Below are positions 1 to 64,000 of a DNA stretch of 64,000 nucleotides, piece by piece. Source of the stretch: Achromobacter xylosoxidans (GTDB taxonomy: Bacteria > Pseudomonadota > Gammaproteobacteria > Burkholderiales > Burkholderiaceae_B); assembly GCF_001457475.1 (NCBI RefSeq), contig NZ_LN831029.1, positions 1,984,001 through 2,048,000 on the forward strand. Reading direction: 5' to 3'. Position 1 is the first letter of the stretch. Each line of letters begins with the position of its first letter. The notes beneath the pieces were generated by a model, which worked only from the letters and a program-made list of their open reading frames with translations, was not told where the DNA came from and did not search any database. The position numbers and the translations under genes were made by a program.

Positions 1-707
1 GCGATGCCGACCAGCGCAACCAGCGGCAGCAGCCACGCGGTGAGCGTGAGCCAGGAGCGTTGCAGCGTGTCCGCCAGCTGCGGCCGGCGATGTACCCCCA
101 CCAGGCTGACCGCCAGCACCAGCGGCATCACGCCCAGCGTGAAGCGGGTGGACTTGACGACATTGCCGACCGCGCCAATGCCGATCATGCCGAACATGGC
201 GCCCGCGGCCCAGAACAACAGCCAGACCGCCAGGGCCAGGCCGCCGGCCAGCGCCAGCTTGACGGTGTTGCGCCAGGCCGCGCGGAACACCGCGGGGTAG
301 TCCCAGCCCGGCCGGGATGGGTCCAGCGCCTGGATCAGGGGAAGCAGCATGAAACCGCTGGCGGCGGTGATCACGGTGGCGAGCGCGCGCGGGCCGTCGT
401 CGGAATAGCGCACGGGTTGCGAGCCCAGCAGCGGCATCAGGCCGTAGGCGTGCAGCGCGGGCAGCGCCAGGGCATAGGCCAGCAGCGCCAGCAGCCAGCG
501 CCTGCCAGAGCGCATGCCGGCCAGCATGGCGCCCGCCAGTGGCACCAGCCAGACCCACTGGATCGCGAACAGGGTGGCGAACGGGTTGTGCCATGGCCAC
601 ACGCGGTTCAGCAGCGCGGCATGCAGCGCCAACGCCAGCAGCGCGCCGAGCGCGCCGTGGACCAGGATGGTTCTTTCGGGAGCCGACAGGGGAGAGCGGG
701 TTGCCAT
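1..707 (-). CDS. DUF4153-type polytopic membrane protein (N-terminal part)
   Basis: Reading leftwards from the ATG at 707, the frame stays open to the window edge, so the C-terminus is missing. About 235 residues are visible. They form hydrophobic helices, for example around residues 16-35, 45-65 and a long one near 145-175, separated by short charged loops. This pattern and the WDYPAVFRAAWRN segment resemble DUF4153 membrane proteins, whose role is unknown. Its start lies only 4 nt after the stop of the repressor gene on the same strand, so the two could share a transcript although this gene looks chromosomal. The family call is by recollection of family style, not a search. Confidence 0.7.
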   Translation of the reverse strand, partial: MATRSPLSAPERTILVHGALGALLALALHAALLNRVWPWHNPFATLFAIQWVWLVPLAGAMLAGMRSGRRWLLALLAYALALPALHAYGLMPLLGSQPVRYSDDGPRALATVITAASGFMLLPLIQALDPSRPGWDYPAVFRAAWRNTVKLALAGGLALAVWLLFWAAGAMFGMIGIGAVGNVVKSTRFTLGVMPLVLAVSLVGVHRRPQLADTLQRSWLTLTAWLLPLVALVGI

Positions 708-711
708 GGGG

Positions 712-1473
712 TCAGAAGTCCTCGCTGCGCCAGACCTTCAGCACGCGGCCGAAGACCTCGAAATCCATGCCTTCGGTGATGTCCCAGGCGTCGTACTTGG
801 TGTTTTCGGACTTGGCCCGCACCACCAGCCCGGAGGCGGTGGGAATGCGCTGCAGCCGCTTGATGAAGCCTTCGCTGCCGACGCGGAAGAAGTAGATGGC
901 GTCGTATTCGACGGCCTGCACGCCGCGGTCGACGATCAGGGGATCGCCGGGATTGAACATGGGGCGCATGGAATCGCCAAAGCCCGTGACGATGCACAGG
1001 TTCTTCGAGGCGGAAAAGCCGCGGACGTTCTTCTGCAGCCATTCGGGGCTGACGTTCCAGCTCTGGATGACGCCCGGCTGGTCGCGCAGTTCCAGGCCGC
1101 TTCCCATCGCGCCGCCGGTATCGAACTGGGCGATGAGCACATTGCCGTGATCGGGCCGGCCCAGCCGCCCGTGGTTGAAGGAGACCAGCCGGCCCGGTGG
1201 CTCGTCGGCGATGACGTCGGGCGAGAGCTCGTGCCACAGGTCGGGGTGGGGAAGATCCATCCAGTGGGCGGGCTGGCCCAGGCCGGCGGAAATCCTGGCG
1301 GCCAGGGCATCGCCGACGCGGCGCGGGTTCTTGTCGCGCTTGCCCTGGAACCCCTGGAGGATCTGGTCGAGGTATTTGCGACTCACGCCCGCGCGTTCGG
1401 CCAGGCGGTCCACCCCCCCGGCCTGGAGCACGGCGTACTTGAGGTTGTTCAGTCGTATCGAGCGGATATCCAT
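712..1473 (-). CDS. S24-family phage-type repressor (HTH plus LexA-like peptidase domain)
   Basis: This 253-residue protein has an N-terminal helix-turn-helix (about residues 19-41, with GVSRKYLDQI as the recognition part). It also has a C-terminal S24 domain with the catalytic serine in GFGDSMRPMFNPGD (Ser168) and the general-base lysine in GFIKRLQRI (Lys205). Family knowledge: such repressors bind operators as dimers and, when RecA is activated by DNA damage, cleave themselves and release lytic genes. No clear Ala-Gly or Cys-Gly cleavage dipeptide is visible in the linker, so self-cleavage is inferred from the Ser-Lys pair only. It is divergent from the 85-residue gene at 1783, with operators between. 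No ribosome-binding site precedes the ATG, and the likely -10 (1481-1486) predicts a leaderless mRNA. Confidence 0.88.
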   Translation of the reverse strand: MDIRSIRLNNLKYAVLQAGGVDRLAERAGVSRKYLDQILQGFQGKRDKNPRRVGDALAARISAGLGQPAHWMDLPHPDLWHELSPDVIADEPPGRLVSFNHGRLGRPDHGNVLIAQFDTGGAMGSGLELRDQPGVIQSWNVSPEWLQKNVRGFSASKNLCIVTGFGDSMRPMFNPGDPLIVDRGVQAVEYDAIYFFRVGSEGFIKRLQRIPTASGLVVRAKSENTKYDAWDITEGMDFEVFGRVLKVWRSEDF

Positions 1474-1480
1474 GGTAGCG

Positions 1481-1498
1481 ATAGTAGCAATCCGCTAC
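1481..1498 (-). promoter_or_regulatory. Repressor promoter -10 overlapped by operator O1
   Basis: Operator-like 15-mer GTAGCAATCCGCTAC (1484-1498) matches the inferred consensus GTAGCGANTCGCTAC at all but two positions. On the minus strand TACTAT (1486-1481) fits a -10 box and ends 7 nt before the repressor ATG, so transcription would start at or next to the A of ATG. No convincing -35 was found. A further half-site GTAGCGA lies at 1475-1481. Confidence 0.55.
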
Positions 1499-1509
1499 CT
1501 GAAAGTACA

Positions 1510-1524
1510 GTAGCGATTCGCTGT
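1510..1524. promoter_or_regulatory. Operator O2 of the repressor
   Basis: GTAGCGATTCGCTGT matches the palindromic consensus GTAGCGANTCGCTAC except in the last two bases. Its centre is 26 bp from that of O1 and 25 bp from that of O3, the regular spacing expected for cooperative repressor dimers. The operator role is inferred from symmetry, repetition and position. Confidence 0.6.
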
Positions 1525-1552
1525 TGATTTTAAGGTAGCGAGTCGCTACCAT
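1524..1552 (+). promoter_or_regulatory. Rightward promoter with operator O3 between its boxes
   Basis: TTGATT (1524-1529) and TACCAT (1547-1552) are spaced by 17 bp. The perfect 17-bp palindrome GGTAGCGAGTCGCTACC (1534-1550) fills the space between them. Bound repressor there would block the promoter directed at the 85-residue gene and perhaps the tail operon. The boxes are moderate matches to the sigma-70 consensus; the palindrome is exact. Confidence 0.6.
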
Positions 1553-1671
1553 GATTCCAATCCCGAAGATAGTCGGGGCGACCGCAGCCATGCCCGGCCG
1601 CCGGTGGCCCTGCCGGGACCCACCCCGCCGACCGTGGCGCACGAAGGGGCACCGGCCAATGTGCCCTTGAA

Positions 1672-1689
1672 TCGCTACCGGAGTAGCGA
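1672..1689. promoter_or_regulatory. Fourth operator-like inverted repeat
   Basis: TCGCTAC and GTAGCGA, the two halves of the operator consensus, occur here in everted order around CGGA (1672-1689), forming a perfect 18-bp palindrome about 130 bp downstream of O3. It may be an auxiliary operator, or a hairpin in the leader of the 85-residue gene. Confidence 0.4.
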
Positions 1690-1782
1690 CCGCCACGGGC
1701 GGACAAACCGGGATGACGACGAATCGAAGGCTTGGAACAAGGAAAAAAGCATGGATAAGCATCTTGTCCGGGAGGCATCCCG

Positions 1783-2040
1783 ATGAAATATGCAAGCGAA
1801 GTCCTGGATCTCATGGCGGCGGCGCCGGGGCGTCCCTGGCGCATGGCGGAACTGGTGCGCGGCGCATCCGGCGCGCGCGAGCTGACGCGGCGCGAACGCA
1901 ACGCGATGCGACAGGCCATCCTGCGCGTACTCGAAACGCTGCGCGAGGGCGGCCAGGTGGCGCGCATCGAGCATGCCCGCAACTCGCTCAGCTACGTCTG
2001 GAGCGAAGTGCGACACAATGGGGATTGCCAGCGCGCCTGA
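1783..2040 (+). CDS. Small putative regulatory protein of the tailocin cluster
   Basis: An 85-residue basic protein whose ATG is preceded by GGGAGG (1770-1775) at good spacing. It is rich in alternating charged and hydrophobic residues, with helical segments around residues 3-13, 19-30, 35-60 and 62-75. This would suit a small winged-helix or helix-turn-helix DNA-binding protein, but no family is recognised. It is the only gene between the operator region and the tail operon, and three terminator-like hairpins follow it. A role as activator or antiterminator for the tail genes is a reasonable guess from position alone. Confidence 0.7.
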   Translation: MKYASEVLDLMAAAPGRPWRMAELVRGASGARELTRRERNAMRQAILRVLETLREGGQVARIEHARNSLSYVWSEVRHNGDCQRA

Positions 2041-2092
2041 TGCCGCGAGACAATGCATCCATGTCGTCGCGCTGCGCACCGACGACGAACCG

Positions 2093-2122
2093 AAAAAGGC
2101 CCGCCACCAGCGGGCCTTTTTT
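2093..2122 (+). terminator. Intrinsic terminator T1
   Basis: The 7-bp GC stem GGCCCGC/GCGGGCC with a 5-nt loop is preceded by five A and followed by six T. It lies 52 nt after the stop of the 85-residue gene and before the structural operon. Confidence 0.85.
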
Positions 2123-2214
2123 ATGAGAGGGTACGTGTGCCCGGGCGGTGCGTCCCAAGGCGGATGCATCACCTGCCCGTTCCCCCCTCGCGCTCTTTGC
2201 AGTTCCCCACGACA

Positions 2215-2237
2215 GGCTCGCCACAGGCGGGCCTTTT
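2215..2237 (+). terminator. Terminator-like hairpin T2
   Basis: GGCTCGCC/GGCGGGCC pair (one G-U) around a 3-nt loop, followed by TTTT. It is the second of three hairpins in the otherwise gene-free stretch 2041-2532. Apart from the hairpins nothing convincing was seen in that stretch, and no clear promoter for the tail operon. Confidence 0.5.
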
Positions 2238-2245
2238 CTATTTGC

Positions 2246-2278
2246 ACGCCCCGCGTTCTCGAACAGAGCGCGGGGCGT
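2246..2278 (+). terminator. Terminator-like hairpin T3
   Basis: A 10-bp perfect stem ACGCCCCGCG/CGCGGGGCGT with a 13-nt loop, followed by a short T-rich tail (TTCGTTT). Together with T1 and T2 it would insulate the tail operon from transcription starting at the operator region unless an antiterminator acts. Confidence 0.5.
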
Positions 2279-2532
2279 TTCGTTTGGGCCGTCCAGCGGC
2301 CTGCCGCCTCGCCTTTCCTGCAATGACCGGGCCTTTCTCCCGCCCGCGGTGACCCGGAACGGCTCGAGGCGGCAGCCCGGTGGGCGACAGCCGGAATCCG
2401 CCGCAACCCGGCCGCACGCATCACGCAACGCGGCATCGCGCCGATGGCGCGGCAAAGTCGGCGATCCGCCTCCAGGCAACTGGATTCCCCCGATCCGCCC
2501 TCGGGCACTTCAACACGACAAAGGAGCTACGC

Positions 2533-3126
2533 ATGGCGAACAGTTCGGCCACCGGCGGCTACCTGGCGCCGATCGCCATTTCTCCGCCCCTGGAGGATGC
2601 CGAACTCGAGGCGCTGTTCCTGGGGTTCATCGCCGGCGTGTCCGGCTTGCCCCCGAACATGGTTCGTACGCACTGGCCCGCGGCCGGTGTGGAACCGCCC
2701 GCGCAAAGCGATACCTGGTGCCTGATGGACATCCGGGCGCAAACCGCGGACGCCGGCCCGGTCGTCGCTCACGACCCGGCCGGGGAAGGATCTGATTCAT
2801 ACGTCCGGCACGAAGACATCGAGGTGCTTTGCTCGATGTTCGGCCCGAACGCGTTGCGCCACGCGGCCTTGCTGCGCGATGGCGCCGCCGTGCCGCAGAA
2901 CCGCGAACCCCTGCTCGCGCAGGGCATGGCGGTCGGCGGCGCGGGGCCGATCCTGGCCCGGCACGAGCTCGTGAATCAGCAGTGGATACGGCAGTTCGAC
3001 ATGACCTTGCATTTCAAGCGCCGGGTCACGCGCATCTATCCGGTCCTGAATCTCCTGTCGGCGCAGGTCACGACGCATGCCGCGTCGCTGTCGCCGACGG
3101 ATCACATCAACCACCTTGCAGATTAA
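2533..3126 (+). CDS. Phage neck/tail-terminator-like protein
   Basis: A 197-residue protein whose ATG has AAGGAG (2521-2526) in front, which decides this start. It is first in the tail operon and directly precedes the sheath gene. That is the place of the tail-terminator/neck protein in Bcep781- and AP22-like contractile phages. The C-terminal half ([19 protein letters not shown]...) has the beta-strand style of LIC_12616/gp12-like neck terminators. Such proteins cap the head-proximal end of the tail tube; a tailocin would still need this to stop tail growth. The assignment combines position and weak family resemblance. Confidence 0.55.
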
Positions 3127-3136
3127 GGGATCTACC

Positions 3137-4612
3137 ATGGCTAATGGATTGCCGGTATCACGCCTGATCAACGTCACGATCAACATGTCGCCGCTCGCGG
3201 CGCAGGGCGCGAGCCTGAACACCGCGCTGCTGCTGGGCGCCTCCGCCGTCATTGACACCGGCGAGCGCATGCGCTCCTATGGCGGCATCGACGCCGTCGC
3301 CGCCGACTTCGGCACCGCCGCGCCCGAATATCGCGCGGCCCTGCTGTATTTCCAGCAGACGCCCCAGCCCTCGCAGTTGTACATCGGCCGCTGGGCCAAG
3401 GGCGCGACCTCGGCCACGCTGCGCGGCGCGGTGTTGTCGGCCGCCGAGAAGCAGGTGTCGGCCTGGACCGCGGTGACCGCGGGCGCCTTCACGCTGTCGG
3501 TCGACGGCACCGCCAAGACGGTCAACGGCCTGGATTTCTCCGGCGCCACCAACCTGAACGGGGTCGCGTCGATCATCTCGACGGCACTGGCCTCCGCTTC
3601 CGTCACCTGGAACGGCTCGCAGTTCGTGGTGACTTCGAACACCTCCGGCGCGACCTCGACGCTGGGCTACGCCACGGCCGCGGGCACCGGCACCGACATC
3701 GCATCGATGCTGGGCCTGACCGCGGGCCAGGCCTCGACGCCCGTCGCCGGCATCGTCGCCGAAAAGCCGGTGGACGCCGTGTCGCTGTTCCTGGACCGCT
3801 TCGCCAACAAGTTCCTGGGCCTCGCGTTCGCCGATGCCGACATCACCGACGCGCAGCACCTGGCCGTGGCCGGCCTGATCGAGGCCGACCAGCGCCACCT
3901 GTACGGTGTGTCGACCCAGGCGCCGCAGGTGCTGGACCCGACCAACCACGAGGACATCGCCAGCCAGCTGAAGGCGCTGAAATACAAGTACTCGATCGTG
4001 CAGTTCTCCAGCGCCAGCCCGTATGCGGTCGCTTCGCTGCTGGGCCGCATGCTGACGGTGAACTTCAACGCCAACAACACCACCATCACGCTGATGTACA
4101 AGCAGGAGCCCGGCATCGTCGCCGAGACCCTGACCAGCAGCCAGGCCGACACGCTGGCGGCCAAGAACTGCAACGTGTTCGTCAACTACGACAACGACAC
4201 GGCCATCATCCAGTACGGCGTGACGCCCAGCGGCATCTTCATCGACTCGGTCTACAACGCGATCTGGTTCCGCAACCGCGTCCAGACCGATGTCTACAAC
4301 CTGCTGTACACCAGCCCCACCAAGGTGCCGCAGACCGACGCCGGCAACCAGCTGATCGCCTCGGTGATCGAGGCCGCGTGCGAGGCCGCCGTCAACAACG
4401 GCTACCTGGCGCCGGGTGTGTGGAACTCGGCCGGCTTCGGCGCCCTCAAGCAAGGCGACACGCTGGCCAAGGGCTACTACGTCTACGCGCCGGCGATCGC
4501 CACCCAGTCGCAGGCCGACCGCGAAGCGCGCAAGGCCGTTCCGTTCCAGGTCGCCGCCAAGGAAGCCGGCGCCATCCACACCGTCGACGTTCTGGTCACG
4601 GTCAACCGCTAA
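3137..4612 (+). CDS. Contractile tail sheath protein (DUF3383 type)
   Basis: A 491-residue protein starting at the ATG at 3137, just after a weak purine-rich site. The N-terminus ([19 protein letters not shown]), the central [14 protein letters not shown] and FVVTSNTSG segments and the C-terminus ending in VDVLVTVNR fit the DUF3383 sheath family of small contractile phages. The sheath surrounds the tube and contracts to drive it through the target envelope. It is full length and intact. The gene for the tube follows 13 nt later, as is usual. The sheath is what makes this an R-type rather than an F-type particle. Confidence 0.9.
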
Positions 4613-4625
4613 ACAGGAGTAGCAG

Positions 4626-5066
4626 ATGTCTACCTATTCGTTCGCTGATATCAGCGCCAGTCTCGTGGGCCCGGGCGGGGCGATTTCGCTGGGTTCCGGC
4701 TCCGGCGTGGCCGATGAAGGCATCGCCATCGCCGCCAAGGGCGAGAAAAGCGCCATGACGGTGGGCGCCGATGGCGAGGTCATGCACACGCTGCGTGCCG
4801 ACAAGAGCGGCACCGTGACGCTGAGCTACCTGAAGACCTCGCCCGTCAACGCCCAGCTGCAGGCCCTGTACGACGCCCAGTCGCTGGACAGCCGCCTGTG
4901 GGGCAAGAACCTGATCACCATCACCAATCCGGCCACCGGCGACGTGACGGCGTGCCGCTCGTGCGCCTTCAGCAAGAAGCCCGACCTGACCTACAAGAAG
5001 GACGGCGACGTGGTGAAGTGGACCTTCGACGCCGCGAAGATCGACACGATCCTGGGAACCTACTAA
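4626..5066 (+). CDS. Tail tube protein (DUF3277 type)
   Basis: A 146-residue protein with an AGGAG site (4615-4619) before its ATG. Its beta-rich sequence (DISASLVGPGGAISLG near the start, then repeated TV/TL strands) matches the DUF3277 family, which forms the inner tube of sheathed tails. It sits between the sheath gene and the tail-assembly chaperone, the conserved order in contractile tail modules. Hexameric rings of it would stack along the tape measure to form the rigid spike-tipped tube. Confidence 0.85.
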   Translation: MSTYSFADISASLVGPGGAISLGSGSGVADEGIAIAAKGEKSAMTVGADGEVMHTLRADKSGTVTLSYLKTSPVNAQLQALYDAQSLDSRLWGKNLITITNPATGDVTACRSCAFSKKPDLTYKKDGDVVKWTFDAAKIDTILGTY

Positions 5067-5069
5067 GCC

Positions 5070-5519
5070 ATGGCACAGGAACTCGATCTGAACGGCCACC
5101 GGTACTCCATCGGGAAACTGAGCGCCAAGCAACAGTTCCATGTGTCGCGCCGCATCGCTCCGATCGTTCCTACGCTGATCCCCGTGTTCGTCCGCCTCGC
5201 GGCGGGCGGGCGCGGGATCACCGAGGATCCGGGCGGCATGGCCGACGTGCTGCAACCGCTGGCCGATGGCCTGGCGGCGATGAAGGACGAGGACGCCGAC
5301 TACGTGCTGGACACCTGCATGCAGGCGGTCCAGCGCCGGCAGGAACATGGCTGGACCGCCATCTGGTCGGCCGGCCAGCGCGTGCCGATGTTCCAGGACA
5401 TCGACCTGTCGGTCATGTTGCCGCTGGCGCTGCGCGTCATCGTCGGGAGCCTCGGGCCTTTTATACAAGGGCTGCTTACCAGCCAGACCGGCAGCCCCGA
5501 GGCGACACAGGCTGGCTGA
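5070..5519 (+). CDS. Tail assembly chaperone, short form
   Basis: A 149-residue protein starting 3 nt after the tube gene. It is mostly helical and lies between tube and tape-measure genes, where tail-assembly chaperones are found. In many phages this gene is read in two ways: to its own stop, and through a -1 frameshift into a downstream extension that binds the tape measure. A second coding stretch in the -1 frame follows here up to 5704 with no start codon of its own (see the next entry), supporting this role. The sequence itself was not matched to a named family with certainty. Confidence 0.75.
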   Translation: MAQELDLNGHRYSIGKLSAKQQFHVSRRIAPIVPTLIPVFVRLAAGGRGITEDPGGMADVLQPLADGLAAMKDEDADYVLDTCMQAVQRRQEHGWTAIWSAGQRVPMFQDIDLSVMLPLALRVIVGSLGPFIQGLLTSQTGSPEATQAG

Positions 5520-5704
5520 AGAGCCTGCCCGGTGGCGAGGATTGGCTGCTGGCGCCGGTCCTCGAGGGACTCTGCAAATACGAGTCCCTCAAGGACGGCA
5601 CCCTGGACCTGGCCGACATCGCGCTCCTGAACGACGCGCTGTCGGTCCGGGCAGACAACAAGGCGGAAGCGTACCGCCGCCACATGGCGGAAAAAAATGG
5701 CTAA
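5070..5704 (+). CDS. Tail assembly chaperone, predicted -1 frameshift product
   Basis: From about 5462 the -1 frame (relative to the short form) continues with protein-like sequence (DTGWLKSLPGGEDWLLAPVL and on to RRHMAEKNG) until TAA at 5702-5704, overlapping the tape-measure start. No ATG, GTG or RBS opens this frame after 5519, so translation most likely enters by -1 slippage. Candidate slip points in the zero frame are CCT-TTT-ATA (5457-5465, with T before TTT) and AGC-CCC-GAG (5493-5501, with C before CCC); neither is a classical X-XXY-YYZ heptamer. The fused product would be about 211 residues. This mirrors the lambda G/GT arrangement, where the longer form recruits the tape measure. 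Confidence 0.6.
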
Positions 5705-7370
5705 CACAATTCTGTCCATCGACCTGTCGGGGTTGATGGGCCCATTCAAGATCGACAAGGACGACCTGAAGGACCTCAAGCAGGCAATCGGCGACTCGCG
5801 CAAGCAGAGCCTGGCCGACGCGCTCGCGGTGTTCGCGGGGCGGGCCAAGAGTGTCGTCGACTTTGCCGAAAACAAGATTGCCCAGTTCGAGCAAGGCTAT
5901 TTCGCCGCCCGGCTGGGCGGCACCTCGGGCAGGGACATGCGGGCGCTGGAGACGGTCGCGCAGGACTTCGGCGTTTCCGTCGAAGCGATGCGCAACAGTA
6001 CCCAAGCCTTGCATCGCAATGTGCGCGATGACCCCAGGGTTGCCGCGCTGCTGGAACAGCTGCATATCTCGCCGAGCGATGGCGCGGGTGGCCAGCGCAA
6101 CACCGCCGACCTGGTGCTGGAACTGAGCGATGCGCTCAAGCGCATGGACCCCGGCCAGGCCGGGGAGACGGGCAGGAAACTGGTGGTGGATGCCGGCCTC
6201 GTGGAGGCCCTGCGCGATCCAGCGTTCGGGCAGCGCCTGTCGGTGCAGCGTGACGCCGAAGAAGGCAGCAGGATCGAGGCGGCCGGCGAGCGCGCCCATC
6301 AGCTGATGGCCACCATCCGCGCCTTGAGCGGCTCCGTCGACGCGATGTTCGCGCAGGCGCTGCTGACGATGGGCCCGCAATTGCAGCAGACGCTCGACGG
6401 CATTTCGGCCTGGTTCAAGGAGAACGGGCAGACCGCCGGCAAGCGGCTGGGCGAAGTCGGCAATTTCGTGTTGTCGATCATGTCGTTGCTGGGGCCGGTG
6501 GTCAGCCTGATCACCTGGCTCGACGGCGTGACGGGGGGGCTGAGTTCGCAGCTCCTGTTGCTGGTCGGCGGATTCCTGATGCTGGGCGGCGGTGGCGTCG
6601 TGGGAGCGCTGGCAGGCCTGGTCTCGCGACTGGGTGGCATGCGGTCGCTCATCGGCGGGCTGGGCTCCCAGCTGGCGTCGTTGCCAGGACGGATCGGCGG
6701 TTTCGTGAGCCGGGCCTGGACGGTGACCAGCAATTTCGTGGCTGGCGTGTTCGGCAGGATGACGTCGATGGGCCGCACCGCCGTGACCCAGATGGGCAAT
6801 ATGGCCGGCGCGGTCTGGTCCTGGATGGGCAATATGGCCGCGCGCGGCGGCGCGCTGGTGGTCGATGGCGTCAAGGCCGCGGGCCAGACCGCGTTGCAGT
6901 GGGGCAGATCGCTGTGGGAAGCCGCGGGCTCGTGGATCGGCCGCATCGCCGACGGCGCCAAGGCGGTGGTGCGCAGCGTGGCCAGCAGCCCCGCGGCCGT
7001 GGGCGCGGGACTGCTGTTGTACCCCAGGACCCTGGGCGACGGGACGTTGAAATCGCTGGAGGGGATGCCAGGCTTTCCGGCCGGACAGCCCGGCCCGGGC
7101 CTGAACCTGCCCGGGGGCGGCATCCGGCCCGAGCACATGGACGGCGCCCAGGTCGAGCCGTGGCGCGATTACCGCTCCGGCTTCGCCACGGGCGAAACGG
7201 CGGCCAGCGTGCTGGCCGCGCCCGCGCCCGCATCGGTTTCCATCAACGCCACCACGAATATCCACGTCAATGGGACGAACGATCCCCATGCGACCGGAGA
7301 AGCCGTGGCCAATCAACAGAGCCGGGTCAATGCCGACCTGACGCGCAACCTGCAGGGATCCTATGGCTGA
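5697..7370 (+). CDS. Tail tape measure protein
   Basis: A 557-residue protein overlapping the frameshifted chaperone end. The N-terminal 220 residues are helical and charged. The middle holds several hydrophobic stretches (about residues 255-310) typical of tape measures, and the C-terminus is Ala/Pro/Gly-rich. Tape measures fix tail length at roughly 1.5 angstrom per residue, so 557 residues would give a tail tube of about 80 nm; this is a family rule of thumb and not a measurement. No lytic domain is seen. Intact, with the baseplate gene starting inside its last codons. Confidence 0.85.
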   Translation: MANTILSIDLSGLMGPFKIDKDDLKDLKQAIGDSRKQSLADALAVFAGRAKSVVDFAENKIAQFEQGYFAARLGGTSGRDMRALETVAQDFGVSVEAMRNSTQALHRNVRDDPRVAALLEQLHISPSDGAGGQRNTADLVLELSDALKRMDPGQAGETGRKLVVDAGLVEALRDPAFGQRLSVQRDAEEGSRIEAAGERAHQLMATIRALSGSVDAMFAQALLTMGPQLQQTLDGISAWFKENGQTAGKRLGEVGNFVLSIMSLLGPVVSLITWLDGVTGGLSSQLLLLVGGFLMLGGGGVVGALAGLVSRLGGMRSLIGGLGSQLASLPGRIGGFVSRAWTVTSNFVAGVFGRMTSMGRTAVTQMGNMAGAVWSWMGNMAARGGALVVDGVKAAGQTALQWGRSLWEAAGSWIGRIADGAKAVVRSVASSPAAVGAGLLLYPRTLGDGTLKSLEGMPGFPAGQPGPGLNLPGGGIRPEHMDGAQVEPWRDYRSGFATGETAASVLAAPAPASVSINATTNIHVNGTNDPHATGEAVANQQSRVNADLTRNLQGSYG

Positions 7371-7962
7371 CTTGAACATCGCGGGCGCCGACATGGTCGG
7401 CCTGCTGTCGAAGAAAATCGGCGACATCGTGGTGGAGGCGACGCTCAGCGAGTCGCATGAGGACACGCTCAAGATCACCAGCCACCCGGTGGAGTCGGGC
7501 CCCTATGGCAAATCGGCGATCAGCGACCATGCCTTCAAGCAGCCGCTGACGCTGACCTTGAAGTGCGCGTGGAGCAACGCCTCGTATGAGGCGCTGGCCG
7601 GCGCGCGGGCCAAGGACGTGGCCAATGGCAAGGCCGCGGCCGACGACTACGCGACCGCCATCTACTCGCAGCTGCTCAGCCTGCAGGAATCGCGCGAGCC
7701 GGTGACCGTGGTCACCAGCCGGCGGCGCTACAGCGACATGTTGATCGAGAAGCTCTCGGTCGAGACCAACAAAGACAGCTTCGGCGCCGTGTTCGCGACG
7801 GTGACGCTGCGCGAAGTGGTGGTGGTACAGACGCGCAGCACCTCGCTGCCCCCGTACGCGGGCCAGAAGGAAAAAGAGAAGACCGCGGACAAGCAGAACC
7901 TGGGCGTGAAGACGCCCCGGCCCGTGGCGGCGCCCAACGGCGGGTCGCTGCACTGGAACTAG
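7363..7962 (+). CDS. Dit-like baseplate/distal tail protein
   Basis: A 199-residue protein overlapping the tape-measure end by 8 nt, which implies translational coupling. It contains SESHEDTLKITSHPVESG near residues 27-44 and a DMLIEKLSVETNKDS segment, the style of the Dit-like N-terminal domain found after tape measures in Bcep-type phages. The last 45 residues are a Lys/Pro-rich tail. Dit-like proteins join the tail tube to the baseplate hub. Assignment by position and motif style. Confidence 0.7.
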   Translation: MADLNIAGADMVGLLSKKIGDIVVEATLSESHEDTLKITSHPVESGPYGKSAISDHAFKQPLTLTLKCAWSNASYEALAGARAKDVANGKAAADDYATAIYSQLLSLQESREPVTVVTSRRRYSDMLIEKLSVETNKDSFGAVFATVTLREVVVVQTRSTSLPPYAGQKEKEKTADKQNLGVKTPRPVAAPNGGSLHWN

Positions 7963-7971
7963 GAGATACGC

Positions 7972-8271
7972 ATGAACTACTTCGAGATACCCGTGTCGCC
8001 GATTCCGCAGGTGTTCGCGATTTCGCTGGGCGGCGACGACTATCGGCTGACATTGCAATACCGCGACGGCTGGATCCTGGACGTGGCCGACGATCTGGGC
8101 CGGCCGCTGGTATGCGGCGTTCCGTTGGTGGCCGGCCTGAACCTGTTGGGCCAGTACCGCCACCTCGGTTTCACCGGCGGGCTGCGGGTGACGGGGGCGG
8201 AATCGCCGGACGACGCGCCGACGTTCACCGACCTGGGCCGCGGCGCCCGGCTTTATTGGGTGGCGGACTGA
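7972..8271 (+). CDS. Baseplate plug-like protein
   Basis: A 99-residue protein with GGAGA (7963-7967) before the ATG. The start MNYFEIPVSPIPQVF and the repeated beta strands (YRLTLQYRDGWILDVAD) are characteristic of the short plug protein that follows the Dit-like gene in cyanophage Pam3- and AP22-like baseplates. It likely fills the hub interior and connects it to the tube. It is followed, with 1 nt between stop and start, by the hub gene. Confidence 0.65.
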   Translation: MNYFEIPVSPIPQVFAISLGGDDYRLTLQYRDGWILDVADDLGRPLVCGVPLVAGLNLLGQYRHLGFTGGLRVTGAESPDDAPTFTDLGRGARLYWVAD

Positions 8272-8272
8272 C

Positions 8273-9301
8273 ATGGCCGGGACGACCACAATGGAACCCA
8301 TCGCCGTGTACGGCGATCCGGTGGACGACGACAAGGGCGTGCGCCAGTGGGGCAGGAAAGTGTCGTTGATCGTCGGCGACGAGGAAGCGCTGGATCTGTC
8401 GGCGCTCAGTTTCAGCTTCGCGATCAAGCGCAATGATGCCAAGACGCCCAACACCGCCACCATCAAGGTGATGAATGCCAGTCGCGAGACGGCCAGCATG
8501 GTGCAGCGCGAATTCACCCGGGTCGTGCTGCAGGCCGGCTACGAGGGCAACTACGGCGTGATCTTCCACGGCAACGTGGTGCGGGCCAGGTGGGGCGGAT
8601 CGGGCGACACCGAGACGGTGCTGGAGATCACGGCGGCCGATGGCGACAAGGCCTACAACTTCGCGGTGGTCAATGCGACCGTGCCCAAGGGCTCCACCCG
8701 CGCCGACAAGGTGCGGTTGCTGTGCTCGGCCATGAACCTGTATGGCGTCAGGCAGGGCTACGTGCCCGACCTGGGCGGCAAGACCGCCATCCGCGGAGCC
8801 GTGATGTCCGGCATGGTGCGCGACCACATGCAGGACGTCTGTGACGGCGCGAACACGCTGTGGAGCATCCAGGACGGCAAAGTCGTGATCGTTCCCGAGA
8901 CCGCCTACGTGCCGGGCTCGGTGCCCGTCATCTCGCACGACACCGGCCTGGTCGGCATGCCCGAACAGGCAGAGAAGGGCATCAAGGTGCGCATGTTGCT
9001 CAACCCCAGCATCCGCGTGGGCGGGCTGGTCAACCTGGACAACAGCCGCATCGCCGAGTACGGCTACGAGGGGCGCGCCCAGGGCAAGGACGCGACAGAA
9101 ATCGATCGCGGCGAACAGCGCCGCATCAGCGGCGACGGCTACTACTACGTCATGGAAGTCGAGCATCGCGGGCATACCCGCGACAACGACTGGTACACGG
9201 AGATCCTGTGCCTGGCCACCGATGCGACGCTGTTCCCGGGCGACCTGGGACGGGCAGGGGCGGAGGGCGCCGCGGCCAGGCCGGCCGACGTCGTCAAGTA
9301 A
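8273..9301 (+). CDS. Baseplate hub protein
   Basis: A 342-residue protein between the plug and spike genes, the place of the hub (gp27/gpD/gp44-like). Features include an N-terminal beta region (KVSLIVGDEEALDLSALSF), a phage-hub-like YEGNYGVIFHGNVVRARWGG segment near residues 85-105, and a C-terminal YYYVMEVEHRGHTRDNDWYT stretch. Hub trimers sit above the spike and form the adaptor from threefold to sixfold symmetry. The Ala-rich last 15 residues look disordered. Confidence 0.75.
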   Translation: MAGTTTMEPIAVYGDPVDDDKGVRQWGRKVSLIVGDEEALDLSALSFSFAIKRNDAKTPNTATIKVMNASRETASMVQREFTRVVLQAGYEGNYGVIFHGNVVRARWGGSGDTETVLEITAADGDKAYNFAVVNATVPKGSTRADKVRLLCSAMNLYGVRQGYVPDLGGKTAIRGAVMSGMVRDHMQDVCDGANTLWSIQDGKVVIVPETAYVPGSVPVISHDTGLVGMPEQAEKGIKVRMLLNPSIRVGGLVNLDNSRIAEYGYEGRAQGKDATEIDRGEQRRISGDGYYYVMEVEHRGHTRDNDWYTEILCLATDATLFPGDLGRAGAEGAAARPADVVK

Positions 9302-9335
9302 CGGCCCGCGCGGCTTCATTTCAGCAGGATGATTC

Positions 9336-10079
9336 ATGAACCGACTAGAGAATTTGAACGACCCGCAAGCCGCGATCGGCGCGGCGCTGCGCGGCGCGCT
9401 GGCGCAGACCTGGACCGCCATGCCGGCCATCATCGGCGCGTTCGACCCGGTGGCCATGACGTGCACCGCGCAACCGGCCATCCGCGCGCGCGTCACCACG
9501 CCCGAGGGAACGCAGCGCAGCATGACGTTGCCGCTGCTGGTGGATTGCCCCGTGTACTTTCCCGCGGGGGGCAATTGCACGCTGACTTTCCCGGTGAAGC
9601 CCGGGGACGAATGCCTGGTGGTGTTCGCGTCGCGCTGCATCGATGCCTGGTGGCAATCGGGCCAGGTCCAGGACCAGGCGGAAGTGCGGATGCATGACCT
9701 GTCCGACGGCTTTGTCTATGTGGGCGTGCGGTCGCAGCCGCGGGTGCTGCCCGCGGTCAGCACTCACACGACCCAGTTGCGCAGCGACGACGGCTCGACG
9801 TTCCTGGAGCTGGATCCGGCCGCGGGCAAGGTGAGGATCGTGGCGCCGGGCGGCTTCGACGTGGTCGCGCCGACGTCCGAGTTCTCCGGACAGGTGCTGG
9901 TCAACGGCCTGCTGAGCTATCTGGCCGGCCTGGTCGGCAGCGGCGGCCAGGGCAATACCGCCCAGATCACCGGCGTGTTGAACGTGATCGGCCAGATCCT
10001 GGCCAATGGAAAACGGGTGGACGACACGCACACCCACATCGCCCAAGGGGCCAACGCGGTGACCACACCGCCCAATTGA
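9336..10079 (+). CDS. Baseplate spike protein (Gp138/Gp5-like)
   Basis: A 247-residue protein. Residues 20-110 have the OB-fold look of Gp138_N-type spike domains (TWTAMPAIIGAFDPVAMTCT, LPLLVDCPVYFPAGG). The C-terminal part shows beta-helix-like repeats (SEFSGQVLVNGLLSY, ITGVLNVIGQILANGK). It ends with KRVDDTHTHIAQG, the THTH motif that coordinates metal at the tip of membrane-piercing spikes. It would form the trimeric needle at the tube end. Its gene is followed directly by the wedge genes. Confidence 0.85.
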   Translation: MNRLENLNDPQAAIGAALRGALAQTWTAMPAIIGAFDPVAMTCTAQPAIRARVTTPEGTQRSMTLPLLVDCPVYFPAGGNCTLTFPVKPGDECLVVFASRCIDAWWQSGQVQDQAEVRMHDLSDGFVYVGVRSQPRVLPAVSTHTTQLRSDDGSTFLELDPAAGKVRIVAPGGFDVVAPTSEFSGQVLVNGLLSYLAGLVGSGGQGNTAQITGVLNVIGQILANGKRVDDTHTHIAQGANAVTTPPN

Positions 10080-10087
10080 GGACTCCC

Positions 10088-10441
10088 ATGCGTTACCGAA
10101 AACTGGACGCCGACGGCGACTATTCATTCGGCTCGTCACGGGCCGATTTCCATCGCGACACGGCCGCGACCGTGGCTCAGGCCGTCAAGACGCGGCTGAT
10201 GCTGGCGCGCGGTGAATGGTTCCTCGACGTCACCGAAGGCATGCCCTGGCGCGGCGAGGTGCTGGGCAAGCAGTCCAGGGCCAGCTACGACTGGGCCATC
10301 CGCCAGCGCATCCTGGGCACGGCCGGCGTGACCGGTCTGGCCGGGTATTCGAGCCGGCTCGATCCGCAAACCCGCGGCCTGAGCGTTACGGCATCCATCT
10401 CAACCCTTTACGGCACGGCCACTGTGCAGGCGGCATTATGA
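10088..10441 (+). CDS. Baseplate wedge protein, gp25-like
   Basis: A 117-residue protein. The ATG at 10088 is chosen because TTGAGGAC lies just upstream and overlaps the spike stop. It has the compact alpha/beta pattern and RYRKLDADGDYSFG start seen in the gp25/W-like wedge proteins of small contractile phages, and it is followed by the J-like gene with which gp25 proteins always pair. gp25 anchors the first sheath ring to the baseplate. The last codons overlap the next start (ATGA). Confidence 0.75.
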   Translation: MRYRKLDADGDYSFGSSRADFHRDTAATVAQAVKTRLMLARGEWFLDVTEGMPWRGEVLGKQSRASYDWAIRQRILGTAGVTGLAGYSSRLDPQTRGLSVTASISTLYGTATVQAAL

Positions 10442-11619
10442 CGATTCCATCCACGGCCCCGGTCATCGACGCCGCGGGCATACGCGCGCCGAGTTACGGC
10501 GAGGTGCTGCAGTATTTCAAGGAGCAGTACCGCGGCATCTACGGCGCGGACACCTATCTGGAGGCGGACAGCCAGGACGGCCAGTTGCTGGCCCTGTTCG
10601 CCCTGGCCATCCACGAGGCCAACACGGCGGCGATCAATGTGTACAACGCGTTCTCGCCCGCCACCGCCGCCAATGCGGCGCTGTCCAGCAACGTCAAGAT
10701 CAACGGCCTGGCGCGCGGCGTGGCGACGCGCTCTGCGGTGGACCTGCGCATCGTCGGGCAGGGCGGCGTCACCATCGTCGATGGCGTGGCGACCGATGCC
10801 AATCGCGGCCGCTGGCAATTGCCGTCCAGCGTCACCATCCCGCCTGGCGGCGAGATCACCGTCACCGCGCTTAGCCAGACGCTGGGCGCGGTGACGGCGC
10901 CGGCCGGCAGCGTCAACCAGATCGGCACGCCGACGCTGGGCTGGCAGTCCGTCACCAATCCGGCGGCCGCGACCCCCGGCGCGCCGGTCGAGAGCGATGC
11001 CGCTTTGCGGGTGCGGCAGGCCATCTCGGTGGCCCTGCCATCGCGCAGCGTGCTGGAGGGCACCATCGGCGCGGTGGCGTCGGTGCCCGGGGTATTGCGC
11101 CATGCCGCCTTCGAGAACGACGCCGCGGTGGTCGACGCCCACGGGCTGCCGCCGCACAGCATCGCCCTGGTGGTCGACGGCGGCGACGCGGCCTCGATCG
11201 CGCAAGCCATCGCCGCCAAGAAGACGCCCGGCACGGGCACGCACGGCACCACCGCGGTGGTGGTGACGGACATCTACGGCATCGCGCATCGCATCCGCTT
11301 TTTCCGGCCCACCCTCGTGCCGCTCTCGGTGCAGGTGCAGATGCGGGCGCTGCCCGGGTACACCACGGCCATCGGGCAAGCGGTGCAGCGCGCGGTTGCC
11401 GACTACATCAATGGGGTCGCGATCGGCGGCGGCGCCAGCGCCTCGGTGGAATGGGCCGACGCTATCTCGGCCGCGAACGGCGTGGCGGGCAATGGCACGT
11501 TCAAGATCACGGGCCTGGCGCTGCGCGGCCCGGCCGGCGATGGCGCGCCGGATGTGCCGCTGGCCTTCAACGAAGCCGCCGCCGCGACGCCCGACGACGT
11601 GAAACTCACGGTGAGCTGA
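10438..11619 (+). CDS. Baseplate J-like protein
   Basis: A 393-residue protein starting at the ATG that overlaps the wedge stop by 4 nt. The region APVESDAALRVRQAI, the Gly/Ala-rich core with GSVNQIGTPTLGWQSVTNP, and IRFFRPTLVPLSVQVQMRAL are hallmarks of the P2 J/T4 gp6 baseplate family. J-like proteins form the ring of wedges that opens when the sheath contracts. It is intact and complete. Confidence 0.9.
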   Translation: MTIPSTAPVIDAAGIRAPSYGEVLQYFKEQYRGIYGADTYLEADSQDGQLLALFALAIHEANTAAINVYNAFSPATAANAALSSNVKINGLARGVATRSAVDLRIVGQGGVTIVDGVATDANRGRWQLPSSVTIPPGGEITVTALSQTLGAVTAPAGSVNQIGTPTLGWQSVTNPAAATPGAPVESDAALRVRQAISVALPSRSVLEGTIGAVASVPGVLRHAAFENDAAVVDAHGLPPHSIALVVDGGDAASIAQAIAAKKTPGTGTHGTTAVVVTDIYGIAHRIRFFRPTLVPLSVQVQMRALPGYTTAIGQAVQRAVADYINGVAIGGGASASVEWADAISAANGVAGNGTFKITGLALRGPAGDGAPDVPLAFNEAAAATPDDVKLTVS

Positions 11620-11620
11620 C

Positions 11621-12286
11621 ATGGCCAATACGGACGACTACATCGCGCGGCTGTCGGCCTGGCACCGCGGCAAGCCCAGGTTCGTTGCCACCGTGACCGC
11701 CCTGTGCGGCGCGGCGGCCAGCCTGCGTGAGTTGTACGGCGGCATGCCGGCGGCTTTCGACCTGGACCTGGCGGTCGGGGCGCAGCTGGATGCCGTGGGG
11801 CGCTGGGTGGGGCTGGACCGGAAGGTCCGCACGCCGATCGCCAACGTGTATTTCTCGCACGACACCGACGGCCTGGGTTTCGACCAAGGGGTATGGCAGG
11901 GACCGTTCGATCCGGACAGCGGCCTGACCGCGCTGGACGACGACACCTATCGCCTGCTGCTGCGCGCCAAGATCGGCGCCAACCACTGGGACGGCACGCT
12001 GGAGACGTCGGCCGCCATCCTGGAGCGCATCTTCGGCGGCGGCACCCACGTGTTCATCCAGGACAACGGCGACATGTCGGTCGACATCGGCGTCGCCGGC
12101 ACGCCGCCGTCGGCGCTGTTCCTGGCGCTCCTGACGGGCGGATACATCCCGCTCAAGCCGGAGGGCGTGCGCATCAGTTACTACGTCATCCCCTCGAACG
12201 AGGGGCCCCTGTTCGGTTTTGACGTTCAGAACCATTACATCTCGGGGTTCGACAGCGGACTCTGGGGTTCGCTTTTCGCAGGTTGA
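11621..12286 (+). CDS. DUF2612 baseplate/tail protein (P2 I-like)
   Basis: A 221-residue protein 1 nt after the J-like gene. It has the DUF2612 look: LAVGAQLDAVGRWVGLDRKV, FSHDTDGLGFDQGVWQGPFD, and a C-terminal FDSGLWGSLFAG. In contractile phages this gene lies between J and the fibre and links the fibre to the wedge, as I/gp7 proteins do. The FD..LW motif appears twice (near residues 83-93 and 212-220), likely a repeated beta element. Confidence 0.8.
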   Translation: MANTDDYIARLSAWHRGKPRFVATVTALCGAAASLRELYGGMPAAFDLDLAVGAQLDAVGRWVGLDRKVRTPIANVYFSHDTDGLGFDQGVWQGPFDPDSGLTALDDDTYRLLLRAKIGANHWDGTLETSAAILERIFGGGTHVFIQDNGDMSVDIGVAGTPPSALFLALLTGGYIPLKPEGVRISYYVIPSNEGPLFGFDVQNHYISGFDSGLWGSLFAG

Positions 12287-12300
12287 ATAAGGACAATTCC

Positions 12301-13248
12301 GTGGCTATCAATCAAATTCTTCCCTTCGGCACCGTGCCCGGCGCCAACGTGCTCGATCCCGCCGACTACCAGGCCCTGGCTGCCCGGCTGGGCGGCTTCT
12401 CGGCCGGCACGGCCAAATCCAAGGAACTCAACACCGTCTGGCGCCAGGCGTCCTTCGTGGCCGCCATGATCGGCCAGTACATCGCCGACAAGACGGGCCA
12501 GGACGTACTGGACGACGGCGACCTGGCGGCGCTGCAGGCCCGCTTCGTGGCGGCGCTGGCGGCGTCGCCGGCGCTGACCGGGACCCCGACCGCACCGACG
12601 CCGGCGGCGGGGGACAAGAGCGCCCGTATCGCCACGACCGCGTTCGTGGCGGGGAATTTCCCCAGGATCTACTCGATCAATGCGCTGCCGACTCAGGATG
12701 TCGGTCCCATCATCGTCGCGGAATGCGCCGAAGTGTGGAACTGGGTGACCGGACAGTATTTCACCGGCTACCGCTCGCCGCTTTGCGGCCGCCCGTTGGA
12801 CGGCCATACCAACCTGCCGCTGGCCAGCGAGGTCGACGCCACCGGCGGTTTGCTGTCGAAGACGGACTACGCCGCGCTATGGGGTTACGCGCAGGAGCAG
12901 GGGTTGGTGAAAACCGAGGCCGTGTGGTCGGCAAACCGCGGCAGCCATTGGTTTTCGGACTATTCGGCGACACAGTTCCGGGTGCCGGATCTGCGCGATA
13001 TGTTCCGTCGGTTTACCGGAACTGACGCTGACACTGCAAATGCGAGAGCGATGGCTAGCCGGCAGGCCGGAGCAATCGCCAGCCACTCTCACGCAATCCC
13101 AAACGAAACTTGGGACGCGTTCAGCGGTTCCTCTGCAATGGGTGTTGGGGGTAAGTCAGGCACGGTCATAGGACGGGGAACGACGAACACTGGAGGCAAG
13201 GAAACGCGGCCTACCAACGTCGCTTTCTATCCCCGGATTCACGCTTGA
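12301..13248 (+). CDS. Tail fibre protein with exchangeable C-terminus (cassette A active)
   Basis: A 315-residue fibre. The start is taken as GTG at 12301 because AAGGAC (12289-12294) is well placed; a TTG upstream at 12283 is unlikely. Residues 1-244 are constant and contain a collar-like part (RVPDLRDMFRRFTG). From Thr245 (TANARAMASRQ) the sequence is encoded after a 13-bp core repeated in three silent cassettes downstream. The active tip has the SHSH motif and the usual C-terminal NVAFYPRIHA. The fibre tip decides which target surface is bound, so replacing it would change killing range. Confidence 0.88.
   Translation: MAINQILPFGTVPGANVLDPADYQALAARLGGFSAGTAKSKELNTVWRQASFVAAMIGQYIADKTGQDVLDDGDLAALQARFVAALAASPALTGTPTAPTPAAGDKSARIATTAFVAGNFPRIYSINALPTQDVGPIIVAECAEVWNWVTGQYFTGYRSPLCGRPLDGHTNLPLASEVDATGGLLSKTDYAALWGYAQEQGLVKTEAVWSANRGSHWFSDYSATQFRVPDLRDMFRRFTGTDADTANARAMASRQAGAIASHSHAIPNETWDAFSGSSAMGVGGKSGTVIGRGTTNTGGKETRPTNVAFYPRIHA
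13032..13044 (+). repeat. Shufflon recombination core, active site copy
   Basis: CACTGCAAATGCG within the fibre gene, read in frame as ACT-GCA-AAT-GCG after the first C. It is the only copy in direct orientation; three inverted copies lie at 13446-13458, 13718-13730 and 13980-13992. The next bases AGA are shared with the copy of cassette B but not with C and D. The bases before the core differ in all four, so 13 bp is the common core. Confidence 0.88.
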
Positions 13249-13250
13249 TT

Positions 13251-13458
13251 TCAGACATGAATCCGTGGGTGATAGGCAATATTCATCGGTCGTGTTTCTG
13301 GGCCGCCTGACAGTCCCGTGGTGCCGGAGCCATAAAGCGCGTAAGAACTCTGGCCTGGCCCTAACGAGCCTTCTCCTACGCCCACGGCCAAGCTTGTGTG
13401 GAGGTGGCTTTGGACTTGCTGCGGCTGGCGCGTCGCTAGCGTTCTCGCATTTGCAGTG
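13251..13458 (-). other. Silent tail-fibre C-terminal cassette B
   Basis: Read on the minus strand from the core, the frame encodes 68 residues beginning TANARTLATRQPQQVQSHLH and ending MNIAYHPRIHV, then TGA at 13251-13253. It has no start codon or ribosome-binding site of its own. It aligns with the active tip at both ends, including an HxH motif (SHLHT), and differs in the middle. Fused to the constant region it would give a fibre of 312 residues. Confidence 0.88.
13446..13458 (-). repeat. Shufflon recombination core, cassette B
   Basis: Minus-strand copy of CACTGCAAATGCG, followed by AGA as in the active copy. It is inverted relative to the copy at 13032, so recombination between the two inverts 13032-13458 and does not delete it. 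Confidence 0.85.
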
Positions 13459-13468
13459 GGACGGACGG

Positions 13469-13730
13469 TCAGGCATGAATACGGGGGAGGTAGGCAGTGT
13501 TCAGGCTCCGATTCTCAGTTCCGCCCGCTGCGCTTACCCCTTGGTTGCTATCCCTCGTGACATATTCCGATTCCGATCCGTTCGCGTTGAAGGGCCAATA
13601 GTTGTTCCCTCCATTAACTGCGCGCATGGTCGAGCCGAGGCCGCCGCCAGACCGCTGCATGATTAGCGTATGAACGTGCGCTTTCATTGCATCCGCCTGG
13701 CGCGTGCCCAGCACCCGCGCATTTGCAGTG
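13469..13730 (-). other. Silent tail-fibre C-terminal cassette C
   Basis: The minus-strand frame from the core encodes 86 residues starting TANARVLGTRQADAMKAHVH and ending NTAYLPRIHA, with its stop at 13469-13471. It is longer than the active tip, with a central RSGGGLGSTMRAVNGGNNYW stretch not seen in A or B. It has an HxH motif (AHVHT). No promoter or start is seen, so it is silent unless inverted. The fused fibre would be 330 residues. Confidence 0.88.
13718..13730 (-). repeat. Shufflon recombination core, cassette C
   Basis: Minus-strand copy of CACTGCAAATGCG. It is followed by CGGGTGCTGGG, a longer match shared only with cassette D, which suggests that C and D recombined or duplicated more recently. 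Confidence 0.85.
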
Positions 13731-13739
13731 ACGACGACG

Positions 13740-13992
13740 TCATACGTGCAGGCGCGGATGATAGGCAACGTTGGCAGGCCTCACCCGGGCCACGTTGCCA
13801 GACGTTGGGACGCCTGCTGTTCCCGGCGCGCTGGCGATCTTCATACCGGCCATTGGCACCGCCGGTTCCAGTCCCCAATCTGCGACGCCGGTCGTCGAGT
13901 AGTCAGCGATCGAGGAAAGGCCCGTCGGGCCGCCGTTCACTGCAATGCTGCTTCCCTGCTGTTTGGATCCCAGCACCCGCGCATTTGCAGTG
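13740..13992 (-). other. Silent tail-fibre C-terminal cassette D
   Basis: The minus-strand frame from the core encodes 83 residues starting TANARVLGSKQQGSSIAVNG and ending NVAYHPRLHV, stop at 13740-13742. Unlike A, B and C it lacks the HxH motif near its start, so its tip may fold differently. It lies directly before the ribosome-binding site of the fibre-assembly gene, so inversion through its core leaves that gene intact. The fused fibre would be 327 residues. Confidence 0.87.
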
Positions 13993-13997
13993 CAAAT
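13980..13997 (-). repeat. Shufflon core of cassette D inside a 15-bp palindrome
   Basis: The core CACTGCAAATGCG occupies 13980-13992 on the minus strand. Only here it overlaps the perfect palindrome ATTTGCAGTGCAAAT (13983-13997), so part of the core is also present in the opposite direction at the outer border of the shufflon. Confidence 0.8.
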
Positions 13998-14020
13998 TTC
14001 ATTCCGAAGGAGAAAACAAT

Positions 14021-14371
14021 ATGCAAAAAGCAGTATTCCAGACCGACAACGACGGCCTTTACCTGTATCAGTCGACCGCAAACGAACTGGCCTTGACGCC
14101 GGGCACATTCAACATCCCCTACGGCGCATACGAGGACGCGCCGCCGGCGCCTCCGGCCGGAAAATGGCCCCGGCGCCTGGGCGATGCCTGGGCCATGGTC
14201 GATGACTATCGCACCACGCCGCTGTGGGTGGTGGAGACGGGAGCGCCGTATTCGATCGGCGCGCAGCATGACGGCACGATCGGCAAGGTCAGCTATCCGG
14301 GCTGGGGGGAATTGCCGGCCTGGCTGACCGCGGTGGAACCGCCGCGCCCGGTTGAAAGCGCTGCCGCGTAG
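14021..14371 (+). CDS. Putative tail-fibre assembly chaperone
   Basis: A 116-residue protein. GAAGGAGA (14006-14013) before the ATG at 14021 decides the start; the frame is open further upstream but that part runs into the shufflon. Small aromatic-rich proteins right after the fibre gene are usually fibre-assembly chaperones. This one has FNIPYGAYEDAPPAPPAGKW and a WVVETGAP segment in that style, but no firm family match is claimed. It stays outside the invertible segment, so it must serve all four fibre tips. It converges with the recombinase gene, 2 nt apart. Confidence 0.65.
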   Translation: MQKAVFQTDNDGLYLYQSTANELALTPGTFNIPYGAYEDAPPAPPAGKWPRRLGDAWAMVDDYRTTPLWVVETGAPYSIGAQHDGTIGKVSYPGWGELPAWLTAVEPPRPVESAAA

Positions 14372-14373
14372 CG

Positions 14374-15396
14374 TCAGGCGGCCAGGGGCAACGTATCCAG
14401 CTCGATCTCGCGCTCGCGCCGCATTTCCTCGAGCTGGCGCCGGCCTAGCTGGCTGCGCGCCAGCTTCTGGGCCAGTTCGCGCCCATGCGGGTGGTAATAG
14501 CGCAGCAGCATGCGGGTGTCGACGTTGCCGTTGACCTTGGCCAATTCATGGATCTGGAACACGGTGGCAAGTTGCGACGTGCCTTCGTGTCGCAGATCAT
14601 GGAATCGCAGGTCGCGGAAGTAGGCGGGATTGGGGCGCCGGCCATAGTGCCGGCACATGCCTTCGTATCGCGATCGGGCACGGCGACGGGCGCGAATGAA
14701 TGCCCGGGTGACCGAGCCGGGTTGCATTGCGAAGATGCGACCTCGCATCGGTTTGCCTGTGACCCAGCGGCGCAGGGCCTCGCGGGCCCGGGGGGTAAGC
14801 GGAACATCGCGGGCCCGGCCATTTTTCGTGTGGGGCAGATGCACCACTCCGTGCATCAGATCCAGATGCTCGCGCTGGATCCCCACGACCTCGGACCGGC
14901 GCATGCCGGTTTCCTTGGCCACCGTCAGGATCGTGGGTAGCTCGGCCGAGCGGGTGGCGCGGATGATCCATTCCAGTTCTTTGCGCGGACAGTCGTCCTC
15001 CGACAGCCCGCGCAGGGTAATGCGGTCGAACAGACGCCGGTCTCGAGCGTCGTCCACAGCCGGACGTCGCACCAGCTGGACAGGATTGGCCAACTGGTCG
15101 AAACCCCAATCCTTTCGGATCACCGTATAGACGTGTGACAGGAAAGCCATGCGGCGCACCACGGTGGCCGGGGCACGATCCTTGAGCCATTCGTCGCGCA
15201 ATTCCGTCAGGTCCGAGCTGCGGATGCGATCGACCGGGCGGATCGCCAGACGCGTGGCGCGCCAGATCCGCGCGATCGACTGTTCCGACGTATGGCCTTT
15301 CTTGGTTGCCGAGACCTCGAGGAGATAGCGGGCGAGCGCCTCGGCGAGGGTCGGAGCGGGCTTGCGGCGAGGTTGGCGGCGGGTCCAAGGTTTCAT
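14374..15396 (-). CDS. Tyrosine recombinase, probable shufflon recombinase
   Basis: A 340-residue protein from the ATG at 15396; the frame is open further upstream but without family-like sequence. Catalytic residues seen: Arg166 in TGMRRSE, Lys191 in HTKNGRAR, His266-x-x-Arg269 in FHDLRHE, and Tyr300 in LLRYYHP. The usual LGH motif before the tyrosine reads VNG, so its histidine is missing. The N-terminal 150 residues fit a SAM-like core-binding domain. It sits 3' of the shufflon and before the lysis genes, not at the end of the element where an integrase normally lies, and no attachment sites were found. This favours a role in inverting the fibre cassettes, as Rci does in R64. A remnant integrase remains possible. 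Confidence 0.75.
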   Translation of the reverse strand: MKPWTRRQPRRKPAPTLAEALARYLLEVSATKKGHTSEQSIARIWRATRLAIRPVDRIRSSDLTELRDEWLKDRAPATVVRRMAFLSHVYTVIRKDWGFDQLANPVQLVRRPAVDDARDRRLFDRITLRGLSEDDCPRKELEWIIRATRSAELPTILTVAKETGMRRSEVVGIQREHLDLMHGVVHLPHTKNGRARDVPLTPRAREALRRWVTGKPMRGRIFAMQPGSVTRAFIRARRRARSRYEGMCRHYGRRPNPAYFRDLRFHDLRHEGTSQLATVFQIHELAKVNGNVDTRMLLRYYHPHGRELAQKLARSQLGRRQLEEMRREREIELDTLPLAA

Positions 15397-15551
15397 GGCA
15401 GGTCGGACTGAAAGGAAAGGGAAATAGACAGGGAAGATACCAGGACGCATGCAGGCAGCGCCTGCACCAAACGGACGACAGTGTCGCCCGCATTTCAATT
15501 TGTCCATCCGGTGCGCCATTGCGGCGCCCGTGATGTTCACGGGAGGCAGCA

Positions 15552-16043
15552 ATGCGCACCGTCGACAGGAGCGGTGTAACCATGGAACCGGCATCTACAG
15601 GATTGGGCGGCTGGGCCGCCCTGAAAATCGCGCTGGCCTTCGGCATGCCGGCGGCGATGGCGGCCTTGATCGGCATGTTGCTGATGCCGCCGCGCACGCC
15701 GCGCGAATTCGTCGCGCGCACCGCTTGCACGGTGGTCAGTTCTTTTCTGTTCGGGCCGTTGCTGGCGATCGCCATGATTGCCTGGATGCCCGACATCATG
15801 TCGTCCGCCTATTGGATGGCGCAGCGCACCGGGCTGGGCGAGGACGGTCTTCTGGCCATGTTCTACGTCCTCGGCCCCTGCATGCTGCTGGCCGGCTTGC
15901 CGGCCTGGTGGGTGCTGGGCGCCTACCTGCGCCTGACCGCCAAGCTGCAGAACCAGGACCTGGTGGACTGGGCGGTGGAGATCCGGCGCAAGACGCTGGG
16001 CATGGATACCCAAACGGATAAGGAGGGCAGGCATGACGCTTGA
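15552..16043 (+). CDS. Holin-like membrane protein
   Basis: A 163-residue protein with GGGAGG (15541-15546) before the ATG. Three hydrophobic helices are visible at about residues 22-45, 60-80 and 102-127, and the C-terminal 35 residues are charged. The family was not recognised. It lies first in the lysis cassette and overlaps the endolysin gene by 11 nt, which makes a holin the best reading: it would open the inner membrane at release. It is divergent from the recombinase, so a promoter is expected between 15397 and 15551, but no clear boxes were seen. Confidence 0.65.
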   Translation: MRTVDRSGVTMEPASTGLGGWAALKIALAFGMPAAMAALIGMLLMPPRTPREFVARTACTVVSSFLFGPLLAIAMIAWMPDIMSSAYWMAQRTGLGEDGLLAMFYVLGPCMLLAGLPAWWVLGAYLRLTAKLQNQDLVDWAVEIRRKTLGMDTQTDKEGRHDA

Positions 16044-16563
16044 CCAGATCACGGATCACGCGCTGCGGCCGGCGATGGCATTACTGCCGGCGCGCATGGA
16101 TACGGGCGAGGCGCGTTGCATGCTGCTGGCGATCGGCCTGCAGGAAAGCCGCTTCGTGCATCGGCGCCAGATCGGCGGACCGGCGCGCGGTTTCTGGCAG
16201 TTCGAGAGGGGCACGCCCGCCAGTCGCGGCGGTGTGTGGGGCGTGTTCCTGCACGCGGCGAGCAGGGATTGGCTGACCGCGCTGTGCCGGGCGCGCGGCG
16301 TGGCCGCCGATCCGGACGCGATCCACGCCGCGCTCGAGCATGACGACGTGCTGGCGGCGGGCGTCGCCCGGTTGCTGCTCTGGACCGATCCGAAGGCGCT
16401 GCCGCCGGTCGGCGAGACGAATGCGGCGTGGGCGCTGTATCTGCGCACCTGGCGGCCGGGCAAGCCCAAGCCTGACAGTTGGCCCGCCCTGTATCAGCAG
16501 GCCGTTGCGGCCGTCCGGGCGCGGGTAGACAGGAGCGCGACGCATGTTGCAGCAATGGATTAA
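16033..16563 (+). CDS. Endolysin, lysozyme/transglycosylase-like
   Basis: A 176-residue protein overlapping the holin-like gene. It has LAIGLQESRF (residues 33-42), with a Glu placed like the catalytic glutamate of transglycosylase-fold lysozymes, and GPARGFWQFERG (about 50-61), which resembles the GxxQF element of the fold. No signal peptide is present, so it would reach the wall through the holin. It breaks peptidoglycan to free the tailocin particles. It overlaps the inner spanin gene by 20 nt. Confidence 0.75.
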   Translation: MTLDQITDHALRPAMALLPARMDTGEARCMLLAIGLQESRFVHRRQIGGPARGFWQFERGTPASRGGVWGVFLHAASRDWLTALCRARGVAADPDAIHAALEHDDVLAAGVARLLLWTDPKALPPVGETNAAWALYLRTWRPGKPKPDSWPALYQQAVAAVRARVDRSATHVAAMD

Positions 16564-16816
16564 GCGGGGCCTCGGCTTGATGGCGGCAGTGCTGGCGGGC
16601 CTGGCCGCCGTCGCCGGGGTTTATTGGCGGGGGCGGGCCATGGGCCGGGCGCAGGAACGCTCGGACAGTGCGGCCCGCCTCCAGGAGCGGGCGGGCCAGG
16701 CCCGCCAGGAGGCCAGGGATGTGCAGGATAAAGTGGCTCGCAGCGATGACGATGCCGTGGCTGATCGCCTCAAGTCTGGGTGGGTGCGCGCCGCTTCCCC
16801 CGAGGACCGGGATTGA
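16544..16816 (+). CDS. Inner-membrane spanin (Rz-like)
   Basis: A 90-residue protein with one N-terminal transmembrane helix (about residues 8-28) and a periplasmic, charged helical domain rich in Gln, Arg, Asp and Glu suited to a coiled coil. It is short for an Rz protein (usually 120-180). The outer spanin gene begins inside it in the +1 frame. The two proteins would join through the periplasm and fuse inner and outer membranes in the last step of lysis. Confidence 0.75.
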   Translation: MLQQWIKRGLGLMAAVLAGLAAVAGVYWRGRAMGRAQERSDSAARLQERAGQARQEARDVQDKVARSDDDAVADRLKSGWVRAASPEDRD

Positions 16817-16937
16817 GTATTGCGAGCATGCACGGCCGGTATATTTCAATTCCGCCGCCGAGGTCGACGCCACGCCGCCGAACATCCGCCGGCAGGTGCT
16901 CGAGCATAATGAAATGGTGGCTCGGCTTTGTTTTTGA
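16719..16937 (+). CDS. Outer-membrane spanin lipoprotein (Rz1-like)
   Basis: A 72-residue protein nested in and extending beyond the inner spanin gene, in the +1 frame. AGGAGG (16707-16712) lies 6 nt before its ATG, a decisive signal. It has a signal sequence ending in the lipobox SSLGGC (Cys24), then a proline-containing start of the mature part (APLPPRTG) and a helical end. This is the classic overlapping Rz/Rz1 layout. The acylated cysteine would anchor it to the outer membrane. Confidence 0.78.
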   Translation: MCRIKWLAAMTMPWLIASSLGGCAPLPPRTGIEYCEHARPVYFNSAAEVDATPPNIRRQVLEHNEMVARLCF

Positions 16938-17046
16938 GGTAAATTGGGGACGCGGATTTTTCATCGTCGGGAACCTGATTCCTGGCGCCGGCAGGCGATG
17001 AATGAGTATGCCGCGGTCTGGTTCTGCAATGATTTCTGGTTTTTCG

Positions 17047-17077
17047 CCAACCCGCGCCCGAGGCGCGGTTGGCTTTT
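17047..17077 (+). terminator. Terminator after the tailocin lysis genes
   Basis: CCAACCCGCGCC and GGCGCGGTTGG pair (one bulged C) around CGA, followed by CTTTTC. It lies 109 nt after the outer spanin stop and before the GGDEF gene, and probably marks the right limit of the element's transcription. Confidence 0.65.
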
Positions 17078-17158
17078 CCAGGAGAGGCGCAATGGGTCAG
17101 AGAATGCAGTATCGGCAAACGTGTTGTCCCGCGCGGTGGCGCGGCCGGGAAAAACAAC

Positions 17159-18736
17159 ATGGCTGATGGCGAAAGCCTGGCCGTCGCGCGGGTCCGTTCC
17201 AAGCACCGGTATTCGATGCGCACCGGCCTGCTTGGGCTGGTGGTCGCCTGTATCGCGCCGGCGCTGGTGGTGGCCTCGATCGCCGTCTACGAAAGCTATC
17301 TGATCCAGAAAGAGCGGATTTTTCGCGACACGATTTTCCTGGCGCGCAACCTCACTGCCATCCTCGATCGCGAAATGACCGGGGTCGAGGCCGGCTTGCA
17401 GATGCTGGCATCATCGCCAGACCTGCTCAGTGGCGACATGGCCGGATTTCACCAGCGCGCCCGCGAAGCCATCAAGTTCCAGGTCATCGACAGTTATGTC
17501 CTGACGGACAGGTCCGGTCGCCAGCTCGTCAATACCCTGGTGCCCTATGGCACCGAACTGCCGCCATCGGGCGTGGCGCAAGAGCTGGCGCGGGTTTTCC
17601 GCGCGCGCGAACCGGTGTTGAGCGGCTTGTTCACCAGCGCCGTCGGCCGCAGTCCGACCATTGCGCTGGGTGTCCCCGTGGTGCGCGGCGATGACGTCAT
17701 CTACAGCCTCAACGTGGGCCTGTCGCCCGAGCGCATCGGCAATGTGCTGGGACGTCGCGGACTGCCGGACGGCTGGGTGGCGGCGGTGCTGGACAAAAGC
17801 GGCACCATCATCGCGCGTACCCGCGACATGGAGCGCTTCGTCGGGCAGAAGGCGGTGCCGGCATTGGCGCACGCCGTGCAGATGGAAAACGAGGGCTCGC
17901 TGGAAACCATCACCAAGGAAGGCACCCCGGTCTATACCGCGTTCAGCCGATCCAGCCTGACCGGTTGGACGGTCGCGGCCGGCGCGCCGATGACGTTGGT
18001 GACGACCGATCTGTATCGTTCCATCGCCTGGCTGGTGCTGGGCACGCTGGTAACCTTCGGGCTGGGGCTGTGGCTGGCCCTGCGGCTGGCCAACCGCCTG
18101 ACCTCGGCGGTGCAGGGCCTGGTCGGACCGGCTCTGGCGCTGGGTGAAGGCCGCAGCGTCGAGTTGCCCGGCACGCGCGTCAAGGAGGCCGCCGAGGTCG
18201 GCGCGGCCTTGCTGCAGGCGTCGCGCATGCTGGCGCACGCGCAACACCTGGCGCACTACGATCCGTTGACGGGGCTGTGCAACCGGGTACTGTTCGGCGA
18301 ACTGGTGCTGCGTGAGCTGGCCGTGGCGCAGCGCAGCGGCGAGTCGTTCGCCATCCTGGCGATCGACCTGGACGGCTTCAAGGCGGTCAATGACCGGCAT
18401 GGGCATGCCGCGGGCGACACCGTGCTGAAAGAGGCGGCAGACCGCATGGCCCGTGCCATCCGGGTGTCGGACGTGGCGGCGCGGCAAGGTGGCGATGAGT
18501 TCGCCGTGCTGCTGCTGGGGGCCGGGGGCGACGACGCCACGGGAGTCGCCGAAGCCCTGGTCGAAAGCCTGTCGCAGCCGTATCCCAATATCCAGGTGGC
18601 GGTTTCCGCCAGCATAGGCATCGCGGTCTATCCGCAGTCCGGCGTCACCATGCTGCAATTGCTGGAGCGGGCCGATGTCGCCTTGTACCGGGCCAAGGGC
18701 CTGGGCAAGCGGCGCGTGGCCTTTGACGGCCCCTGA
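17159..18736 (+). CDS. Membrane diguanylate cyclase (GGDEF) with periplasmic sensor domain
   Basis: A 525-residue protein from the ATG at 17159 (a later ATG at 17216 is possible). It has TM1 at about residues 20-42, a periplasmic dCACHE-like sensor (about 45-280), TM2 at about 285-305, a short linker and a GGDEF domain. The active-site motif is intact (GGDEF at 444-448), with DLDGFKAVND upstream for metal binding. It would make c-di-GMP in response to an outside signal. It is the first chromosomal gene right of the tailocin and ends facing the small gene at 18771. Confidence 0.88.
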   Translation: MADGESLAVARVRSKHRYSMRTGLLGLVVACIAPALVVASIAVYESYLIQKERIFRDTIFLARNLTAILDREMTGVEAGLQMLASSPDLLSGDMAGFHQRAREAIKFQVIDSYVLTDRSGRQLVNTLVPYGTELPPSGVAQELARVFRAREPVLSGLFTSAVGRSPTIALGVPVVRGDDVIYSLNVGLSPERIGNVLGRRGLPDGWVAAVLDKSGTIIARTRDMERFVGQKAVPALAHAVQMENEGSLETITKEGTPVYTAFSRSSLTGWTVAAGAPMTLVTTDLYRSIAWLVLGTLVTFGLGLWLALRLANRLTSAVQGLVGPALALGEGRSVELPGTRVKEAAEVGAALLQASRMLAHAQHLAHYDPLTGLCNRVLFGELVLRELAVAQRSGESFAILAIDLDGFKAVNDRHGHAAGDTVLKEAADRMARAIRVSDVAARQGGDEFAVLLLGAGGDDATGVAEALVESLSQPYPNIQVAVSASIGIAVYPQSGVTMLQLLERADVALYRAKGLGKRRVAFDGP

Positions 18737-18770
18737 CTCCGCCATGCTGCCTTCCCCGTGCCTTCCTGCT

Positions 18771-19031
18771 TCAAGGCGGATCGAGGGCAGGGGGGCGGCG
18801 GGGCGCGGGGGTGAGGGCAGTCAGCACCTCGCCTGAATGCAGCCGGTAGCGCCGCTCGTCCAGTGCGATGACACGCTCTCCCTCCGATGTCCTGAGGACG
18901 TAGCGGAAGCTCATGTCGCCTGGGGCGGGCCCGTCCTGCCGTTCCGTCTGCGTGAACACTTCGATCCGATAAAGTCGGCCTGATGCCGTTGTGGCGAGCA
19001 CATCGGTCAGCCTGCGTACTGAGATGGTCAT
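18771..19031 (-). CDS. Conserved hypothetical protein, 86 residues
   Basis: A small soluble protein. The start at 19031 (MTISVRRLTDVL) is preceded on its strand by GAGGGAGA at somewhat long distance. It is beta-rich in the centre (FRYVLRTSEGERVIALDERRYRL) and ends in a proline-rich tail. No family is recognised. It converges with the GGDEF gene and is divergent from the exporter gene at 19203. The reading frame has codon use like its neighbours, supporting a real gene. Confidence 0.6.
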   Translation of the reverse strand: MTISVRRLTDVLATTASGRLYRIEVFTQTERQDGPAPGDMSFRYVLRTSEGERVIALDERRYRLHSGEVLTALTPAPRRPPALDPP

Positions 19032-19202
19032 GCGGCCTGATCTCCCTCTTGTCGGTGGTTGCACTGATCCGCCGCGCGCCGGCATTCCTTGCCGGCATGC
19101 CGATGTCGCCGCGGCTGTTTTCCTGTTTCGCTACACTGCGTCGTTCTGGCGCGCGTTGCCCGGCGCGGCGCCTGGATGGACCTCGGGCAATCGGAAAAAG
19201 TA

Positions 19203-20111
19203 ATGCAATTTGCTCCCAGCCGGAACACGGCGACCTTTCTTGGGCTGATGGCCGTGGTGCTCTGGGGCACCGTGGTCGGCCTGATCCGCAGCGTCAGCGA
19301 GAGTTTTGGGCCGATCGGCGGCGCGGCCCTGATCTATACGGTAGGTTCGGTGTTTCTCGTCCTGCTGCTGGGGTTTCCCCGTCTGCGGTCGTTCCCACGC
19401 TCCTATCTGGTCAGCGGCAGCATTCTGTTCGTCGCCTACGAAATCTGCCTGTCGCTTTCGCTGGGTTTCGCCGCCAATCGCGGCCAGGCCATCGAACTGG
19501 GCATCGTCAATTACCTGTGGCCGTGCTTTACCGTCGTCCTGGCGATACTGATCAACGGCCAGCGTGCCAGCGCCTGGGTCGTTCCCGGCATCGCTTTGTC
19601 GCTGTGCGGCATTGTCTGGGTGGTGGGCGGCGACGGCGGCATTTCCTGGGACCGGCTGGTCGCCAACATTTCCAGCAATCCCCTCAGCTACGGGCTGGCG
19701 TTCAGCGGGGCCATCATATGGGCCGTTTATTGCAACGTGACAAAACGCTATGCCGACGGCAAGAACGGTGTGGCATTGTTTTTCATGCTGACTGCGATCG
19801 TACTGTGGATTAAATACGGCATGAGCGCGGAACCCGCGCTGGCCTTCGGCGGCGGCGCCACGCTGGAACTGTGCGTGACGGCGGGTGCCATGGCCGCGGG
19901 CTACGCGCTCTGGAACCTGGGGATCCTGAACGGCAACCTGACCTTGCTGGCCACGGCGTCATATTTCACGCCGGTGCTGTCGACATTTTTCGCGGCCATA
20001 TGGCTATCCACCCGCCTGACGCTGACCTTCTGGCAGGGGGTAGCGATGGTCACCGCCGGTTCGTTGATTTGTTGGGCGGCGACGCGAGGCAGATCGGCCC
20101 GGGGAAGTTAG
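19203..20111 (+). CDS. yddG: YddG-like aromatic amino-acid exporter (DMT superfamily)
   Basis: A 302-residue membrane protein with about ten helices in two EamA-type halves. The start (ATFLGLMAVVLWGTVVGLIR, then SVSESFGPIGGAALIYT) is very close to the E. coli YddG signature, including the SESFGP loop. YddG exports aromatic amino acids and some toxic analogues through the inner membrane. The ATG at 19203 is chosen because the membrane domain begins directly after it; the ribosome-binding site is weak (GGAAAAAG). Confidence 0.82.
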   Translation: MQFAPSRNTATFLGLMAVVLWGTVVGLIRSVSESFGPIGGAALIYTVGSVFLVLLLGFPRLRSFPRSYLVSGSILFVAYEICLSLSLGFAANRGQAIELGIVNYLWPCFTVVLAILINGQRASAWVVPGIALSLCGIVWVVGGDGGISWDRLVANISSNPLSYGLAFSGAIIWAVYCNVTKRYADGKNGVALFFMLTAIVLWIKYGMSAEPALAFGGGATLELCVTAGAMAAGYALWNLGILNGNLTLLATASYFTPVLSTFFAAIWLSTRLTLTFWQGVAMVTAGSLICWAATRGRSARGS

Positions 20112-20129
20112 CCCCCGGGCGTGGAAGGC

Positions 20130-20321
20130 TCAATCCAGAACCATGGTTTGCGCCACCGCGTAACCGAGCGGAATGAGCAAAAGGGAAGCGAACAGGGAAC
20201 TGACAATCGCCGCCGATATCTTCAGCCAGGGTTCGGACCCCGCGCTTTGAATCGTCTGAATCACCAACGCGACGATACCCACAACCATCAGACAGCTGAT
20301 AACCACTGCTACGTAAGTCAT
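20130..20321 (-). CDS. Small two-helix membrane protein
   Basis: A 63-residue protein with hydrophobic helices at about residues 4-24 and 35-58. Its ATG follows CGGAGACAAC, a good ribosome-binding site. No family is recognised. It converges with the exporter gene. Length and pattern suit a membrane-bound accessory or stress peptide, but nothing in the sequence identifies a function. Confidence 0.65.
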   Translation of the reverse strand: MTYVAVVISCLMVVGIVALVIQTIQSAGSEPWLKISAAIVSSLFASLLLIPLGYAVAQTMVLD

Positions 20322-20568
20322 GTTGTCTCCGTCTTCGCCTGATTAAAGGGATGCGGCGCCGCTATCGCGGTCTAGTACGTTTGATCTGATTGTGCGCCTG
20401 GTTTCGAGGGGATGGCGCTAGGGTTTTCCAGGTTCCGGCCAATGATGTGGCATTTTCGCCGCGCAGCTTGCAGCATTGAAACGGTGTGCATTGCAGCATT
20501 TTTCGGCGCTCGAGTCGCCCGCGCTTTGCGCTACGATGAAGGCCTTGAGTCCTCTTCGAGATCGCCAG

Positions 20569-20823
20569 ATGCCGCAACGACTGCGCCCGGGCACGCGTGC
20601 CACCTTGCAGGTCAGGCAATTGATGCCGGGTGAATTCGCCTGGATCATCACGCTGCTGGAACCGGAAACCGGCAATGTGCGCAGCACCAATTATTCCGAG
20701 CGGCGTTATGCCAGCCAGGATGAGGCCTCCGCCGCCGGCAAGGCAGCCGTGGTGGAATTCCTCGGCCGGGACGCCTCTGACAGCATGGAAGCGCCCCGCG
20801 ACGGCAAGACTGGCCGGGGTTGA
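20569..20823 (+). CDS. Conserved hypothetical protein, 84 residues
   Basis: A small soluble protein starting MPQRLRPGTRATLQVRQL. An in-frame ATG at 20536 is an alternative start. The centre (FAWIITLLEPETGNVRSTNYSERRYASQDEA in parts) suggests a beta-hairpin followed by a helix, and the C-terminus is acidic then basic. No family is recognised. A strong terminator follows, so it ends a transcript. Confidence 0.55.
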   Translation: MPQRLRPGTRATLQVRQLMPGEFAWIITLLEPETGNVRSTNYSERRYASQDEASAAGKAAVVEFLGRDASDSMEAPRDGKTGRG

Positions 20824-20855
20824 TCTCCGAGGCACCGCCGGCAGCTCTCCCACGC

Positions 20856-20880
20856 AAAACCCTCGTTCGAGGGTTTTTTT
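20856..20880 (+). terminator. Intrinsic terminator after the 84-residue gene
   Basis: AAAACCCTCG/CGAGGGTTTT hairpin with a very short loop, followed by a run of T to 20880; it lies 33 nt after the stop. Confidence 0.85.
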
Positions 20881-20952
20881 GCGTCCGCCGGACGGGCATG
20901 GCGCTTGCTGGCGGATCGGCTGGCGCGCTTGGCGCCGTCGAGGAGAACTGCC

Positions 20953-21144
20953 ATGTCCCCATCCCTTCACCGTCCACCGGGCGCGCCCGACGACGTTCCA
21001 CCCGATGACCCGCCGCTGCCCGGCGATCCCTCGCCGGAGGATCCGCGACCGGATCCGAATCACGCGCCCGATGATCCTGGCGCGCCCGGCATAACGCCGC
21101 CCGCGCCCGATCCGCGCGCGCCCGGCACGATCGACCTGGCCTGA
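20953..21144 (+). CDS. Proline/aspartate-rich small protein
   Basis: A 63-residue protein with GAGGAGA just upstream of its ATG. Over a third of it is proline and most of the rest is Asp, Gly and Ala, arranged as loose DDP/PDP/APG repeats, so it is probably disordered. It has no signal peptide and no family. It is the first of three closely spaced genes (to 22215) with strong ribosome-binding sites; the next two are membrane proteins. Confidence 0.55.
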   Translation: MSPSLHRPPGAPDDVPPDDPPLPGDPSPEDPRPDPNHAPDDPGAPGITPPAPDPRAPGTIDLA

Positions 21145-21178
21145 GCGCCGGGATTCCATTCATTTCAAGGAGGTCTGC

Positions 21179-21253
21179 ATGCGTTCCATCCTGCTATGGC
21201 TGCTGGGGGTGCCCATTCCCATCATCATCCTGCTGGCGCTGTTCTGGCACTGA
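21179..21253 (+). CDS. 24-residue membrane micropeptide
   Basis: A tiny frame, MRSILLWLLGVPIPIIILLA then LFWH, preceded by a near-perfect AAGGAGG (21167-21173) 5 nt before its ATG. It would form one transmembrane helix with a central PIP kink. The strong translation signal and its place between two expressed genes argue that it is real. No function is known to me. Such proteins often sit in or modulate larger membrane complexes, perhaps the protein encoded next. Confidence 0.6.
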   Translation: MRSILLWLLGVPIPIIILLALFWH

Positions 21254-21303
21254 TCGCCGTTTCGACTCCGCGCCGCGCCGCGCACTATGAACAAGGAACA
21301 ACC

Positions 21304-22215
21304 ATGGAAAATGCAAATACGGCCAACCGCCCCTACGAGGGCATCATGCATGCGCGCGAATCGGCAATATCCGCCGTGTCGTGGGCGGCGGTCTTCGCCG
21401 GCGCCGTGATCGCCGCCGCCTTGTCGCTGGCGTTGTTCGCTGGCGGCACCGGGCTGGGCTTTCTGTCTGTTTCACCCTGGAGCGGCGAAGGCATGTCCGC
21501 GCCGGCGGTGGGCATAGGCGTGATCGCCTGGATGCTGTTCACCCAGATCGTGGCCTATGGCGTGGGCGGCTACGTCGCCGGCCGGCTGCGCACCAAGTGG
21601 GCCGACGTGCACGGCGACGAGATCTACTTCCGCGATACCGCGCATGGCTTTCTGACCTGGGCATTGAGCGCCGTGGTCAGCGCGGCGCTGCTGGGCTCCG
21701 CCATCGCCACGTTGGCCTCGGGCGCGGCCAGGGCCGGCGCCTCGGTGGCCGCCGGGGCGGGCACCGCCATCACCGCGACCGCGGCCGTGGGTGCCGGCGC
21801 TGGCGGCGTGGACCGGGCCGGCGATTATTTCACCGACGTGCTGCTGCGTTCCGAACGTCCCGACGCCACTGGCGACCGCGCCGCGGCCAGGGCCGAAGTG
21901 GGCCGTATCGTGGCCATGAGCCTGGCGCGTGGCGAGATGACGGCCGCGGATCGCGACTATGTCTCCAAGGTGATCGCGGCGCAAGCGCAGATCGATCCCG
22001 CGGCGGCGCAGCAACGCGTGGAGCAGACCATCCAGAACGCCAGGAAAGCCGCTGATGACGCCAAGCAGAAAGCCCGCGAGGCGGCCGACCAGGCGCGCAA
22101 GGCGGCTGCGGCGTTCGCGTTGTGGGGTTTCGCTTCGATGTTGATCGGCGCGTTCGTCGCGAGCCTGTGCGCCACCTGGGGCGGACGCCGCCGCGATATG
22201 CTGGTCAAACTGTAG
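21304..22215 (+). CDS. Membrane protein with helical cytoplasmic domain, unknown function
   Basis: A 303-residue protein starting at the ATG after AAGGAA. Hydrophobic helices lie at about residues 23-45, 63-87 and 113-165 (the last Ala/Gly-rich). These are followed by a charged helical region (about 185-265, with KAADDAKQKAREAADQ repeats likely forming a coiled coil) and a final helix at about 268-288. The pattern recalls a family of poorly studied membrane proteins near stress genes in Burkholderiales. The downstream inverted repeat GGCCAAC/GTTGGCC (about 22241-22259) may end its transcript. Confidence 0.75.
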   Translation: MENANTANRPYEGIMHARESAISAVSWAAVFAGAVIAAALSLALFAGGTGLGFLSVSPWSGEGMSAPAVGIGVIAWMLFTQIVAYGVGGYVAGRLRTKWADVHGDEIYFRDTAHGFLTWALSAVVSAALLGSAIATLASGAARAGASVAAGAGTAITATAAVGAGAGGVDRAGDYFTDVLLRSERPDATGDRAAARAEVGRIVAMSLARGEMTAADRDYVSKVIAAQAQIDPAAAQQRVEQTIQNARKAADDAKQKAREAADQARKAAAAFALWGFASMLIGAFVASLCATWGGRRRDMLVKL

Positions 22216-22356
22216 CTGCGGGGGGAGCCAGGATTTGGGGCGGCCAACATTGGTTGGCCAGGAAGGGTTGATCAAAGCGGGTTGATCAAGGCCCGTCGGT
22301 TAAAACCAAAACACCCACCCAAACACCCGCCCAAAACACAAAAACACAAAAACAAA

Positions 22357-22382
22357 AAGGCCCGCAATTGCTTGCGGGCCTT
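22357..22382 (-). terminator. Terminator of tRNA-Met
   Basis: GGCCCGCAA/TTGCGGGCC hairpin; read on the minus strand it is followed by a run of five T (complement of 22354-22358). It lies just downstream of the tRNA on that strand. An A/C-only low-complexity run covers 22303-22358. Confidence 0.8.
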
Positions 22383-22395
22383 GCTTTGAATTCTT

Positions 22396-22472
22396 TGGTG
22401 GCGCATCCCTGATTCGAACAGGGGACCTGCGGATTATGATTCCGTCGCTCTAACCGGCTGAGCTAATGCGCC
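22396..22472 (-). tRNA. tRNA-Met (CAT)
   Basis: A full cloverleaf of 77 nt on the minus strand with encoded CCA (22396-22398). The acceptor arms GGCGCAT/ATGCGCC pair, the D-arm is GCTC..GAGC, and the anticodon loop ATCATAA gives CAT. The T-arm CCCTG-TTCGAAT-CAGGG is perfect. CAT could be elongator Met or, if modified, Ile2; the overall body looks like betaproteobacterial elongator Met. The lowest pair of the anticodon stem is an A-C mismatch. Confidence 0.92.
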
Positions 22473-22611
22473 ACGTCTTTATTGCTACGTCTTCATTGCT
22501 GCTGGCTCGCTATTAAAAGAGAGCAGGGCAACGAAGAACGAAATTCTAGCACGGAATTTTTTGGGAATGCAACCAGGCGGGGATTTTTTTCTACATCCGC
22601 CCGGCCGCGCC

Positions 22612-23928
22612 TCAGGCATCGCGTGCCAGCCGGATCCCCGAGAACTGCCAGCGCGCCTCGGGCGGGAAGAAATTGCGGTAGCTGGGACGGATATGGCCCC
22701 GCGGCGTGGCGCAGGAGCCGCCGCGCAACACGTACTGATTGCACATGAATTTGCCGTTGTATTCCCCCACCGCTCCGCTGTCGGGCTTGAAACCGGGGTA
22801 GGCATCATAGGCGCTGGCGGTCCATTCCCAGGCATCGCCGAACAACTGGACCGGTCCGCTGGCGCCGAGCCGCGCGGGGGCCGGCCGCGGATCCAGGTGG
22901 CCGTTCTCCAGCAGGTTGGCGCGGGCCGACCAGGCCTCGTCGGGCAGTTGGCGCGCCGCATGCTCCCATTCCGCTTCACGCGGCAGGCGTACCCGGGCCC
23001 AGCGGGCGTAGGCATCGGCTTCGAAATAGCTGATGTGGGTGACCGGCGCCTGCAGCTCCAGTTCCTGCAGGCCACGCAAGGTAAAGATGCGCCAGTCGTC
23101 GCGCTGGCCTTCCCAATACAGCGGCGCGCGCCATCCTTCGGCACAGACACGTTCCCAGCCGAGCGACAGCCACAACTCGGGGCGTTTGTAGCCGCCGTCG
23201 CGAATGAAGGCCAGGTACTCGTGCTGGGTCACGAGCCGGTCGGCCAGATGAAACGGCGTCAGCAGCACCTCGTGCGCGGGGCCTTCGTTGTCGAAGCCGA
23301 AGCCGCGTCCATCATGGCCGATGCGGACCACGCCGCCGTTGTATCGGGTCCAGCCGGCCGGCGTGCCCGGCGGCAGCGCCGGCGATCCGCCGGCCACGTA
23401 GGCAGGCTTGAGCGGATTGGCGGAAAGCATGTGCTTCAGATCCGTCAGGATCAGTTCCTGGTGCTGCTGCTCGTGGTTCAAGCCCAGCTCGAGCAACGCG
23501 TCGAACGCCGGGTCGTTGCCGCCGAGCCGCGATATCAACGCATGCATGGCCTCGTCCACATGCTGGCGATACCGTATCACGTCCGCCAACGGCGGCCGTG
23601 ACAGCAGGCCGCGCTGGGGACGCGGATGCTTGGCGCCGATGGCGTTGTAGTAGGAGTTGAACAGCATCCGGTACTGGGGATGGAAGACCGCGGTCGGCGG
23701 ATGGAAATGGGTCAGCAGGAAGGTTTCGAAGAACCAGGTGGTATGCGCCAGGTGCCACTTGACCGGGCTGCAGTCGGGCATGGATTGCACCTGGCAGTCT
23801 TCCGGGCTGAGCGGCGCGGCCAGCGCCGTGGTGGTGGCGCGCACGGCGTCGTACCGGTCGTGCTGGCCGGCCTGGCCGGCGGCGTAGGGGCCGTTGGCGG
23901 GATGGGTCAGCAGGCAGGCGGGTTCCAT
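22612..23928 (-). CDS. egtB: Ergothioneine sulfoxide synthase-like EgtB
   Basis: A 438-residue protein; the ATG at 23928 has GGAGG 5 nt upstream on its strand. The N-terminal DinB-like domain carries iron ligands in KWHLAHTTWFFE (about residues 58-69) and LNHEQQHQE. The C-terminal formylglycine-generating-enzyme-like domain contains GDAWEWTASAYDAYPGF and YVLRGGSCATPR. EgtB is a non-haem iron enzyme that joins hercynine to a cysteine or gamma-glutamylcysteine with oxygen. It lies 37 nt behind egtD in one operon. No egtA or egtC is nearby, so the thiol donor cannot be told. Confidence 0.88.
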   Translation of the reverse strand: MEPACLLTHPANGPYAAGQAGQHDRYDAVRATTTALAAPLSPEDCQVQSMPDCSPVKWHLAHTTWFFETFLLTHFHPPTAVFHPQYRMLFNSYYNAIGAKHPRPQRGLLSRPPLADVIRYRQHVDEAMHALISRLGGNDPAFDALLELGLNHEQQHQELILTDLKHMLSANPLKPAYVAGGSPALPPGTPAGWTRYNGGVVRIGHDGRGFGFDNEGPAHEVLLTPFHLADRLVTQHEYLAFIRDGGYKRPELWLSLGWERVCAEGWRAPLYWEGQRDDWRIFTLRGLQELELQAPVTHISYFEADAYARWARVRLPREAEWEHAARQLPDEAWSARANLLENGHLDPRPAPARLGASGPVQLFGDAWEWTASAYDAYPGFKPDSGAVGEYNGKFMCNQYVLRGGSCATPRGHIRPSYRNFFPPEARWQFSGIRLARDA

Positions 23929-23965
23929 GGCGATCCTCCAGTGGCGGGTTTGGGGGGGCGCCGCA

Positions 23966-24943
23966 TCAGGCGCGGGCGCTGAAAACCGAAAACCAGCCGC
24001 GGGCGTCCGACCAGTGCTCGGTGCTGTGATAGCCCGCGTCCTGCAGCAGGCGGGTGAATGCCGGTGGGCTGAACTTGTAGGAGTTCTCTGTGTGGATGCG
24101 TTCGCCCGCGGCGAAGTGACGCTCGCCGCCGGGCCAGCTGACGGTGGTTGCCCGACGCGCCTCCAGGTGCATTTCGATGCGCGAACGGTCGCTGTTGAAC
24201 AGCGCCACGTGGCGCCAGTCATCGACATTGAAATCCGTGCCCAGCACGCTATTGACGTGGCGCAGCAGATTCAGGTTGAAGGCCGCGGTCAGGTGCAGGG
24301 CGTCGTCGTAGGCCGGTTCCAGGACCTGCCTGGGCTTGACGCGATCGACACCCACCAGCAGTCCGCCGCCGGCGCATTGGCCATGGATCCGTCGCAGCAT
24401 GGCGAGCGCCGCCTCCGGGTCGAGATTGCCGATGCTGGAGCCGGGATAGAAGAACAGGCGCTGCTCCGTGGCGATGTCGGCCGGCAGCGCCAGTGCCTGG
24501 GAGAAGTCCAGGCCGATCGGCGTGATGCGCAATTCGGGATACGACAGCCGCAGCCGGCGCACCGCCGATTGCAGGTAGTCGGCGGAAATGTCGATCGGGA
24601 CGTAGTGTCGAGGGCGCAGGCTGGCAAACAGGCGCTCCGCCTTGGCACAGTCGCCCGCGCCCAGGTCGATCATGGCCTGGACCGGGCCGATGTGGCGGGC
24701 GATGTCCGCGCCATGGCGTTCGAAGATCTCGGCTTCGCAGCGGGTCGGGTAGTACTCCGGCAACTGCGTGATGGCGGTGAACAACGACGAGCCGAGCGCA
24801 TCGTAGAGGAACTTGGGGTCGATATGGGCGGGGCGATCGCGCAATCCCGCGTGCAGTTCGCGCTGCTCGGCGCCGGCGGGTTGCGGTTGCGGCGCCAGGA
24901 ATCGCGGCGCGGCGTCGGCAAGAAGTGCGGAAGGAGAGACCAT
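23966..24943 (-). CDS. egtD: L-histidine N-alpha-methyltransferase EgtD
   Basis: A 325-residue SAM-dependent methyltransferase. Seen: KFLYDALGSSLFTAITQLPEYYPTR-type start (in parts), the SAM-binding MIDLGAGDCAKA, and the family signature FFYPGSSIGNLDP. EgtD methylates histidine three times to hercynine, the first step of ergothioneine synthesis; EgtB acts next. It is first in the two-gene operon. The upstream region of about 380 bp holds its promoter but no clear boxes were identified. Confidence 0.9.
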   Translation of the reverse strand: MVSPSALLADAAPRFLAPQPQPAGAEQRELHAGLRDRPAHIDPKFLYDALGSSLFTAITQLPEYYPTRCEAEIFERHGADIARHIGPVQAMIDLGAGDCAKAERLFASLRPRHYVPIDISADYLQSAVRRLRLSYPELRITPIGLDFSQALALPADIATEQRLFFYPGSSIGNLDPEAALAMLRRIHGQCAGGGLLVGVDRVKPRQVLEPAYDDALHLTAAFNLNLLRHVNSVLGTDFNVDDWRHVALFNSDRSRIEMHLEARRATTVSWPGGERHFAAGERIHTENSYKFSPPAFTRLLQDAGYHSTEHWSDARGWFSVFSARA

Positions 24944-25321
24944 GCGTTCAGTTCCTTTTTGAGGCGGGTGAAGCGCATTGCAAAGGCTTATTGTGGCCGC
25001 CAGAGGGGTTCTGGTGTCAAGTCTAAGCCCCTGAAATGCAATGGACTTTTACGAAATTGGGCGCGCACCCGGAGGGCTGCCATGCCGGCCGGCGGCCAAT
25101 GGCGTTGCGTACGGTTCCCTCCAGGCGCAAGCTCCTCAGCAAGCGCCGCGCCACTGAAATATCGGTTAACGGCTGGTTGCGAAAGCTCGGGCGCAGCGCG
25201 GCGGGAATGGCCACAATGGTTCCATGGCCCGGCGCAGCAGCATGCCCAACCTGGTCCGGCGCCATGCCGGGCAGGCGGCCAGCCGGGAAGCTCAACGATC
25301 GACAAGCAATAAGGAGCGACT
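24944..25321. other. Intergenic region between egtD and the DUF883 gene
   Basis: About 380 bp between divergent genes. Open frames here lack ribosome-binding sites and coding character. It must carry both promoters, but no convincing -35/-10 pair, operator or RNA structure was seen. Confidence 0.5.
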
Positions 25322-25654
25322 ATGAATCGAAAGAACCAACGCGCCGAAATGGCCCTGCACCGCGACCGCGTGAGCGACAGCCTGCACGAACTGCTTGCCG
25401 GCACCGAAGACCTGTTGCGTTCCACGGCCTCGTATACCGGCTCCGAAATCGAAGCGGCGCGCACGCGCCTGAAGCGTCAACTGGCCGAGGCGCGTGAATC
25501 CGCTGGCGATTGGGAAGGCGCAGCCCGGGAGCGGGCGCGCCGGGCCAAGGCCTACGCCGATGAATACGTGCACGAAAATGCATGGAAGTCGGTCGGCGTG
25601 GCGACGCTGGTGGGCGTGCTGCTGGGTTGCTGCCTGCTGGCCAACCGGCGCTGA
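25322..25654 (+). CDS. DUF883 (ElaB/YqjD-like) membrane-anchored protein
   Basis: A 110-residue protein with AAGGAG before the ATG. It has a long charged helix (about residues 8-80) and one C-terminal transmembrane segment (VGVATLVGVLLGCCLLANRR), the standard DUF883 plan. ElaB and YqjD of E. coli bind ribosomes at the membrane in stationary phase. The phospholipase-D gene follows after 11 nt and may be co-transcribed. Confidence 0.85.
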   Translation: MNRKNQRAEMALHRDRVSDSLHELLAGTEDLLRSTASYTGSEIEAARTRLKRQLAEARESAGDWEGAARERARRAKAYADEYVHENAWKSVGVATLVGVLLGCCLLANRR

Positions 25655-25665
25655 GCCGCGATGCC

Positions 25666-27132
25666 ATGAGGCCGCCTGCGGCGCCGTCGCCGGGCAGGTC
25701 CGGCCCGGCCGTCCCTGGGCGCGGGTGGTGCCGGTGGGCGCGAGCGTGGGCGTTGGCATGTTGCGCCGCGCTGCTGGCCGCCTGCGCCAGCGTGCCCGAC
25801 GCCCAGGAACGCGCGGCGCGCAAGGCGCAAGCGGGCCTGTCCACCGATGCGGCGCAGGACAGCTATCGCCGCGGCCAGGCCATCGCGGCGGATCCGCGCA
25901 ATGCCAACCGTGATTTCCTGGCCCGGCACCTCGCGGTCGAAGAGGCCGTCAGCGGCGCGCCCCTGACGGCCGGCAATCGCGTGCGCCTGTTGGCCGATGG
26001 CCCCGGCACTTACCAGGCCATGCTGCGCTCGATCGCGCAGGCGCGACATTACGTGCACATGGAGACGTATATCTTCGACGACGACGCGCAAGGCGCGCGC
26101 TTCGCCGAAGCCCTGATCGCGGCGCGCAACCGCGGCGCCGACGTGGCGCTGATGGTGGATGCCGTGGGCACCATCAAGACGCCGGATGCCTTGTTCCAGC
26201 GCCTGCGCGACGCGGGCGTGCAGGTCGCGGTGTTCAATCCGGTGAGCCCCGTCAACGGCAGCCGGGCCGGCTGGTCTCCGAACCAGCGCAATCATCGCAA
26301 GATCCTGGTGGTCGATGGCAAGGTGGGTTATCTCGGAGGGATCAACGTCAGCGACGTGTACGCATCTTCGCCGGCCAGCGGGAGTGGCGGCTCCGGGGGC
26401 GTGGGCAGTGGCGCCGATGCCCGGCGCGCCGACGCCCGTGCCGCGCCCTGGCGCGATACGCACCTGCGTATCGAGGGTCCGGCCGTGGCGCAATTGGAAG
26501 CCGTGATCCGCGACGGCTGGCAATCACAGGCCAAGGAACCGCTGCGGGGCGGCGGCGAGGCGATCGCGCCGCCGTCGGGATCGACGCGGGTGCGGATCCT
26601 GGCCAACCAGCCCGATCGCAGCGATGGCTACACCGTCTATCTGACGTTGATGTCCGCATTCGAGAGCGCGCAGCAATCCATCCACATCACCATGGCGTAC
26701 TTCGTGCCGGACCCGGCCTTTGTCGACGCGCTGGCCGCGGCCGCGCAACGCGGCGTGGACGTGGTGCTGGTGCTGCCCGGCTTCAGCGACTCCTCGCTGG
26801 TGTTCAACGCCGGCCGTTCGCACTACGGCAAATTGTTGGATGCCGGCGTGAAGCTCTACGAGCGGCGCGACGCGTTGCTGCACGCCAAGACCGCGGTGGT
26901 CGACGGTGTCTGGTCCACGGTCGGGTCGAGCAACATGGACTGGCGCAGCTTCGCCTTGAACTACGAGGTCAACGCGGTGGTGCTGGGGCCGGAGTTTGCC
27001 GCCGAGATGGAGGCCCTGTTCCAGCGCGATGTTGCCGAGTCGGTGCGCATCACGCCCGAGGCCTGGCGGGCCCGGGGCGTGGATGACCGCTTCATGGAAT
27101 TCTTTTCACGGATGTTCGAGCGCTGGCTCTAG
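25666..27132 (+). CDS. Phospholipase D/cardiolipin synthase-like lipoprotein
   Basis: A 488-residue protein from the ATG at 25666. The N-terminus carries a signal with lipobox LLAAC, so it is likely a lipoprotein. Two HKD catalytic motifs are present: NHRKILVVDGKVGYLGG (about residues 205-221) and LLHAKTAVVDGVWSTVGSSN (about 404-423). The fold and order fit ClsA/ClsC-type cardiolipin synthases or periplasmic PLDs. The insert SGSGGSGGVGSG between the two halves is probably a loop. The exact substrate cannot be told. Confidence 0.82.
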   Translation: MRPPAAPSPGRSGPAVPGRGWCRWARAWALACCAALLAACASVPDAQERAARKAQAGLSTDAAQDSYRRGQAIAADPRNANRDFLARHLAVEEAVSGAPLTAGNRVRLLADGPGTYQAMLRSIAQARHYVHMETYIFDDDAQGARFAEALIAARNRGADVALMVDAVGTIKTPDALFQRLRDAGVQVAVFNPVSPVNGSRAGWSPNQRNHRKILVVDGKVGYLGGINVSDVYASSPASGSGGSGGVGSGADARRADARAAPWRDTHLRIEGPAVAQLEAVIRDGWQSQAKEPLRGGGEAIAPPSGSTRVRILANQPDRSDGYTVYLTLMSAFESAQQSIHITMAYFVPDPAFVDALAAAAQRGVDVVLVLPGFSDSSLVFNAGRSHYGKLLDAGVKLYERRDALLHAKTAVVDGVWSTVGSSNMDWRSFALNYEVNAVVLGPEFAAEMEALFQRDVAESVRITPEAWRARGVDDRFMEFFSRMFERWL

Positions 27133-27163
27133 CGCCGCCGCGCCGTGCGGCGTTGCGCGCGAT

Positions 27164-28834
27164 TCAGGCCGTCGCGGGATGGGGCGGATGCGCCATGGCG
27201 TGTTCCTGCGCCAGCGCGGTGCTGATGTCGTGGGTCGGCTGGAACGAATCGGCGCGCGCCATCGACCAGCCGGTACGGAACACCTGGTGGCGGAACTCGC
27301 CGCGCAGCAGTTCGCCGGGTGCCAGTTCGGGGAACAGCGCCGACAGCAGCCGGATCTCGCTGGACGAAATGCGGCGGGCGATGTGGTGCGGGCGCAATTG
27401 GCCGGGATGGGTCAGGCCGGCGGCGGCCAGCAGTTCGGCCAACGCGTGCAGCGTGTTCTTGTGGAAGTTGGCGACGCGCTCGGCCTTGTCCGGCACCACC
27501 AGGGCGCGCTGGCGCAGCGGATCCTGGGTGGTGACGCCGGTGGGGCACTTGCCGGTGTGGCAGGCCTGGGCCTGGATGCAGCCAATGGCGAACATGAAGC
27601 CGCGCGCGGCGTTGCACCAGTCCGCGCCCATGGCCATGACGCGGGCCATGTCGAACGCGGTGATGATCTTGCCCGAGGCGCCCAGCTTGATGCGGTCGCG
27701 CAGGTTCACGCCAATGAGGGTGTTGTGCACCAGGCGCAGCGCTTCGCGCAGCGGGGTGCCGACATGGTCGACGAACTCAACCGGCGCGGCGCCGGTGCCG
27801 CCTTCGGCGCCATCGACCACGATGAAGTCCGGCGTGATGCCGGTTTCCAGCATGGCCTTGACGATCGCGAACCATTCCCACGGGTGGCCGACGCAGAACT
27901 TGAAGCCCACCGGTTTGCCGCCGGACAGCTCGCGCAGGCGGGCGACGAACTTCATCAGGCCGATGGGCGTATCGAAGGCCGAATGGCTGGCCGGCGAGTT
28001 GCAGTCCTGCCAGGGCGCCACGCCGCGCGCTTCGGCGATTTCCGGCGTGACCTTGCCGGCCGGCAGGATGCCGCCGTGGCCCGGCTTGGCGCCCTGCGAC
28101 AGCTTGATCTCGATCATCTTCACCTGTGGCGTACAGGCGTTCCTGACGAAGGCTTCCTCGGAAAAGGCGCCGTGTTCGTCGCGGCAGCCGAAATAGCCCG
28201 AGCCGATGTTCCACACCAGGCTGCCGCCCGGCTGGCGGTGGTAGCGGCTGATGCCGCCTTCGCCCGTGTCATGCGCAAAGTTGCCTTGCCGCGCGCCTTC
28301 GTTCAGCGCCAGCACCGCGTTGGCCGACAGGGCGCCAAAGCTCATGGCAGACACGTTGAAGGCGGACATTGCGTACGGTTGTGCGCAGTCCGGGCCGCCC
28401 ACGGTCACGCGGAAATCGGTGTCGCCGATATGGGTGGGCGACATGGAATGGTTGATCCACTCGTAGCGATCGCCGTAGACGTCTTCCTGGGTGCCGAAGG
28501 GGCGCTTGTCGATCTCGCGCTTGGCGCGCTGGTACACGATGGAGCGTTGCGCGCGCGAGAACGGCGAGGCCTGGGTGTCGTCTTCCAGGAAGTACTGGCG
28601 GATCTCGGGGCGGATGAATTCGAACAGGAAGCGCAGGTTGCCCAGCACCGGATAGTTGCGGCGGATGGCGTGGCGCGTCTGGATCAGGTCGTACACGCCC
28701 AGCAGGCTCAACAGCACCAGCGGCACGGCGGCCCACAGCCACCAGTACGAATCCGTGAACACCAGGATGGTGGTCGCGGCCGCGGCCACCAGGGTCAAGA
28801 TAAAGGCCGTGTAGCGGCCGGCAATCCATTGCAT
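27164..28834 (-). CDS. Membrane-anchored FMN-binding glutamate synthase family protein
   Basis: A 556-residue protein. The start at 28834 (MQWIAGRY) is chosen because GGAG lies 6 nt upstream; an ATG 6 nt earlier touches the same GGAG. Two transmembrane helices lie at about residues 8-28 and 32-50. The rest is a glutamate-synthase-like FMN barrel: MSFGALSANAVLALNEGA, GEGGISRYHR, IEIKLSQGAKPGHGG, IVVDGAEGGTGAAP, and CxxxxCHTGKCPTG near residues 430-445, which fits a 3Fe-4S site. It lacks the glutaminase domain, so it is not a complete glutamate synthase; the true substrate is unknown. Confidence 0.82.
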   Translation of the reverse strand: MQWIAGRYTAFILTLVAAAATTILVFTDSYWWLWAAVPLVLLSLLGVYDLIQTRHAIRRNYPVLGNLRFLFEFIRPEIRQYFLEDDTQASPFSRAQRSIVYQRAKREIDKRPFGTQEDVYGDRYEWINHSMSPTHIGDTDFRVTVGGPDCAQPYAMSAFNVSAMSFGALSANAVLALNEGARQGNFAHDTGEGGISRYHRQPGGSLVWNIGSGYFGCRDEHGAFSEEAFVRNACTPQVKMIEIKLSQGAKPGHGGILPAGKVTPEIAEARGVAPWQDCNSPASHSAFDTPIGLMKFVARLRELSGGKPVGFKFCVGHPWEWFAIVKAMLETGITPDFIVVDGAEGGTGAAPVEFVDHVGTPLREALRLVHNTLIGVNLRDRIKLGASGKIITAFDMARVMAMGADWCNAARGFMFAIGCIQAQACHTGKCPTGVTTQDPLRQRALVVPDKAERVANFHKNTLHALAELLAAAGLTHPGQLRPHHIARRISSSEIRLLSALFPELAPGELLRGEFRHQVFRTGWSMARADSFQPTHDISTALAQEHAMAHPPHPATA

Positions 28835-28980
28835 GTCCATCTCCGTATTGCGGAATGCAGCAACCATACACCAGGGCGGCTGTAAAACCGGTAAACGGGT
28901 CGTGCGGCCCGGCAGCCGCCACGGGCCGGCGTGGGGACGTGGAAACGGCGCCAGTGCTGGCTCTGCGGGCCGCGGACGTA

Positions 28981-29003
28981 AAAAAGCCCCCTGGTCAGGG
29001 GGC
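28981..29003 (-). terminator. Terminator of the YeeE/YedE gene
   Basis: GCCCCCTG/CAGGGGGC with a very short loop; on the minus strand it is followed by six T (complement of 28979-28985). It lies 20 nt after the stop of the transporter gene. Confidence 0.85.
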
Positions 29004-29023
29004 CGTTGCTGGAACAGTGTTTC

Positions 29024-30247
29024 TCAGCAGCTGGATGCCGCGGGCGTCTTTTCGACCGCCAGACCGAACAGCGGGCGCAGGCGCACGCCCAGGGCGCTGC
29101 CGGCAAATGCCGCCGGCAGCCACAGCCAGGCGTGCAGGCTGCCCGACAGAATGCCGCTGAAGTAGGCGCCGATGTTGCAGCCGAAAGCCAGGCGCGCGCC
29201 GTAGCCCAGCAGCAGGCCGCCGATGACGGCGCCGGCCAGCGAGCGCGCGGGCACCTTCCAGACCGGCGCGAACTTGCCGGCGGCGCTGGCCGCGGCCAGC
29301 GCGCCCAGCATCAGGCCGATGTCCATCACCGTGGTCACGTCCTGGCGCAGCGGCGCGCCCAGCGCGGCCTGCTTGCTCCAGTAGGCCCAGGTGGCCACGT
29401 CGCCGCCCATCGCGTCCAGCGCCTTGGCGCCCCACAGCGCGAACGCCGAGGTGATGCCCCAGGGGCGGCCGGCCAGCGCCAGCGTGGCGAAGTTCAGCGC
29501 CACCAGCGCCACGCCGCCCCAGATCAGCGGCCAGGGCCCCTGCAACAGCGACGTCGGGCGCGCGGTGCGCGAGGCGAACGAGATCACATGGCCGTGGCGG
29601 CGTTTTTCCAGCTTGGTGGCGACCCAGGCGATCAGCGCGAACACCGCCAGGTTGGCGATGATGGCGGGCGCCAGGCCCCAGGTCTTGATGAGCGAGGTGG
29701 GCGCCAGCGCGGGCAGGGTCGACCACCAGCCGAATTGGGCGGTGGCGATGACCGAACCGACGATGAAGAACAGCAGCGTGACCAGCATGCGGGTATTGCC
29801 GCCGCCCACCGCGAACAGCGTGCCCGAGGCGCAACCGCCGCCCAGCTGCATGCCGATGCCGAACAGGAACGCGCCCAGCAGCACCGATACGCCCGGCGGC
29901 GAGACCAGGCCGTTGACCGGCTGGCCGAACAGCGAGCCTTGCGCCAGGAATGGGAAGAACAGCAATACGCCGAGGGCCAGCATGAACATCTGCGCGCGCA
30001 GCCCGGCGCCGCGGCGGTCCGACACGAACACGCGCCAGGCCTGGGTGAAGCCGAACGACGCGTGGTACAGCGCCACGCCCAGCAGCGCGCCGACGATCCA
30101 CAGCGCGCCCTGGCGCCAGCTCACGGTCTGGTTCAGGTACAGGGCGCCTGCCAGCAGCAGCAGCAGCGCGATCCAGAGCGGCTTGCGGTTGATCTGGATC
30201 GGCGGCAGCGCCGAGGGCAGGGGCAGGGTGGAGGCGTTGGTGCTCAT
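29024..30247 (-). CDS. YeeE/YedE (TsuA-like) sulfur-compound transporter
   Basis: A 407-residue membrane protein with about ten helices. The diagnostic cysteine motifs are present: GGGCASGTLFAVGGG (middle) and YGARLAFGCNIGAYFSG (near the C-terminus), as in the thiosulfate channel TsuA. It ends in Ser-Ser-Cys. The ATG at 30247 gives the normal family N-terminus; no strong ribosome-binding site is seen. It probably brings thiosulfate or a related reduced sulfur compound into the cell. Confidence 0.82.
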   Translation of the reverse strand: MSTNASTLPLPSALPPIQINRKPLWIALLLLLAGALYLNQTVSWRQGALWIVGALLGVALYHASFGFTQAWRVFVSDRRGAGLRAQMFMLALGVLLFFPFLAQGSLFGQPVNGLVSPPGVSVLLGAFLFGIGMQLGGGCASGTLFAVGGGNTRMLVTLLFFIVGSVIATAQFGWWSTLPALAPTSLIKTWGLAPAIIANLAVFALIAWVATKLEKRRHGHVISFASRTARPTSLLQGPWPLIWGGVALVALNFATLALAGRPWGITSAFALWGAKALDAMGGDVATWAYWSKQAALGAPLRQDVTTVMDIGLMLGALAAASAAGKFAPVWKVPARSLAGAVIGGLLLGYGARLAFGCNIGAYFSGILSGSLHAWLWLPAAFAGSALGVRLRPLFGLAVEKTPAASSC

Positions 30248-30417
30248 GGTCGAGTCCGGGGGGATCGGTAAGGTGAAATCCGGCGAAGGAAAAGCAAACG
30301 GGCGCGTCGCCGCACCCGTCATCGTGGTGTCCAGTCTAAAGCGCGTCGAACATTTCTCAAAGAATCAATTTGCGCTTTCTTAATAACTAATGGTTATATT
30401 CTGGCCTGCGCTGGCCA

Positions 30418-31362
30418 TCACATGATCGGGTTGGCACTGATCCACGCCACCAGCAGGCTCACGGTCACGACCGACAGCACGGTCGACACCAGGATGGCGC
30501 GGGACGTCACGCGCGCGTCGCGGCCATACATCTGCGCCAGCATGAAGGGGCCGGTGCCGATCGGCAAGGCGCTCATCAGCACCGCCGTCCAGGCCCACAG
30601 CGGCGGCATGGAAAACACCTGGAACGCCAGCAGCGCGGTCACGGCCGGCTGCAGCAGCAGTTTGCCGGCCACCAGCCGCAGCACGCCGGGACCGGAGCTG
30701 GCCGATTCGGTCTGGGCCAGGAACAGGCCGATGGTCACCAGCGCGCACGGGCTGGCCGACGCGCCCAGCAGCGACACGTAGCGATCCAGCCCCTCGGGCA
30801 GCGCCAGCCCGGTGCCGGCCCACGCCAGGCCCAGCATGGGCGCGGCCAGCAGTGGATTGCGCATCAGCGCGCGGCCTACCTTGGCGAGCGTGGCGGCCAG
30901 GCTCGGCGCCTGCTGGCGGTCGAACTCGATCAGGGCGATGGCGCAGCCGAACAGCACGCTGGCCGTCAGCAGCGTGCTGAAGGCCGCGGGCGCCAGGCTT
31001 TCGGCGCCGAACAGCGCCAGGCACAGCGGGATGCCCATATAGCCGGCGTTGGCATAGGCGGCGGCCAGTCCCTCGATGCCGCGGTCGGTCAATCCGCGCG
31101 GTCCACGCTTGCGCGGCAGGAACGCCAGCAGGAAGGTGACGGCGATGCCGCCGGCAAAGGCGCCGACGAAACCCCAATGCGCCATGTGCGCCAGGTCTAC
31201 CTGGGTCATGGCGCGAAACAGCAGCGCCGGCAGCGACAGGTAGACCACGTAGCGGTTCAGGGCGTCGGTGGCGGCCGGCCCCAGGATGCGCCAGCGCGCC
31301 GCCAGCCATCCGGTCAGGATCAGCGCAAAGACCGGCAGGGCGGCGGTGATGACGGCATTCAT
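30418..31362 (-). CDS. AEC family transporter
   Basis: A 314-residue membrane protein with ten predicted helices and typical AEC (auxin efflux carrier) features: LPVFALILTGWLAARWRIL start, NRYVVYLSLPALLFRAM, and the GYMGIPLCLALFG and ALPIGTGPFMLAQMYG motifs in the two halves. Bacterial members move organic acids such as malate or malonate. The substrate cannot be read from sequence. It lies close after an EamA transporter gene on the same strand (31 nt), perhaps in one transcript. Confidence 0.82.
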   Translation of the reverse strand: MNAVITAALPVFALILTGWLAARWRILGPAATDALNRYVVYLSLPALLFRAMTQVDLAHMAHWGFVGAFAGGIAVTFLLAFLPRKRGPRGLTDRGIEGLAAAYANAGYMGIPLCLALFGAESLAPAAFSTLLTASVLFGCAIALIEFDRQQAPSLAATLAKVGRALMRNPLLAAPMLGLAWAGTGLALPEGLDRYVSLLGASASPCALVTIGLFLAQTESASSGPGVLRLVAGKLLLQPAVTALLAFQVFSMPPLWAWTAVLMSALPIGTGPFMLAQMYGRDARVTSRAILVSTVLSVVTVSLLVAWISANPIM

Positions 31363-31393
31363 GGCGGCGGGAGAAATGGGCGCGAAAGGGCGC

Positions 31394-32302
31394 TCATTCT
31401 ACTTGCCGCGCCGTCGTCGGGGTGCGCGCCGAGCGCGTCACCAGCAGGATGCCGAGCGCCGCGAGCACCATGCCGGGCCAGGCCAGCGGCGGGATCGGCT
31501 CGTCCAGCACCAGCAGCGCGATGACCGCGGTCGATGGCGGCACCAGGAAGAACAGCGCCGATACGCGCGATGCCTCGCCATGGCGCAGCATGGCCAGCAA
31601 CAGGGAGATCGCGACCAGCGAATTGCCCACCACCAGGTAGGCCAGCGAGCCCAGCAAGGGCGGGGTCCAGTCGATGTGCATCGGTTCCAGCCAGAATGCC
31701 AGCGGCGCCGTGACCGCCAGCCCCACGGCGTATTGCACCGTGTTGGACGTGACGGGGTGGGTCTGCACACCGAAGCGCTTTTCATACAGCGTGCCGCTGG
31801 TGATGCAGAGCAGGGCGGCCACGGCGAACACCAGCCCGAGCGTCGAGGCCAGGTCGACCGAGGCCTTGGCAACGATGACCAGCGCCGCGCCGGAAACGCC
31901 CAGTCCCAGCCCGGCCCAGCGCCGCGCGTCGACGCGTTCGTGGGCGATCACCGGCGCCAGCAGACCGATCAGGATGGGCTGCAGCGACGTGATCAACGCC
32001 AGCCCGCCGGCGGACATGCCCTGCTTGAGCGACAGATAGGTGAAACAGAAATAGCCCGCCTGCAGCAGCAGGCCGACCATGGCCAGGTGGCCCCAGGCGC
32101 TCGCGCCTTGCGGCAGCGGCGGGCGCAACGCCAGCAGGAACGGCGCCAGCAGCGCCACCACACAGGCATAGCGCAGCGCCAGGAACGTCATCGGGTCGGC
32201 ATAGGCCAGGCCCACTTTCAGCACGACAAAGCCGCTGGACCACAGCAGCAGGAAAAGCGCGGGCGCGAATTTCAACCAGGCGGGCGTTGCGGCTTGCGGC
32301 AT
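31394..32302 (-). CDS. EamA-type (DMT) transporter
   Basis: A 302-residue membrane protein with ten helices in two EamA repeats (FLLLWSSGFVVLKVGLAYAD in the first, SLVAISLLLAMLRHGEASRV in the second). It starts at the ATG at 32302; the longer open frame upstream lacks family sequence. Members export small metabolites or import nucleobases and similar compounds. It is divergent from the GNAT gene, 118 bp away. Confidence 0.82.
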   Translation of the reverse strand: MPQAATPAWLKFAPALFLLLWSSGFVVLKVGLAYADPMTFLALRYACVVALLAPFLLALRPPLPQGASAWGHLAMVGLLLQAGYFCFTYLSLKQGMSAGGLALITSLQPILIGLLAPVIAHERVDARRWAGLGLGVSGAALVIVAKASVDLASTLGLVFAVAALLCITSGTLYEKRFGVQTHPVTSNTVQYAVGLAVTAPLAFWLEPMHIDWTPPLLGSLAYLVVGNSLVAISLLLAMLRHGEASRVSALFFLVPPSTAVIALLVLDEPIPPLAWPGMVLAALGILLVTRSARTPTTARQVE

Positions 32303-32420
32303 GATGGCGATCAGCTGCGGGAATGGGCCAGCCGCGATGGTACGCCTGTTTCGCCGATGCGCCATCCCTGCGAAAATGTCGACAGTGGATTCATATTCAG
32401 CAGTGGCGCGAGGGAAAAAA

Positions 32421-32864
32421 ATGGCCAACCAACAAAAGTCGACGGTACGTATCACCCTGGGAACCTGGGATCGCCTGCGCGACGACGCGTCGTCGGTGCG
32501 CTACGACGTGTTCGTGGTCGAGCAGAACGTGCCGCCCGAAGTCGAGATGGATGACGACGATGCGGTCTCGGTGCACGCCGTGGCCTATGCCGCCGACGGC
32601 ACGCCGCTGGGCACCGGCCGTCTGCTGCCCGACGGCCACATCGGCCGCATGGCCGTGCACAAGCGCGCACGCGGCCTGGGCGTGGGCGGCCAGTTGCTCG
32701 ACGCCCTGATCGGGCAGGGCCATGGCGATGGCCACCGCATGCTGGTGCTGCATGCGCAGACCCACGCCAAGGGCTTCTACGAGGCCCATGGTTTCCAGGT
32801 GGAAGGCGAGGAGTTCATGGAAGCCGGCATCGCGCACGTCGTCATGACGCGGGTGCTGGCCTAG
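32421..32864 (+). CDS. GNAT N-acetyltransferase (ElaA/YjdJ style)
   Basis: A 147-residue protein with GAGGGAA before the ATG. It begins YDVFVVEQNVPPEVEMD-like and has the acetyl-CoA binding loop HKRARGLGVGGQLLDALI (about residues 78-95) and YEAHGFQVEGEEFMEAGIAH, typical of small GNAT enzymes such as ElaA. The substrate is unknown. It ends 66 nt before a strong terminator. Confidence 0.82.
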   Translation: MANQQKSTVRITLGTWDRLRDDASSVRYDVFVVEQNVPPEVEMDDDDAVSVHAVAYAADGTPLGTGRLLPDGHIGRMAVHKRARGLGVGGQLLDALIGQGHGDGHRMLVLHAQTHAKGFYEAHGFQVEGEEFMEAGIAHVVMTRVLA

Positions 32865-32930
32865 GCGCTTGCGAACGAGCGAACGATCGGCCGGCTGTCT
32901 AGGCCGGCCCGATCATTCGGGCCGCAAAAG

Positions 32931-32965
32931 AAAAAACCCCGGACGCTTTCGCGAACGGGGTTTTT
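32931..32965. terminator. Bidirectional terminator between the GNAT gene and tRNA-Leu
   Basis: AAAAAACCCCG and CGGGGTTTTT pair around a 14-nt loop. It has A and T runs on both sides, so it can end the GNAT transcript (plus) and the first tRNA-Leu transcript (minus). Confidence 0.85.
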
Positions 32966-33003
32966 CTTGGCGCATCACGACAGGTACCTCGTGATGTAAT
33001 AAT

Positions 33004-33088
33004 TGGTGCCCAGGAGAGGACTCGAACCTCCACACCTTGCGGCACATGGACCTGAACCATGCGCGTCTACCAATTCCGCCACCTGGGC
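33004..33088 (-). tRNA. tRNA-Leu (CAG), copy 1
   Basis: 85 nt on the minus strand including encoded CCA (33004-33006). Acceptor GCCCAGG/CCTGGGC, a long class II variable arm, and anticodon loop TTCAGGT in stem CATGG/CCATG give anticodon CAG. The T-arm GAGGTTCGAGTCCTC is complete. The same tRNA recurs at 34170 with an identical body. Confidence 0.95.
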
Positions 33089-33280
33089 GCTGATGTCTTA
33101 CCTTCCGCGTCGCTTTCCAGTTTGCGTTCCATCTTTCGACTTCTTGCTACCGGCTGCGTTTCGTTTCGTGTTCAACAGCAGAGGAACGAGATTATGCATA
33201 CTTTTTTGGAAGTGTGCAAGTCATGCAGCATTTTTTTCACTTTTTTTTCGATGCGGCCGGCTTGGCTATAGTGTCGCCCC

Positions 33281-33892
33281 ATGTCACGCCCTGTTTGCCT
33301 GCGCTGTAAGCGCCCCGAATCCCATTGCCTGTGCGCCCTGATCCCGGCGCTGCTCCCGCGAACCCGTGTGGTGGTGTTGCAGCATCCGAGCGAGGCGCGC
33401 CATGCGCTGAACACAGCGCGGCTTGCGGTGTTGGGGCTGGATGGCGCGCGGCGCCTGGTGGGCGAACGCTTTCAGCATGAGCAGTGGGCCGAGCCTGGCT
33501 ATGCGCCCTGCGTGCTGTTTCCCGGCGAGGGCGCGGAGGTATTGATTCCGGGGTGCGCCGCCGCGACGGGCGCGCCGGTGCAATTGATTGTGCCCGATGG
33601 CACCTGGACTCATGCGCGCAAGCTGCTGCACATCAATCCGCAACTGGCCGCGTTGCCGCGCGTGATGCTGCCGGCCGGTCTGACGTCGCGCTACCGGGTG
33701 CGGCACGCGGACATTCCGGGTGCGCTGTCCACCATCGAGGCGGTGACGCACGCGCTCAATGCGCTGGAGGCGCCACGTAATTTCGATGAACTGCTGCGGC
33801 CGTTCGAGGCCTTGATCGATGGCCAGATCGCGGGGATGGGGGCGGACCTGTATGCGCGCCATCATCTGAATCGCAAGGTGCCTTGGCGCTGA
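33281..33892 (+). CDS. DTW-domain tRNA-uridine aminocarboxypropyltransferase (TapT-like)
   Basis: A 203-residue protein. The N-terminal zinc-binding type cysteines CLRCKRPESHCLC (residues 6-18), the QHPSEARHALNTARL segment, and PDGTWTHARKLLH (the DxTW-type motif, with Gly for x) mark the DTW family. Known members place acp3U at position 47 of some tRNAs. It sits between two identical tRNA-Leu genes on the opposite strand, a suggestive context although Leu tRNAs are not known to me as its substrates. Confidence 0.83.
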   Translation: MSRPVCLRCKRPESHCLCALIPALLPRTRVVVLQHPSEARHALNTARLAVLGLDGARRLVGERFQHEQWAEPGYAPCVLFPGEGAEVLIPGCAAATGAPVQLIVPDGTWTHARKLLHINPQLAALPRVMLPAGLTSRYRVRHADIPGALSTIEAVTHALNALEAPRNFDELLRPFEALIDGQIAGMGADLYARHHLNRKVPWR

Positions 33893-34052
33893 AGGTTGTT
33901 CGATCGAGCAATACTGTCCGGGGGGGGCTAACGTTGGGGTGGGGCGTCACCATCCTTGTGATGGCCTTTGAATCTGGTCGCGGATGGGTCGGCACAGGGC
34001 AATTGATGCCGTGCAAAGCAGTTCACGCCAGACCATTCACGCAGCTCAAAGC

Positions 34053-34087
34053 AAAAACCCCGAAAATCTCACGATTTCCGGGGTTTT
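34053..34087 (-). terminator. Terminator of tRNA-Leu copy 2
   Basis: AAAACCCCGAAAATC and GATTTCCGGGGTTTT pair almost fully around TCAC. Read on the minus strand it follows the second tRNA-Leu by about 80 nt. Confidence 0.85.
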
Positions 34088-34169
34088 CAACTTTTTTGCC
34101 AATGCTGTCTGTTTGATTTCACGGCGATGTTTTTCATCGCAAACCCAAACAGCCTCAGCTGAAATTCCG

Positions 34170-34254
34170 TGGTGCCCAGGAGAGGACTCGAACCTCCACA
34201 CCTTGCGGCACATGGACCTGAACCATGCGCGTCTACCAATTCCGCCACCTGGGC
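34170..34254 (-). tRNA. tRNA-Leu (CAG), copy 2
   Basis: The same 85-nt gene as at 33004, base for base through the acceptor stem and CCA (34170-34172), on the same strand. Flanking sequences differ, so only the tRNA itself was duplicated or is kept identical by gene conversion. The two copies are 1.2 kb apart with the DTW gene between them. Confidence 0.95.
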
Positions 34255-34450
34255 ACTGAGACATTCCAGTCAGAACTTTGTGATACGCTGCCACTTCGAT
34301 TGCATGAGGTTTTTATTCCCATGTATTTAAAGCGCATGTATTCAAAGCGTAATTGCAAAATCACTCTACAATCCGTCTGACCATTTCTGCTTCAGTGTTC
34401 AGCCTTGGGCGAACCACAGAAGCTGCGCATTATATACGGAAAAATTAGCT

Positions 34451-36916
34451 TTGGCAAAACGATCGAATAACGAATCGAACAACAGATCCACTCCGTTGCC
34501 GGAAGCGCCGCCAGACTTCGATCCCGATGTCCCGTCCCGTGAAGCCATTCTGAAGGCGCTGCGATCCGCGGGGGCGCCGCTGTCTCCGGTGGAGTTGGCC
34601 GAGCGCATGGGCGTGGAGCGTCCGGCGACGATGGTGGGATTCGAACGCCGCCTGGGCGCGATGGAGCGCGATGGCCAATTGATGCCCAATCGCAAGGGCG
34701 TGCTGCTGCTGGCCACCAAGCTGGACTTCGTGGCGGGCAAGGTGCTGGGCCACCGCGACGGTTTCGGCTTCCTGCTGCGCGATGATGGCGGGCCGGACCT
34801 GTTCCTGTCGCCGCGCGAAATGCTCAAGGTGCTGCATGGCGACCGCGTGCTGGTCAAGCCGTCGGGCGAATACCGCGGCAAGCCGGAAGGCACCATCGTC
34901 GAAGTCATCGAGCGCCGCACCAACAAGCTGGTGGGCCGTTTCCTGCACGAGCACGGCCTGTCCATCGTGGTGCCGGAAGACCAGCGCATCAAGCACGACA
35001 TCCTGATCCCGCCCAGCGACACCAACGGCGCCCAGCATGGGCAGGTGGTGGCGGTCGAGATCATGGAGCAGCCCACCCGCCACACGCAGCCGCTGGGCCG
35101 TGTGTCCGAAGTGTTGGGCGAGATCGACGATCCCGGCATGGAAATCGAGATCGCGGTGCGCAAGTTCGACGTGCCCGTCGAATTCTCCGAGGCCGCGCGC
35201 AAGCAGGCCGCCCGCCTGCCGGACGTGGTCCGCAAGAGTGACCTGAAAGACCGCGTCGACCTGCGCGACGTGCCGCTCATCACCATCGACGGCGAAGACG
35301 CGCGCGATTTCGACGATGCCGTCTACTGCGAGGCGGTGGAACTGGGCACCGGCCAGCGCAAGCGGCCGGGCTGGCGCCTGCTGGTGGCGATTGCCGACGT
35401 CAGCCACTACGTGCGGCCCGGCGACGCGCTGGACGACGACGCGCTCGAGCGCGGCACCAGCGTGTATTTCCCGCGCCGGGTCATTCCGATGCTGCCCGAG
35501 TCGCTGTCCAATGGCCTGTGCTCGCTGAATCCGGACGTCGACCGCCTGGTGCTGGTGTGCGACATGGTGATTCCGGCCTCGGGCGCCAAGGCCGGCACGG
35601 TCACCGCCTACCAGTTCTACAACGCGGTGATGCACTCGCATGCCCGCACCACCTACACCAATATCTGGGCGGCGCTGCAGCAGCCCGGCGGCCCGGCGGC
35701 CCATGCCATGCGCGCCGTCATGCCGCAGGTGCAGAGCCTGTATGAACTGTTCCACCTGCTGTCTCAGAGCCGCAAGAAGCGCGGCGCGATCGATTTCGAC
35801 ACGGTCGAGACCAAGATCGTCTGCAACGAGCTGGGGCGCATCGAGCAGATCGTGCCGTCGGTGCGCAACGATGCCCACAAGCTGATCGAGGAATGCATGC
35901 TGGCCGCCAACACCTGCGCGGCCGACTTCATGACGCGCAGCAAGCATCCCGGCCTGTACCGCATCCATGAAGGCCCGACGCCCGAGCGCCTGCAATCGCT
36001 GCGCGAGTTCCTGCGCACCATGGGCCTGTCGCTGGGCGGGGGCGATACGCCCACGGCCAAGGACTACGGCGATTTCCTCGATTCCGTGCGCGGTCGTCCC
36101 GACTACCAGCTGCTCCAGACCATGTGCCTGCGCTCGATGCAGCAGGCCATCTACAGTCCGGACAACCTGGGTCACTTCGGTCTGTCGTATCCCGGCTACA
36201 GCCACTTCACCTCGCCCATCCGGCGCTATCCGGACCTGCTGACGCACCGCGTCATCAAGGCCCTGCTGGCGGGGCAGCGCTACGTGCCCAGCCTGGACGA
36301 CCAGCCGGTCGTCATCGGCCGCACCCAGCGCGAGCATGAGCACGCCATCTGGGAAAAGATGGGCCTGGTGCTGTCGGCCAGCGAGCGCCGCGCCGACGAG
36401 GCCTCGCGCGACGTCGAGGCCTGGCTCAAGTGCTGGTTCGTCAAGGAGCGCGTGGGCGAGGACTTCAGCGGCACCGTCACCGGCGTGGCCAGCTTCGGCA
36501 TCTTCGTCACGCTGGATACGCTGCACGTCGAAGGGCTGGTGCACGTGTCCGAGCTGGGCGGCGAGTACTTCCAGTTCAACGATGCGCTGCACGAGCTGCG
36601 CGGCGAACGCACCGGTATGCGCTACCGCCTGACCGACAAGGTCCAGGTGCAGGTCTCGCGCGTGGACCTGGAGGCGCGCCGCATCGAGTTCCGCCTGGTG
36701 CAGGGCACCAGCTTCGATGCCTTGCGCAAGGCGTCCGCGCGTGGTCCCGACGAGGGTCCGCGCCGCGTGAAGAAGGCGGCGGCGCCCAAGCCGGCCGCGC
36801 TCAAGGGCCAGACCGCCAAGGAGCGGCGCGCCGAGGCCAAGAAGGCCGGCAAGCCGTCCAAGGTCGCCCAGCAGCGCGCCGCGCCTGCCAAGAAGGCCAC
36901 GCGCAAACGCCACTGA
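34451..36916 (+). CDS. rnr: Ribonuclease R
   Basis: An 821-residue exoribonuclease, starting at TTG (34451) because the next in-frame starts would cut the N-terminal domain; no strong ribosome-binding site precedes it. It has an N-terminal helix-turn-helix (about 28-75), cold-shock domains (about 85-240), the RNB catalytic domain with metal-binding Asp cluster IDGEDARDFDDAV (about 278-290), an S1 domain (about 669-730) and a Lys/Ala-rich C-terminal tail. It degrades structured RNA from the 3' end and takes part in rRNA and trans-translation quality control. rlmB follows, as often seen. Confidence 0.93.
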   Translation: MAKRSNNESNNRSTPLPEAPPDFDPDVPSREAILKALRSAGAPLSPVELAERMGVERPATMVGFERRLGAMERDGQLMPNRKGVLLLATKLDFVAGKVLGHRDGFGFLLRDDGGPDLFLSPREMLKVLHGDRVLVKPSGEYRGKPEGTIVEVIERRTNKLVGRFLHEHGLSIVVPEDQRIKHDILIPPSDTNGAQHGQVVAVEIMEQPTRHTQPLGRVSEVLGEIDDPGMEIEIAVRKFDVPVEFSEAARKQAARLPDVVRKSDLKDRVDLRDVPLITIDGEDARDFDDAVYCEAVELGTGQRKRPGWRLLVAIADVSHYVRPGDALDDDALERGTSVYFPRRVIPMLPESLSNGLCSLNPDVDRLVLVCDMVIPASGAKAGTVTAYQFYNAVMHSHARTTYTNIWAALQQPGGPAAHAMRAVMPQVQSLYELFHLLSQSRKKRGAIDFDTVETKIVCNELGRIEQIVPSVRNDAHKLIEECMLAANTCAADFMTRSKHPGLYRIHEGPTPERLQSLREFLRTMGLSLGGGDTPTAKDYGDFLDSVRGRPDYQLLQTMCLRSMQQAIYSPDNLGHFGLSYPGYSHFTSPIRRYPDLLTHRVIKALLAGQRYVPSLDDQPVVIGRTQREHEHAIWEKMGLVLSASERRADEASRDVEAWLKCWFVKERVGEDFSGTVTGVASFGIFVTLDTLHVEGLVHVSELGGEYFQFNDALHELRGERTGMRYRLTDKVQVQVSRVDLEARRIEFRLVQGTSFDALRKASARGPDEGPRRVKKAAAPKPAALKGQTAKERRAEAKKAGKPSKVAQQRAAPAKKATRKRH

Positions 36917-37049
36917 CAGGGCGCCGCCCGGGTTTCGGCCCGGGCGGGCGGCCGCCCCATAAGGGGTAACATTGCGCCTATGGCCGGCCTGTCCGGCGGC
37001 CCGCTCCGTTCCGGGGCGGGCATTCGTTTCTCTAAAGGTATTTGCATTT

Positions 37050-37787
37050 ATGGCGTCGACCCAAGTCCTTGCCGGGTTTCACGCGGTTGTCGCGCGGCTG
37101 CGCCACGCGCCCGAGTCGATCAAGGAAATCTACGTAGAAGCGTCGCGCCGCGACAAGCGCATGCAGACGTTCATCGAGCAGGCCGAGAGGGCCGGCTGTC
37201 GCCTGCATCCGGTCGCCATGGAGCGCCTGGACGGCCTGGCGCGCGGCACCCGTCACCAGGGCGTGGTGGCGCTGGCCGACGAGCGCCAGCTGGCGGTGGA
37301 CGTGGACGAAGTGCTCGACGTGATCGAGGGCCCGCCGCTGCTGCTGATCCTGGATGGCGTGACCGATCCGCACAACCTGGGCGCCTGCCTGCGCACGGCC
37401 GATGCCGCGGGCGTGCACGCCGTGATCGCCCCGCGCGACCGCGCGGTGGGCCTGAACAGCACCGTGCAGCGCGTGGCCTGCGGCGCAGCCGACACCGTGC
37501 CGTACCTGATGGTCACCAACCTGGCGCGCACCATGCGCAGCCTGAAGGACCGCGGCGTATGGCTGGTCGGCACCGACGACCAGGCGACCGACAGCATGCA
37601 CCGGATCGACGCGCGCCAGCCGATGGCCTGGGTCATGGGCGCCGAAGGCGAGGGCATGCGCCGCCTGACGCGCGAGACCTGCGACCAACTGGTCAACATT
37701 CCCATGCTGGGTTCGGTCGAGAGCTTGAACGTCAGCGTGGCCAGCGCGGTGTGCCTGTATGAAACCGTGCGCCAGCGCCAGGCCTGA
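37050..37787 (+). CDS. rlmB: 23S rRNA (guanosine-2'-O-)-methyltransferase RlmB
   Basis: A 245-residue SpoU-family methyltransferase from the ATG at 37050. Seen: an N-terminal L30e-like substrate-binding domain (about 1-80), then knot motifs [33 protein letters not shown] and [15 protein letters not shown]. It methylates G2251 in the ribosomal P loop. It lies 133 nt after rnr, the common rnr-rlmB pair. Confidence 0.92.
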
Positions 37788-37838
37788 GCCGGCCATGCCT
37801 TCCTTTTCGTAGACCCTTTCTCTTTCGCGTCGCCCATC

Positions 37839-39083
37839 ATGCACCAGAACGGCTTTACCACCACGATCCTCCATTCCGACCGCCAGCAATCCGTCGAGCA
37901 CGGAGCGGTGCACAAGCCGATGCATCCTTCGTCGGAATTCGCCTACGCCGATGCGCGCGAACTGGCCGCCGTCTTCCAGGGCAAGGCGGGCTTCACCTAT
38001 GCCCGCCAGGGCACGCCGACCACCACGGCGCTGGAAGCCAAGGTGAACCACATGGAGGCGGGCAAGGGTACGGTGAGCTTCGCCACCGGCATGGCCGCGC
38101 TGGCCGCCATCTTCACCACGCTGCTGCGCCGTGGCGACCATCTGGTGTCGAGCCAGTACGTGTTCGGCAACACCAACAGCCTGCTGGGCACGCTGCTGGA
38201 GCTGGGCGTGGAGATCACCTTCGTCGATGCCACCGACTCGGCGCAGGTGCGCGCGGCGATCCAGCCCAACACCCGCATGGTGTTCACCGAGACCATCGCC
38301 AACCCCGGCACCCAGGTCGCCGACCTCGCGGTGATCGGCGAGATCTGCCGCGAGAAAGGGCTGGTCTACGTCGTGGACAACACGCTGACCTCGCCGTGGA
38401 TGTTCCGGCCGGCGACGGTGGGCGCGTCGCTGGTGATGAACTCGCTGTCCAAGTACATCGGCGGCCACGGCAATGCGCTGGGCGGCGCCGTCACCGACAC
38501 GGGCCTGTATGACTGGGCCGATTATTCGAACATCTACGATGCCTATCGCAAGGGGCCGTCCACCGGCTGGGGGCTGACCCAGATCAAGAAGAAGGGCCTG
38601 CGCGACATGGGCGGCACGCTGGCGGCCGAGCCCGCGCACCGCATTGCGGTGGGCGCCGAGACGCTGGCGCTGCGCATGGCCAAGCATTGCTCCAATGCGC
38701 TGGCGCTGGCGCGCTTTCTGGAAGAGCACCGCGGCGTGGCCAAGGTGCATTACCCCGGCCTGGCCAGCCATCCGCAGCACGCGCGCGCCGCGGCGCTGTT
38801 CGGTTCGCGCTTCGGCGGGCTGCTGGGCGTGGAACTGGCCGACGGCGTGGACTGCTTCGATTTCCTGAACCGCCTGCGCATCGTGCTGATGGCGACGCAC
38901 CTGGGCGACACGCGCAGCCTGGCGCTGCCCGCCGCGCACACCATCTATTACGAGATGGGCGCCGAGCGTCGCAAGCAGATGGGTATCGCCGACAGCCTGA
39001 TCCGGGTATCGGTGGGCATCGAGGATGAGACCGATCTGCTATTTGACTTCGATCAGGCGCTCAACGGCTGCCTGCAGGGATAA
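37839..39083 (+). CDS. Cystathionine gamma-synthase/O-succinylhomoserine sulfhydrylase family PLP enzyme
   Basis: A 414-residue enzyme of the Cys/Met metabolism fold type I group. The PLP lysine lies in MNSLSKYIGGHGNALGG (about residue 208), phosphate-binding SFATGMAALAAIFT is near residue 85, and TRSLALPAAHTIYYEM is near the C-terminus. Members add sulfur to activated homoserine or cleave such thioethers; which reaction applies here is not clear. It lies in its own unit after rlmB. Confidence 0.82.
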   Translation: MHQNGFTTTILHSDRQQSVEHGAVHKPMHPSSEFAYADARELAAVFQGKAGFTYARQGTPTTTALEAKVNHMEAGKGTVSFATGMAALAAIFTTLLRRGDHLVSSQYVFGNTNSLLGTLLELGVEITFVDATDSAQVRAAIQPNTRMVFTETIANPGTQVADLAVIGEICREKGLVYVVDNTLTSPWMFRPATVGASLVMNSLSKYIGGHGNALGGAVTDTGLYDWADYSNIYDAYRKGPSTGWGLTQIKKKGLRDMGGTLAAEPAHRIAVGAETLALRMAKHCSNALALARFLEEHRGVAKVHYPGLASHPQHARAAALFGSRFGGLLGVELADGVDCFDFLNRLRIVLMATHLGDTRSLALPAAHTIYYEMGAERRKQMGIADSLIRVSVGIEDETDLLFDFDQALNGCLQG

Positions 39084-39137
39084 TTCACGGGGCATGGCGC
39101 GCGGCAGGGCCCCGCGCCGCAACCCGGGCAGGAACCC

Positions 39138-39818
39138 ATGCTTATACAGATCGCCGAAGTTTTCACTGCCGACGAGGCCGCCGCCATCCGCCATCGCCTC
39201 GAGGCCGCCGACTGGGTGGATGGCAAGGTCACGGCGGGCTACCAGTCCGCCGAGGTCAAGCACAATCGCCAATTGCCGGAGCAGCATCCGCTGGCGCAGG
39301 AACTCGGCAGCCTGATCCTGCAGCGCCTGGCGGGCAACAACCTGTTCATGTCCGCCGCCCTGCCGCGCAAGATCTTCCCGCCGCTGTTCAACCGCTACGA
39401 AGGCGGCGAGGCTTTCGGCTACCACGTCGACAACGCCGTGCGCGGCATTGCCGGCAGCGGCGAACGCGTGCGCACGGACCTGTCCGCCACGCTGTTCTTT
39501 TCCGAGCCTGATTCCTACGACGGCGGCGAACTGGTCGTCGACGATACCTACGGCCCGCGCAGCGTGAAGCTGCCGGCCGGGCACATGGTGCTGTATCCGG
39601 GAACCAGCCTGCACAAGGTCAATCCCGTGACGCGCGGCGCCCGGATCAGTTCGTTCTTCTGGATGCAAAGCCTGGTGCGCGAAGACAGCCAGCGCGCCTT
39701 GCTGCTCGACATGGACGTGGCCATCCAGCGTTTGAACCAGGACGCGGCGGGGCATCCGTCGATCATCCAGCTGACCGGCATCTATCACAACCTGCTGCGC
39801 CGCTGGGTGGATGTCTGA
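39138..39818 (+). CDS. PKHD-type Fe(II)/2-oxoglutarate hydroxylase (PiuC/YbiX-like)
   Basis: A 226-residue protein. The iron ligands are in FGYHVDNAV (His-x-Asp, about residues 96-98) and [13 protein letters not shown] (second His, with Arg for 2-oxoglutarate, about 157-169). The length and start [18 protein letters not shown] match the PKHD-type hydroxylases often found next to TonB-dependent siderophore receptors. No receptor gene is nearby, though tonB-exbBD lies 1.3 kb downstream. Confidence 0.87.
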
Positions 39819-39824
39819 GCGTGA

Positions 39825-39887
39825 TTCGAGGCGCCTTCGAGGCGCGCTCGACGCGCATTTGGAACGCATTTGGAACGCATTCGGAAC
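39825..39887. repeat. Two sets of 11-bp repeats upstream of hupB
   Basis: TTCGAGGCGCC/TTCGAGGCGCG (39825-39846) is followed by GCATTTGGAAC twice and GCATTCGGAAC (39855-39887). The repeat length equals about one helical turn. The whole stretch 39819-40229 has no gene; it serves as a long hupB leader and promoter region in which no sure boxes were seen. Confidence 0.6.
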
Positions 39888-40229
39888 ATCACTTGGCGTT
39901 GTCGCGCAAACCCCGAAATGCGTGTTTTTGTTTATTGCGAAAAGGCCTAAAAGCTAGTATTGGTGCGGCTTGTGGTGAGGTTTTCGCTTGACAGCCGCTC
40001 TACGCCAAGGCCTAATACACGTCTGCGTCGCTGACGGTTCTGGAGCTGCAAAGCCCTTGAAACCCAGGCGGCGCAGCAGTTTAAAAGTTGTGCTTTGCAG
40101 CGCAAGAAAAAGTTTATCCACTAGTCTGTTCGTCGTTTGTCGGGTCTTCGCGTCAAGTCGTGGCGTCCAACATGACAGCCATGAACTGCACTCCCGGCAG
40201 ACTCCATACCTTGTGAGGGGTACACCTGA

Positions 40230-40502
40230 ATGAACAAAACCGAACTCATCGATCACATTGCCAGCAAGGCCGATATCTCCAAGGCTGCCGCCGGTCGTTC
40301 GCTTGACGCCCTGATCGGTGCCGTCAAGACCACCCTGAAGAAGGGCGGTACGGTCACGCTGGTGGGCTTCGGCACGTTTGCCGTGTCGGCTCGCGCCGCT
40401 CGTACCGGCCGCAACCCGCGCACCGGCGAAACCATCAAGATCAAGAAGGCCAAGGTGCCGAAGTTCCGTCCGGGCAAGGCCCTGAAGGACGCCGTCAACT
40501 GA
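40230..40502 (+). CDS. hupB: DNA-binding protein HU-beta
   Basis: A 90-residue protein with the full HU signature: [40 protein letters not shown] (the DNA-binding arm) and a [13 protein letters not shown] end. GTGAGGGG lies before the ATG. HU bends and packs DNA as a dimer. The 410-bp upstream region is AT-richer than the neighbourhood, fitting a strong, regulated promoter. Confidence 0.95.
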
Positions 40503-40543
40503 TCGACGGCCAGGCAGATTGCACGGGCACGGCACCCGTTGAT

Positions 40544-40572
40544 TTGCCGACAGGTACGCGGTCCGGTATACT
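40544..40572 (+). promoter_or_regulatory. Promoter of tRNA-Val
   Basis: TTGCCG (40544-40549) and TATACT (40567-40572) with 17 bp spacing, about 78 bp before the tRNA and directed at it. Confidence 0.7.
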
Positions 40573-40649
40573 CCGGCCCGCGTATTGCTTTTGAGTACCC
40601 CGGCCAGCGATTTTCCGCGTGACGTTCGCGGCAGATTCGACACCAAGAC

Positions 40650-40725
40650 GGGTGCTTAGCTCAGTTGGTAGAGCGGCGCCCTTACAAGGCGTAGGTCACA
40701 GGTTCGACCCCTGTAGCACCCACCA
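40650..40725 (+). tRNA. tRNA-Val (TAC)
   Basis: 76 nt including encoded CCA. Acceptor GGGTGCT/AGCACCC, D-arm GCTC..GAGC, anticodon loop with TAC in stem CGCCC-TTACAAG-GCG, and T-arm CACAGGTTCGACCCCTGT form a complete cloverleaf. A promoter with good boxes lies upstream and a terminator-like hairpin follows. Confidence 0.95.
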
Positions 40726-40742
40726 TCAGCAAGCCGAAACAG

Positions 40743-40778
40743 AAACCCGCACACGGTACCGTGGCGGGTTTTTTGTTT
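40743..40778 (+). terminator. Terminator of tRNA-Val
   Basis: AAACCCGC and GCGGGTTT enclose the palindrome CACGGTACCGTG, followed by a long T-rich run ending near 40780; it starts 18 nt after the tRNA. Confidence 0.8.
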
Positions 40779-40835
40779 TTGCGCTTGTCGTGCGCATGTA
40801 GGGGGGCGTCTGGGCAGGCTTGCGGACGCGAGCCA

Positions 40836-40887
40836 TGTGGATGCGCACTGGGGATGCGCACTGTGGATGCGCCGTGTGGATGCGGTG
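40836..40887. repeat. Four tandem 13-bp repeats
   Basis: Units TGTGGATGCGCAC, TGGGGATGCGCAC, TGTGGATGCGCCG and TGTGGATGCGGTG follow one another without gaps, in the gene-free stretch 40726-41140 between tRNA-Val and tonB. No coding frame with a ribosome-binding site uses them. Confidence 0.75.
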
Positions 40888-41026
40888 CGCGCAGGCTCCG
40901 TGGCGCAGGCGCTGGCGAAAGAGCGCGTGGTGTGTGTTCGTTCCTGTGCGGGTTGTGGGCTTGTTTGCGCGCGCGCAGGGTTGGCGGTGCATCTGGGTGT
41001 TACGCTATTGCAGACGAAATATGACG

Positions 41027-41041
41027 TGCGAATCATTCGCA
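41027..41041 (+). promoter_or_regulatory. Fur-box-like palindrome upstream of tonB
   Basis: TGCGAATCATTCGCA, followed by TTTAAGATA, resembles Fur boxes (AAT-CATT-type half-sites). It is about 100 bp before the tonB start and next to a TATGAT that could be a -10. Iron repression of tonB-exbBD through Fur is well known; the site itself is by eye. Confidence 0.6.
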
Positions 41042-41140
41042 TTTAAGATATGATGTTTGGCTTGTACCGGTCAGCCGGCGCGCGTCCGTGGCGCGCGTTT
41101 TCCTGGCTGGCCAGATAAGTTAATGCACCCTGGCTGATTC

Positions 41141-41938
41141 ATGCCTAGCTTTCAACGTGGTTTGAACACTTCACCGCCGTCTTCCCTTGGTATACGCGTA
41201 GGCGCTGGCCTGGCGGTCGTTGCGCTACACGCCGCAGTGGTCTATGCCATTTACCTGGCTCCCGAGAACCGTCCTGAACTGGAGGAACCCGAGGCCATCA
41301 TGGTGAGTGTGGTGGATGCTCCCACTCCCCAGATCGCCAAAGCCGACCCCACGCCGGAAGTGCCGCAACCGGTGACCGAAACGCCGCCCGAACCACAGCC
41401 CGAGATCGAGCCCGAACCCGAGCCGGATCCGAAGGTGGAGCCCGAACCGGAGCCCGAACCCGAACCGGTGGTCGAAAAACCGCCGATGCCGGCCCCCAAG
41501 CCGAAGCCCAAGCCGAAACCCAAGCCCCAGCCCAAGCAGGAAGTCAAACCCGAGCCCAAGCCCGAGACGCCGCCCGTCGAAACGCCGCCCACCGGTACCC
41601 CCGACGGCGCGCAGACCACGCAGGCGCCGCGCCAAGGTCCGCCGCCCGACCAGATCCTGCAGGAAACCCAGATCGAATACCTGGGGGCGCGGCCCATGCC
41701 CAACTACCCGATGGCATCGCGCCGCATGCGGGAAGAGGGCCGGGTGGTGGTGCTGGTGGAAATCAATACCCAGGGACTGGTCGAGCGGGCCACCGTCGAT
41801 TCGTCCTCGGGCTTCCCCAGGCTGGACGAGTCGGCATTGGCCGCCGCGCGCAAGGCCCGCATGAAACCCTATAGCCGCAATGGCGTGGCTTATCCCGCCA
41901 AAGCAAAGATTCCGTTCGATTTCGTAATGAGGAACTGA
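41141..41938 (+). CDS. tonB: TonB energy-transducing protein
   Basis: A 265-residue protein with one N-terminal transmembrane helix (about residues 18-38). A long Glu-Pro then Lys-Pro repeat spacer (about 80-150) spans the periplasm, and the C-terminal TonB domain has PNYPMASRRMREEGRVVVLV and the YP-like box. It passes proton-motive force to outer-membrane receptors. The order tonB-exbB-exbD with 1-nt or overlapping junctions makes an operon. A Fur-box-like palindrome lies at 41027-41041. Confidence 0.93.
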   Translation: MPSFQRGLNTSPPSSLGIRVGAGLAVVALHAAVVYAIYLAPENRPELEEPEAIMVSVVDAPTPQIAKADPTPEVPQPVTETPPEPQPEIEPEPEPDPKVEPEPEPEPEPVVEKPPMPAPKPKPKPKPKPQPKQEVKPEPKPETPPVETPPTGTPDGAQTTQAPRQGPPPDQILQETQIEYLGARPMPNYPMASRRMREEGRVVVLVEINTQGLVERATVDSSSGFPRLDESALAAARKARMKPYSRNGVAYPAKAKIPFDFVMRN

Positions 41939-41939
41939 G

Positions 41940-42928
41940 ATGTCCAACGCAATGCACAGCGCCACCCTGGTGGCGCAGGCGGCCACCAGCCCGGCAGCGG
42001 CTCCGGCGGCCGCGGCACCCGCCGCCGCCGCTGCGGCGCCCGCCGCCCAGCAAGCCGCCACCGCGGCCGGCGGCATCGTCCAGCAGGCCACCGGCGCCGT
42101 CCAGCAATCCGCGGAGGCGCTGCACAGCGCCGCCGCCGCGCTGCCCGCGGCCGCGCCGGTGCCGGCACCGGCGCCGGTCCCCGACATGGGCTTCCTGCAC
42201 TTCGTCGCGCAGAGCGACTTCGTCGGCAAGACCCTGTTCATCATCCTGATCCTGATGTCGCTGGTGACCTGGTACCTGATCCTGGTCAAGGTCGGCAGCA
42301 ACATCAGCATGCGCCGCCGCTCGGCCGACTTCCTGAACAAGTTCTGGAACTCCAGCTCGCTGGAACAGGTCGAGCACGAAATCACCACGCACGGGGCGCG
42401 TGATCCGTTCTCGCACCTGGCCAGCCACGCCATGCATGCCCAGGCGCATCACAACAAGTTCGGCGCCACCAAGCTGGAAGAAGCCGGCTCGAACGGCGAT
42501 TTCGTCACCCGCACCATGCGCAAGGTGATCGACGAGGAAACCGCCAAGCTCGAAAACGGCCTGACGGTGCTGGCCTCGGTGGGCTCGACCGCGCCGTTCG
42601 TCGGCCTGTTCGGCACCGTGTGGGGCGTGTACCATGCGCTGGTCGGTATCGGCCTGTCCGATGGCGTCACCATCAACCGCATCGCCGGTCCGGTGGGCGA
42701 GGCCCTGATCATGACCGGCCTGGGTCTGGCGGTCGCCATTCCGGCGGTGCTGGCCTACAACACCTTCGTGCGCAACAACCGCGTCTACCTGTCGCGCCTG
42801 GATGCCTTTGCGCACGACCTGTTCGCCTTCCTGACGACCGGCCAGCAAGTGGCCCTGTCGGACAGCAAGGTGCGCGCCCTGCGCCGCCAGCACGGTAACG
42901 GCGCCGCGGTTCAACGCGGGAGCGAATA

Positions 42929-42929
<1 letters not shown>
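41940..42929 (+). CDS. exbB: ExbB proton channel subunit
   Basis: A 329-residue protein. The first 85 residues are an unusually long Ala/Pro/Gln-rich low-complexity stretch. Then the ExbB core follows: TM1 at about 95-118, NGLTVLASVGSTAPFVGLFGTVWGVYHAL (TM2), and GEALIMTGLGLAVAIPAVLAYN (TM3). ExbB pentamers with ExbD form the proton-driven motor for TonB. The gene begins 1 nt after the tonB stop. Confidence 0.92.
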
Positions 42930-43408
<479 letters not shown>

Positions 43409-43473
43409 ACGATTCCCGGCAGCGGGGCGCATTTCGCGCCCCGTTTTTTCCGGGATCGCGCTAGAATCGCGGC

Positions 43474-44145
43474 ATGCGAGTTCTGGTAATCGAAGACGAC
43501 ACCACCCTGGGCCATGCGCTCCAGGAATTTCTGGCCGACCAGGGTTATGCGGTCGACTGGCTCACCGACGGCGACCGGGTTCTGGGCGCGCTGGCAGGCC
43601 AGCCGTATGACCTGATGCTGCTCGACCTCAACCTGCCGGGCATGAGCGGCCTGGACGTGCTGCGTCAACTGCGCCAGGACGGCAACCAGGTGCCGGTGCT
43701 GATCCTGACGGCCCGTGATGGCATCGAGGACCGCGTCGCCGGCCTGGATGCCGGCGCCGATGACTACGTCACCAAGCCTTTCGAACTGCCCGAGCTGGCC
43801 GCCCGGGTGCGCGCCTTCGGCCGCCGCCGCGCGGGGCAGGCGCAGCCTTTGATCGAAGTCGGGCCGCTGGTGTTCGACACCGTCGGCCGCGAAGTCCGCG
43901 CCAATGGCCAGCGCCTGTCGCTGTCGGTGCGCGAGCTGTCCGTGCTGGAAATGCTGATGGCCCGCGTGGGCCGCGTGGTCACCAAGCGCCAGATCGTGAA
44001 TTCCCTGTCCGCCTGGGATGCCGATTTCAGCGAAAACGCAGTGGAAGTCTACGTATACCGCCTGCGCAAGCGCCTGGAAGGCACCGGCGCCAGCATCCAG
44101 ACCGTGCGTGGCTTCGGCTACATGCTGGATGTGGAAACGGCCTGA
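43474..44145 (+). CDS. OmpR-family response regulator
   Basis: A 223-residue protein. The receiver domain has acidic EDD (7-9), the phosphorylation Asp51 in LLLDLNLPG, and Lys in DDYVTKPFE. The C-terminal winged helix ends with VYVYRLRKRLEGTGASIQTVRGFGY, the OmpR/PhoB type. The style is closest to QseB/TctD. The partner kinase follows 86 nt later. Confidence 0.9.
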   Translation: MRVLVIEDDTTLGHALQEFLADQGYAVDWLTDGDRVLGALAGQPYDLMLLDLNLPGMSGLDVLRQLRQDGNQVPVLILTARDGIEDRVAGLDAGADDYVTKPFELPELAARVRAFGRRRAGQAQPLIEVGPLVFDTVGREVRANGQRLSLSVRELSVLEMLMARVGRVVTKRQIVNSLSAWDADFSENAVEVYVYRLRKRLEGTGASIQTVRGFGYMLDVETA

Positions 44146-44231
44146 CGGCCTCCCTGGCCGCCTGGCGCCGGCTGGCGTAGCCGGCCCGCGGCGGCCGGAA
44201 TCCCTGCCCGCCTAAGCGAGGGCACCGCGTC

Positions 44232-45347
44232 ATGACGCTAGAACGCACTCCTCCCGCTCCTACGGCCTCGCGCCCCTTGCTCCCCTCCCGTTCGCTCGCG
44301 CGGCATCTGGTCATCCGGCTGATGCCGCCCATCCTGCTGCTGGTGCTGCTGGACCTGGCCGCCACCTGGGTCATCACCCACAAGATCGACATGTCCCTCT
44401 GGATGCTGGAGGACTTTTTCTGGCTGATGGTGGTGGGGCAGGTGGCGTTGATCGGCCTGTTCACCTGGGTCGTGGTGCAGGGTGTGCGCTCCGGCCTGCG
44501 CTCGGTCAACCACCTGTCCGAGGAAATCCGCCAGCGTTCCATCGACGACATGCAGCCACTGGAAGTGGTCGGCGTGCCGGTCGAGATCGAACCGCTGGTC
44601 ACGCATACCAACGACCTGCTGCTGCGGCTCGATGCTTCGCTGGCGGCGCAGCGGCGCTTCATCGGCCACGCCGCGCACCAGTTGCGCACGCCCCTGTCGG
44701 GGCTGCGCCTGGAATCAGAACTGATGCTGGCCCGGCCCCTGCCCGACGATGTGCGGGCGCGCGCCGAGCGCATCAAGGCGGTCAGTGATCGCATGATCCG
44801 CCTGGGCCAGCAACTGCTGGTGCTGGCGCGGGCCGACCCCAACGCCCGGCCGCAGGACAGCTTCGTGCGCATCGACCTGTGCGAATGGGTGCGGGCGCAC
44901 GGCGCGGAGTGGTTTCCGCGGGTGCGCGAGGCGCGCTATGAGCTGGACCTGGTGGCCCCGGATGCGCCGATCTGGATCGACGCCGATCCGTTGTTGCTGG
45001 CCGAGTTGCTGGGCAACCTGATCGACAATGCGCTGCGCTACGGCAACGCCACCGGCCGGATCACCTTGATCGTGGGCGCCAACCCGCCTTCGTTGACGGT
45101 CGAGGACGATGGCCCAGGCATTCCTCCCGAAGAACGCGACCGCGTCTTCGAGGCGTTCTATCGTTCCCCGTCGGCCAGCGCCGGCGGTTCGGGCCTGGGA
45201 TTGGCCATTGTGCGCGAGATCGCGCACGCCCACGGCGCCTGGTGGAAGCTCACCAGCCGCCCGGATTTTTCCGGAACGCGGCTTTCGGTCGTGTTTCCCG
45301 GCCCTCGCAAGGGGGCTCAACTCACTCGGCAAGAACCCACATCATGA
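44232..45347 (+). CDS. Sensor histidine kinase
   Basis: A 371-residue protein with two transmembrane helices (about 29-50 and 63-83) with almost no periplasmic loop between them. Also seen are a HAMP-like linker, H-box GHAAHQLRTPLSGLRLE (His149), and the ATPase domain with NLIDNALRYGN, VEDDGPGIPPEERD and GGSGLGLAIV. It would phosphorylate the regulator encoded upstream. The short loop suggests sensing within the membrane. Its stop overlaps the kup start (ATGA), tying the system to potassium uptake. Confidence 0.88.
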   Translation: MTLERTPPAPTASRPLLPSRSLARHLVIRLMPPILLLVLLDLAATWVITHKIDMSLWMLEDFFWLMVVGQVALIGLFTWVVVQGVRSGLRSVNHLSEEIRQRSIDDMQPLEVVGVPVEIEPLVTHTNDLLLRLDASLAAQRRFIGHAAHQLRTPLSGLRLESELMLARPLPDDVRARAERIKAVSDRMIRLGQQLLVLARADPNARPQDSFVRIDLCEWVRAHGAEWFPRVREARYELDLVAPDAPIWIDADPLLLAELLGNLIDNALRYGNATGRITLIVGANPPSLTVEDDGPGIPPEERDRVFEAFYRSPSASAGGSGLGLAIVREIAHAHGAWWKLTSRPDFSGTRLSVVFPGPRKGAQLTRQEPTS

Positions 45348-47272
45348 GCCAGGGCTCGGTCAGCGTTCCTCCCTCGTCCAACGGCCACGCCGCCGGCGGG
45401 CATGCACCTTCGTCGCGCGCGGCTCTCGTCCTGGGGGCGCTGGGCGTGGTGTATGGCGATATCGGCACCAGTCCGCTGTACACGCTGCGCGCGTGCCTCA
45501 CCGGGCTGAGCGTGCACACCGACCTGGAGCCGGCCCACTTGCTGGGTGTGCTGTCCATCCTGTTCTGGATGTTGATGGTGGTGGTGTCGTTCAAGTACGT
45601 GACGCTGGTGCTGCGCGCCGACAACCGCGGTGAAGGCGGCACGCTGGCCCTGCTGGAGCTGGCGGTGCGCAGCCGCGAGGGCAAGCTGCGCTGGGTATTG
45701 ATCGTGCTGGGCATTTTCGGCGCGGCGCTGTTCTATGGCGACAGCATGATCACGCCGGCGATCTCGGTGCTGTCGGCGCTGGAGGGGATCGGCATCGTGT
45801 CGCACACGCTGGATGCGTGGGTGGTGCCGTTGGCGCTGGTGGTGCTGGTGGCGCTGTTTGCGATCCAGTCGCACGGCACGGGCGCCATGGGCAAGCTGTT
45901 CGGGCCGGTGATGCTGCTGTGGTTCGGCACGCTGGCGGCGCTGGGCGCCTGGCAGGTGTGGCAGACGCCCGAGGTGCTGGCGGCGCTCAATCCGATGTGG
46001 GGCCTGCGCTTCATCGTCGAATTCCCGTGGATCAGTTTCGTGCTGCTGGGCGCGGTGGTGCTGGCGCTGACCGGCGCCGAGGCGCTGTATGCCGACATGG
46101 GCCATTTCGGCCGCCCGGCCATCCGCAGCGCCTGGTTCAGCATGGTGCTGCCGGCGTTGACGTTGTGCTATTTCGGCCAGGGCGCGCTGTTGTTGCGCGA
46201 CCCCAGCGCGATCCGCAATCCTTTCTTCATGATGGCGCCGGAGTGGGGCCTGGCGCCGCTGGTGGCGCTGGCGACGGTGGCCACCATCGTGGCGTCGCAG
46301 GCGGTGATCTCGGGCGCTTACTCGGTGACGCGCCAGGCGGTGCAGCTGGGGTTCTGGCCGCGCATGCAGATCCTGCACACGTCGGCGGTGGAGAAGGGCC
46401 AGATCTACCTGCCGCAGGTCAATGCGCTGCTGCTGTGCGCGGTGCTTGTGCTGGTGCTGCTGTTCCGCAATTCCGACAACCTGGCGGCGGCCTACGGTTT
46501 CGCAGTGACGGGGACGATGCTGACGACGTCGGTGTTGGCGTTCGCGGTGCTGCCGCGGGGTACGACGGGCGCCAAGCGCATGCTGTGGTTCGTGGTGCTG
46601 GGCCTGCTGCTGTTGTTCGATGTGCTGCTGTTCTCGGCCAACGTCTTCAAGATCCACGAAGGCGGCTGGCTGCCGCTGGTGGTGGCGATCGTGGTGTTCA
46701 CGCTGATGATGACCTGGCGCCGCGGCCGTCGGCTGCTGTCCGACATGCAGCAGCGCGACCGCCAGCCGCTCAAGGAATTCATGGAGCAGCTGGAGGCCTA
46801 TCCGCCGTCGCGGGTGCCGGGCACGGCGATCTTCATGACGATGAATTCGGGCAATGTGCCGCCGGCGCTGCTGCATAACCTGAAGCACAACAAGGTGCTG
46901 CATGACCATGTGCTGTTCCTGACGATCCGGGTGGCCGACGTGCCCTATGTGTCCGAGGACGAGCGCTTCACGGTGCAGAAGATGAGCGCGTCGAGCTGGG
47001 CGGCGACGATCAACTACGGTTTCAAGGAAGATCCGGACGTGCCGGAGGCGCTGCGGCTGGTGGCGGAGGCGTATCCGGAGCTGGATCTGGAGCCGATGCG
47101 CACGTCTTACTTCCTGTCGCGGCAGACGGTGGTGGCGGCCAGGAAGCCGGCCTTGTGGCGGTGGCGGCGGGCGGTGTTCTCGTTCATGGCGCGCAATTCG
47201 ACGCGGAGCACGAAGTTTTTCAAGATTCCGGCGAATCGGGTTGTGGAGATGGGGATGCAGGTCGAACTTTAG
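45344..47272 (+). CDS. kup: Kup low-affinity potassium transporter
   Basis: A 642-residue membrane protein starting at the ATG that overlaps the kinase stop. The N-terminal signature LGVVYGDIGTSPLYTLR, then VVSFKYVTLVLRADNRGEGG, about twelve helices up to residue 450, and a cytoplasmic C-terminal domain identify Kup/Trk-D (K+/H+ symport). Translational coupling with a two-component system suggests that the system controls or is controlled by ionic conditions. Confidence 0.92.
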   Translation: MSQGSVSVPPSSNGHAAGGHAPSSRAALVLGALGVVYGDIGTSPLYTLRACLTGLSVHTDLEPAHLLGVLSILFWMLMVVVSFKYVTLVLRADNRGEGGTLALLELAVRSREGKLRWVLIVLGIFGAALFYGDSMITPAISVLSALEGIGIVSHTLDAWVVPLALVVLVALFAIQSHGTGAMGKLFGPVMLLWFGTLAALGAWQVWQTPEVLAALNPMWGLRFIVEFPWISFVLLGAVVLALTGAEALYADMGHFGRPAIRSAWFSMVLPALTLCYFGQGALLLRDPSAIRNPFFMMAPEWGLAPLVALATVATIVASQAVISGAYSVTRQAVQLGFWPRMQILHTSAVEKGQIYLPQVNALLLCAVLVLVLLFRNSDNLAAAYGFAVTGTMLTTSVLAFAVLPRGTTGAKRMLWFVVLGLLLLFDVLLFSANVFKIHEGGWLPLVVAIVVFTLMMTWRRGRRLLSDMQQRDRQPLKEFMEQLEAYPPSRVPGTAIFMTMNSGNVPPALLHNLKHNKVLHDHVLFLTIRVADVPYVSEDERFTVQKMSASSWAATINYGFKEDPDVPEALRLVAEAYPELDLEPMRTSYFLSRQTVVAARKPALWRWRRAVFSFMARNSTRSTKFFKIPANRVVEMGMQVEL

Positions 47273-47296
47273 GCCTGGGGGTTGAGTTCTTGAGGC

Positions 47297-47460
47297 GCCC
47301 GCCGGGTTGGCGTTGCGGGGGCGCGGGGCTACGATTGCGGTCCGGAGCGTTCGCTCCGGACTGCCCCTTTCTCATCCTCGTCCTCGCCTTCGGCGACTCC
47401 TTCGGATTCCGTCGGGCGCATCTACACGCCCCGCACCCCCGCAACGCCAACCCGGCGGGC
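47297..47460. repeat. 32-bp inverted-repeat element between kup and argG
   Basis: GC-rich arms 47297-47328 and 47429-47460 are inverted copies with one mismatch (for example CCGGGTTGGCGTTGCGGGGG against its complement). Inside lies another perfect hairpin, GTCCGGAGCGTTCGCTCCGG (about 47340-47361). The 164-bp unit could be a MITE-like or REP-like mobile repeat, or a strong RNA hairpin after kup. No gene is seen in 47273-47686. Confidence 0.75.
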
Positions 47461-47553
47461 TGCAATGTCTGCATCTTGGCGGACTTTGGGGCGGGCGGTT
47501 TGCTTGACGTTCTTGCCCATGGTTTATTGAAGTGAGAAGGATCTTTCGGGGTC

Positions 47554-47589
47554 GCCAAAAGGAGGCCGCGCGGGCGGCCACCTTTTGGC
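47554..47589. repeat. Long hairpin GCCAAAAGG...CCTTTTGGC
   Basis: GCCAAAAGG-A-GGCCGC pairs with GCGGCC-A-CCTTTTGGC around a 4-nt loop, giving a 15-bp stem with one A-A mismatch. It is separate from the 32-bp inverted repeat and from the argG terminator that follows. Confidence 0.65.
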
Positions 47590-47636
47590 ATTTGGGCGGT
47601 GGGGCGGGACGGCTCGCGTTGTGTGGCGTGTTGAAC

Positions 47637-47671
47637 AAAAAAAGCCCCTCGGTGTTGCCGAGGGGCTTTTT
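47637..47671 (-). terminator. Terminator of argG
   Basis: AAAGCCCCTCGG and CCGAGGGGCTTT pair around TGTTG. The complement of the A-run supplies the T-tail on the minus strand. It lies 16 nt after the argG stop. Confidence 0.9.
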
Positions 47672-47686
47672 GTTGGGCGGGAAGAA

Positions 47687-49096
<1,410 letters not shown>

Positions 49097-49114
49097 TTAA
49101 CGCGTTTGGGCGGT

Positions 49115-49162
49115 CCGGGCAGGGGGCCGGGCAGGGGACCGGGCTGGGGTCAGGGCAGGGGG
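49115..49162. repeat. Four tandem 12-bp G-rich repeats
   Basis: CCGGGCAGGGGG, CCGGGCAGGGGA, CCGGGCTGGGGT and CAGGGCAGGGGG run from the argG upstream side into the last codons of the LysR gene. The many GGG runs could form a quadruplex on one strand. Confidence 0.6.
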
Positions 49163-50079
49163 TGGGCAGGCGGGGCGGCCGGCTCGAACAGCGCCGCCAG
49201 GTTCAACTGGCGGATCAGGTCGCCGGTGGCGCTGGCCAGGCGGGTGGCGGGGCGGTGGCGGGCGCTGGCGAGCACCAGGTTGTTGGTGATGCGGGGCGCT
49301 TCAATCTCGCTGAGCGACAGCGCGTGCTCGGCCGCCGGGCCCCGCGCGGCCGACCGCGGCAGGATGGCGTAGGCGTCGCCCTGGGCGGCCAGTTCCACGA
49401 TGGTCTGCACCGCGTCGACCTCGGCCGCGACCTGCAGCCGTACCCCCTGGGCGCGGCAGATGCTCTCGACCAGGGTGCGGATGGCGTTGGGCAGGCTCGG
49501 CAGGACCAGGGGATATGCGCCGAGGCCGGCCACCGCGATGCGGGCGGGCAGCGGCGGCTGGTGGTCGGCGGCGGCCACCAGCACCAGATTCTCACGGAAC
49601 AGCGATTCATAGCCCAGTTGCGGCGAAGGCGCGGGGTCGTACAGCAGCGCCAGGTCGACCCGTCCAGCCAGCAGCCATTCGCGCATCTGCGCGCTCAGCC
49701 CTTCGGCCACGGCGATCGATGCATCGGGAAAGCGGCGCCGGAACGCCTGCACCAGCGGCGGCGTCAGCACCCGCGCGATGCGGGGCGGCAGGCCGACCAC
49801 CACCTTGCCCGTCGGGGTTTCGCGCAGGGTCTGCAGGTCCTGCTTGGCGCGGTCGGCCAGCGCCAGCAGGGCGCGGGCATGCTCCAGGAAACGCAATCCT
49901 GCCTCGGTCGGTTCGGCGCCGCGGCCGTTGCGGTAGAGCAGGTGCTGGCCCAGTTCGAGTTCCAGCAGGCGCACCTGGCGGCTTAGGGTGGGCTGGGCCA
50001 CGTCGAGCAGTTCGGCCGCGCGCGAGAAACTGCGGCGTTCGGCGACGCGCACGAAATACTCGATTTGCTTGAGGTCCAT
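49150..50079 (-). CDS. LysR-family transcriptional regulator
   Basis: A 309-residue regulator. N-terminal winged helix MDLKQIEYFVRVAERRSFSRAA...LDVAQPTLSRQVRLLE is standard; the rest is the ligand-binding domain (LysR_substrate). It is divergent from the catabolic operon at 50207, with a perfect palindrome (50125-50148) between them that fits a LysR site. It probably activates that operon in response to the compound degraded. Its last codons lie in a G-rich 12-bp tandem repeat. Confidence 0.88.
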   Translation of the reverse strand: MDLKQIEYFVRVAERRSFSRAAELLDVAQPTLSRQVRLLELELGQHLLYRNGRGAEPTEAGLRFLEHARALLALADRAKQDLQTLRETPTGKVVVGLPPRIARVLTPPLVQAFRRRFPDASIAVAEGLSAQMREWLLAGRVDLALLYDPAPSPQLGYESLFRENLVLVAAADHQPPLPARIAVAGLGAYPLVLPSLPNAIRTLVESICRAQGVRLQVAAEVDAVQTIVELAAQGDAYAILPRSAARGPAAEHALSLSEIEAPRITNNLVLASARHRPATRLASATGDLIRQLNLAALFEPAAPPAHPLP

Positions 50080-50124
50080 GGTGGGGCCGGGAGGCGGGAA
50101 AGGGTGTATGGATATTTGTATTTT

Positions 50125-50148
50125 CTATATCTGAAATCAAAGATATAG
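50125..50148. promoter_or_regulatory. LysR-type operator palindrome
   Basis: CTATATCT and AGATATAG are perfect 8-bp inverted arms around GAAATCAA, in the 127-bp AT-rich gap between the divergent LysR gene and the catabolic operon. They match the T-N11-A idea of LysR sites. Confidence 0.7.
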
Positions 50149-50206
50149 CATTGTTAAGCGGCTCGCAATCGATGAGCATGGCGTTTTGCCCGCAGGAACC
50201 CGCCCC

Positions 50207-51073
50207 GTGCCCGATTGTCGTCCCCCGCTAGCCACGCCTTCCCGTCCCCGCCATGCGCTGCCGGCCGGGGCCTGCGATACGCATTGCCACGTCTTCGGCC
50301 CCGCCGATGTGTTTCCGTATGCCGAGGGGCGCTCTTACACCCCGCCCGACGCGCCCTACGCCAGGATGGCAGCCCTGCATGCGCACCTTGGCGTGCAGCG
50401 CGCCGTGGTGGTGCAGGCCAACTGCCATGGCAGCGACCACGCCGCGCTGCTGGACGCGCTGGCGCAGAGCCAGGGCCGCTACCGCGGCGTGGCGCTGCTG
50501 GGCGCGGACGCCACGCCGGCCAGCGTGCGCCGATTGCACGAGGGCGGGGTGCGCGGCGCGCGCTTCAACTTCGTGCCGCACCTGGGCGGCGCGCCCGATC
50601 CGGCGGTGTTCGACCACGTCATCGGGCTGATCGCGCCGCTGGGCTGGCACGTCTGCCTGCACCTGGACGGAGCCATGCTGCCGGAGCTGCTGCCGCGCCT
50701 GCGGGCGCTGCCGGTGCCGTTCGTGATCGACCACATGGGCCGCGTCAAGGCCGCCGAAGGCTTGGGCGCGCCGGCGTTCCGCGCGCTGCTGGACCTGGCG
50801 CGCGAGCCGCGCGCCTGGGTCAAGGTGTCCGGGATCGACCGCATCGCCTCGGGCAAGCGCCCCTTTGCCGAAGGCATTCCGTTCGTGCGCGCCCTGGTGC
50901 AGGCGCTGCCGGAACGCACGTTGTGGGGCACGGATTGGCCGCATCCGAACGTGGCGGGCGATATGCCCGACGACGGCGAGCTGGCCGACGCTTTTTTCCT
51001 GGCCTGCCCGGACGCCGAGACGCGCCGGCAGGTCCTGGTGGACAACCCGGCGCGTCTCTACGGATTTCCGTAG
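50207..51073 (+). CDS. Amidohydrolase-family hydrolase (PDC hydrolase/LigI-like)
   Basis: A 288-residue TIM-barrel hydrolase. Start taken as GTG at 50207 with CAGGAA upstream; TTG at 50186 is the alternative. Metal and catalytic motifs: DTHCHVFGP near the start (HxH), VIDHMGR (about residue 177), and GTDWPHPN (about 245). This is the set of 2-pyrone-4,6-dicarboxylate hydrolase and related lactonases. It is first in the LysR-linked operon, so a lactone or pyrone ring product is the likely substrate. Confidence 0.82.
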   Translation: MPDCRPPLATPSRPRHALPAGACDTHCHVFGPADVFPYAEGRSYTPPDAPYARMAALHAHLGVQRAVVVQANCHGSDHAALLDALAQSQGRYRGVALLGADATPASVRRLHEGGVRGARFNFVPHLGGAPDPAVFDHVIGLIAPLGWHVCLHLDGAMLPELLPRLRALPVPFVIDHMGRVKAAEGLGAPAFRALLDLAREPRAWVKVSGIDRIASGKRPFAEGIPFVRALVQALPERTLWGTDWPHPNVAGDMPDDGELADAFFLACPDAETRRQVLVDNPARLYGFP

Positions 51074-51131
51074 CCGCGCCATCGCCTGCTGCCAGGCGAC
51101 AAGAAAACACGATATCCCGAGGAGACAATCC

Positions 51132-52088
51132 ATGTTCAAGAAACTCGTATTCGCCGGCCTGCTGGGCCTGGCCAGCCTGGGCGCCACGGCGCACGCCGAT
51201 GGCCCGGTGCGCCTGATCATCGCCTTCCCGCCCGGTGGCCCGGTGGACCTGGTGGGCCGCGTGCTGGCCGAACAACTGGGCAAGGAACTCAAGCAGTCCG
51301 TCATCGTCGAGAACAAGGCGGGCGCCAACGGCAACATCGCCGCGGCCTACGTGGCCAAGGCGCCGGCCGACGGTTCGGTGCTGTTCCTGACCAGCGTTGG
51401 CGCGGTCTCCATCAGCCCGGCCTTGTACAAGGACCTGCCGTATGACCCGGTGCGCGACTTTGCGCCGGTGTCGCGCGTGGTCAACAACGCCACCGTGTTC
51501 GTGGTGAATCCGGCCAATCCGGCGACCGACGCGGCGGATTTCGTCAAGCGTTCGCAGGCGGCTTCGCAATCGGTGGCCATCGGTTCGTCGGGCATCGGCA
51601 GCATTCCGCATCTGACGCTGGAAATGTTCGCCGACGCCAGCAAGGCCAAGGTGCTGCACGTGCCGTACAAGGGCGCGGCGCCCGTCATCAACGATGTGCT
51701 CGGCAACCAGGTGGCTGGCTTCTTCGGCGACGTGCCGGGCCTGATCGGCCACATCCAGGGCGGCAAGCTCAAGCCGCTGGGCATCGCCGCGCCGACGCGC
51801 CATCCGCTGCTGCCGGACGTCAAGACGCTGGCCGAGCAGGGCATCAGCGGCGTCGAGTCGAACAACTGGTACGGCATCGTTGCGCCCGCCGCCACGCCGC
51901 CGGCCACGGTCGAGAAACTGAACCAGGCCCTGCGCGCCGCGCTGGGCAATGAAGCGGTGCGCGCCAAGCTGGAGAAGTTCGGCGCCCAGGCCGCGCCCAG
52001 CTCGCCGCAGGAGCTGGCGGCGCTGATCGCCGCCGACCGCGAAAAGTGGGGTTCGCTGATCCAACGCAAGAACATTCGTCCGGAGTGA
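51132..52088 (+). CDS. Bug-family (TTT) tricarboxylate-type substrate-binding protein
   Basis: A 318-residue periplasmic protein with a signal peptide (residues 1-22, cut after AHA). Family signs are VRLIIAFPPGGPVDLVGR, ENKAGANGNIAAAYVAKAPADG, and LHVPYKGAAPVINDVLGNQV. Bug proteins bind organic acids; no membrane partners (TctA/B) are nearby, as is usual in Bordetella. GAGGAGACA precedes the ATG. In this operon it may bind or sense the compound that the enzymes degrade. Confidence 0.9.
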   Translation: MFKKLVFAGLLGLASLGATAHADGPVRLIIAFPPGGPVDLVGRVLAEQLGKELKQSVIVENKAGANGNIAAAYVAKAPADGSVLFLTSVGAVSISPALYKDLPYDPVRDFAPVSRVVNNATVFVVNPANPATDAADFVKRSQAASQSVAIGSSGIGSIPHLTLEMFADASKAKVLHVPYKGAAPVINDVLGNQVAGFFGDVPGLIGHIQGGKLKPLGIAAPTRHPLLPDVKTLAEQGISGVESNNWYGIVAPAATPPATVEKLNQALRAALGNEAVRAKLEKFGAQAAPSSPQELAALIAADREKWGSLIQRKNIRPE

Positions 52089-52090
52089 GC

Positions 52091-52621
52091 ATGAGCGATT
52101 GCCGAGTCTCGCCGGTCGTGCCGGGCACGCGCCCGGCCCTGGCAGAAATGGAAGCGCGCATCGCGGCCGCGCGCGGCCGTATCTCGCCGCTGTACCAGGT
52201 GCTGCTGAACAGTCCCGCCGTGGTGCAGGGGTGGGAGGCGATGCTGACCGCGATCCGCCTGAATACGTCGCTGTCGCCGCGGGTGCGCGAACTGATCATC
52301 CTGCGCGTGGCGACGCTGAACAATGCGCCCTACGAGTTCGATGCGCACGTGCCGCATGCGCTGGCTGCCGGCATGCCGCAGGCGGTGGTCGACCAGTTGC
52401 GCGGCGGCCCCCAGGCGGACACGGTGGCCGGGCTGGAGGCGGACGAGGCCGACGTGCTGGCCCTGACGGATGCCATGACCCGCGACATCGAGGTGCCGGA
52501 CGCGCTGTTCGCGCCGCTGCGTTCGCGCTACAACGATCAGGAACTGGTCGAACTGGCCGCGACGGTAGCCGCCTACAACATGGTGTCGCGCTTCCTGGTG
52601 GCGCTGCGCGTCGGGCACTGA
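52091..52621 (+). CDS. Carboxymuconolactone decarboxylase-like protein (AhpD fold)
   Basis: A 176-residue helical protein. LTAIRLNTSLSPRVRELIIL then RVATLNNAPYEFDAHVPHAL is the CMD/AhpD core. The usual CxxC pair is replaced (NNAPYEFDAH), so a peroxidase role is unlikely and a decarboxylase or lactone-related role is more likely. It starts 2 nt after the stop of the Bug gene. Confidence 0.83.
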   Translation: MSDCRVSPVVPGTRPALAEMEARIAAARGRISPLYQVLLNSPAVVQGWEAMLTAIRLNTSLSPRVRELIILRVATLNNAPYEFDAHVPHALAAGMPQAVVDQLRGGPQADTVAGLEADEADVLALTDAMTRDIEVPDALFAPLRSRYNDQELVELAATVAAYNMVSRFLVALRVGH

Positions 52622-52633
52622 AAGGAGCTTTGC

Positions 52634-53197
52634 ATGGACAAGACGGTATTGCTGGTGTCGCTGGGCGAGCGTTTCGACGCGACGCGCGCGGCCGATATGG
52701 CGCAACGCCTGACCGAAGGGCTGGACGGTGTGCGGCTGCGCGCCTTCGCCGCGATCGAGGAGGACGAGACCTACGTATATGTCGACGGCGATGCCGGTGG
52801 CCAGCCGGAAGTGCAGGCGCGCCTGGCCGAACTGTTCCCCGGGGCGCAGGCGCGCGTGCTGCACCGGACCCTGGACCTGGCCGGCGCCTCGGCCGGCTTG
52901 GATGCGCCCTGGCACTACATCGTCGAGACCGACGTGCTGCCCGAGGCCGAGGCGGACCTGAATGCCTGGTACGACCAGGAACACCTGCCGGGGCTGGCCG
53001 CGGTGCCCGGCACCGTGCGCGCGCAGCGCTATGAATGCCGCGACCAGGGGCCGCGCTACCTGGCCTGCTATGACCTGGAGACGCGCGAGACCTTCGGCAG
53101 CCCGCCGTGGCTGGCGGTGCGCGCCACCGACTGGAGCAGCCGGGTGCGGCCGTCGTTTCGCAACACGCGCCGCACCATGTTCCAGAAGATTCTTTGA
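52634..53197 (+). CDS. EthD-like dimeric alpha/beta-barrel protein
   Basis: A 187-residue protein with AAGGAG before its ATG. The C-terminal half, LNAWYDQEHLPGLAAVPGTV and RAQRYECRD, is the hallmark of EthD/DUF4286-type dimeric barrels, which often assist ring-cleavage or lactone steps. The N-terminal half (about 1-95) looks like a second, diverged copy. Its exact job is unknown. It lies between the CMD-like gene and the hydrolase gene. Confidence 0.7.
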   Translation: MDKTVLLVSLGERFDATRAADMAQRLTEGLDGVRLRAFAAIEEDETYVYVDGDAGGQPEVQARLAELFPGAQARVLHRTLDLAGASAGLDAPWHYIVETDVLPEAEADLNAWYDQEHLPGLAAVPGTVRAQRYECRDQGPRYLACYDLETRETFGSPPWLAVRATDWSSRVRPSFRNTRRTMFQKIL

Positions 53198-53220
53198 CAC
53201 AGAAGAACGAGGAGACAACG

Positions 53221-54108
53221 ATGGGCAAGCGATGGGCGAGGATTGTGCTGTGGGGCGCGTTGAGCGCGGCGGGGGTATCGGTGGCCGCGCAGGCCGCGCC
53301 GACGCCTGCCGCGGTGACGCCTGCGGACAAGGTCGAGCGCGTGACGGTGCTGCCGGGCAACGGCGCCCGTATCGAGGTGCTGGTGCAGGGCCAGGGCCCG
53401 GCCCTGGTGCTGCTGCCATCGCGCGGCCGCGGCCAGGAGGATTTCGACGACCTCGCGGCGCGGCTGGCGCAGGCTGGCTACCGCGTGCTGCGGCCCGAGC
53501 CGCGCGGCATCGGCGGCAGCAGCGGACCGATGAAGGACATCACGCTGCATGACTTCGGCAACGACATGGCGGCGGTGATCCGCGACGTGGCCAAGCAGCC
53601 GGTGGTGATGATCGGGCACGCCTTCGGCAACTGGGTGGCGCGCACCACGGGCGTGGACCATCCCGACCTGGTGCGCGGCGTGGTGATCGTGGCGGCGGCG
53701 GCCAAGAAGTATCCCGCCGGCCTGAGCGAGCACGTCGACCGCAGCGCCGACCTGTCGCTGCCCGACGCCGAGCGCCTCAAGTCCATCCAGTACGCGTTCT
53801 TCGCGCCGGGCCATGACGCCAGCGTCTGGCTCAACGGCTGGTACCCCCAGGTCAGCGAAAGCCAGCGCCTGGCCGGCAAGGCCACGCGCCAGTCGGACTG
53901 GTGGTCGGGCGGCAGCAAGCCGCTGCTCGATCTGCAGGCGGGCGCCGACCTGTTCAAGCCGGAATCGACCCGCAACGAGATCCGCGACGAATTCGGCGAG
54001 CGCGTGTCGGTGGTGGTGATCCCGGGCGCCGGCCACGCGCTGGTGCCGGAAGCGCCGCAGGCGGTGGTCGACGCCATCGTGCGCCGGGAAAAGTCGCTCA
54101 AGCCCTGA
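53221..54108 (+). CDS. Exported alpha/beta-hydrolase-fold protein lacking the nucleophile serine
   Basis: A 295-residue protein with a signal peptide (about 1-26, AQA cut), so it should be periplasmic. The fold is clear: LVLLPSRGRGQEDFDDLA, LRPEPRGIGGSSGPM, and the final histidine loop PGAGHALVPEAP. At the nucleophile elbow it reads IGHAFGNW, with Ala134 where Ser, Asp or Cys is expected. It may be inactive or use another mechanism; related proteins with GHAFG exist as far as I recall. It is last in the operon before a strong terminator. Confidence 0.8.
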   Translation: MGKRWARIVLWGALSAAGVSVAAQAAPTPAAVTPADKVERVTVLPGNGARIEVLVQGQGPALVLLPSRGRGQEDFDDLAARLAQAGYRVLRPEPRGIGGSSGPMKDITLHDFGNDMAAVIRDVAKQPVVMIGHAFGNWVARTTGVDHPDLVRGVVIVAAAAKKYPAGLSEHVDRSADLSLPDAERLKSIQYAFFAPGHDASVWLNGWYPQVSESQRLAGKATRQSDWWSGGSKPLLDLQAGADLFKPESTRNEIRDEFGERVSVVVIPGAGHALVPEAPQAVVDAIVRREKSLKP

Positions 54109-54128
54109 ATGCCGCGCCTGGCGCGGAT

Positions 54129-54161
54129 AAAAAAAAAGCAGCCCCACGGGGCTGCTTTTTT
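54129..54161. terminator. Bidirectional terminator between the catabolic operon and argF
   Basis: AAAAAGCAGCCCC and GGGGCTGCTTTTT pair around ACG with A and T runs on both sides. It can stop the operon (plus) and argF (minus). Confidence 0.9.
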
Positions 54162-54175
54162 CACGGGCGCGCTGC

Positions 54176-55117
54176 TTACTTGAGCTGGCCCAGCAGCAGG
54201 AACTCCATCAGCGCCTTCTGCACGTGCAGGCGGTTCTCGGCCTCATCCCAGACCACGCTCTGCGGGCCGTCGATGACTTCGCCGGTGACTTCCTCGCCGC
54301 GATGGGCGGGCAGGCAGTGCATGAACACGGCCTGGGGATCGGCGGCGGCCATCATCTCGGCGTCCACGCACCAGTCGGCGAAGGCGGCGCGGCGCTCTTC
54401 GTTCTCGGCCTCGTAGCCCATGCTGGTCCAGACGTCGGTGGTGACCAGGTGCGCCCCCTGGCAGGCCTGCATCGGGTCCTTGAACTGGCGCAGCACCTTG
54501 TCGGACGGCGAACCGATGCGGGCGGCTTCGAGCTCGTAGCCGGCCGGGGTCGACACGTGCAGCGTGAAGCCCAGCATCTCGGCGGCCTGCAGCCAGGTGT
54601 AGGCCATGTTGTTGGCGTCGCCGACCCAGGCGACCGTCTTGCCGGCGATGGGGCCGCGGTGCTCGATGTAGGTGAAGATGTCCGCCAGGATCTGGCAGGG
54701 GTGGAATTCGTTGGTCAGGCCGTTGATCACGGGCACGCGCGAGTGCGAGGCGAAGCGCTCGATGCGGGTCTGCTCGAACGTGCGGATCATGACGATGTCG
54801 ACCATGCGCGAGATGACGCGCGCGGTGTCCTCGATGGGCTCGGAGCGGCCCAGCTGGGAATCATTGGAGGTCAGGTTGATGACCGAGCCGCCCATCTGGT
54901 ACATGCCGGCCTCGAACGAGACGCGGGTACGGGTGCTGGCTTTTTCGAACACCATCGCCAGCGTGCGGTCGTGCAGCGGCATGTGGGGTTCGTAGCGCTT
55001 GAATTTTTCCTTGATCAGCCGCGCGCGGTCCAGCACGTAGGCGATCTCGGCGGACGAGAAGTCCTTGAACTGCAGAAAGTGCCGCAAGGGGCCGTTTTGA
55101 GTCGTGGGAGGAGTCAT
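54176..55117 (-). CDS. argF: Ornithine carbamoyltransferase
   Basis: A 313-residue enzyme from the ATG at 55117 (an ATG 18 nt earlier is possible; neither has a good ribosome-binding site). Carbamoyl-phosphate motif EKASTRTRVSFE (about residue 57), FHPCQ, and ornithine loop HCLPAHRGEEV are present. It makes citrulline. argD precedes it by 56 nt on the same strand, so the two form an arginine operon. The open frame upstream belongs to an antisense reading of argD, not to ArgF. Confidence 0.93.
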   Translation of the reverse strand: MTPPTTQNGPLRHFLQFKDFSSAEIAYVLDRARLIKEKFKRYEPHMPLHDRTLAMVFEKASTRTRVSFEAGMYQMGGSVINLTSNDSQLGRSEPIEDTARVISRMVDIVMIRTFEQTRIERFASHSRVPVINGLTNEFHPCQILADIFTYIEHRGPIAGKTVAWVGDANNMAYTWLQAAEMLGFTLHVSTPAGYELEAARIGSPSDKVLRQFKDPMQACQGAHLVTTDVWTSMGYEAENEERRAAFADWCVDAEMMAAADPQAVFMHCLPAHRGEEVTGEVIDGPQSVVWDEAENRLHVQKALMEFLLLGQLK

Positions 55118-55173
55118 GGTGATGTCGCAGGTCATTGGGCCCGGACGGGCTCGTGGCCCGGGCGGGAGGTTGA

Positions 55174-56355
55174 TTATGGATGTTCGGCCTGGAACTGTCG
55201 AATCAGCGACGCCAGGATGCCGACGATCTGGTCGGCTTCGGCGCGCGACAGGACCAGCGGCGGCAGCAGGCGGATGACGCGGTCGCGGGTGACGTTGATC
55301 AAAAGACCCGCTTCCAGGGCACGCAACGCCAGCACGCCGCAGGGACGGGTCAGTTCGATGCCCAGCATCAGGCCGCGGCCGCGCACCTCGACCACGCCGG
55401 GCACGCCGGCCAGTTCGGCGGCCAGCCGCGCCTGCAGGTGTCCGCCCACGTCGTGGGCATTGGCCAGCAGGTTTTCCGATTCCAGCGCGTCCAGCACCGC
55501 CAGGCCGGCCGCGCAGACCAGCGGGCCGCCGCCGAAGGTGGTGCCATGGCTGCCGGGGGTGAACACGCCCGCCGCGGGGCCGGCGGCCAGCATCGCGCCG
55601 ATCGGCACGCCGCCGGCCAGGCCCTTGGCCAGGGTCATGACGTCCGGCACGATGTCGGCCCACTGGTGGGCGAACCACTTGCCGGTGCGGCCGATGCCCG
55701 ACTGGACCTCGTCGATCATCAGCAGCCAGCCGCGCTCGGTGCACAGTTGTCGTACCTCTCGAAGGAAGGCGGCATCGGAGGGACGGATGCCGCCTTCGCC
55801 CTGCAGGGCTTCGAGCAGCACGGCGGCCACGCGCGGCTCGGCGTCGCCGGCGGCGCGGATCGCGGCGGCATCGTTGTACGGCACCTGGATGAAGCCCGAG
55901 GGCAGGGGCTCGAAGCCCTTGCGCGCCTTGTCGCTGCCGGTGGCGGCCAGCGTGGCCAGGGTGCGCCCGTGCCAGGACGAGTCCATGGTGATGATGTGGG
56001 CGTGGCTGTTGCCGTGCCGGTAGGCGTAGTAGCGCGCCAGCTTGATGGCGGCTTCGTTGGCCTCGGAGCCGCTGTTGTTGAAGACCACGTCGCGCATGCC
56101 GGACAGCCGCGCCAGGCGCGCGGCCAGCTCGGTCTGCTGCGGGACTTCGTAGATATTGGAGGTGTGGATGACGCGCGCGGCCTGCTCGCTGATGGCCGCG
56201 ACCAGCCGGGGATGGGCGTGGCCCAGACAGGAGACGCCGATGCCCGCCAGCGCGTCCAGGTACTTGCGGCCCTGCGCGTCCCACAGCCAGACACCCTGGC
56301 CGTGGGTGAACGATACCGGCAGCCGGGCATAGATGTTGGCCAGAGGCGAGGTCAT
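55174..56355 (-). CDS. argD: Acetylornithine aminotransferase
   Basis: A 393-residue class III aminotransferase. The ATG at 56355 has AGGAGG 7 nt before it on its strand. VFNNSGSEANEAAIKLARYY, LLMIDEVQSGIGRTGKWFAHQ and the PLP lysine in TLAKGLAGGVPIGAM (about residue 245) are seen. It acts in arginine synthesis with argF downstream. Confidence 0.92.
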   Translation of the reverse strand: MTSPLANIYARLPVSFTHGQGVWLWDAQGRKYLDALAGIGVSCLGHAHPRLVAAISEQAARVIHTSNIYEVPQQTELAARLARLSGMRDVVFNNSGSEANEAAIKLARYYAYRHGNSHAHIITMDSSWHGRTLATLAATGSDKARKGFEPLPSGFIQVPYNDAAAIRAAGDAEPRVAAVLLEALQGEGGIRPSDAAFLREVRQLCTERGWLLMIDEVQSGIGRTGKWFAHQWADIVPDVMTLAKGLAGGVPIGAMLAAGPAAGVFTPGSHGTTFGGGPLVCAAGLAVLDALESENLLANAHDVGGHLQARLAAELAGVPGVVEVRGRGLMLGIELTRPCGVLALRALEAGLLINVTRDRVIRLLPPLVLSRAEADQIVGILASLIRQFQAEHP

Positions 56356-56500
56356 CGCGGGTCCTCCTGGGCTTTTCCCCTGGGCGGATCGCCTTTCGGG
56401 ACAGGGCAAAGGATCAATCATATACAATTCGCGGCGCGGGGCGCAGTTTGATCACGCCGACGATCCGGCTTCGTGAAGGGCGTTCCGTAGTGAAGAATCC

Positions 56501-56791
56501 ATGGCAACTCGCGTCAGACAATTCGTAATTCATGGCGTTACCGAAAGCGGTAGCCGCTTTCGCCCCAGCGATTGGGCGGAACGGCTCGCCGGCGTAATGG
56601 CACAGTTCCGGCCCGCCGGCTGTGCCGGTAACCACCTCACCTACTCGCCCTACGTGCTGCCCGTCGTCATCGACGGCGTGCGTGGCATCGTGGTCGACCA
56701 GCGCTTGCGCGATCTCGAACCGCTGGCGTACAAGTTCGTGGTGGATTTCGCCCGCGACAACCACCTCAAGACGGAAGAACGCGAAATCTAG
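56501..56791 (+). CDS. DUF3579 protein
   Basis: A 96-residue basic protein divergent from argD. The sequence (FRPSDWAERLAGVMAQFRP, YSPYVLPVVIDGVRGIVVD, LEPLAYKFVVDFARDN) is the DUF3579 family of betaproteobacteria, whose function is not known. It ends 15 nt before a hairpin at 56807-56829. Confidence 0.85.
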   Translation: MATRVRQFVIHGVTESGSRFRPSDWAERLAGVMAQFRPAGCAGNHLTYSPYVLPVVIDGVRGIVVDQRLRDLEPLAYKFVVDFARDNHLKTEEREI

Positions 56792-56806
56792 GCTTGCCGA
56801 AACCAC

Positions 56807-56829
56807 AAAGCGCCCGAATCGGGCGCTTT
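56807..56829. terminator. Terminator between DUF3579 gene and dctM
   Basis: AAAGCGCCCGA and GGGCGCTTT pair around ATC; it lies between two converging genes and could serve both. Confidence 0.75.
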
Positions 56830-56912
56830 GTCTTTCAGGCTTGCTACAGGCCGCGCCCCTCTCGCCGGGGCGGGGTGGCGCGCGGCCGCCCGCGTGGCGG
56901 CCGGCCGCGTTG

Positions 56913-58190
56913 CTACTTGGCGTAGACCAGGTCGCGCAGTCCCAACGACAACCCCGGCCAATACGTAATCACCATCAGGCAGACAATCACCACCCCCACG
57001 AACGGAATCAACGGCTTGATCAACCGCTCCAGCGGCAATTTGGCCACCGCGCACGCCGCGAACAGATTCACCCCGAATGGCGGCGTGATCATGCCCAGGG
57101 CCAGGTTGACCACCATGATGATGCCGAAGTGCACCGGGTCCACCCCGAACTTCAGCGCCACCGGCAGCAGCAGCGGGGCCAGCACCACGATCGAGGCCGA
57201 GGTCTCGATGAACATGCCGATCACGAACAGCGCCAGGTTCACGCCCATCAGGAACGAGAACTGGGTGTCGAACAGCTGCGCCAGCCACACGCCCAGCGCG
57301 TCGGGGATGCCGGCGCGGTTCAGCAGGAAGCTGAAGACGCCGGCGTTGGCGATCACGAACATGATCACGGCGGTGGACACCACCGACTTGTGCAGCGTGT
57401 CCGACAGCTGTTTGAAGCTCAGGCGGCGGTAGACGAACTTGCCCACCACCACCGCGTACATCACCGCCACCACCGACGCCTCGGTCGGGGTGAAGACGCC
57501 GCCGTAGATGCCGCCCAGGATGATGACCGGCATCATCAGCGCCAGCCAGGCGCGTTTGAAGGCCGGCCACAGCGGCAGGCGGCCTTCGCCGTCGCGCTTG
57601 CCCAGGTTGTTGCGCTTGGCGTAGAGCCACACGTAGAACATCAGCGCCACGCCGATCAGGATGCCGGGCATGACGCCGGCGATGAACAGTTCGCCGGTGG
57701 AGGTGTCGGTGGACACCGCGAACAGGATCATCGGGATCGACGGCGGGATGATCACCCCCAGCTCGGCCGCGCTGGCCTGCAATGACGCGGCGAAGGGGGC
57801 GGGATAGCCGTGGCGGATCATGGCCGGGATCAGGATGGCGCCCACCGCGAAGGTGGTGGCGACGCTGGAGCCGGCCACGGCGGCGAAGATCATGCAGGTC
57901 AGCACGCAGGTGCAGGCCAGGCCGCCCTGGATGCCGCCGACCACGCTCTTGGCGAACTCCACCATGCGTTCGGAGATGCCGCCGGCTTCCATCAGGTTGC
58001 CGGCCAGGATGAAGAACGGGATCGCGACCAGCGGGTACTTGTCCAGCGCGGCATAGAGCTGCTGGGCCACCACCAGCCAGGGCAGGTTGGCGGCGCCGAC
58101 CCCCGCCAGGCTGGCCAGCCCGATCGACACGGCGACCGGCACGGACAGCCCGAAGAAAATCAGCATCGAGACAATCATTAATTGGGACAT
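56913..58190 (-). CDS. dctM: TRAP transporter large permease DctM
   Basis: A 425-residue membrane protein with about 12 helices and DctM motifs: AIPFFILAGNLMEAGGIS, FAAVAGSSVATTFAVGAILIPAM, and GMFIETSASIVVLAPLLLPVA. It is the sodium-driven channel of a TRAP system for C4-dicarboxylates or similar acids. The small permease (58224) and binding protein (58836) precede it on the same strand. Confidence 0.92.
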   Translation of the reverse strand: MSQLMIVSMLIFFGLSVPVAVSIGLASLAGVGAANLPWLVVAQQLYAALDKYPLVAIPFFILAGNLMEAGGISERMVEFAKSVVGGIQGGLACTCVLTCMIFAAVAGSSVATTFAVGAILIPAMIRHGYPAPFAASLQASAAELGVIIPPSIPMILFAVSTDTSTGELFIAGVMPGILIGVALMFYVWLYAKRNNLGKRDGEGRLPLWPAFKRAWLALMMPVIILGGIYGGVFTPTEASVVAVMYAVVVGKFVYRRLSFKQLSDTLHKSVVSTAVIMFVIANAGVFSFLLNRAGIPDALGVWLAQLFDTQFSFLMGVNLALFVIGMFIETSASIVVLAPLLLPVALKFGVDPVHFGIIMVVNLALGMITPPFGVNLFAACAVAKLPLERLIKPLIPFVGVVIVCLMVITYWPGLSLGLRDLVYAK

Positions 58191-58223
58191 GGCGATATCG
58201 GCTGCTTGGATTCGGGACGGGAC

Positions 58224-58724
58224 TCAGCCCTGCGCGTCGTTGCGCACGGGGACGTCTTCTTCTTCGCCGGCGCACCAGCGCGCCAGCACGGCGATGGCGG
58301 CGAGCGTCGCGCCCACCGGGATCGCCAGGTAGATCCAGGAGATCGAGATGTCCAGGCTGGGCACGTTCTGGAAACGCACGCGGTAGGTCATCTGGCCGCC
58401 GATCCAGGCGATGAAGCCGAGAAAACCGGCGCAGATCAGGCCGATGACGGCTTCCAGCACGCGGCGGCGCATGCCGCCCAGCAGGTTGCGCAGCAGTTCG
58501 ACGCTGATCATGGCACCGTGGCGAAAGGCCAGGGCCACGCCCAGCAGCACGGTCCAGATCAGCAGGGCGCGGGTCAGCACCTCGCTCCAGTCGGCGGGCG
58601 AATGCAGCACGAAGCGGGCGATGACCTGGTAGAAAGCGGCGGCCGCGGCGGCCACCAGCAGGAGTTGGGCGATGACCGACACCAGCTTGAACAGGATGCG
58701 GTCTAAGGCGCAGAGCAGACGCAT
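58224..58724 (-). CDS. dctQ: TRAP transporter small permease DctQ
   Basis: A 166-residue protein with four helices and the DctQ pattern (ARFVLHSPADWSEVLTRALLIW, RHGAMISVELLRNLL). It lies 33 nt before dctM and 111 nt after the binding-protein gene, in the normal dctPQM order on the minus strand. Confidence 0.9.
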   Translation of the reverse strand: MRLLCALDRILFKLVSVIAQLLLVAAAAAAFYQVIARFVLHSPADWSEVLTRALLIWTVLLGVALAFRHGAMISVELLRNLLGGMRRRVLEAVIGLICAGFLGFIAWIGGQMTYRVRFQNVPSLDISISWIYLAIPVGATLAAIAVLARWCAGEEEDVPVRNDAQG

Positions 58725-58835
58725 GGGGGTTTCCAGGACGGATGGCGGAGCGCGCGGAGGGCGGAGCGGCAGGCGCCGCCGGGGACGAAATTCGCTTCCG
58801 TCATCCCGGCGCCTCGCGCCGCGCCGGCCTTGCGC

Positions 58836-59810
58836 TTACTTGGTGTCGCGGATCGACTCGATCAGCTTCTTGTCGAACTTCTTGTAGTACTCGGGATAGG
58901 CCGGCTCGACGGCGGCGGCGAAGGCGGCGCGGTCGACTTCGGACACCTGCATGCCTTCCTTCTTGAGCTGCTCGACGCCGGTCTTCTCGATGTTGTCGAC
59001 ATAGGCGCGCATGGCCTGGGCCGATTCCTTGCCGGCCTTGTCGAACTTGGCCTTGTCGTCGGCCGACAGGCCGTCATAGACGTTGGCCGACATCAGCACC
59101 AGCGCCGGGCCGTAGACGTGGCCGGTCAGCGACAGGTATTTCTGCATCTGCGACAGCTTGGCCGAGGTGATCACCGACAGCGGGTTTTCCTGACCGTCGA
59201 TGGTGCCCTGCTGCAGGGCGGTGGCCACTTCCGGCCAGGCCATCGGCGTCGGCAGGATGCCGATCTGGCGGAAGGCGGTGATGTGGATCGGGTTTTCCGT
59301 GGTGCGGATCTTCAGGCCCTTGGCGTCGGCCGGCGTCTTGACCGGGCGCACGTTGTTGGTCAGGTGGCGAAAGCCCTGCTCGCCCCAGGCCAGCGCGACG
59401 ATGCCACGGCTGGGGAACTTTGCCAGCATATCCTGTCCGATCTTGCTGTCGAGCACGTTGCGCGCGTGTTGCAGGTCGCGCAGCAGGAAGGGGATGTCGA
59501 AGACGCCGGTCTCGGGCACGAAGTTCAGGGTGGCGCCGGTCGAGACGATGGCCAGGTCGATGGTGCCTATCTGCAGGCCTTCGATTACTTCGCGTTCGCC
59601 GCCCAGCGCGCTGTTGGCGAATTGCTGTACCTTGTACTTGCCGTTGCTGGACGCTTCGATCGACTTGGCCAGGGCGTCGGCCCCAGCGCCGTAGTGCGAC
59701 GACGTCGACAGGGCATAGGCCATCTTCAGGGGAGCCTGGGCCGAGGCGGCCAGGGGCGCGGCGACCGCGCAGGCAGCCAGGATCGTGGCCGCGAGCCAGG
59801 ATTTACGCAT
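58836..59810 (-). CDS. dctP: TRAP transporter substrate-binding protein DctP
   Basis: A 324-residue periplasmic protein; the ATG at 59810 has GGAGAAG before it. Signal peptide about 1-24 (cut after ASA). DctP features: SSHYGAGADALAKSIEA, ATALQQGTIDGQENPLSVI (substrate-binding Arg/Asn region) and LNFVPETGVFDIPFLLRD. Substrate not determinable from sequence. It is divergent from the FtsX-type permease gene. Confidence 0.9.
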   Translation of the reverse strand: MRKSWLAATILAACAVAAPLAASAQAPLKMAYALSTSSHYGAGADALAKSIEASSNGKYKVQQFANSALGGEREVIEGLQIGTIDLAIVSTGATLNFVPETGVFDIPFLLRDLQHARNVLDSKIGQDMLAKFPSRGIVALAWGEQGFRHLTNNVRPVKTPADAKGLKIRTTENPIHITAFRQIGILPTPMAWPEVATALQQGTIDGQENPLSVITSAKLSQMQKYLSLTGHVYGPALVLMSANVYDGLSADDKAKFDKAGKESAQAMRAYVDNIEKTGVEQLKKEGMQVSEVDRAAFAAAVEPAYPEYYKKFDKKLIESIRDTK

Positions 59811-59935
59811 TGTCTTCTCCAGGGATATCAGTATTTTTTGCAGTGGGTTTTGCAGTCGGTATGCGGCGCCGCAAGGCGCTTCGCGCATGATAGCGGGATT
59901 CGGCCCCCATTCCGGCCGTTGGTTAACATTGGCAG

Positions 59936-62467
59936 ATGATGGATTTCCCTGATGTCTCACGGGCCAGGCGCCCCGGCTTTTGGACCACCCTGGCGCTGGG
60001 CGCCCGCATGATGATGCGCGACGCCCGCGCCGGCGAGCTGCGCCTGCTGGTGCTGGCCCTGGTGGTGGCGGTGGCTGCCGTCACCAGCGTCGGCTTCCTG
60101 GCCGACCGGGTCGGCCGGGCGCTGGAACGCGACGCCGGCCAGATGCTGGGCGCCGACCTGGTGCTGGACGCGGACGAACCGGTGCCGGCGGCCTTCCTCG
60201 ATCAGGCCCGCGAGCGCGGCCTGTCCGTCTCCAACACCTGGCAGTTCCCGTCCATGGTCAGCGCCGGCGACGGCGCCCAATTGGCGGCCCTGAAGGCGGT
60301 CGAGCCCGGCTACCCGCTGCGCGGCGCCCTGCGGGTGACGGACGCGCCGTTCAACCCCGACGGCCCCACCCGCGACATCCCGCCCGAGGGCGCGGTCTGG
60401 GTGGACGGCCAACTGCTGTCGCTGCTGGGCCTGAAGGTCGGCGACACCCTGAACGTGGGCGACGCCCACCTGCGCATCGACCGGGTCATCACCTACGAAC
60501 CGGACCGCGGCATGCAGTTCGTCAACGTCGCGCCGCGGGTGATGCTGCGCGCCAGCGATCTGCCGGCCACCGGGCTGATCGCGCCCGGCAGCCGCATCGG
60601 CTATGCCCTGCTGGTGGCCGGCGAACCGGATGCGGTGGCGAATTACTCCGCCTGGCTGGGCCAGAACCTCAAGCGCGGCCAGAAGGTCGCCACGCTGGAA
60701 TCGGGCCGGCCGGAGGTGCGCCGCACCCTCGACCGGGCGCAGCGCTTCCTGTCGCTGGTGGCGCTGCTGGCGGTGCTGATTTCCGCCGTGGCAGTGGCGC
60801 TGGCGGCCGGCCGTTACATGACCCGGCACCGCGACGGCATTGCCGTGATGCGCTGCCTGGGGGCGGTGCAGTCGCAGATCGCCCGCATGCTGACCCTGGA
60901 ATTCGCGCTGGTCGGCCTGTTCGCCTCGGCCGCCGGCTGCCTGCTGGGCTACGCGGTGCACCAGGTGCTGGTGATGGTGCTGGGTTCGCTGATCGACACG
61001 ACCTTGCCGGCGCCCTCGGCCATTCCGGCCCTGCAGGGGCTGCTGACCGGCCTTTTGCTGTTGCTGGGTTTCGCCCTGCCGGCCCTGGCGCAGTTGCGCC
61101 ACGTGCCGCCGGCGCGGGTGCTGCGGCGCGACGCCGACGTCATCAGCGCCCGCGGCGCGCTCGGCTACGGCGTCGGCGCCGTCGGATTCGCCCTGCTGAT
61201 CTGGTGGTTCGCCGGCGACGCGAAGTTGGGCGGCGTGGTGGCGGGCGGGTTCCTGGGGGCCTTTGCGCTGTTCGCGCTGGTGGCCTGGCTCTGCATCCTG
61301 GGCCTGGCGCGCCTGCGCGGCCTGGCCGCAGGCCTGCCGGCGCTGCGTTTCGCGCTGGCCGGGGTGGTGCGCCGGCGCGCCGCCACCATCACCCAGGTGT
61401 GCGCGCTGGCGGTGGGCCTGATGGCCCTGCTGCTGCTGGCCATGACCCGCACCGACCTGATCCAGGGCTGGCAGCGCACGCTGCCGCCGGACGCGCCCAA
61501 CCGTTTCCTCATCAATGTGCAGCCCGACCAGCGCCAGGCCGTGACCGACGCGCTGACCCGCGAGGGGCTGGGCCGGATCGTGCTGTCGCCGATGGTGCGC
61601 GGCCGCCTGATCGCCGTCAACGGCAAGCCGGTGGGGCCGGACGACTACGAGGAGCCGCGCGCCAAGCGCCTGGTGGACCGCGAATTCAACCTGTCCTATG
61701 GCGAGCAGATGCCGTCGTCCAACCGCATCGAGCAGGGCCGCTGGCTCAAGCCGGGCTCGGCCGAGGTGTCGCTGGAGTCGGGCCTGGCCAAGACGCTGGG
61801 CATCAAGCTGGGCGACAGGATGACCTTCGACGTGGCCGGCCAGCAGTTCGAGGTGGCTGTCTCCAGCACCCGGCGGGTGGATTGGGATACGATGCGCGTC
61901 AATTTTTTCGCCATCCTGACGCCCGAAACCCTGGCCGACATGCCGCAAAGCTGGATCACGTCCTTCTACCTGCCGCCGGAAAAGGCCCAGGTGCTGCCCG
62001 CGTTGGTGCGGCAGTTCCCGAACCTGACGGTGTTCGACGTGGGCGCCATCCTGCAACAGTTGCAGTCGGTGCTCAACGAGGTCGGCCGCGCGGTGCAGCT
62101 GCTGTTCCTGTTCACCCTGGCGGCCGGCGTGCTGGTGCTGTCGGCCGCCCTGACCGCCACCCGCGACGAGCGCATGCGCGAAGCCGCGGTGCTGCGCGCG
62201 CTGGGCGCGACCCGGCGCCAGCTGGCGCGCTCGCAGCGCATCGAGCTGTGGGCGGTGGGCGGCCTGGCCGGCCTGCTGGCCGCGGCCGGCGCCAGCGCGA
62301 TCGCTTGGGCTTTATCAACCCAGGTGTTCGATTTCACGATTACCCTCAGCCTCTGGCCCTGGCTGGTGGGGGTCGGCGCGGGTATGCTCGGCGCCTGGGC
62401 CGGTGGCGCGCTGGCGTTGCGCGGCGTGCTGCGCACCCCGCCGCTGGTCACCCTGAGAGAAACCTGA
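59936..62467 (+). CDS. FtsX/YbbP-type ABC transporter permease
   Basis: An 843-residue membrane protein with eight to ten helices and two long extracytoplasmic domains. Around residue 265-310 it has the FtsX core (RFLSLVALLAVLISAVAVAL, RYMTRHRDGIAVMRCLGA), repeated at the C-terminus (REAAVLRALGATRRQLARSQ). This double-FtsX plan is that of YbbP, which works with the ATPase YbbA in moving or releasing lipophilic compounds; no ATPase gene is adjacent here. The stop overlaps the globin start by 1 nt (TGATG). Confidence 0.85.
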   Translation: MMDFPDVSRARRPGFWTTLALGARMMMRDARAGELRLLVLALVVAVAAVTSVGFLADRVGRALERDAGQMLGADLVLDADEPVPAAFLDQARERGLSVSNTWQFPSMVSAGDGAQLAALKAVEPGYPLRGALRVTDAPFNPDGPTRDIPPEGAVWVDGQLLSLLGLKVGDTLNVGDAHLRIDRVITYEPDRGMQFVNVAPRVMLRASDLPATGLIAPGSRIGYALLVAGEPDAVANYSAWLGQNLKRGQKVATLESGRPEVRRTLDRAQRFLSLVALLAVLISAVAVALAAGRYMTRHRDGIAVMRCLGAVQSQIARMLTLEFALVGLFASAAGCLLGYAVHQVLVMVLGSLIDTTLPAPSAIPALQGLLTGLLLLLGFALPALAQLRHVPPARVLRRDADVISARGALGYGVGAVGFALLIWWFAGDAKLGGVVAGGFLGAFALFALVAWLCILGLARLRGLAAGLPALRFALAGVVRRRAATITQVCALAVGLMALLLLAMTRTDLIQGWQRTLPPDAPNRFLINVQPDQRQAVTDALTREGLGRIVLSPMVRGRLIAVNGKPVGPDDYEEPRAKRLVDREFNLSYGEQMPSSNRIEQGRWLKPGSAEVSLESGLAKTLGIKLGDRMTFDVAGQQFEVAVSSTRRVDWDTMRVNFFAILTPETLADMPQSWITSFYLPPEKAQVLPALVRQFPNLTVFDVGAILQQLQSVLNEVGRAVQLLFLFTLAAGVLVLSAALTATRDERMREAAVLRALGATRRQLARSQRIELWAVGGLAGLLAAAGASAIAWALSTQVFDFTITLSLWPWLVGVGAGMLGAWAGGALALRGVLRTPPLVTLRET

Positions 62468-62889
62468 TGACGTCCTCCGTCCAAACCCCTACCGAACCCG
62501 TGGAAACTTCCTCCAGCATTTTCGATCTCCTGGGCGGCGAACGCGGCGTGCGCGCCCTGGTCGACCGCTTCTACGACCTGATGGACATGGAGTCCGACCT
62601 GAAGGAACTGCGCGCCGCGCACGGCCCCAGCCTGGACGAGGCTCGCGACAAGCTGTTCTGGTTCCTGTGCGGCTACTTCGGCGGCCCCAATCACTATATA
62701 GAGCGCTTCGGCCATCCGCGCCTGCGGGCGCGGCATTTGCCGTTCTCGATCGGCCAGGTCGAGCGCGACCAATGGGTGGCCTGCATGGGCCGCGCCATGG
62801 AAGACGAGGGCGTCGAGCCCGCCCTGGTCGAGCGCCTGCTGCAATCGTTCTTCGGCGTGGCCGACTGGATGCGCAACCGTGAAGGCTGA
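62467..62889 (+). CDS. Group II truncated haemoglobin
   Basis: A 140-residue protein starting in the TGATG overlap. Seen: an ERGVRALVDRFYDLM N-terminus, FLCGYFGGPNHYIERFGHP, the proximal His in LRARHLPFSIG, and Trp in DQWVACM, as in trHbO. Group II globins bind oxygen or nitric oxide tightly and protect against nitrosative stress. It is co-translated with the permease and overlaps the Kdo kinase gene. Confidence 0.9.
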   Translation: MTSSVQTPTEPVETSSSIFDLLGGERGVRALVDRFYDLMDMESDLKELRAAHGPSLDEARDKLFWFLCGYFGGPNHYIERFGHPRLRARHLPFSIGQVERDQWVACMGRAMEDEGVEPALVERLLQSFFGVADWMRNREG

Positions 62890-63610
62890 TCGGGATCCCT
62901 CCGGCGCCCGACGCCATGCCTGGCCGGCGCCGCTGGCCGGCGCAATGCTGGCCGACCCGCGCCTGGGCGATGCCGGTCCCGAGCTGTTCAACCCGGCGCA
63001 CTATGGCGACCGGGCCCGGCCGGTGGATGCCGGCGGCCGCCAGGCGGCCTGGTTCGTGCAGGGCCAGGGCTGGCAGGGCGTGCTGCGACGCTACCGGCGC
63101 GGCGGCCTGATCGCCAAGCTCAGCCGCGATACCTACCTGTGGGCGGGCCAGGCGCGCACCCGCAGCTTCCGCGAATTCCGCCTGCTCGCCGCCATGCGCG
63201 CCCAGGGCCTGCCGGTGCCGGCGCCGCTGGCCGCTGCCTACTGGCGCCAGGGGCCGACTTACCGCGCCGCCATCGTGGTCGAGCGCATCCCGGGCGTGCG
63301 GCCGCTGGCCCAGGCGCTGGCCGAGCCGCTGTGGCAGCCGGTGGCCGAGGCCATCGTGCGCATGCACCGGGCCGGCGTCTGGCACGCCGACCTCAACGCC
63401 TTCAACATCCTGATCGGGTCCGACGGCCGGGTCTGGCTGATCGATTTCGACCGCGGCACCGACGGCGGCCTTTCCGACCGCCAGCGCCAGGGCAACCTGG
63501 AACGCCTGCGCCGGTCGCTGGTCAAGGTGGCGGGGGACGAGGGCGAGCGTTTCTGGCTCAAATTGCGCGACAGCTACTGGACCGCCTGGGGGATCGGCGT
63601 ACAGCCCTGA
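62879..63610 (+). CDS. kdkA: 3-deoxy-D-manno-octulosonic acid (Kdo) kinase, KdkA-like
   Basis: A 243-residue protein starting at GTG within the globin end (ATG at 62945 is possible but would remove family sequence). Kinase motifs are WHADLNAFNILI (catalytic Asp, about residue 170) and VWLIDFDRGTDGG (metal Asp, about 185), and YRRGGLIAKLSRDTYLW is near the start, as in KdkA/WaaP. It phosphorylates Kdo in lipopolysaccharide. The link to a globin gene is unexpected. Confidence 0.83.
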   Translation: MKADRDPSGARRHAWPAPLAGAMLADPRLGDAGPELFNPAHYGDRARPVDAGGRQAAWFVQGQGWQGVLRRYRRGGLIAKLSRDTYLWAGQARTRSFREFRLLAAMRAQGLPVPAPLAAAYWRQGPTYRAAIVVERIPGVRPLAQALAEPLWQPVAEAIVRMHRAGVWHADLNAFNILIGSDGRVWLIDFDRGTDGGLSDRQRQGNLERLRRSLVKVAGDEGERFWLKLRDSYWTAWGIGVQP

Positions 63611-63760
63611 GACGGGCGGCGCCCGCGGCCCGATCCGGGCCCAATTGCGGCAAATTGCGCTAAATCCGCCGGTAAAGTTGGGCAGGCCATCGCTAAAAGG
63701 CTTTATGATTCCGCCTTTTGGTACTCCTGTAACTTACGGCATATAGCTGGGGGGCTGGTA

Positions 63761-64000
63761 ATGAAACTACGGGCGGGAATGCGCTGGGCGCTGGGGACGA
63801 TGCTGGTCGCGGCAGCCACGTCGGCGGCGGTGGCGCAGAACAAGGTCGTCAACGTCTACAACTGGGCCGAATACACGGCCCCGGACACGATCCCCGGTTT
63901 CGAGAAGGAAACCGGCATCAAGGTCCGTTATGACGTCTACGACAGCAACGACACGCTGCAGGCCAAGCTGCTGGCCGGCAAATCGGGTTACGACGTCGTT
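63761..64000 (+). CDS. Polyamine ABC transporter substrate-binding protein (start only)
   Basis: Eighty residues before the window edge. Signal peptide about 1-25 (ending AAVAQ), then [20 protein letters not shown] and [20 protein letters not shown], which are typical of PotF/PotD-like spermidine and putrescine binding proteins. The ATG at 63761 is preceded by GGGG; the C-terminus is cut by the window. Confidence 0.88.

Follow-up and report, generated by a model that had tools for sequence, protein, structure and literature searches.

A probable tail-fibre shufflon with four predicted tips inside a putative R-type tailocin of Achromobacter

The gene cluster and its fibre array

The window, by which we mean the whole stretch of 64,000 nucleotides that was analysed, carries a gene cluster that spans from an S24-type repressor (712..1473, minus strand), which forms its left edge, to about position 16560. 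Profile matches identified the repressor and, on the plus strand, a tail sheath (DUF3383; 3134..4612), a structural protein (PF11681; 4626..5066) that is probably the tail tube given its place after the sheath, a tape measure (5697..7370; phrog_2276, 4.8e-20), a baseplate hub (8273..9301), a baseplate J-like protein (10381..11619; PF04865, 9.7e-11) and a DUF2612 protein (11621..12286) directly ahead of the fibre gene; a tail terminator and a Dit-like protein are also present. Two small plus-strand genes (15552-16043 and 16033-16563) were assigned to lysis by position only, the first matching nothing above the cut-off and the second matching phrog_3108, whose function is not known. Among the open frames searched between the repressor and the flanking host genes (not every small one), we found no head, portal or terminase/packaging gene. 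The host genes are DUF4153, AI-2E transporter, DUF3053, GNAT and adenylosuccinate lyase genes on the left and GGDEF and EamA genes on the right. Rfam gave nothing in positions 1-20000, and the four tRNA genes of the window lie at 22396 and beyond.

Four related genomes (G011, G012, G030 and G032) each match the cluster and both of its flanks within a single contig, with a DNA identity of about 76-90%. Synteny is partial in three others: the alignment of G026 begins at 1404 on the left, that of G006 takes two contigs, and that of G019 covers the tail part and the right flank. The sheath itself occurs at 90% identity or above in 10 of the 43 genomes of the genus. Tail and baseplate genes of the contractile kind are present, none for a head turned up among the frames searched, and the position in the chromosome is shared with related species; we read the cluster as a putative R-type tailocin of Achromobacter. 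Presumably the particle is produced and kills, with the fibre tip deciding the target.

The constant part of the fibre gene (12301..13031, plus strand; phrog_11303 tail fiber, 4.3e-35; phrog_1858, 9.2e-21) begins with a GTG start that is common to its relatives. It is followed by cassette A (13032..13248, plus strand), the tip currently in frame, and by three silent cassettes on the minus strand, designated B (13251..13458), C (13469..13730) and D (13740..13992). Cassette A opens with a 13-bp core, CACTGCAAATGCG, at 13032-13044 (+), and the same core stands at 13446-13458 (-) in B, 13718-13730 (-) in C and 13980-13992 (-) in D. Counted from the core, each of the four frames is open for 68-86 residues, and the endings resemble one another (PRIHA in A and C, PRIHV in B, PRLHV in D), and the predicted fibres from the start at 12301 are 315 (A), 312 (B), 330 (C) and 327 (D) aa long. 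The array has at least three sites, some of them inverted, and alternative ends for one gene, as is typical of a shufflon (a multiple DNA inversion system).

An earlier account made from the letters alone (hereafter the sequence-only reading) had given these core sites, cassette borders, fibre lengths and PRIH/PRLH endings with every coordinate correct. It also pointed out that the cores are all read in the same phase, as TANA, which holds but is uninformative, since TANA is fixed by the core itself; we do not count it as evidence, and it is the open frames and like endings that inform. Its statement that only the active core is in direct orientation describes the window's present state but is no rule, as a second direct core occurs in G011, L083, L121, L137 and L138.

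In the complete genome sequence, a single contig of 6,813,182 bases, the exact core has four sites, all within this array, and the core pattern read backwards has none. When up to two mismatches were allowed, the window held 5 matches where 3.18 are expected; a loosely matched core is thus common, and the evidence rests on the exact matches. Codon use across 12 genes of this GC-rich locus (ACT for 5 of 208 Thr, GCA for 15 of 397 Ala, AAT for 25 of 97 Asn), set against the ACT, GCA and AAT codons of the core, indicates that the core is kept as DNA, beyond any need of the protein. Solved structures yielded no sequence match for the recombinase described below or for the fibre, and an AlphaFold model of the fibre (13 sequences; mean pLDDT 44, pTM 0.25) was discarded.

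A Tfa-like tail fibre assembly gene (14021..14371, plus strand; phrog_105, 2e-7; phrog_1807, 1.7e-6; no Pfam match) stands between the cassettes and a recombinase gene. Whereas Mu and P1 switch their assembly gene together with the fibre, this one lies outside the shuffled part, and it would probably serve all tips through their common C-terminal motif. Convergent to it is the gene for a tyrosine recombinase of 340 aa (14374..15396, minus strand; PF00589, 3.3e-18), which we propose as the invertase; its open frame extends to 15594, and relatives start at the methionine at 15396. The sequence-only reading had the cassettes right and passed over both this neighbouring recombinase and the lack of head genes. 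The catalytic Arg, Lys, His-x-x-Arg and Tyr are present, and the usual His/Trp position is Asn (residue 291). Among 59 recombinase rows this position is His in 35, Asn in 21 and Trp in 3. The enzyme of L118, an array seen inverted (see below), has Asn as well, so this residue seems compatible with activity. Only about 15 residues lie ahead of the core-binding part, which leaves no arm-binding domain; in this the enzyme is like Rci, described as lacking an arm domain (PMC8138268), and unlike the armed integrases at L054, L203 and L204.

Distribution of the recombinase and its site

In a tree of the 59 rows, 56 of them different, the enzymes of fibre shufflons formed one clade of 41 rows (support 100/99). 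Some of these rows are near-identical pairs, and all but L217 had at least one core in the stretch examined. The clade adjoins armed integrases at lower support (90/92), and two Rci rows fall outside it, with a long-branch warning around Rci. Compared with Rci of an IncI1/B/O plasmid, the window enzyme has 35% identity, and it stands outside the Rci branch. Past the end of that match (window residue 312) the Rci rows continue for 101-102 residues, whereas the window enzyme has 28 there and is without the long C-terminal part.

Matches to the recombinase were found by protein search in 64 records of a phage collection, all below 60% identity. Two of the 20 phage matches listed (34-35%) were inspected, and their neighbours, as annotated, include no fibre array. 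Some phage recombinase rows carry the label "shufflon-specific", which is a name only. A DNA search of the collection gave a single 80-base match, to Bordetella phage PHB04 (two records of it).

Within the genus, 26 of 43 genomes have a recombinase match at E 1e-20 or better. Near-complete copies of at least 70% identity occur in 16 of the 43, and cores accompany them in 16/16, in G012 as the variant CACTGCTAATGC. G020, whose recombinase match has 53% identity, has no cores, and G040 has cores with no recombinase match, its contigs ending at arrays. The one-contig genome G035 (L055) retains two intact cores next to a recombinase that is only a fragment and contains a stop, and it may hold a locked array. 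Seven single core matches with no adjoining fibre were dropped from the counts (G005, G013 (C2), G014, G015, G017, G036 and G037). At the orthologous tailocin locus, recombinase and cores are both present in 8 of 10 genomes and both absent in the other two, G009 (L228, G009:C4) and G021 (L227, G021:C12), where the fibre diverges after residue 164. At L227 and L228 the fibre end, tfa and recombinase are replaced by an unrelated core-free module.

Across the family, 32 of 268 genomes, from 11 of 43 genera, match the recombinase at 1e-60. Of 19 loci in other genera picked by the recombinase alone, 14 have at least two cores at no more than one mismatch; three of the remaining five are cut by a contig end (L217, L218 and L219), a single core lies at L213, and there is none at L223, whose enzyme is an armed integrase. 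Large arrays in other genera include L211 with nine cores and L215 with ten if two mismatches are allowed, and further arrays hold six (L078), seven (L142) and nine (L137). The recombinase clade and arrays of up to ten cores go together in tailocins and prophages of several genera. The viral contigs in the set were found via patterns that hold the core, so core conservation among them is biased; the other loci were found via the recombinase.

The module is also found in G041, with a recombinase 95% identical to that of the window, inside a prophage that has genes for a terminase, a major head protein and a RecT-like protein, and a sheath 25% identical to the window's, indicating that it serves quite different tails. 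This prophage lends some colour to the idea that the window holds the same shufflon in a phage, or in a satellite packaged with the help of another phage, in place of a tailocin. We regard that as unlikely, because the frames searched between the repressor and the host genes held no head, portal or terminase gene and because the cluster is syntenic, flanks included, in other species.

To describe the site itself, we compared 79 active and 129 silent sites, most of them found by pattern, which biases the core itself. Conservation covers the core and extends a few bases rightwards; on the left, silent sites share little beyond a G at -8. The active/silent flag was automatic (an open frame upstream) and was wrong for L092 4133 and L137 12257, which have a silent flank, so one comparison group was set aside and the 79/129 division is slightly impure. 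At L215 the first two core bases vary with the left flank, and at L206 a core variant ending TG accompanies one cassette at both an active and a silent place; together these patterns suggest that the exchange point probably lies within CTGCAAATG. The sfx site of R64 is described with a variable left arm and a conserved spacer and right arm (PMC11852207), and the window's site is likewise one-sided. The one-sidedness of sfx is held, in the same source, to favour inversion over deletion (PMC11852207).

Head-to-head core pairs 13 bases apart were observed at L215 (5051/5064, 5583/5596 and 6650/6663), L211 (3174/3187) and L214 (5202/5215), which makes cassettes possible on both strands between sites. 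More distant recombinases at L219, L221 and L222 come with altered cores, CATTGCAAATGC and CAATGCAAATGC, a possible sign that enzyme and site have evolved together.

Signs of inversion and competing explanations

When the 474 bp between two cores of the viral contig L117 were flipped, it agreed with the viral contig L118 with 0 mismatches in 3,829 positions, compared with 296 unflipped. L079 is in the same state as L117, and in L099 (99.9% identical over 2,882 bases) the constant part is joined to a third cassette, one that is silent in L117 and L118. Both L117 and L118 are metagenome-type viral contigs, so they could represent two strains instead of one clone.

Draft genomes from several species of the genus carry forks at the arrays. 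In G019 (A. pulmonis) and G021 (A. ruhlandii), an identical 111 bases, comprising a cassette and a core, sit on the constant part in one contig and on a silent flank in another, and a core forms the very start or end of contigs in G006 and G018. Over 38 core sites in the arrays of 11 drafts, a contig end lies within 98 bp of a core in 7/11 and within 10 bp in 5/11, where the chance values sum to about 0.45 and 0.06; contig numbers were rounded for this count, which left out genomes of 1 to 3 contigs and the second small array of G032 (C551). Four of the 11 drafts (G011, G030, G031 and G032) are unforked, as is the second array of G019. Forks could also come from mixed strains or paralogous loci.

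Over 77 bases of cassette and core, two different fibre loci of G040, L071 (G040:C44) and L061 (G040:C97), are identical, the stretch being in frame at one locus and silent at the other; 111 and 77 are assembler word lengths. Because two loci share the cassette, G040 is weak as fork evidence, and the sharing itself is possibly a tip exchange between loci. At L039 (G011, A. insuavis; cores 5320 and 6550), the in-frame cassette and the tfa-adjacent cassette are identical over 238 bases; either the cassette is really duplicated or the assembly has fused two states.

The window's own strain was seen in one cassette state only. An identical cassette order in related genomes, which the sequence-only reading had counted as an argument against a shufflon, was not what we observed: both content and order differ. 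Over 13069-13966, only cassette A aligns with relatives, in G030 and G032, and the homologue of this active cassette is inverted at the orthologous locus of both (78.7% in G030 and 81.3% in G032), in G032 seemingly behind a core one base short.

A relic could account for some of these observations: the recombinase would be an integrase that a decayed prophage left behind, and past cassette capture, with no present flipping, would explain the cores and spare 3' ends. Consistent with this, the window's genome is seen in one state, related armed integrases exist, one of them on a plasmid, and the cores of G035 persist beside a recombinase reduced to a fragment. We nevertheless judge a relic very improbable, given that the enzyme has no arm domain and its clade goes with core arrays, that L117 and L118 differ by a core-to-core inversion and draft contigs fork, and that the cluster is bordered directly by host genes on either side. 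About as improbable is shuffling in trans by another recombinase of the cell, such as a serine invertase; the genome does have two resolvase-family genes, and Xenorhabdus tailocins are described whose fibre ends are inverted and whose locus lacks an invertase (PMC13280938), but both genes (the genome's two PF00239 matches, a serine invertase having been rejected on this ground as the catalyst at the locus) lie at least 1.8 Mb away, a tyrosine enzyme stands beside the arrays in many lineages, and enzyme and cores are absent together at the tailocin locus of G009 and G021.

A tail-fibre shufflon with four exchangeable tips, as first proposed from the sequence, is still the best reading: a fitting recombinase adjoins the array, enzyme and core co-occur across genera, and inversion is seen in homologues. 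We are highly confident that it lies inside an R-type tailocin of Achromobacter and is driven by the 14374-15396 recombinase. The shufflon is very probably real and active in its family, and cells probably swap which tip the particle wears; we infer that the neighbouring recombinase is the catalyst and that it is active in this strain. The enzyme would recombine two oppositely oriented cores and so invert the DNA between them, and an inversion that takes in the core of the fibre gene would bring a different cassette into frame after the constant part. One clone could then make particles with any of the four tips, and a culture would contain a mixture.

Known systems and the pool of tips

In the tailocin carotovoricin Er, fibre inversion is two-state and the invertase, Ein, is a serine enzyme. 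Inversion there swaps the fibre end and changes the killing range (PMC12090994, PMC13195805); the window has four tips and a tyrosine enzyme where carotovoricin is described with an invertible fibre region. The sequence-only reading knew of no described multi-cassette fibre shufflon of this kind with this core; multi-cassette tail shufflons as such are on record, namely Min of plasmid p15B (serine) and Rin of Bifidobacterium prophages (tyrosine) (PMC6109161). Min, Gin of Mu and Cin of P1 all swap tail-fibre ends by inversion, Min with multiple cassettes, and all three are serine recombinases, in contrast to the tyrosine recombinase of the window (PMC6109161). Rin, also found in Eggerthella lenta prophages (PMC8778435), resembles the window locus in its armless tyrosine recombinase beside the array and in a tail receptor-binding protein with a constant N-terminus and several C-terminal cassettes (PMC6109161). 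Its site is short and asymmetric (11 bp, TTCCCTAACCC), and inversions were seen in sequence data. Rin differs in its site, its hosts, a siphophage-type receptor-binding protein and the lack of a tailocin, and the likeness we draw is one of anatomy and published description only.

R64 Rci is, like the window enzyme, an armless tyrosine recombinase that carries out multiple inversion of C-terminal segments, but it acts on the pilus adhesin PilV and not on a tail fibre (PMC11852207). The same work tested 14 Rci homologues, one of them "SI-B. ubonensis", and its main text, as far as available, makes no mention of Achromobacter, Bordetella, phage or tail (PMC11852207). Elsewhere, inversions are described in the tail-fibre regions of prophages from four species of proteobacteria (PMC5903667), and an integrase of a Pf-5 prophage has been likened to Rci (PMC2647930). 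In the open-access literature we found no paper with both "shufflon" and "tailocin", and of the papers listed that connect Achromobacter with tailocins, with inversion or with phage tail-like structures, none was evidently on such a system; the scope being open-access, the absence of an earlier report is weakly supported. Multi-cassette tail shufflons were thus already known, and what is new here is another tyrosine-invertase clade, another site, the tailocin setting and 158 distinct complete tips.

These tips come from 263 sites in our set, where 224 cassettes reach a stop. Of these, 190 stay open and end R[IVL]H, at 65-106 residues, 158 of them different; the other 34 complete cassettes are without this ending, some being truncated or frameshifted. 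The counts are from a partial sample in which genomes and viral contigs overlap in part. At L121 (10724), the in-frame cassette is frameshifted a few codons past the core, stops after 19 residues and looks broken, and the others there are intact. It is possible, and we suggest it tentatively, that one armless tyrosine invertase clade and one 12-bp site form a docking standard for Burkholderiales tips, a large portable library shared by unrelated tails, those of headless tailocins as well as of prophages. If so, the killing particle and the phages of a bacterium would draw on the same tips, within and perhaps between loci.

Such arrays also call for caution with annotation, as drafts are prone to break there and any annotated fibre is one of several states. 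If our reading is true, a shufflon run by a tyrosine recombinase lets a single culture make tailocins with differing aims, of which we found no example in the open-access literature. The locus would then be a natural system for asking whether mixed tips let sister cells reach a wider set of targets, what keeps an armless tyrosine enzyme from deleting the cassettes that lie between direct cores, and by what route tips move from phages to bacterial weapons or back.
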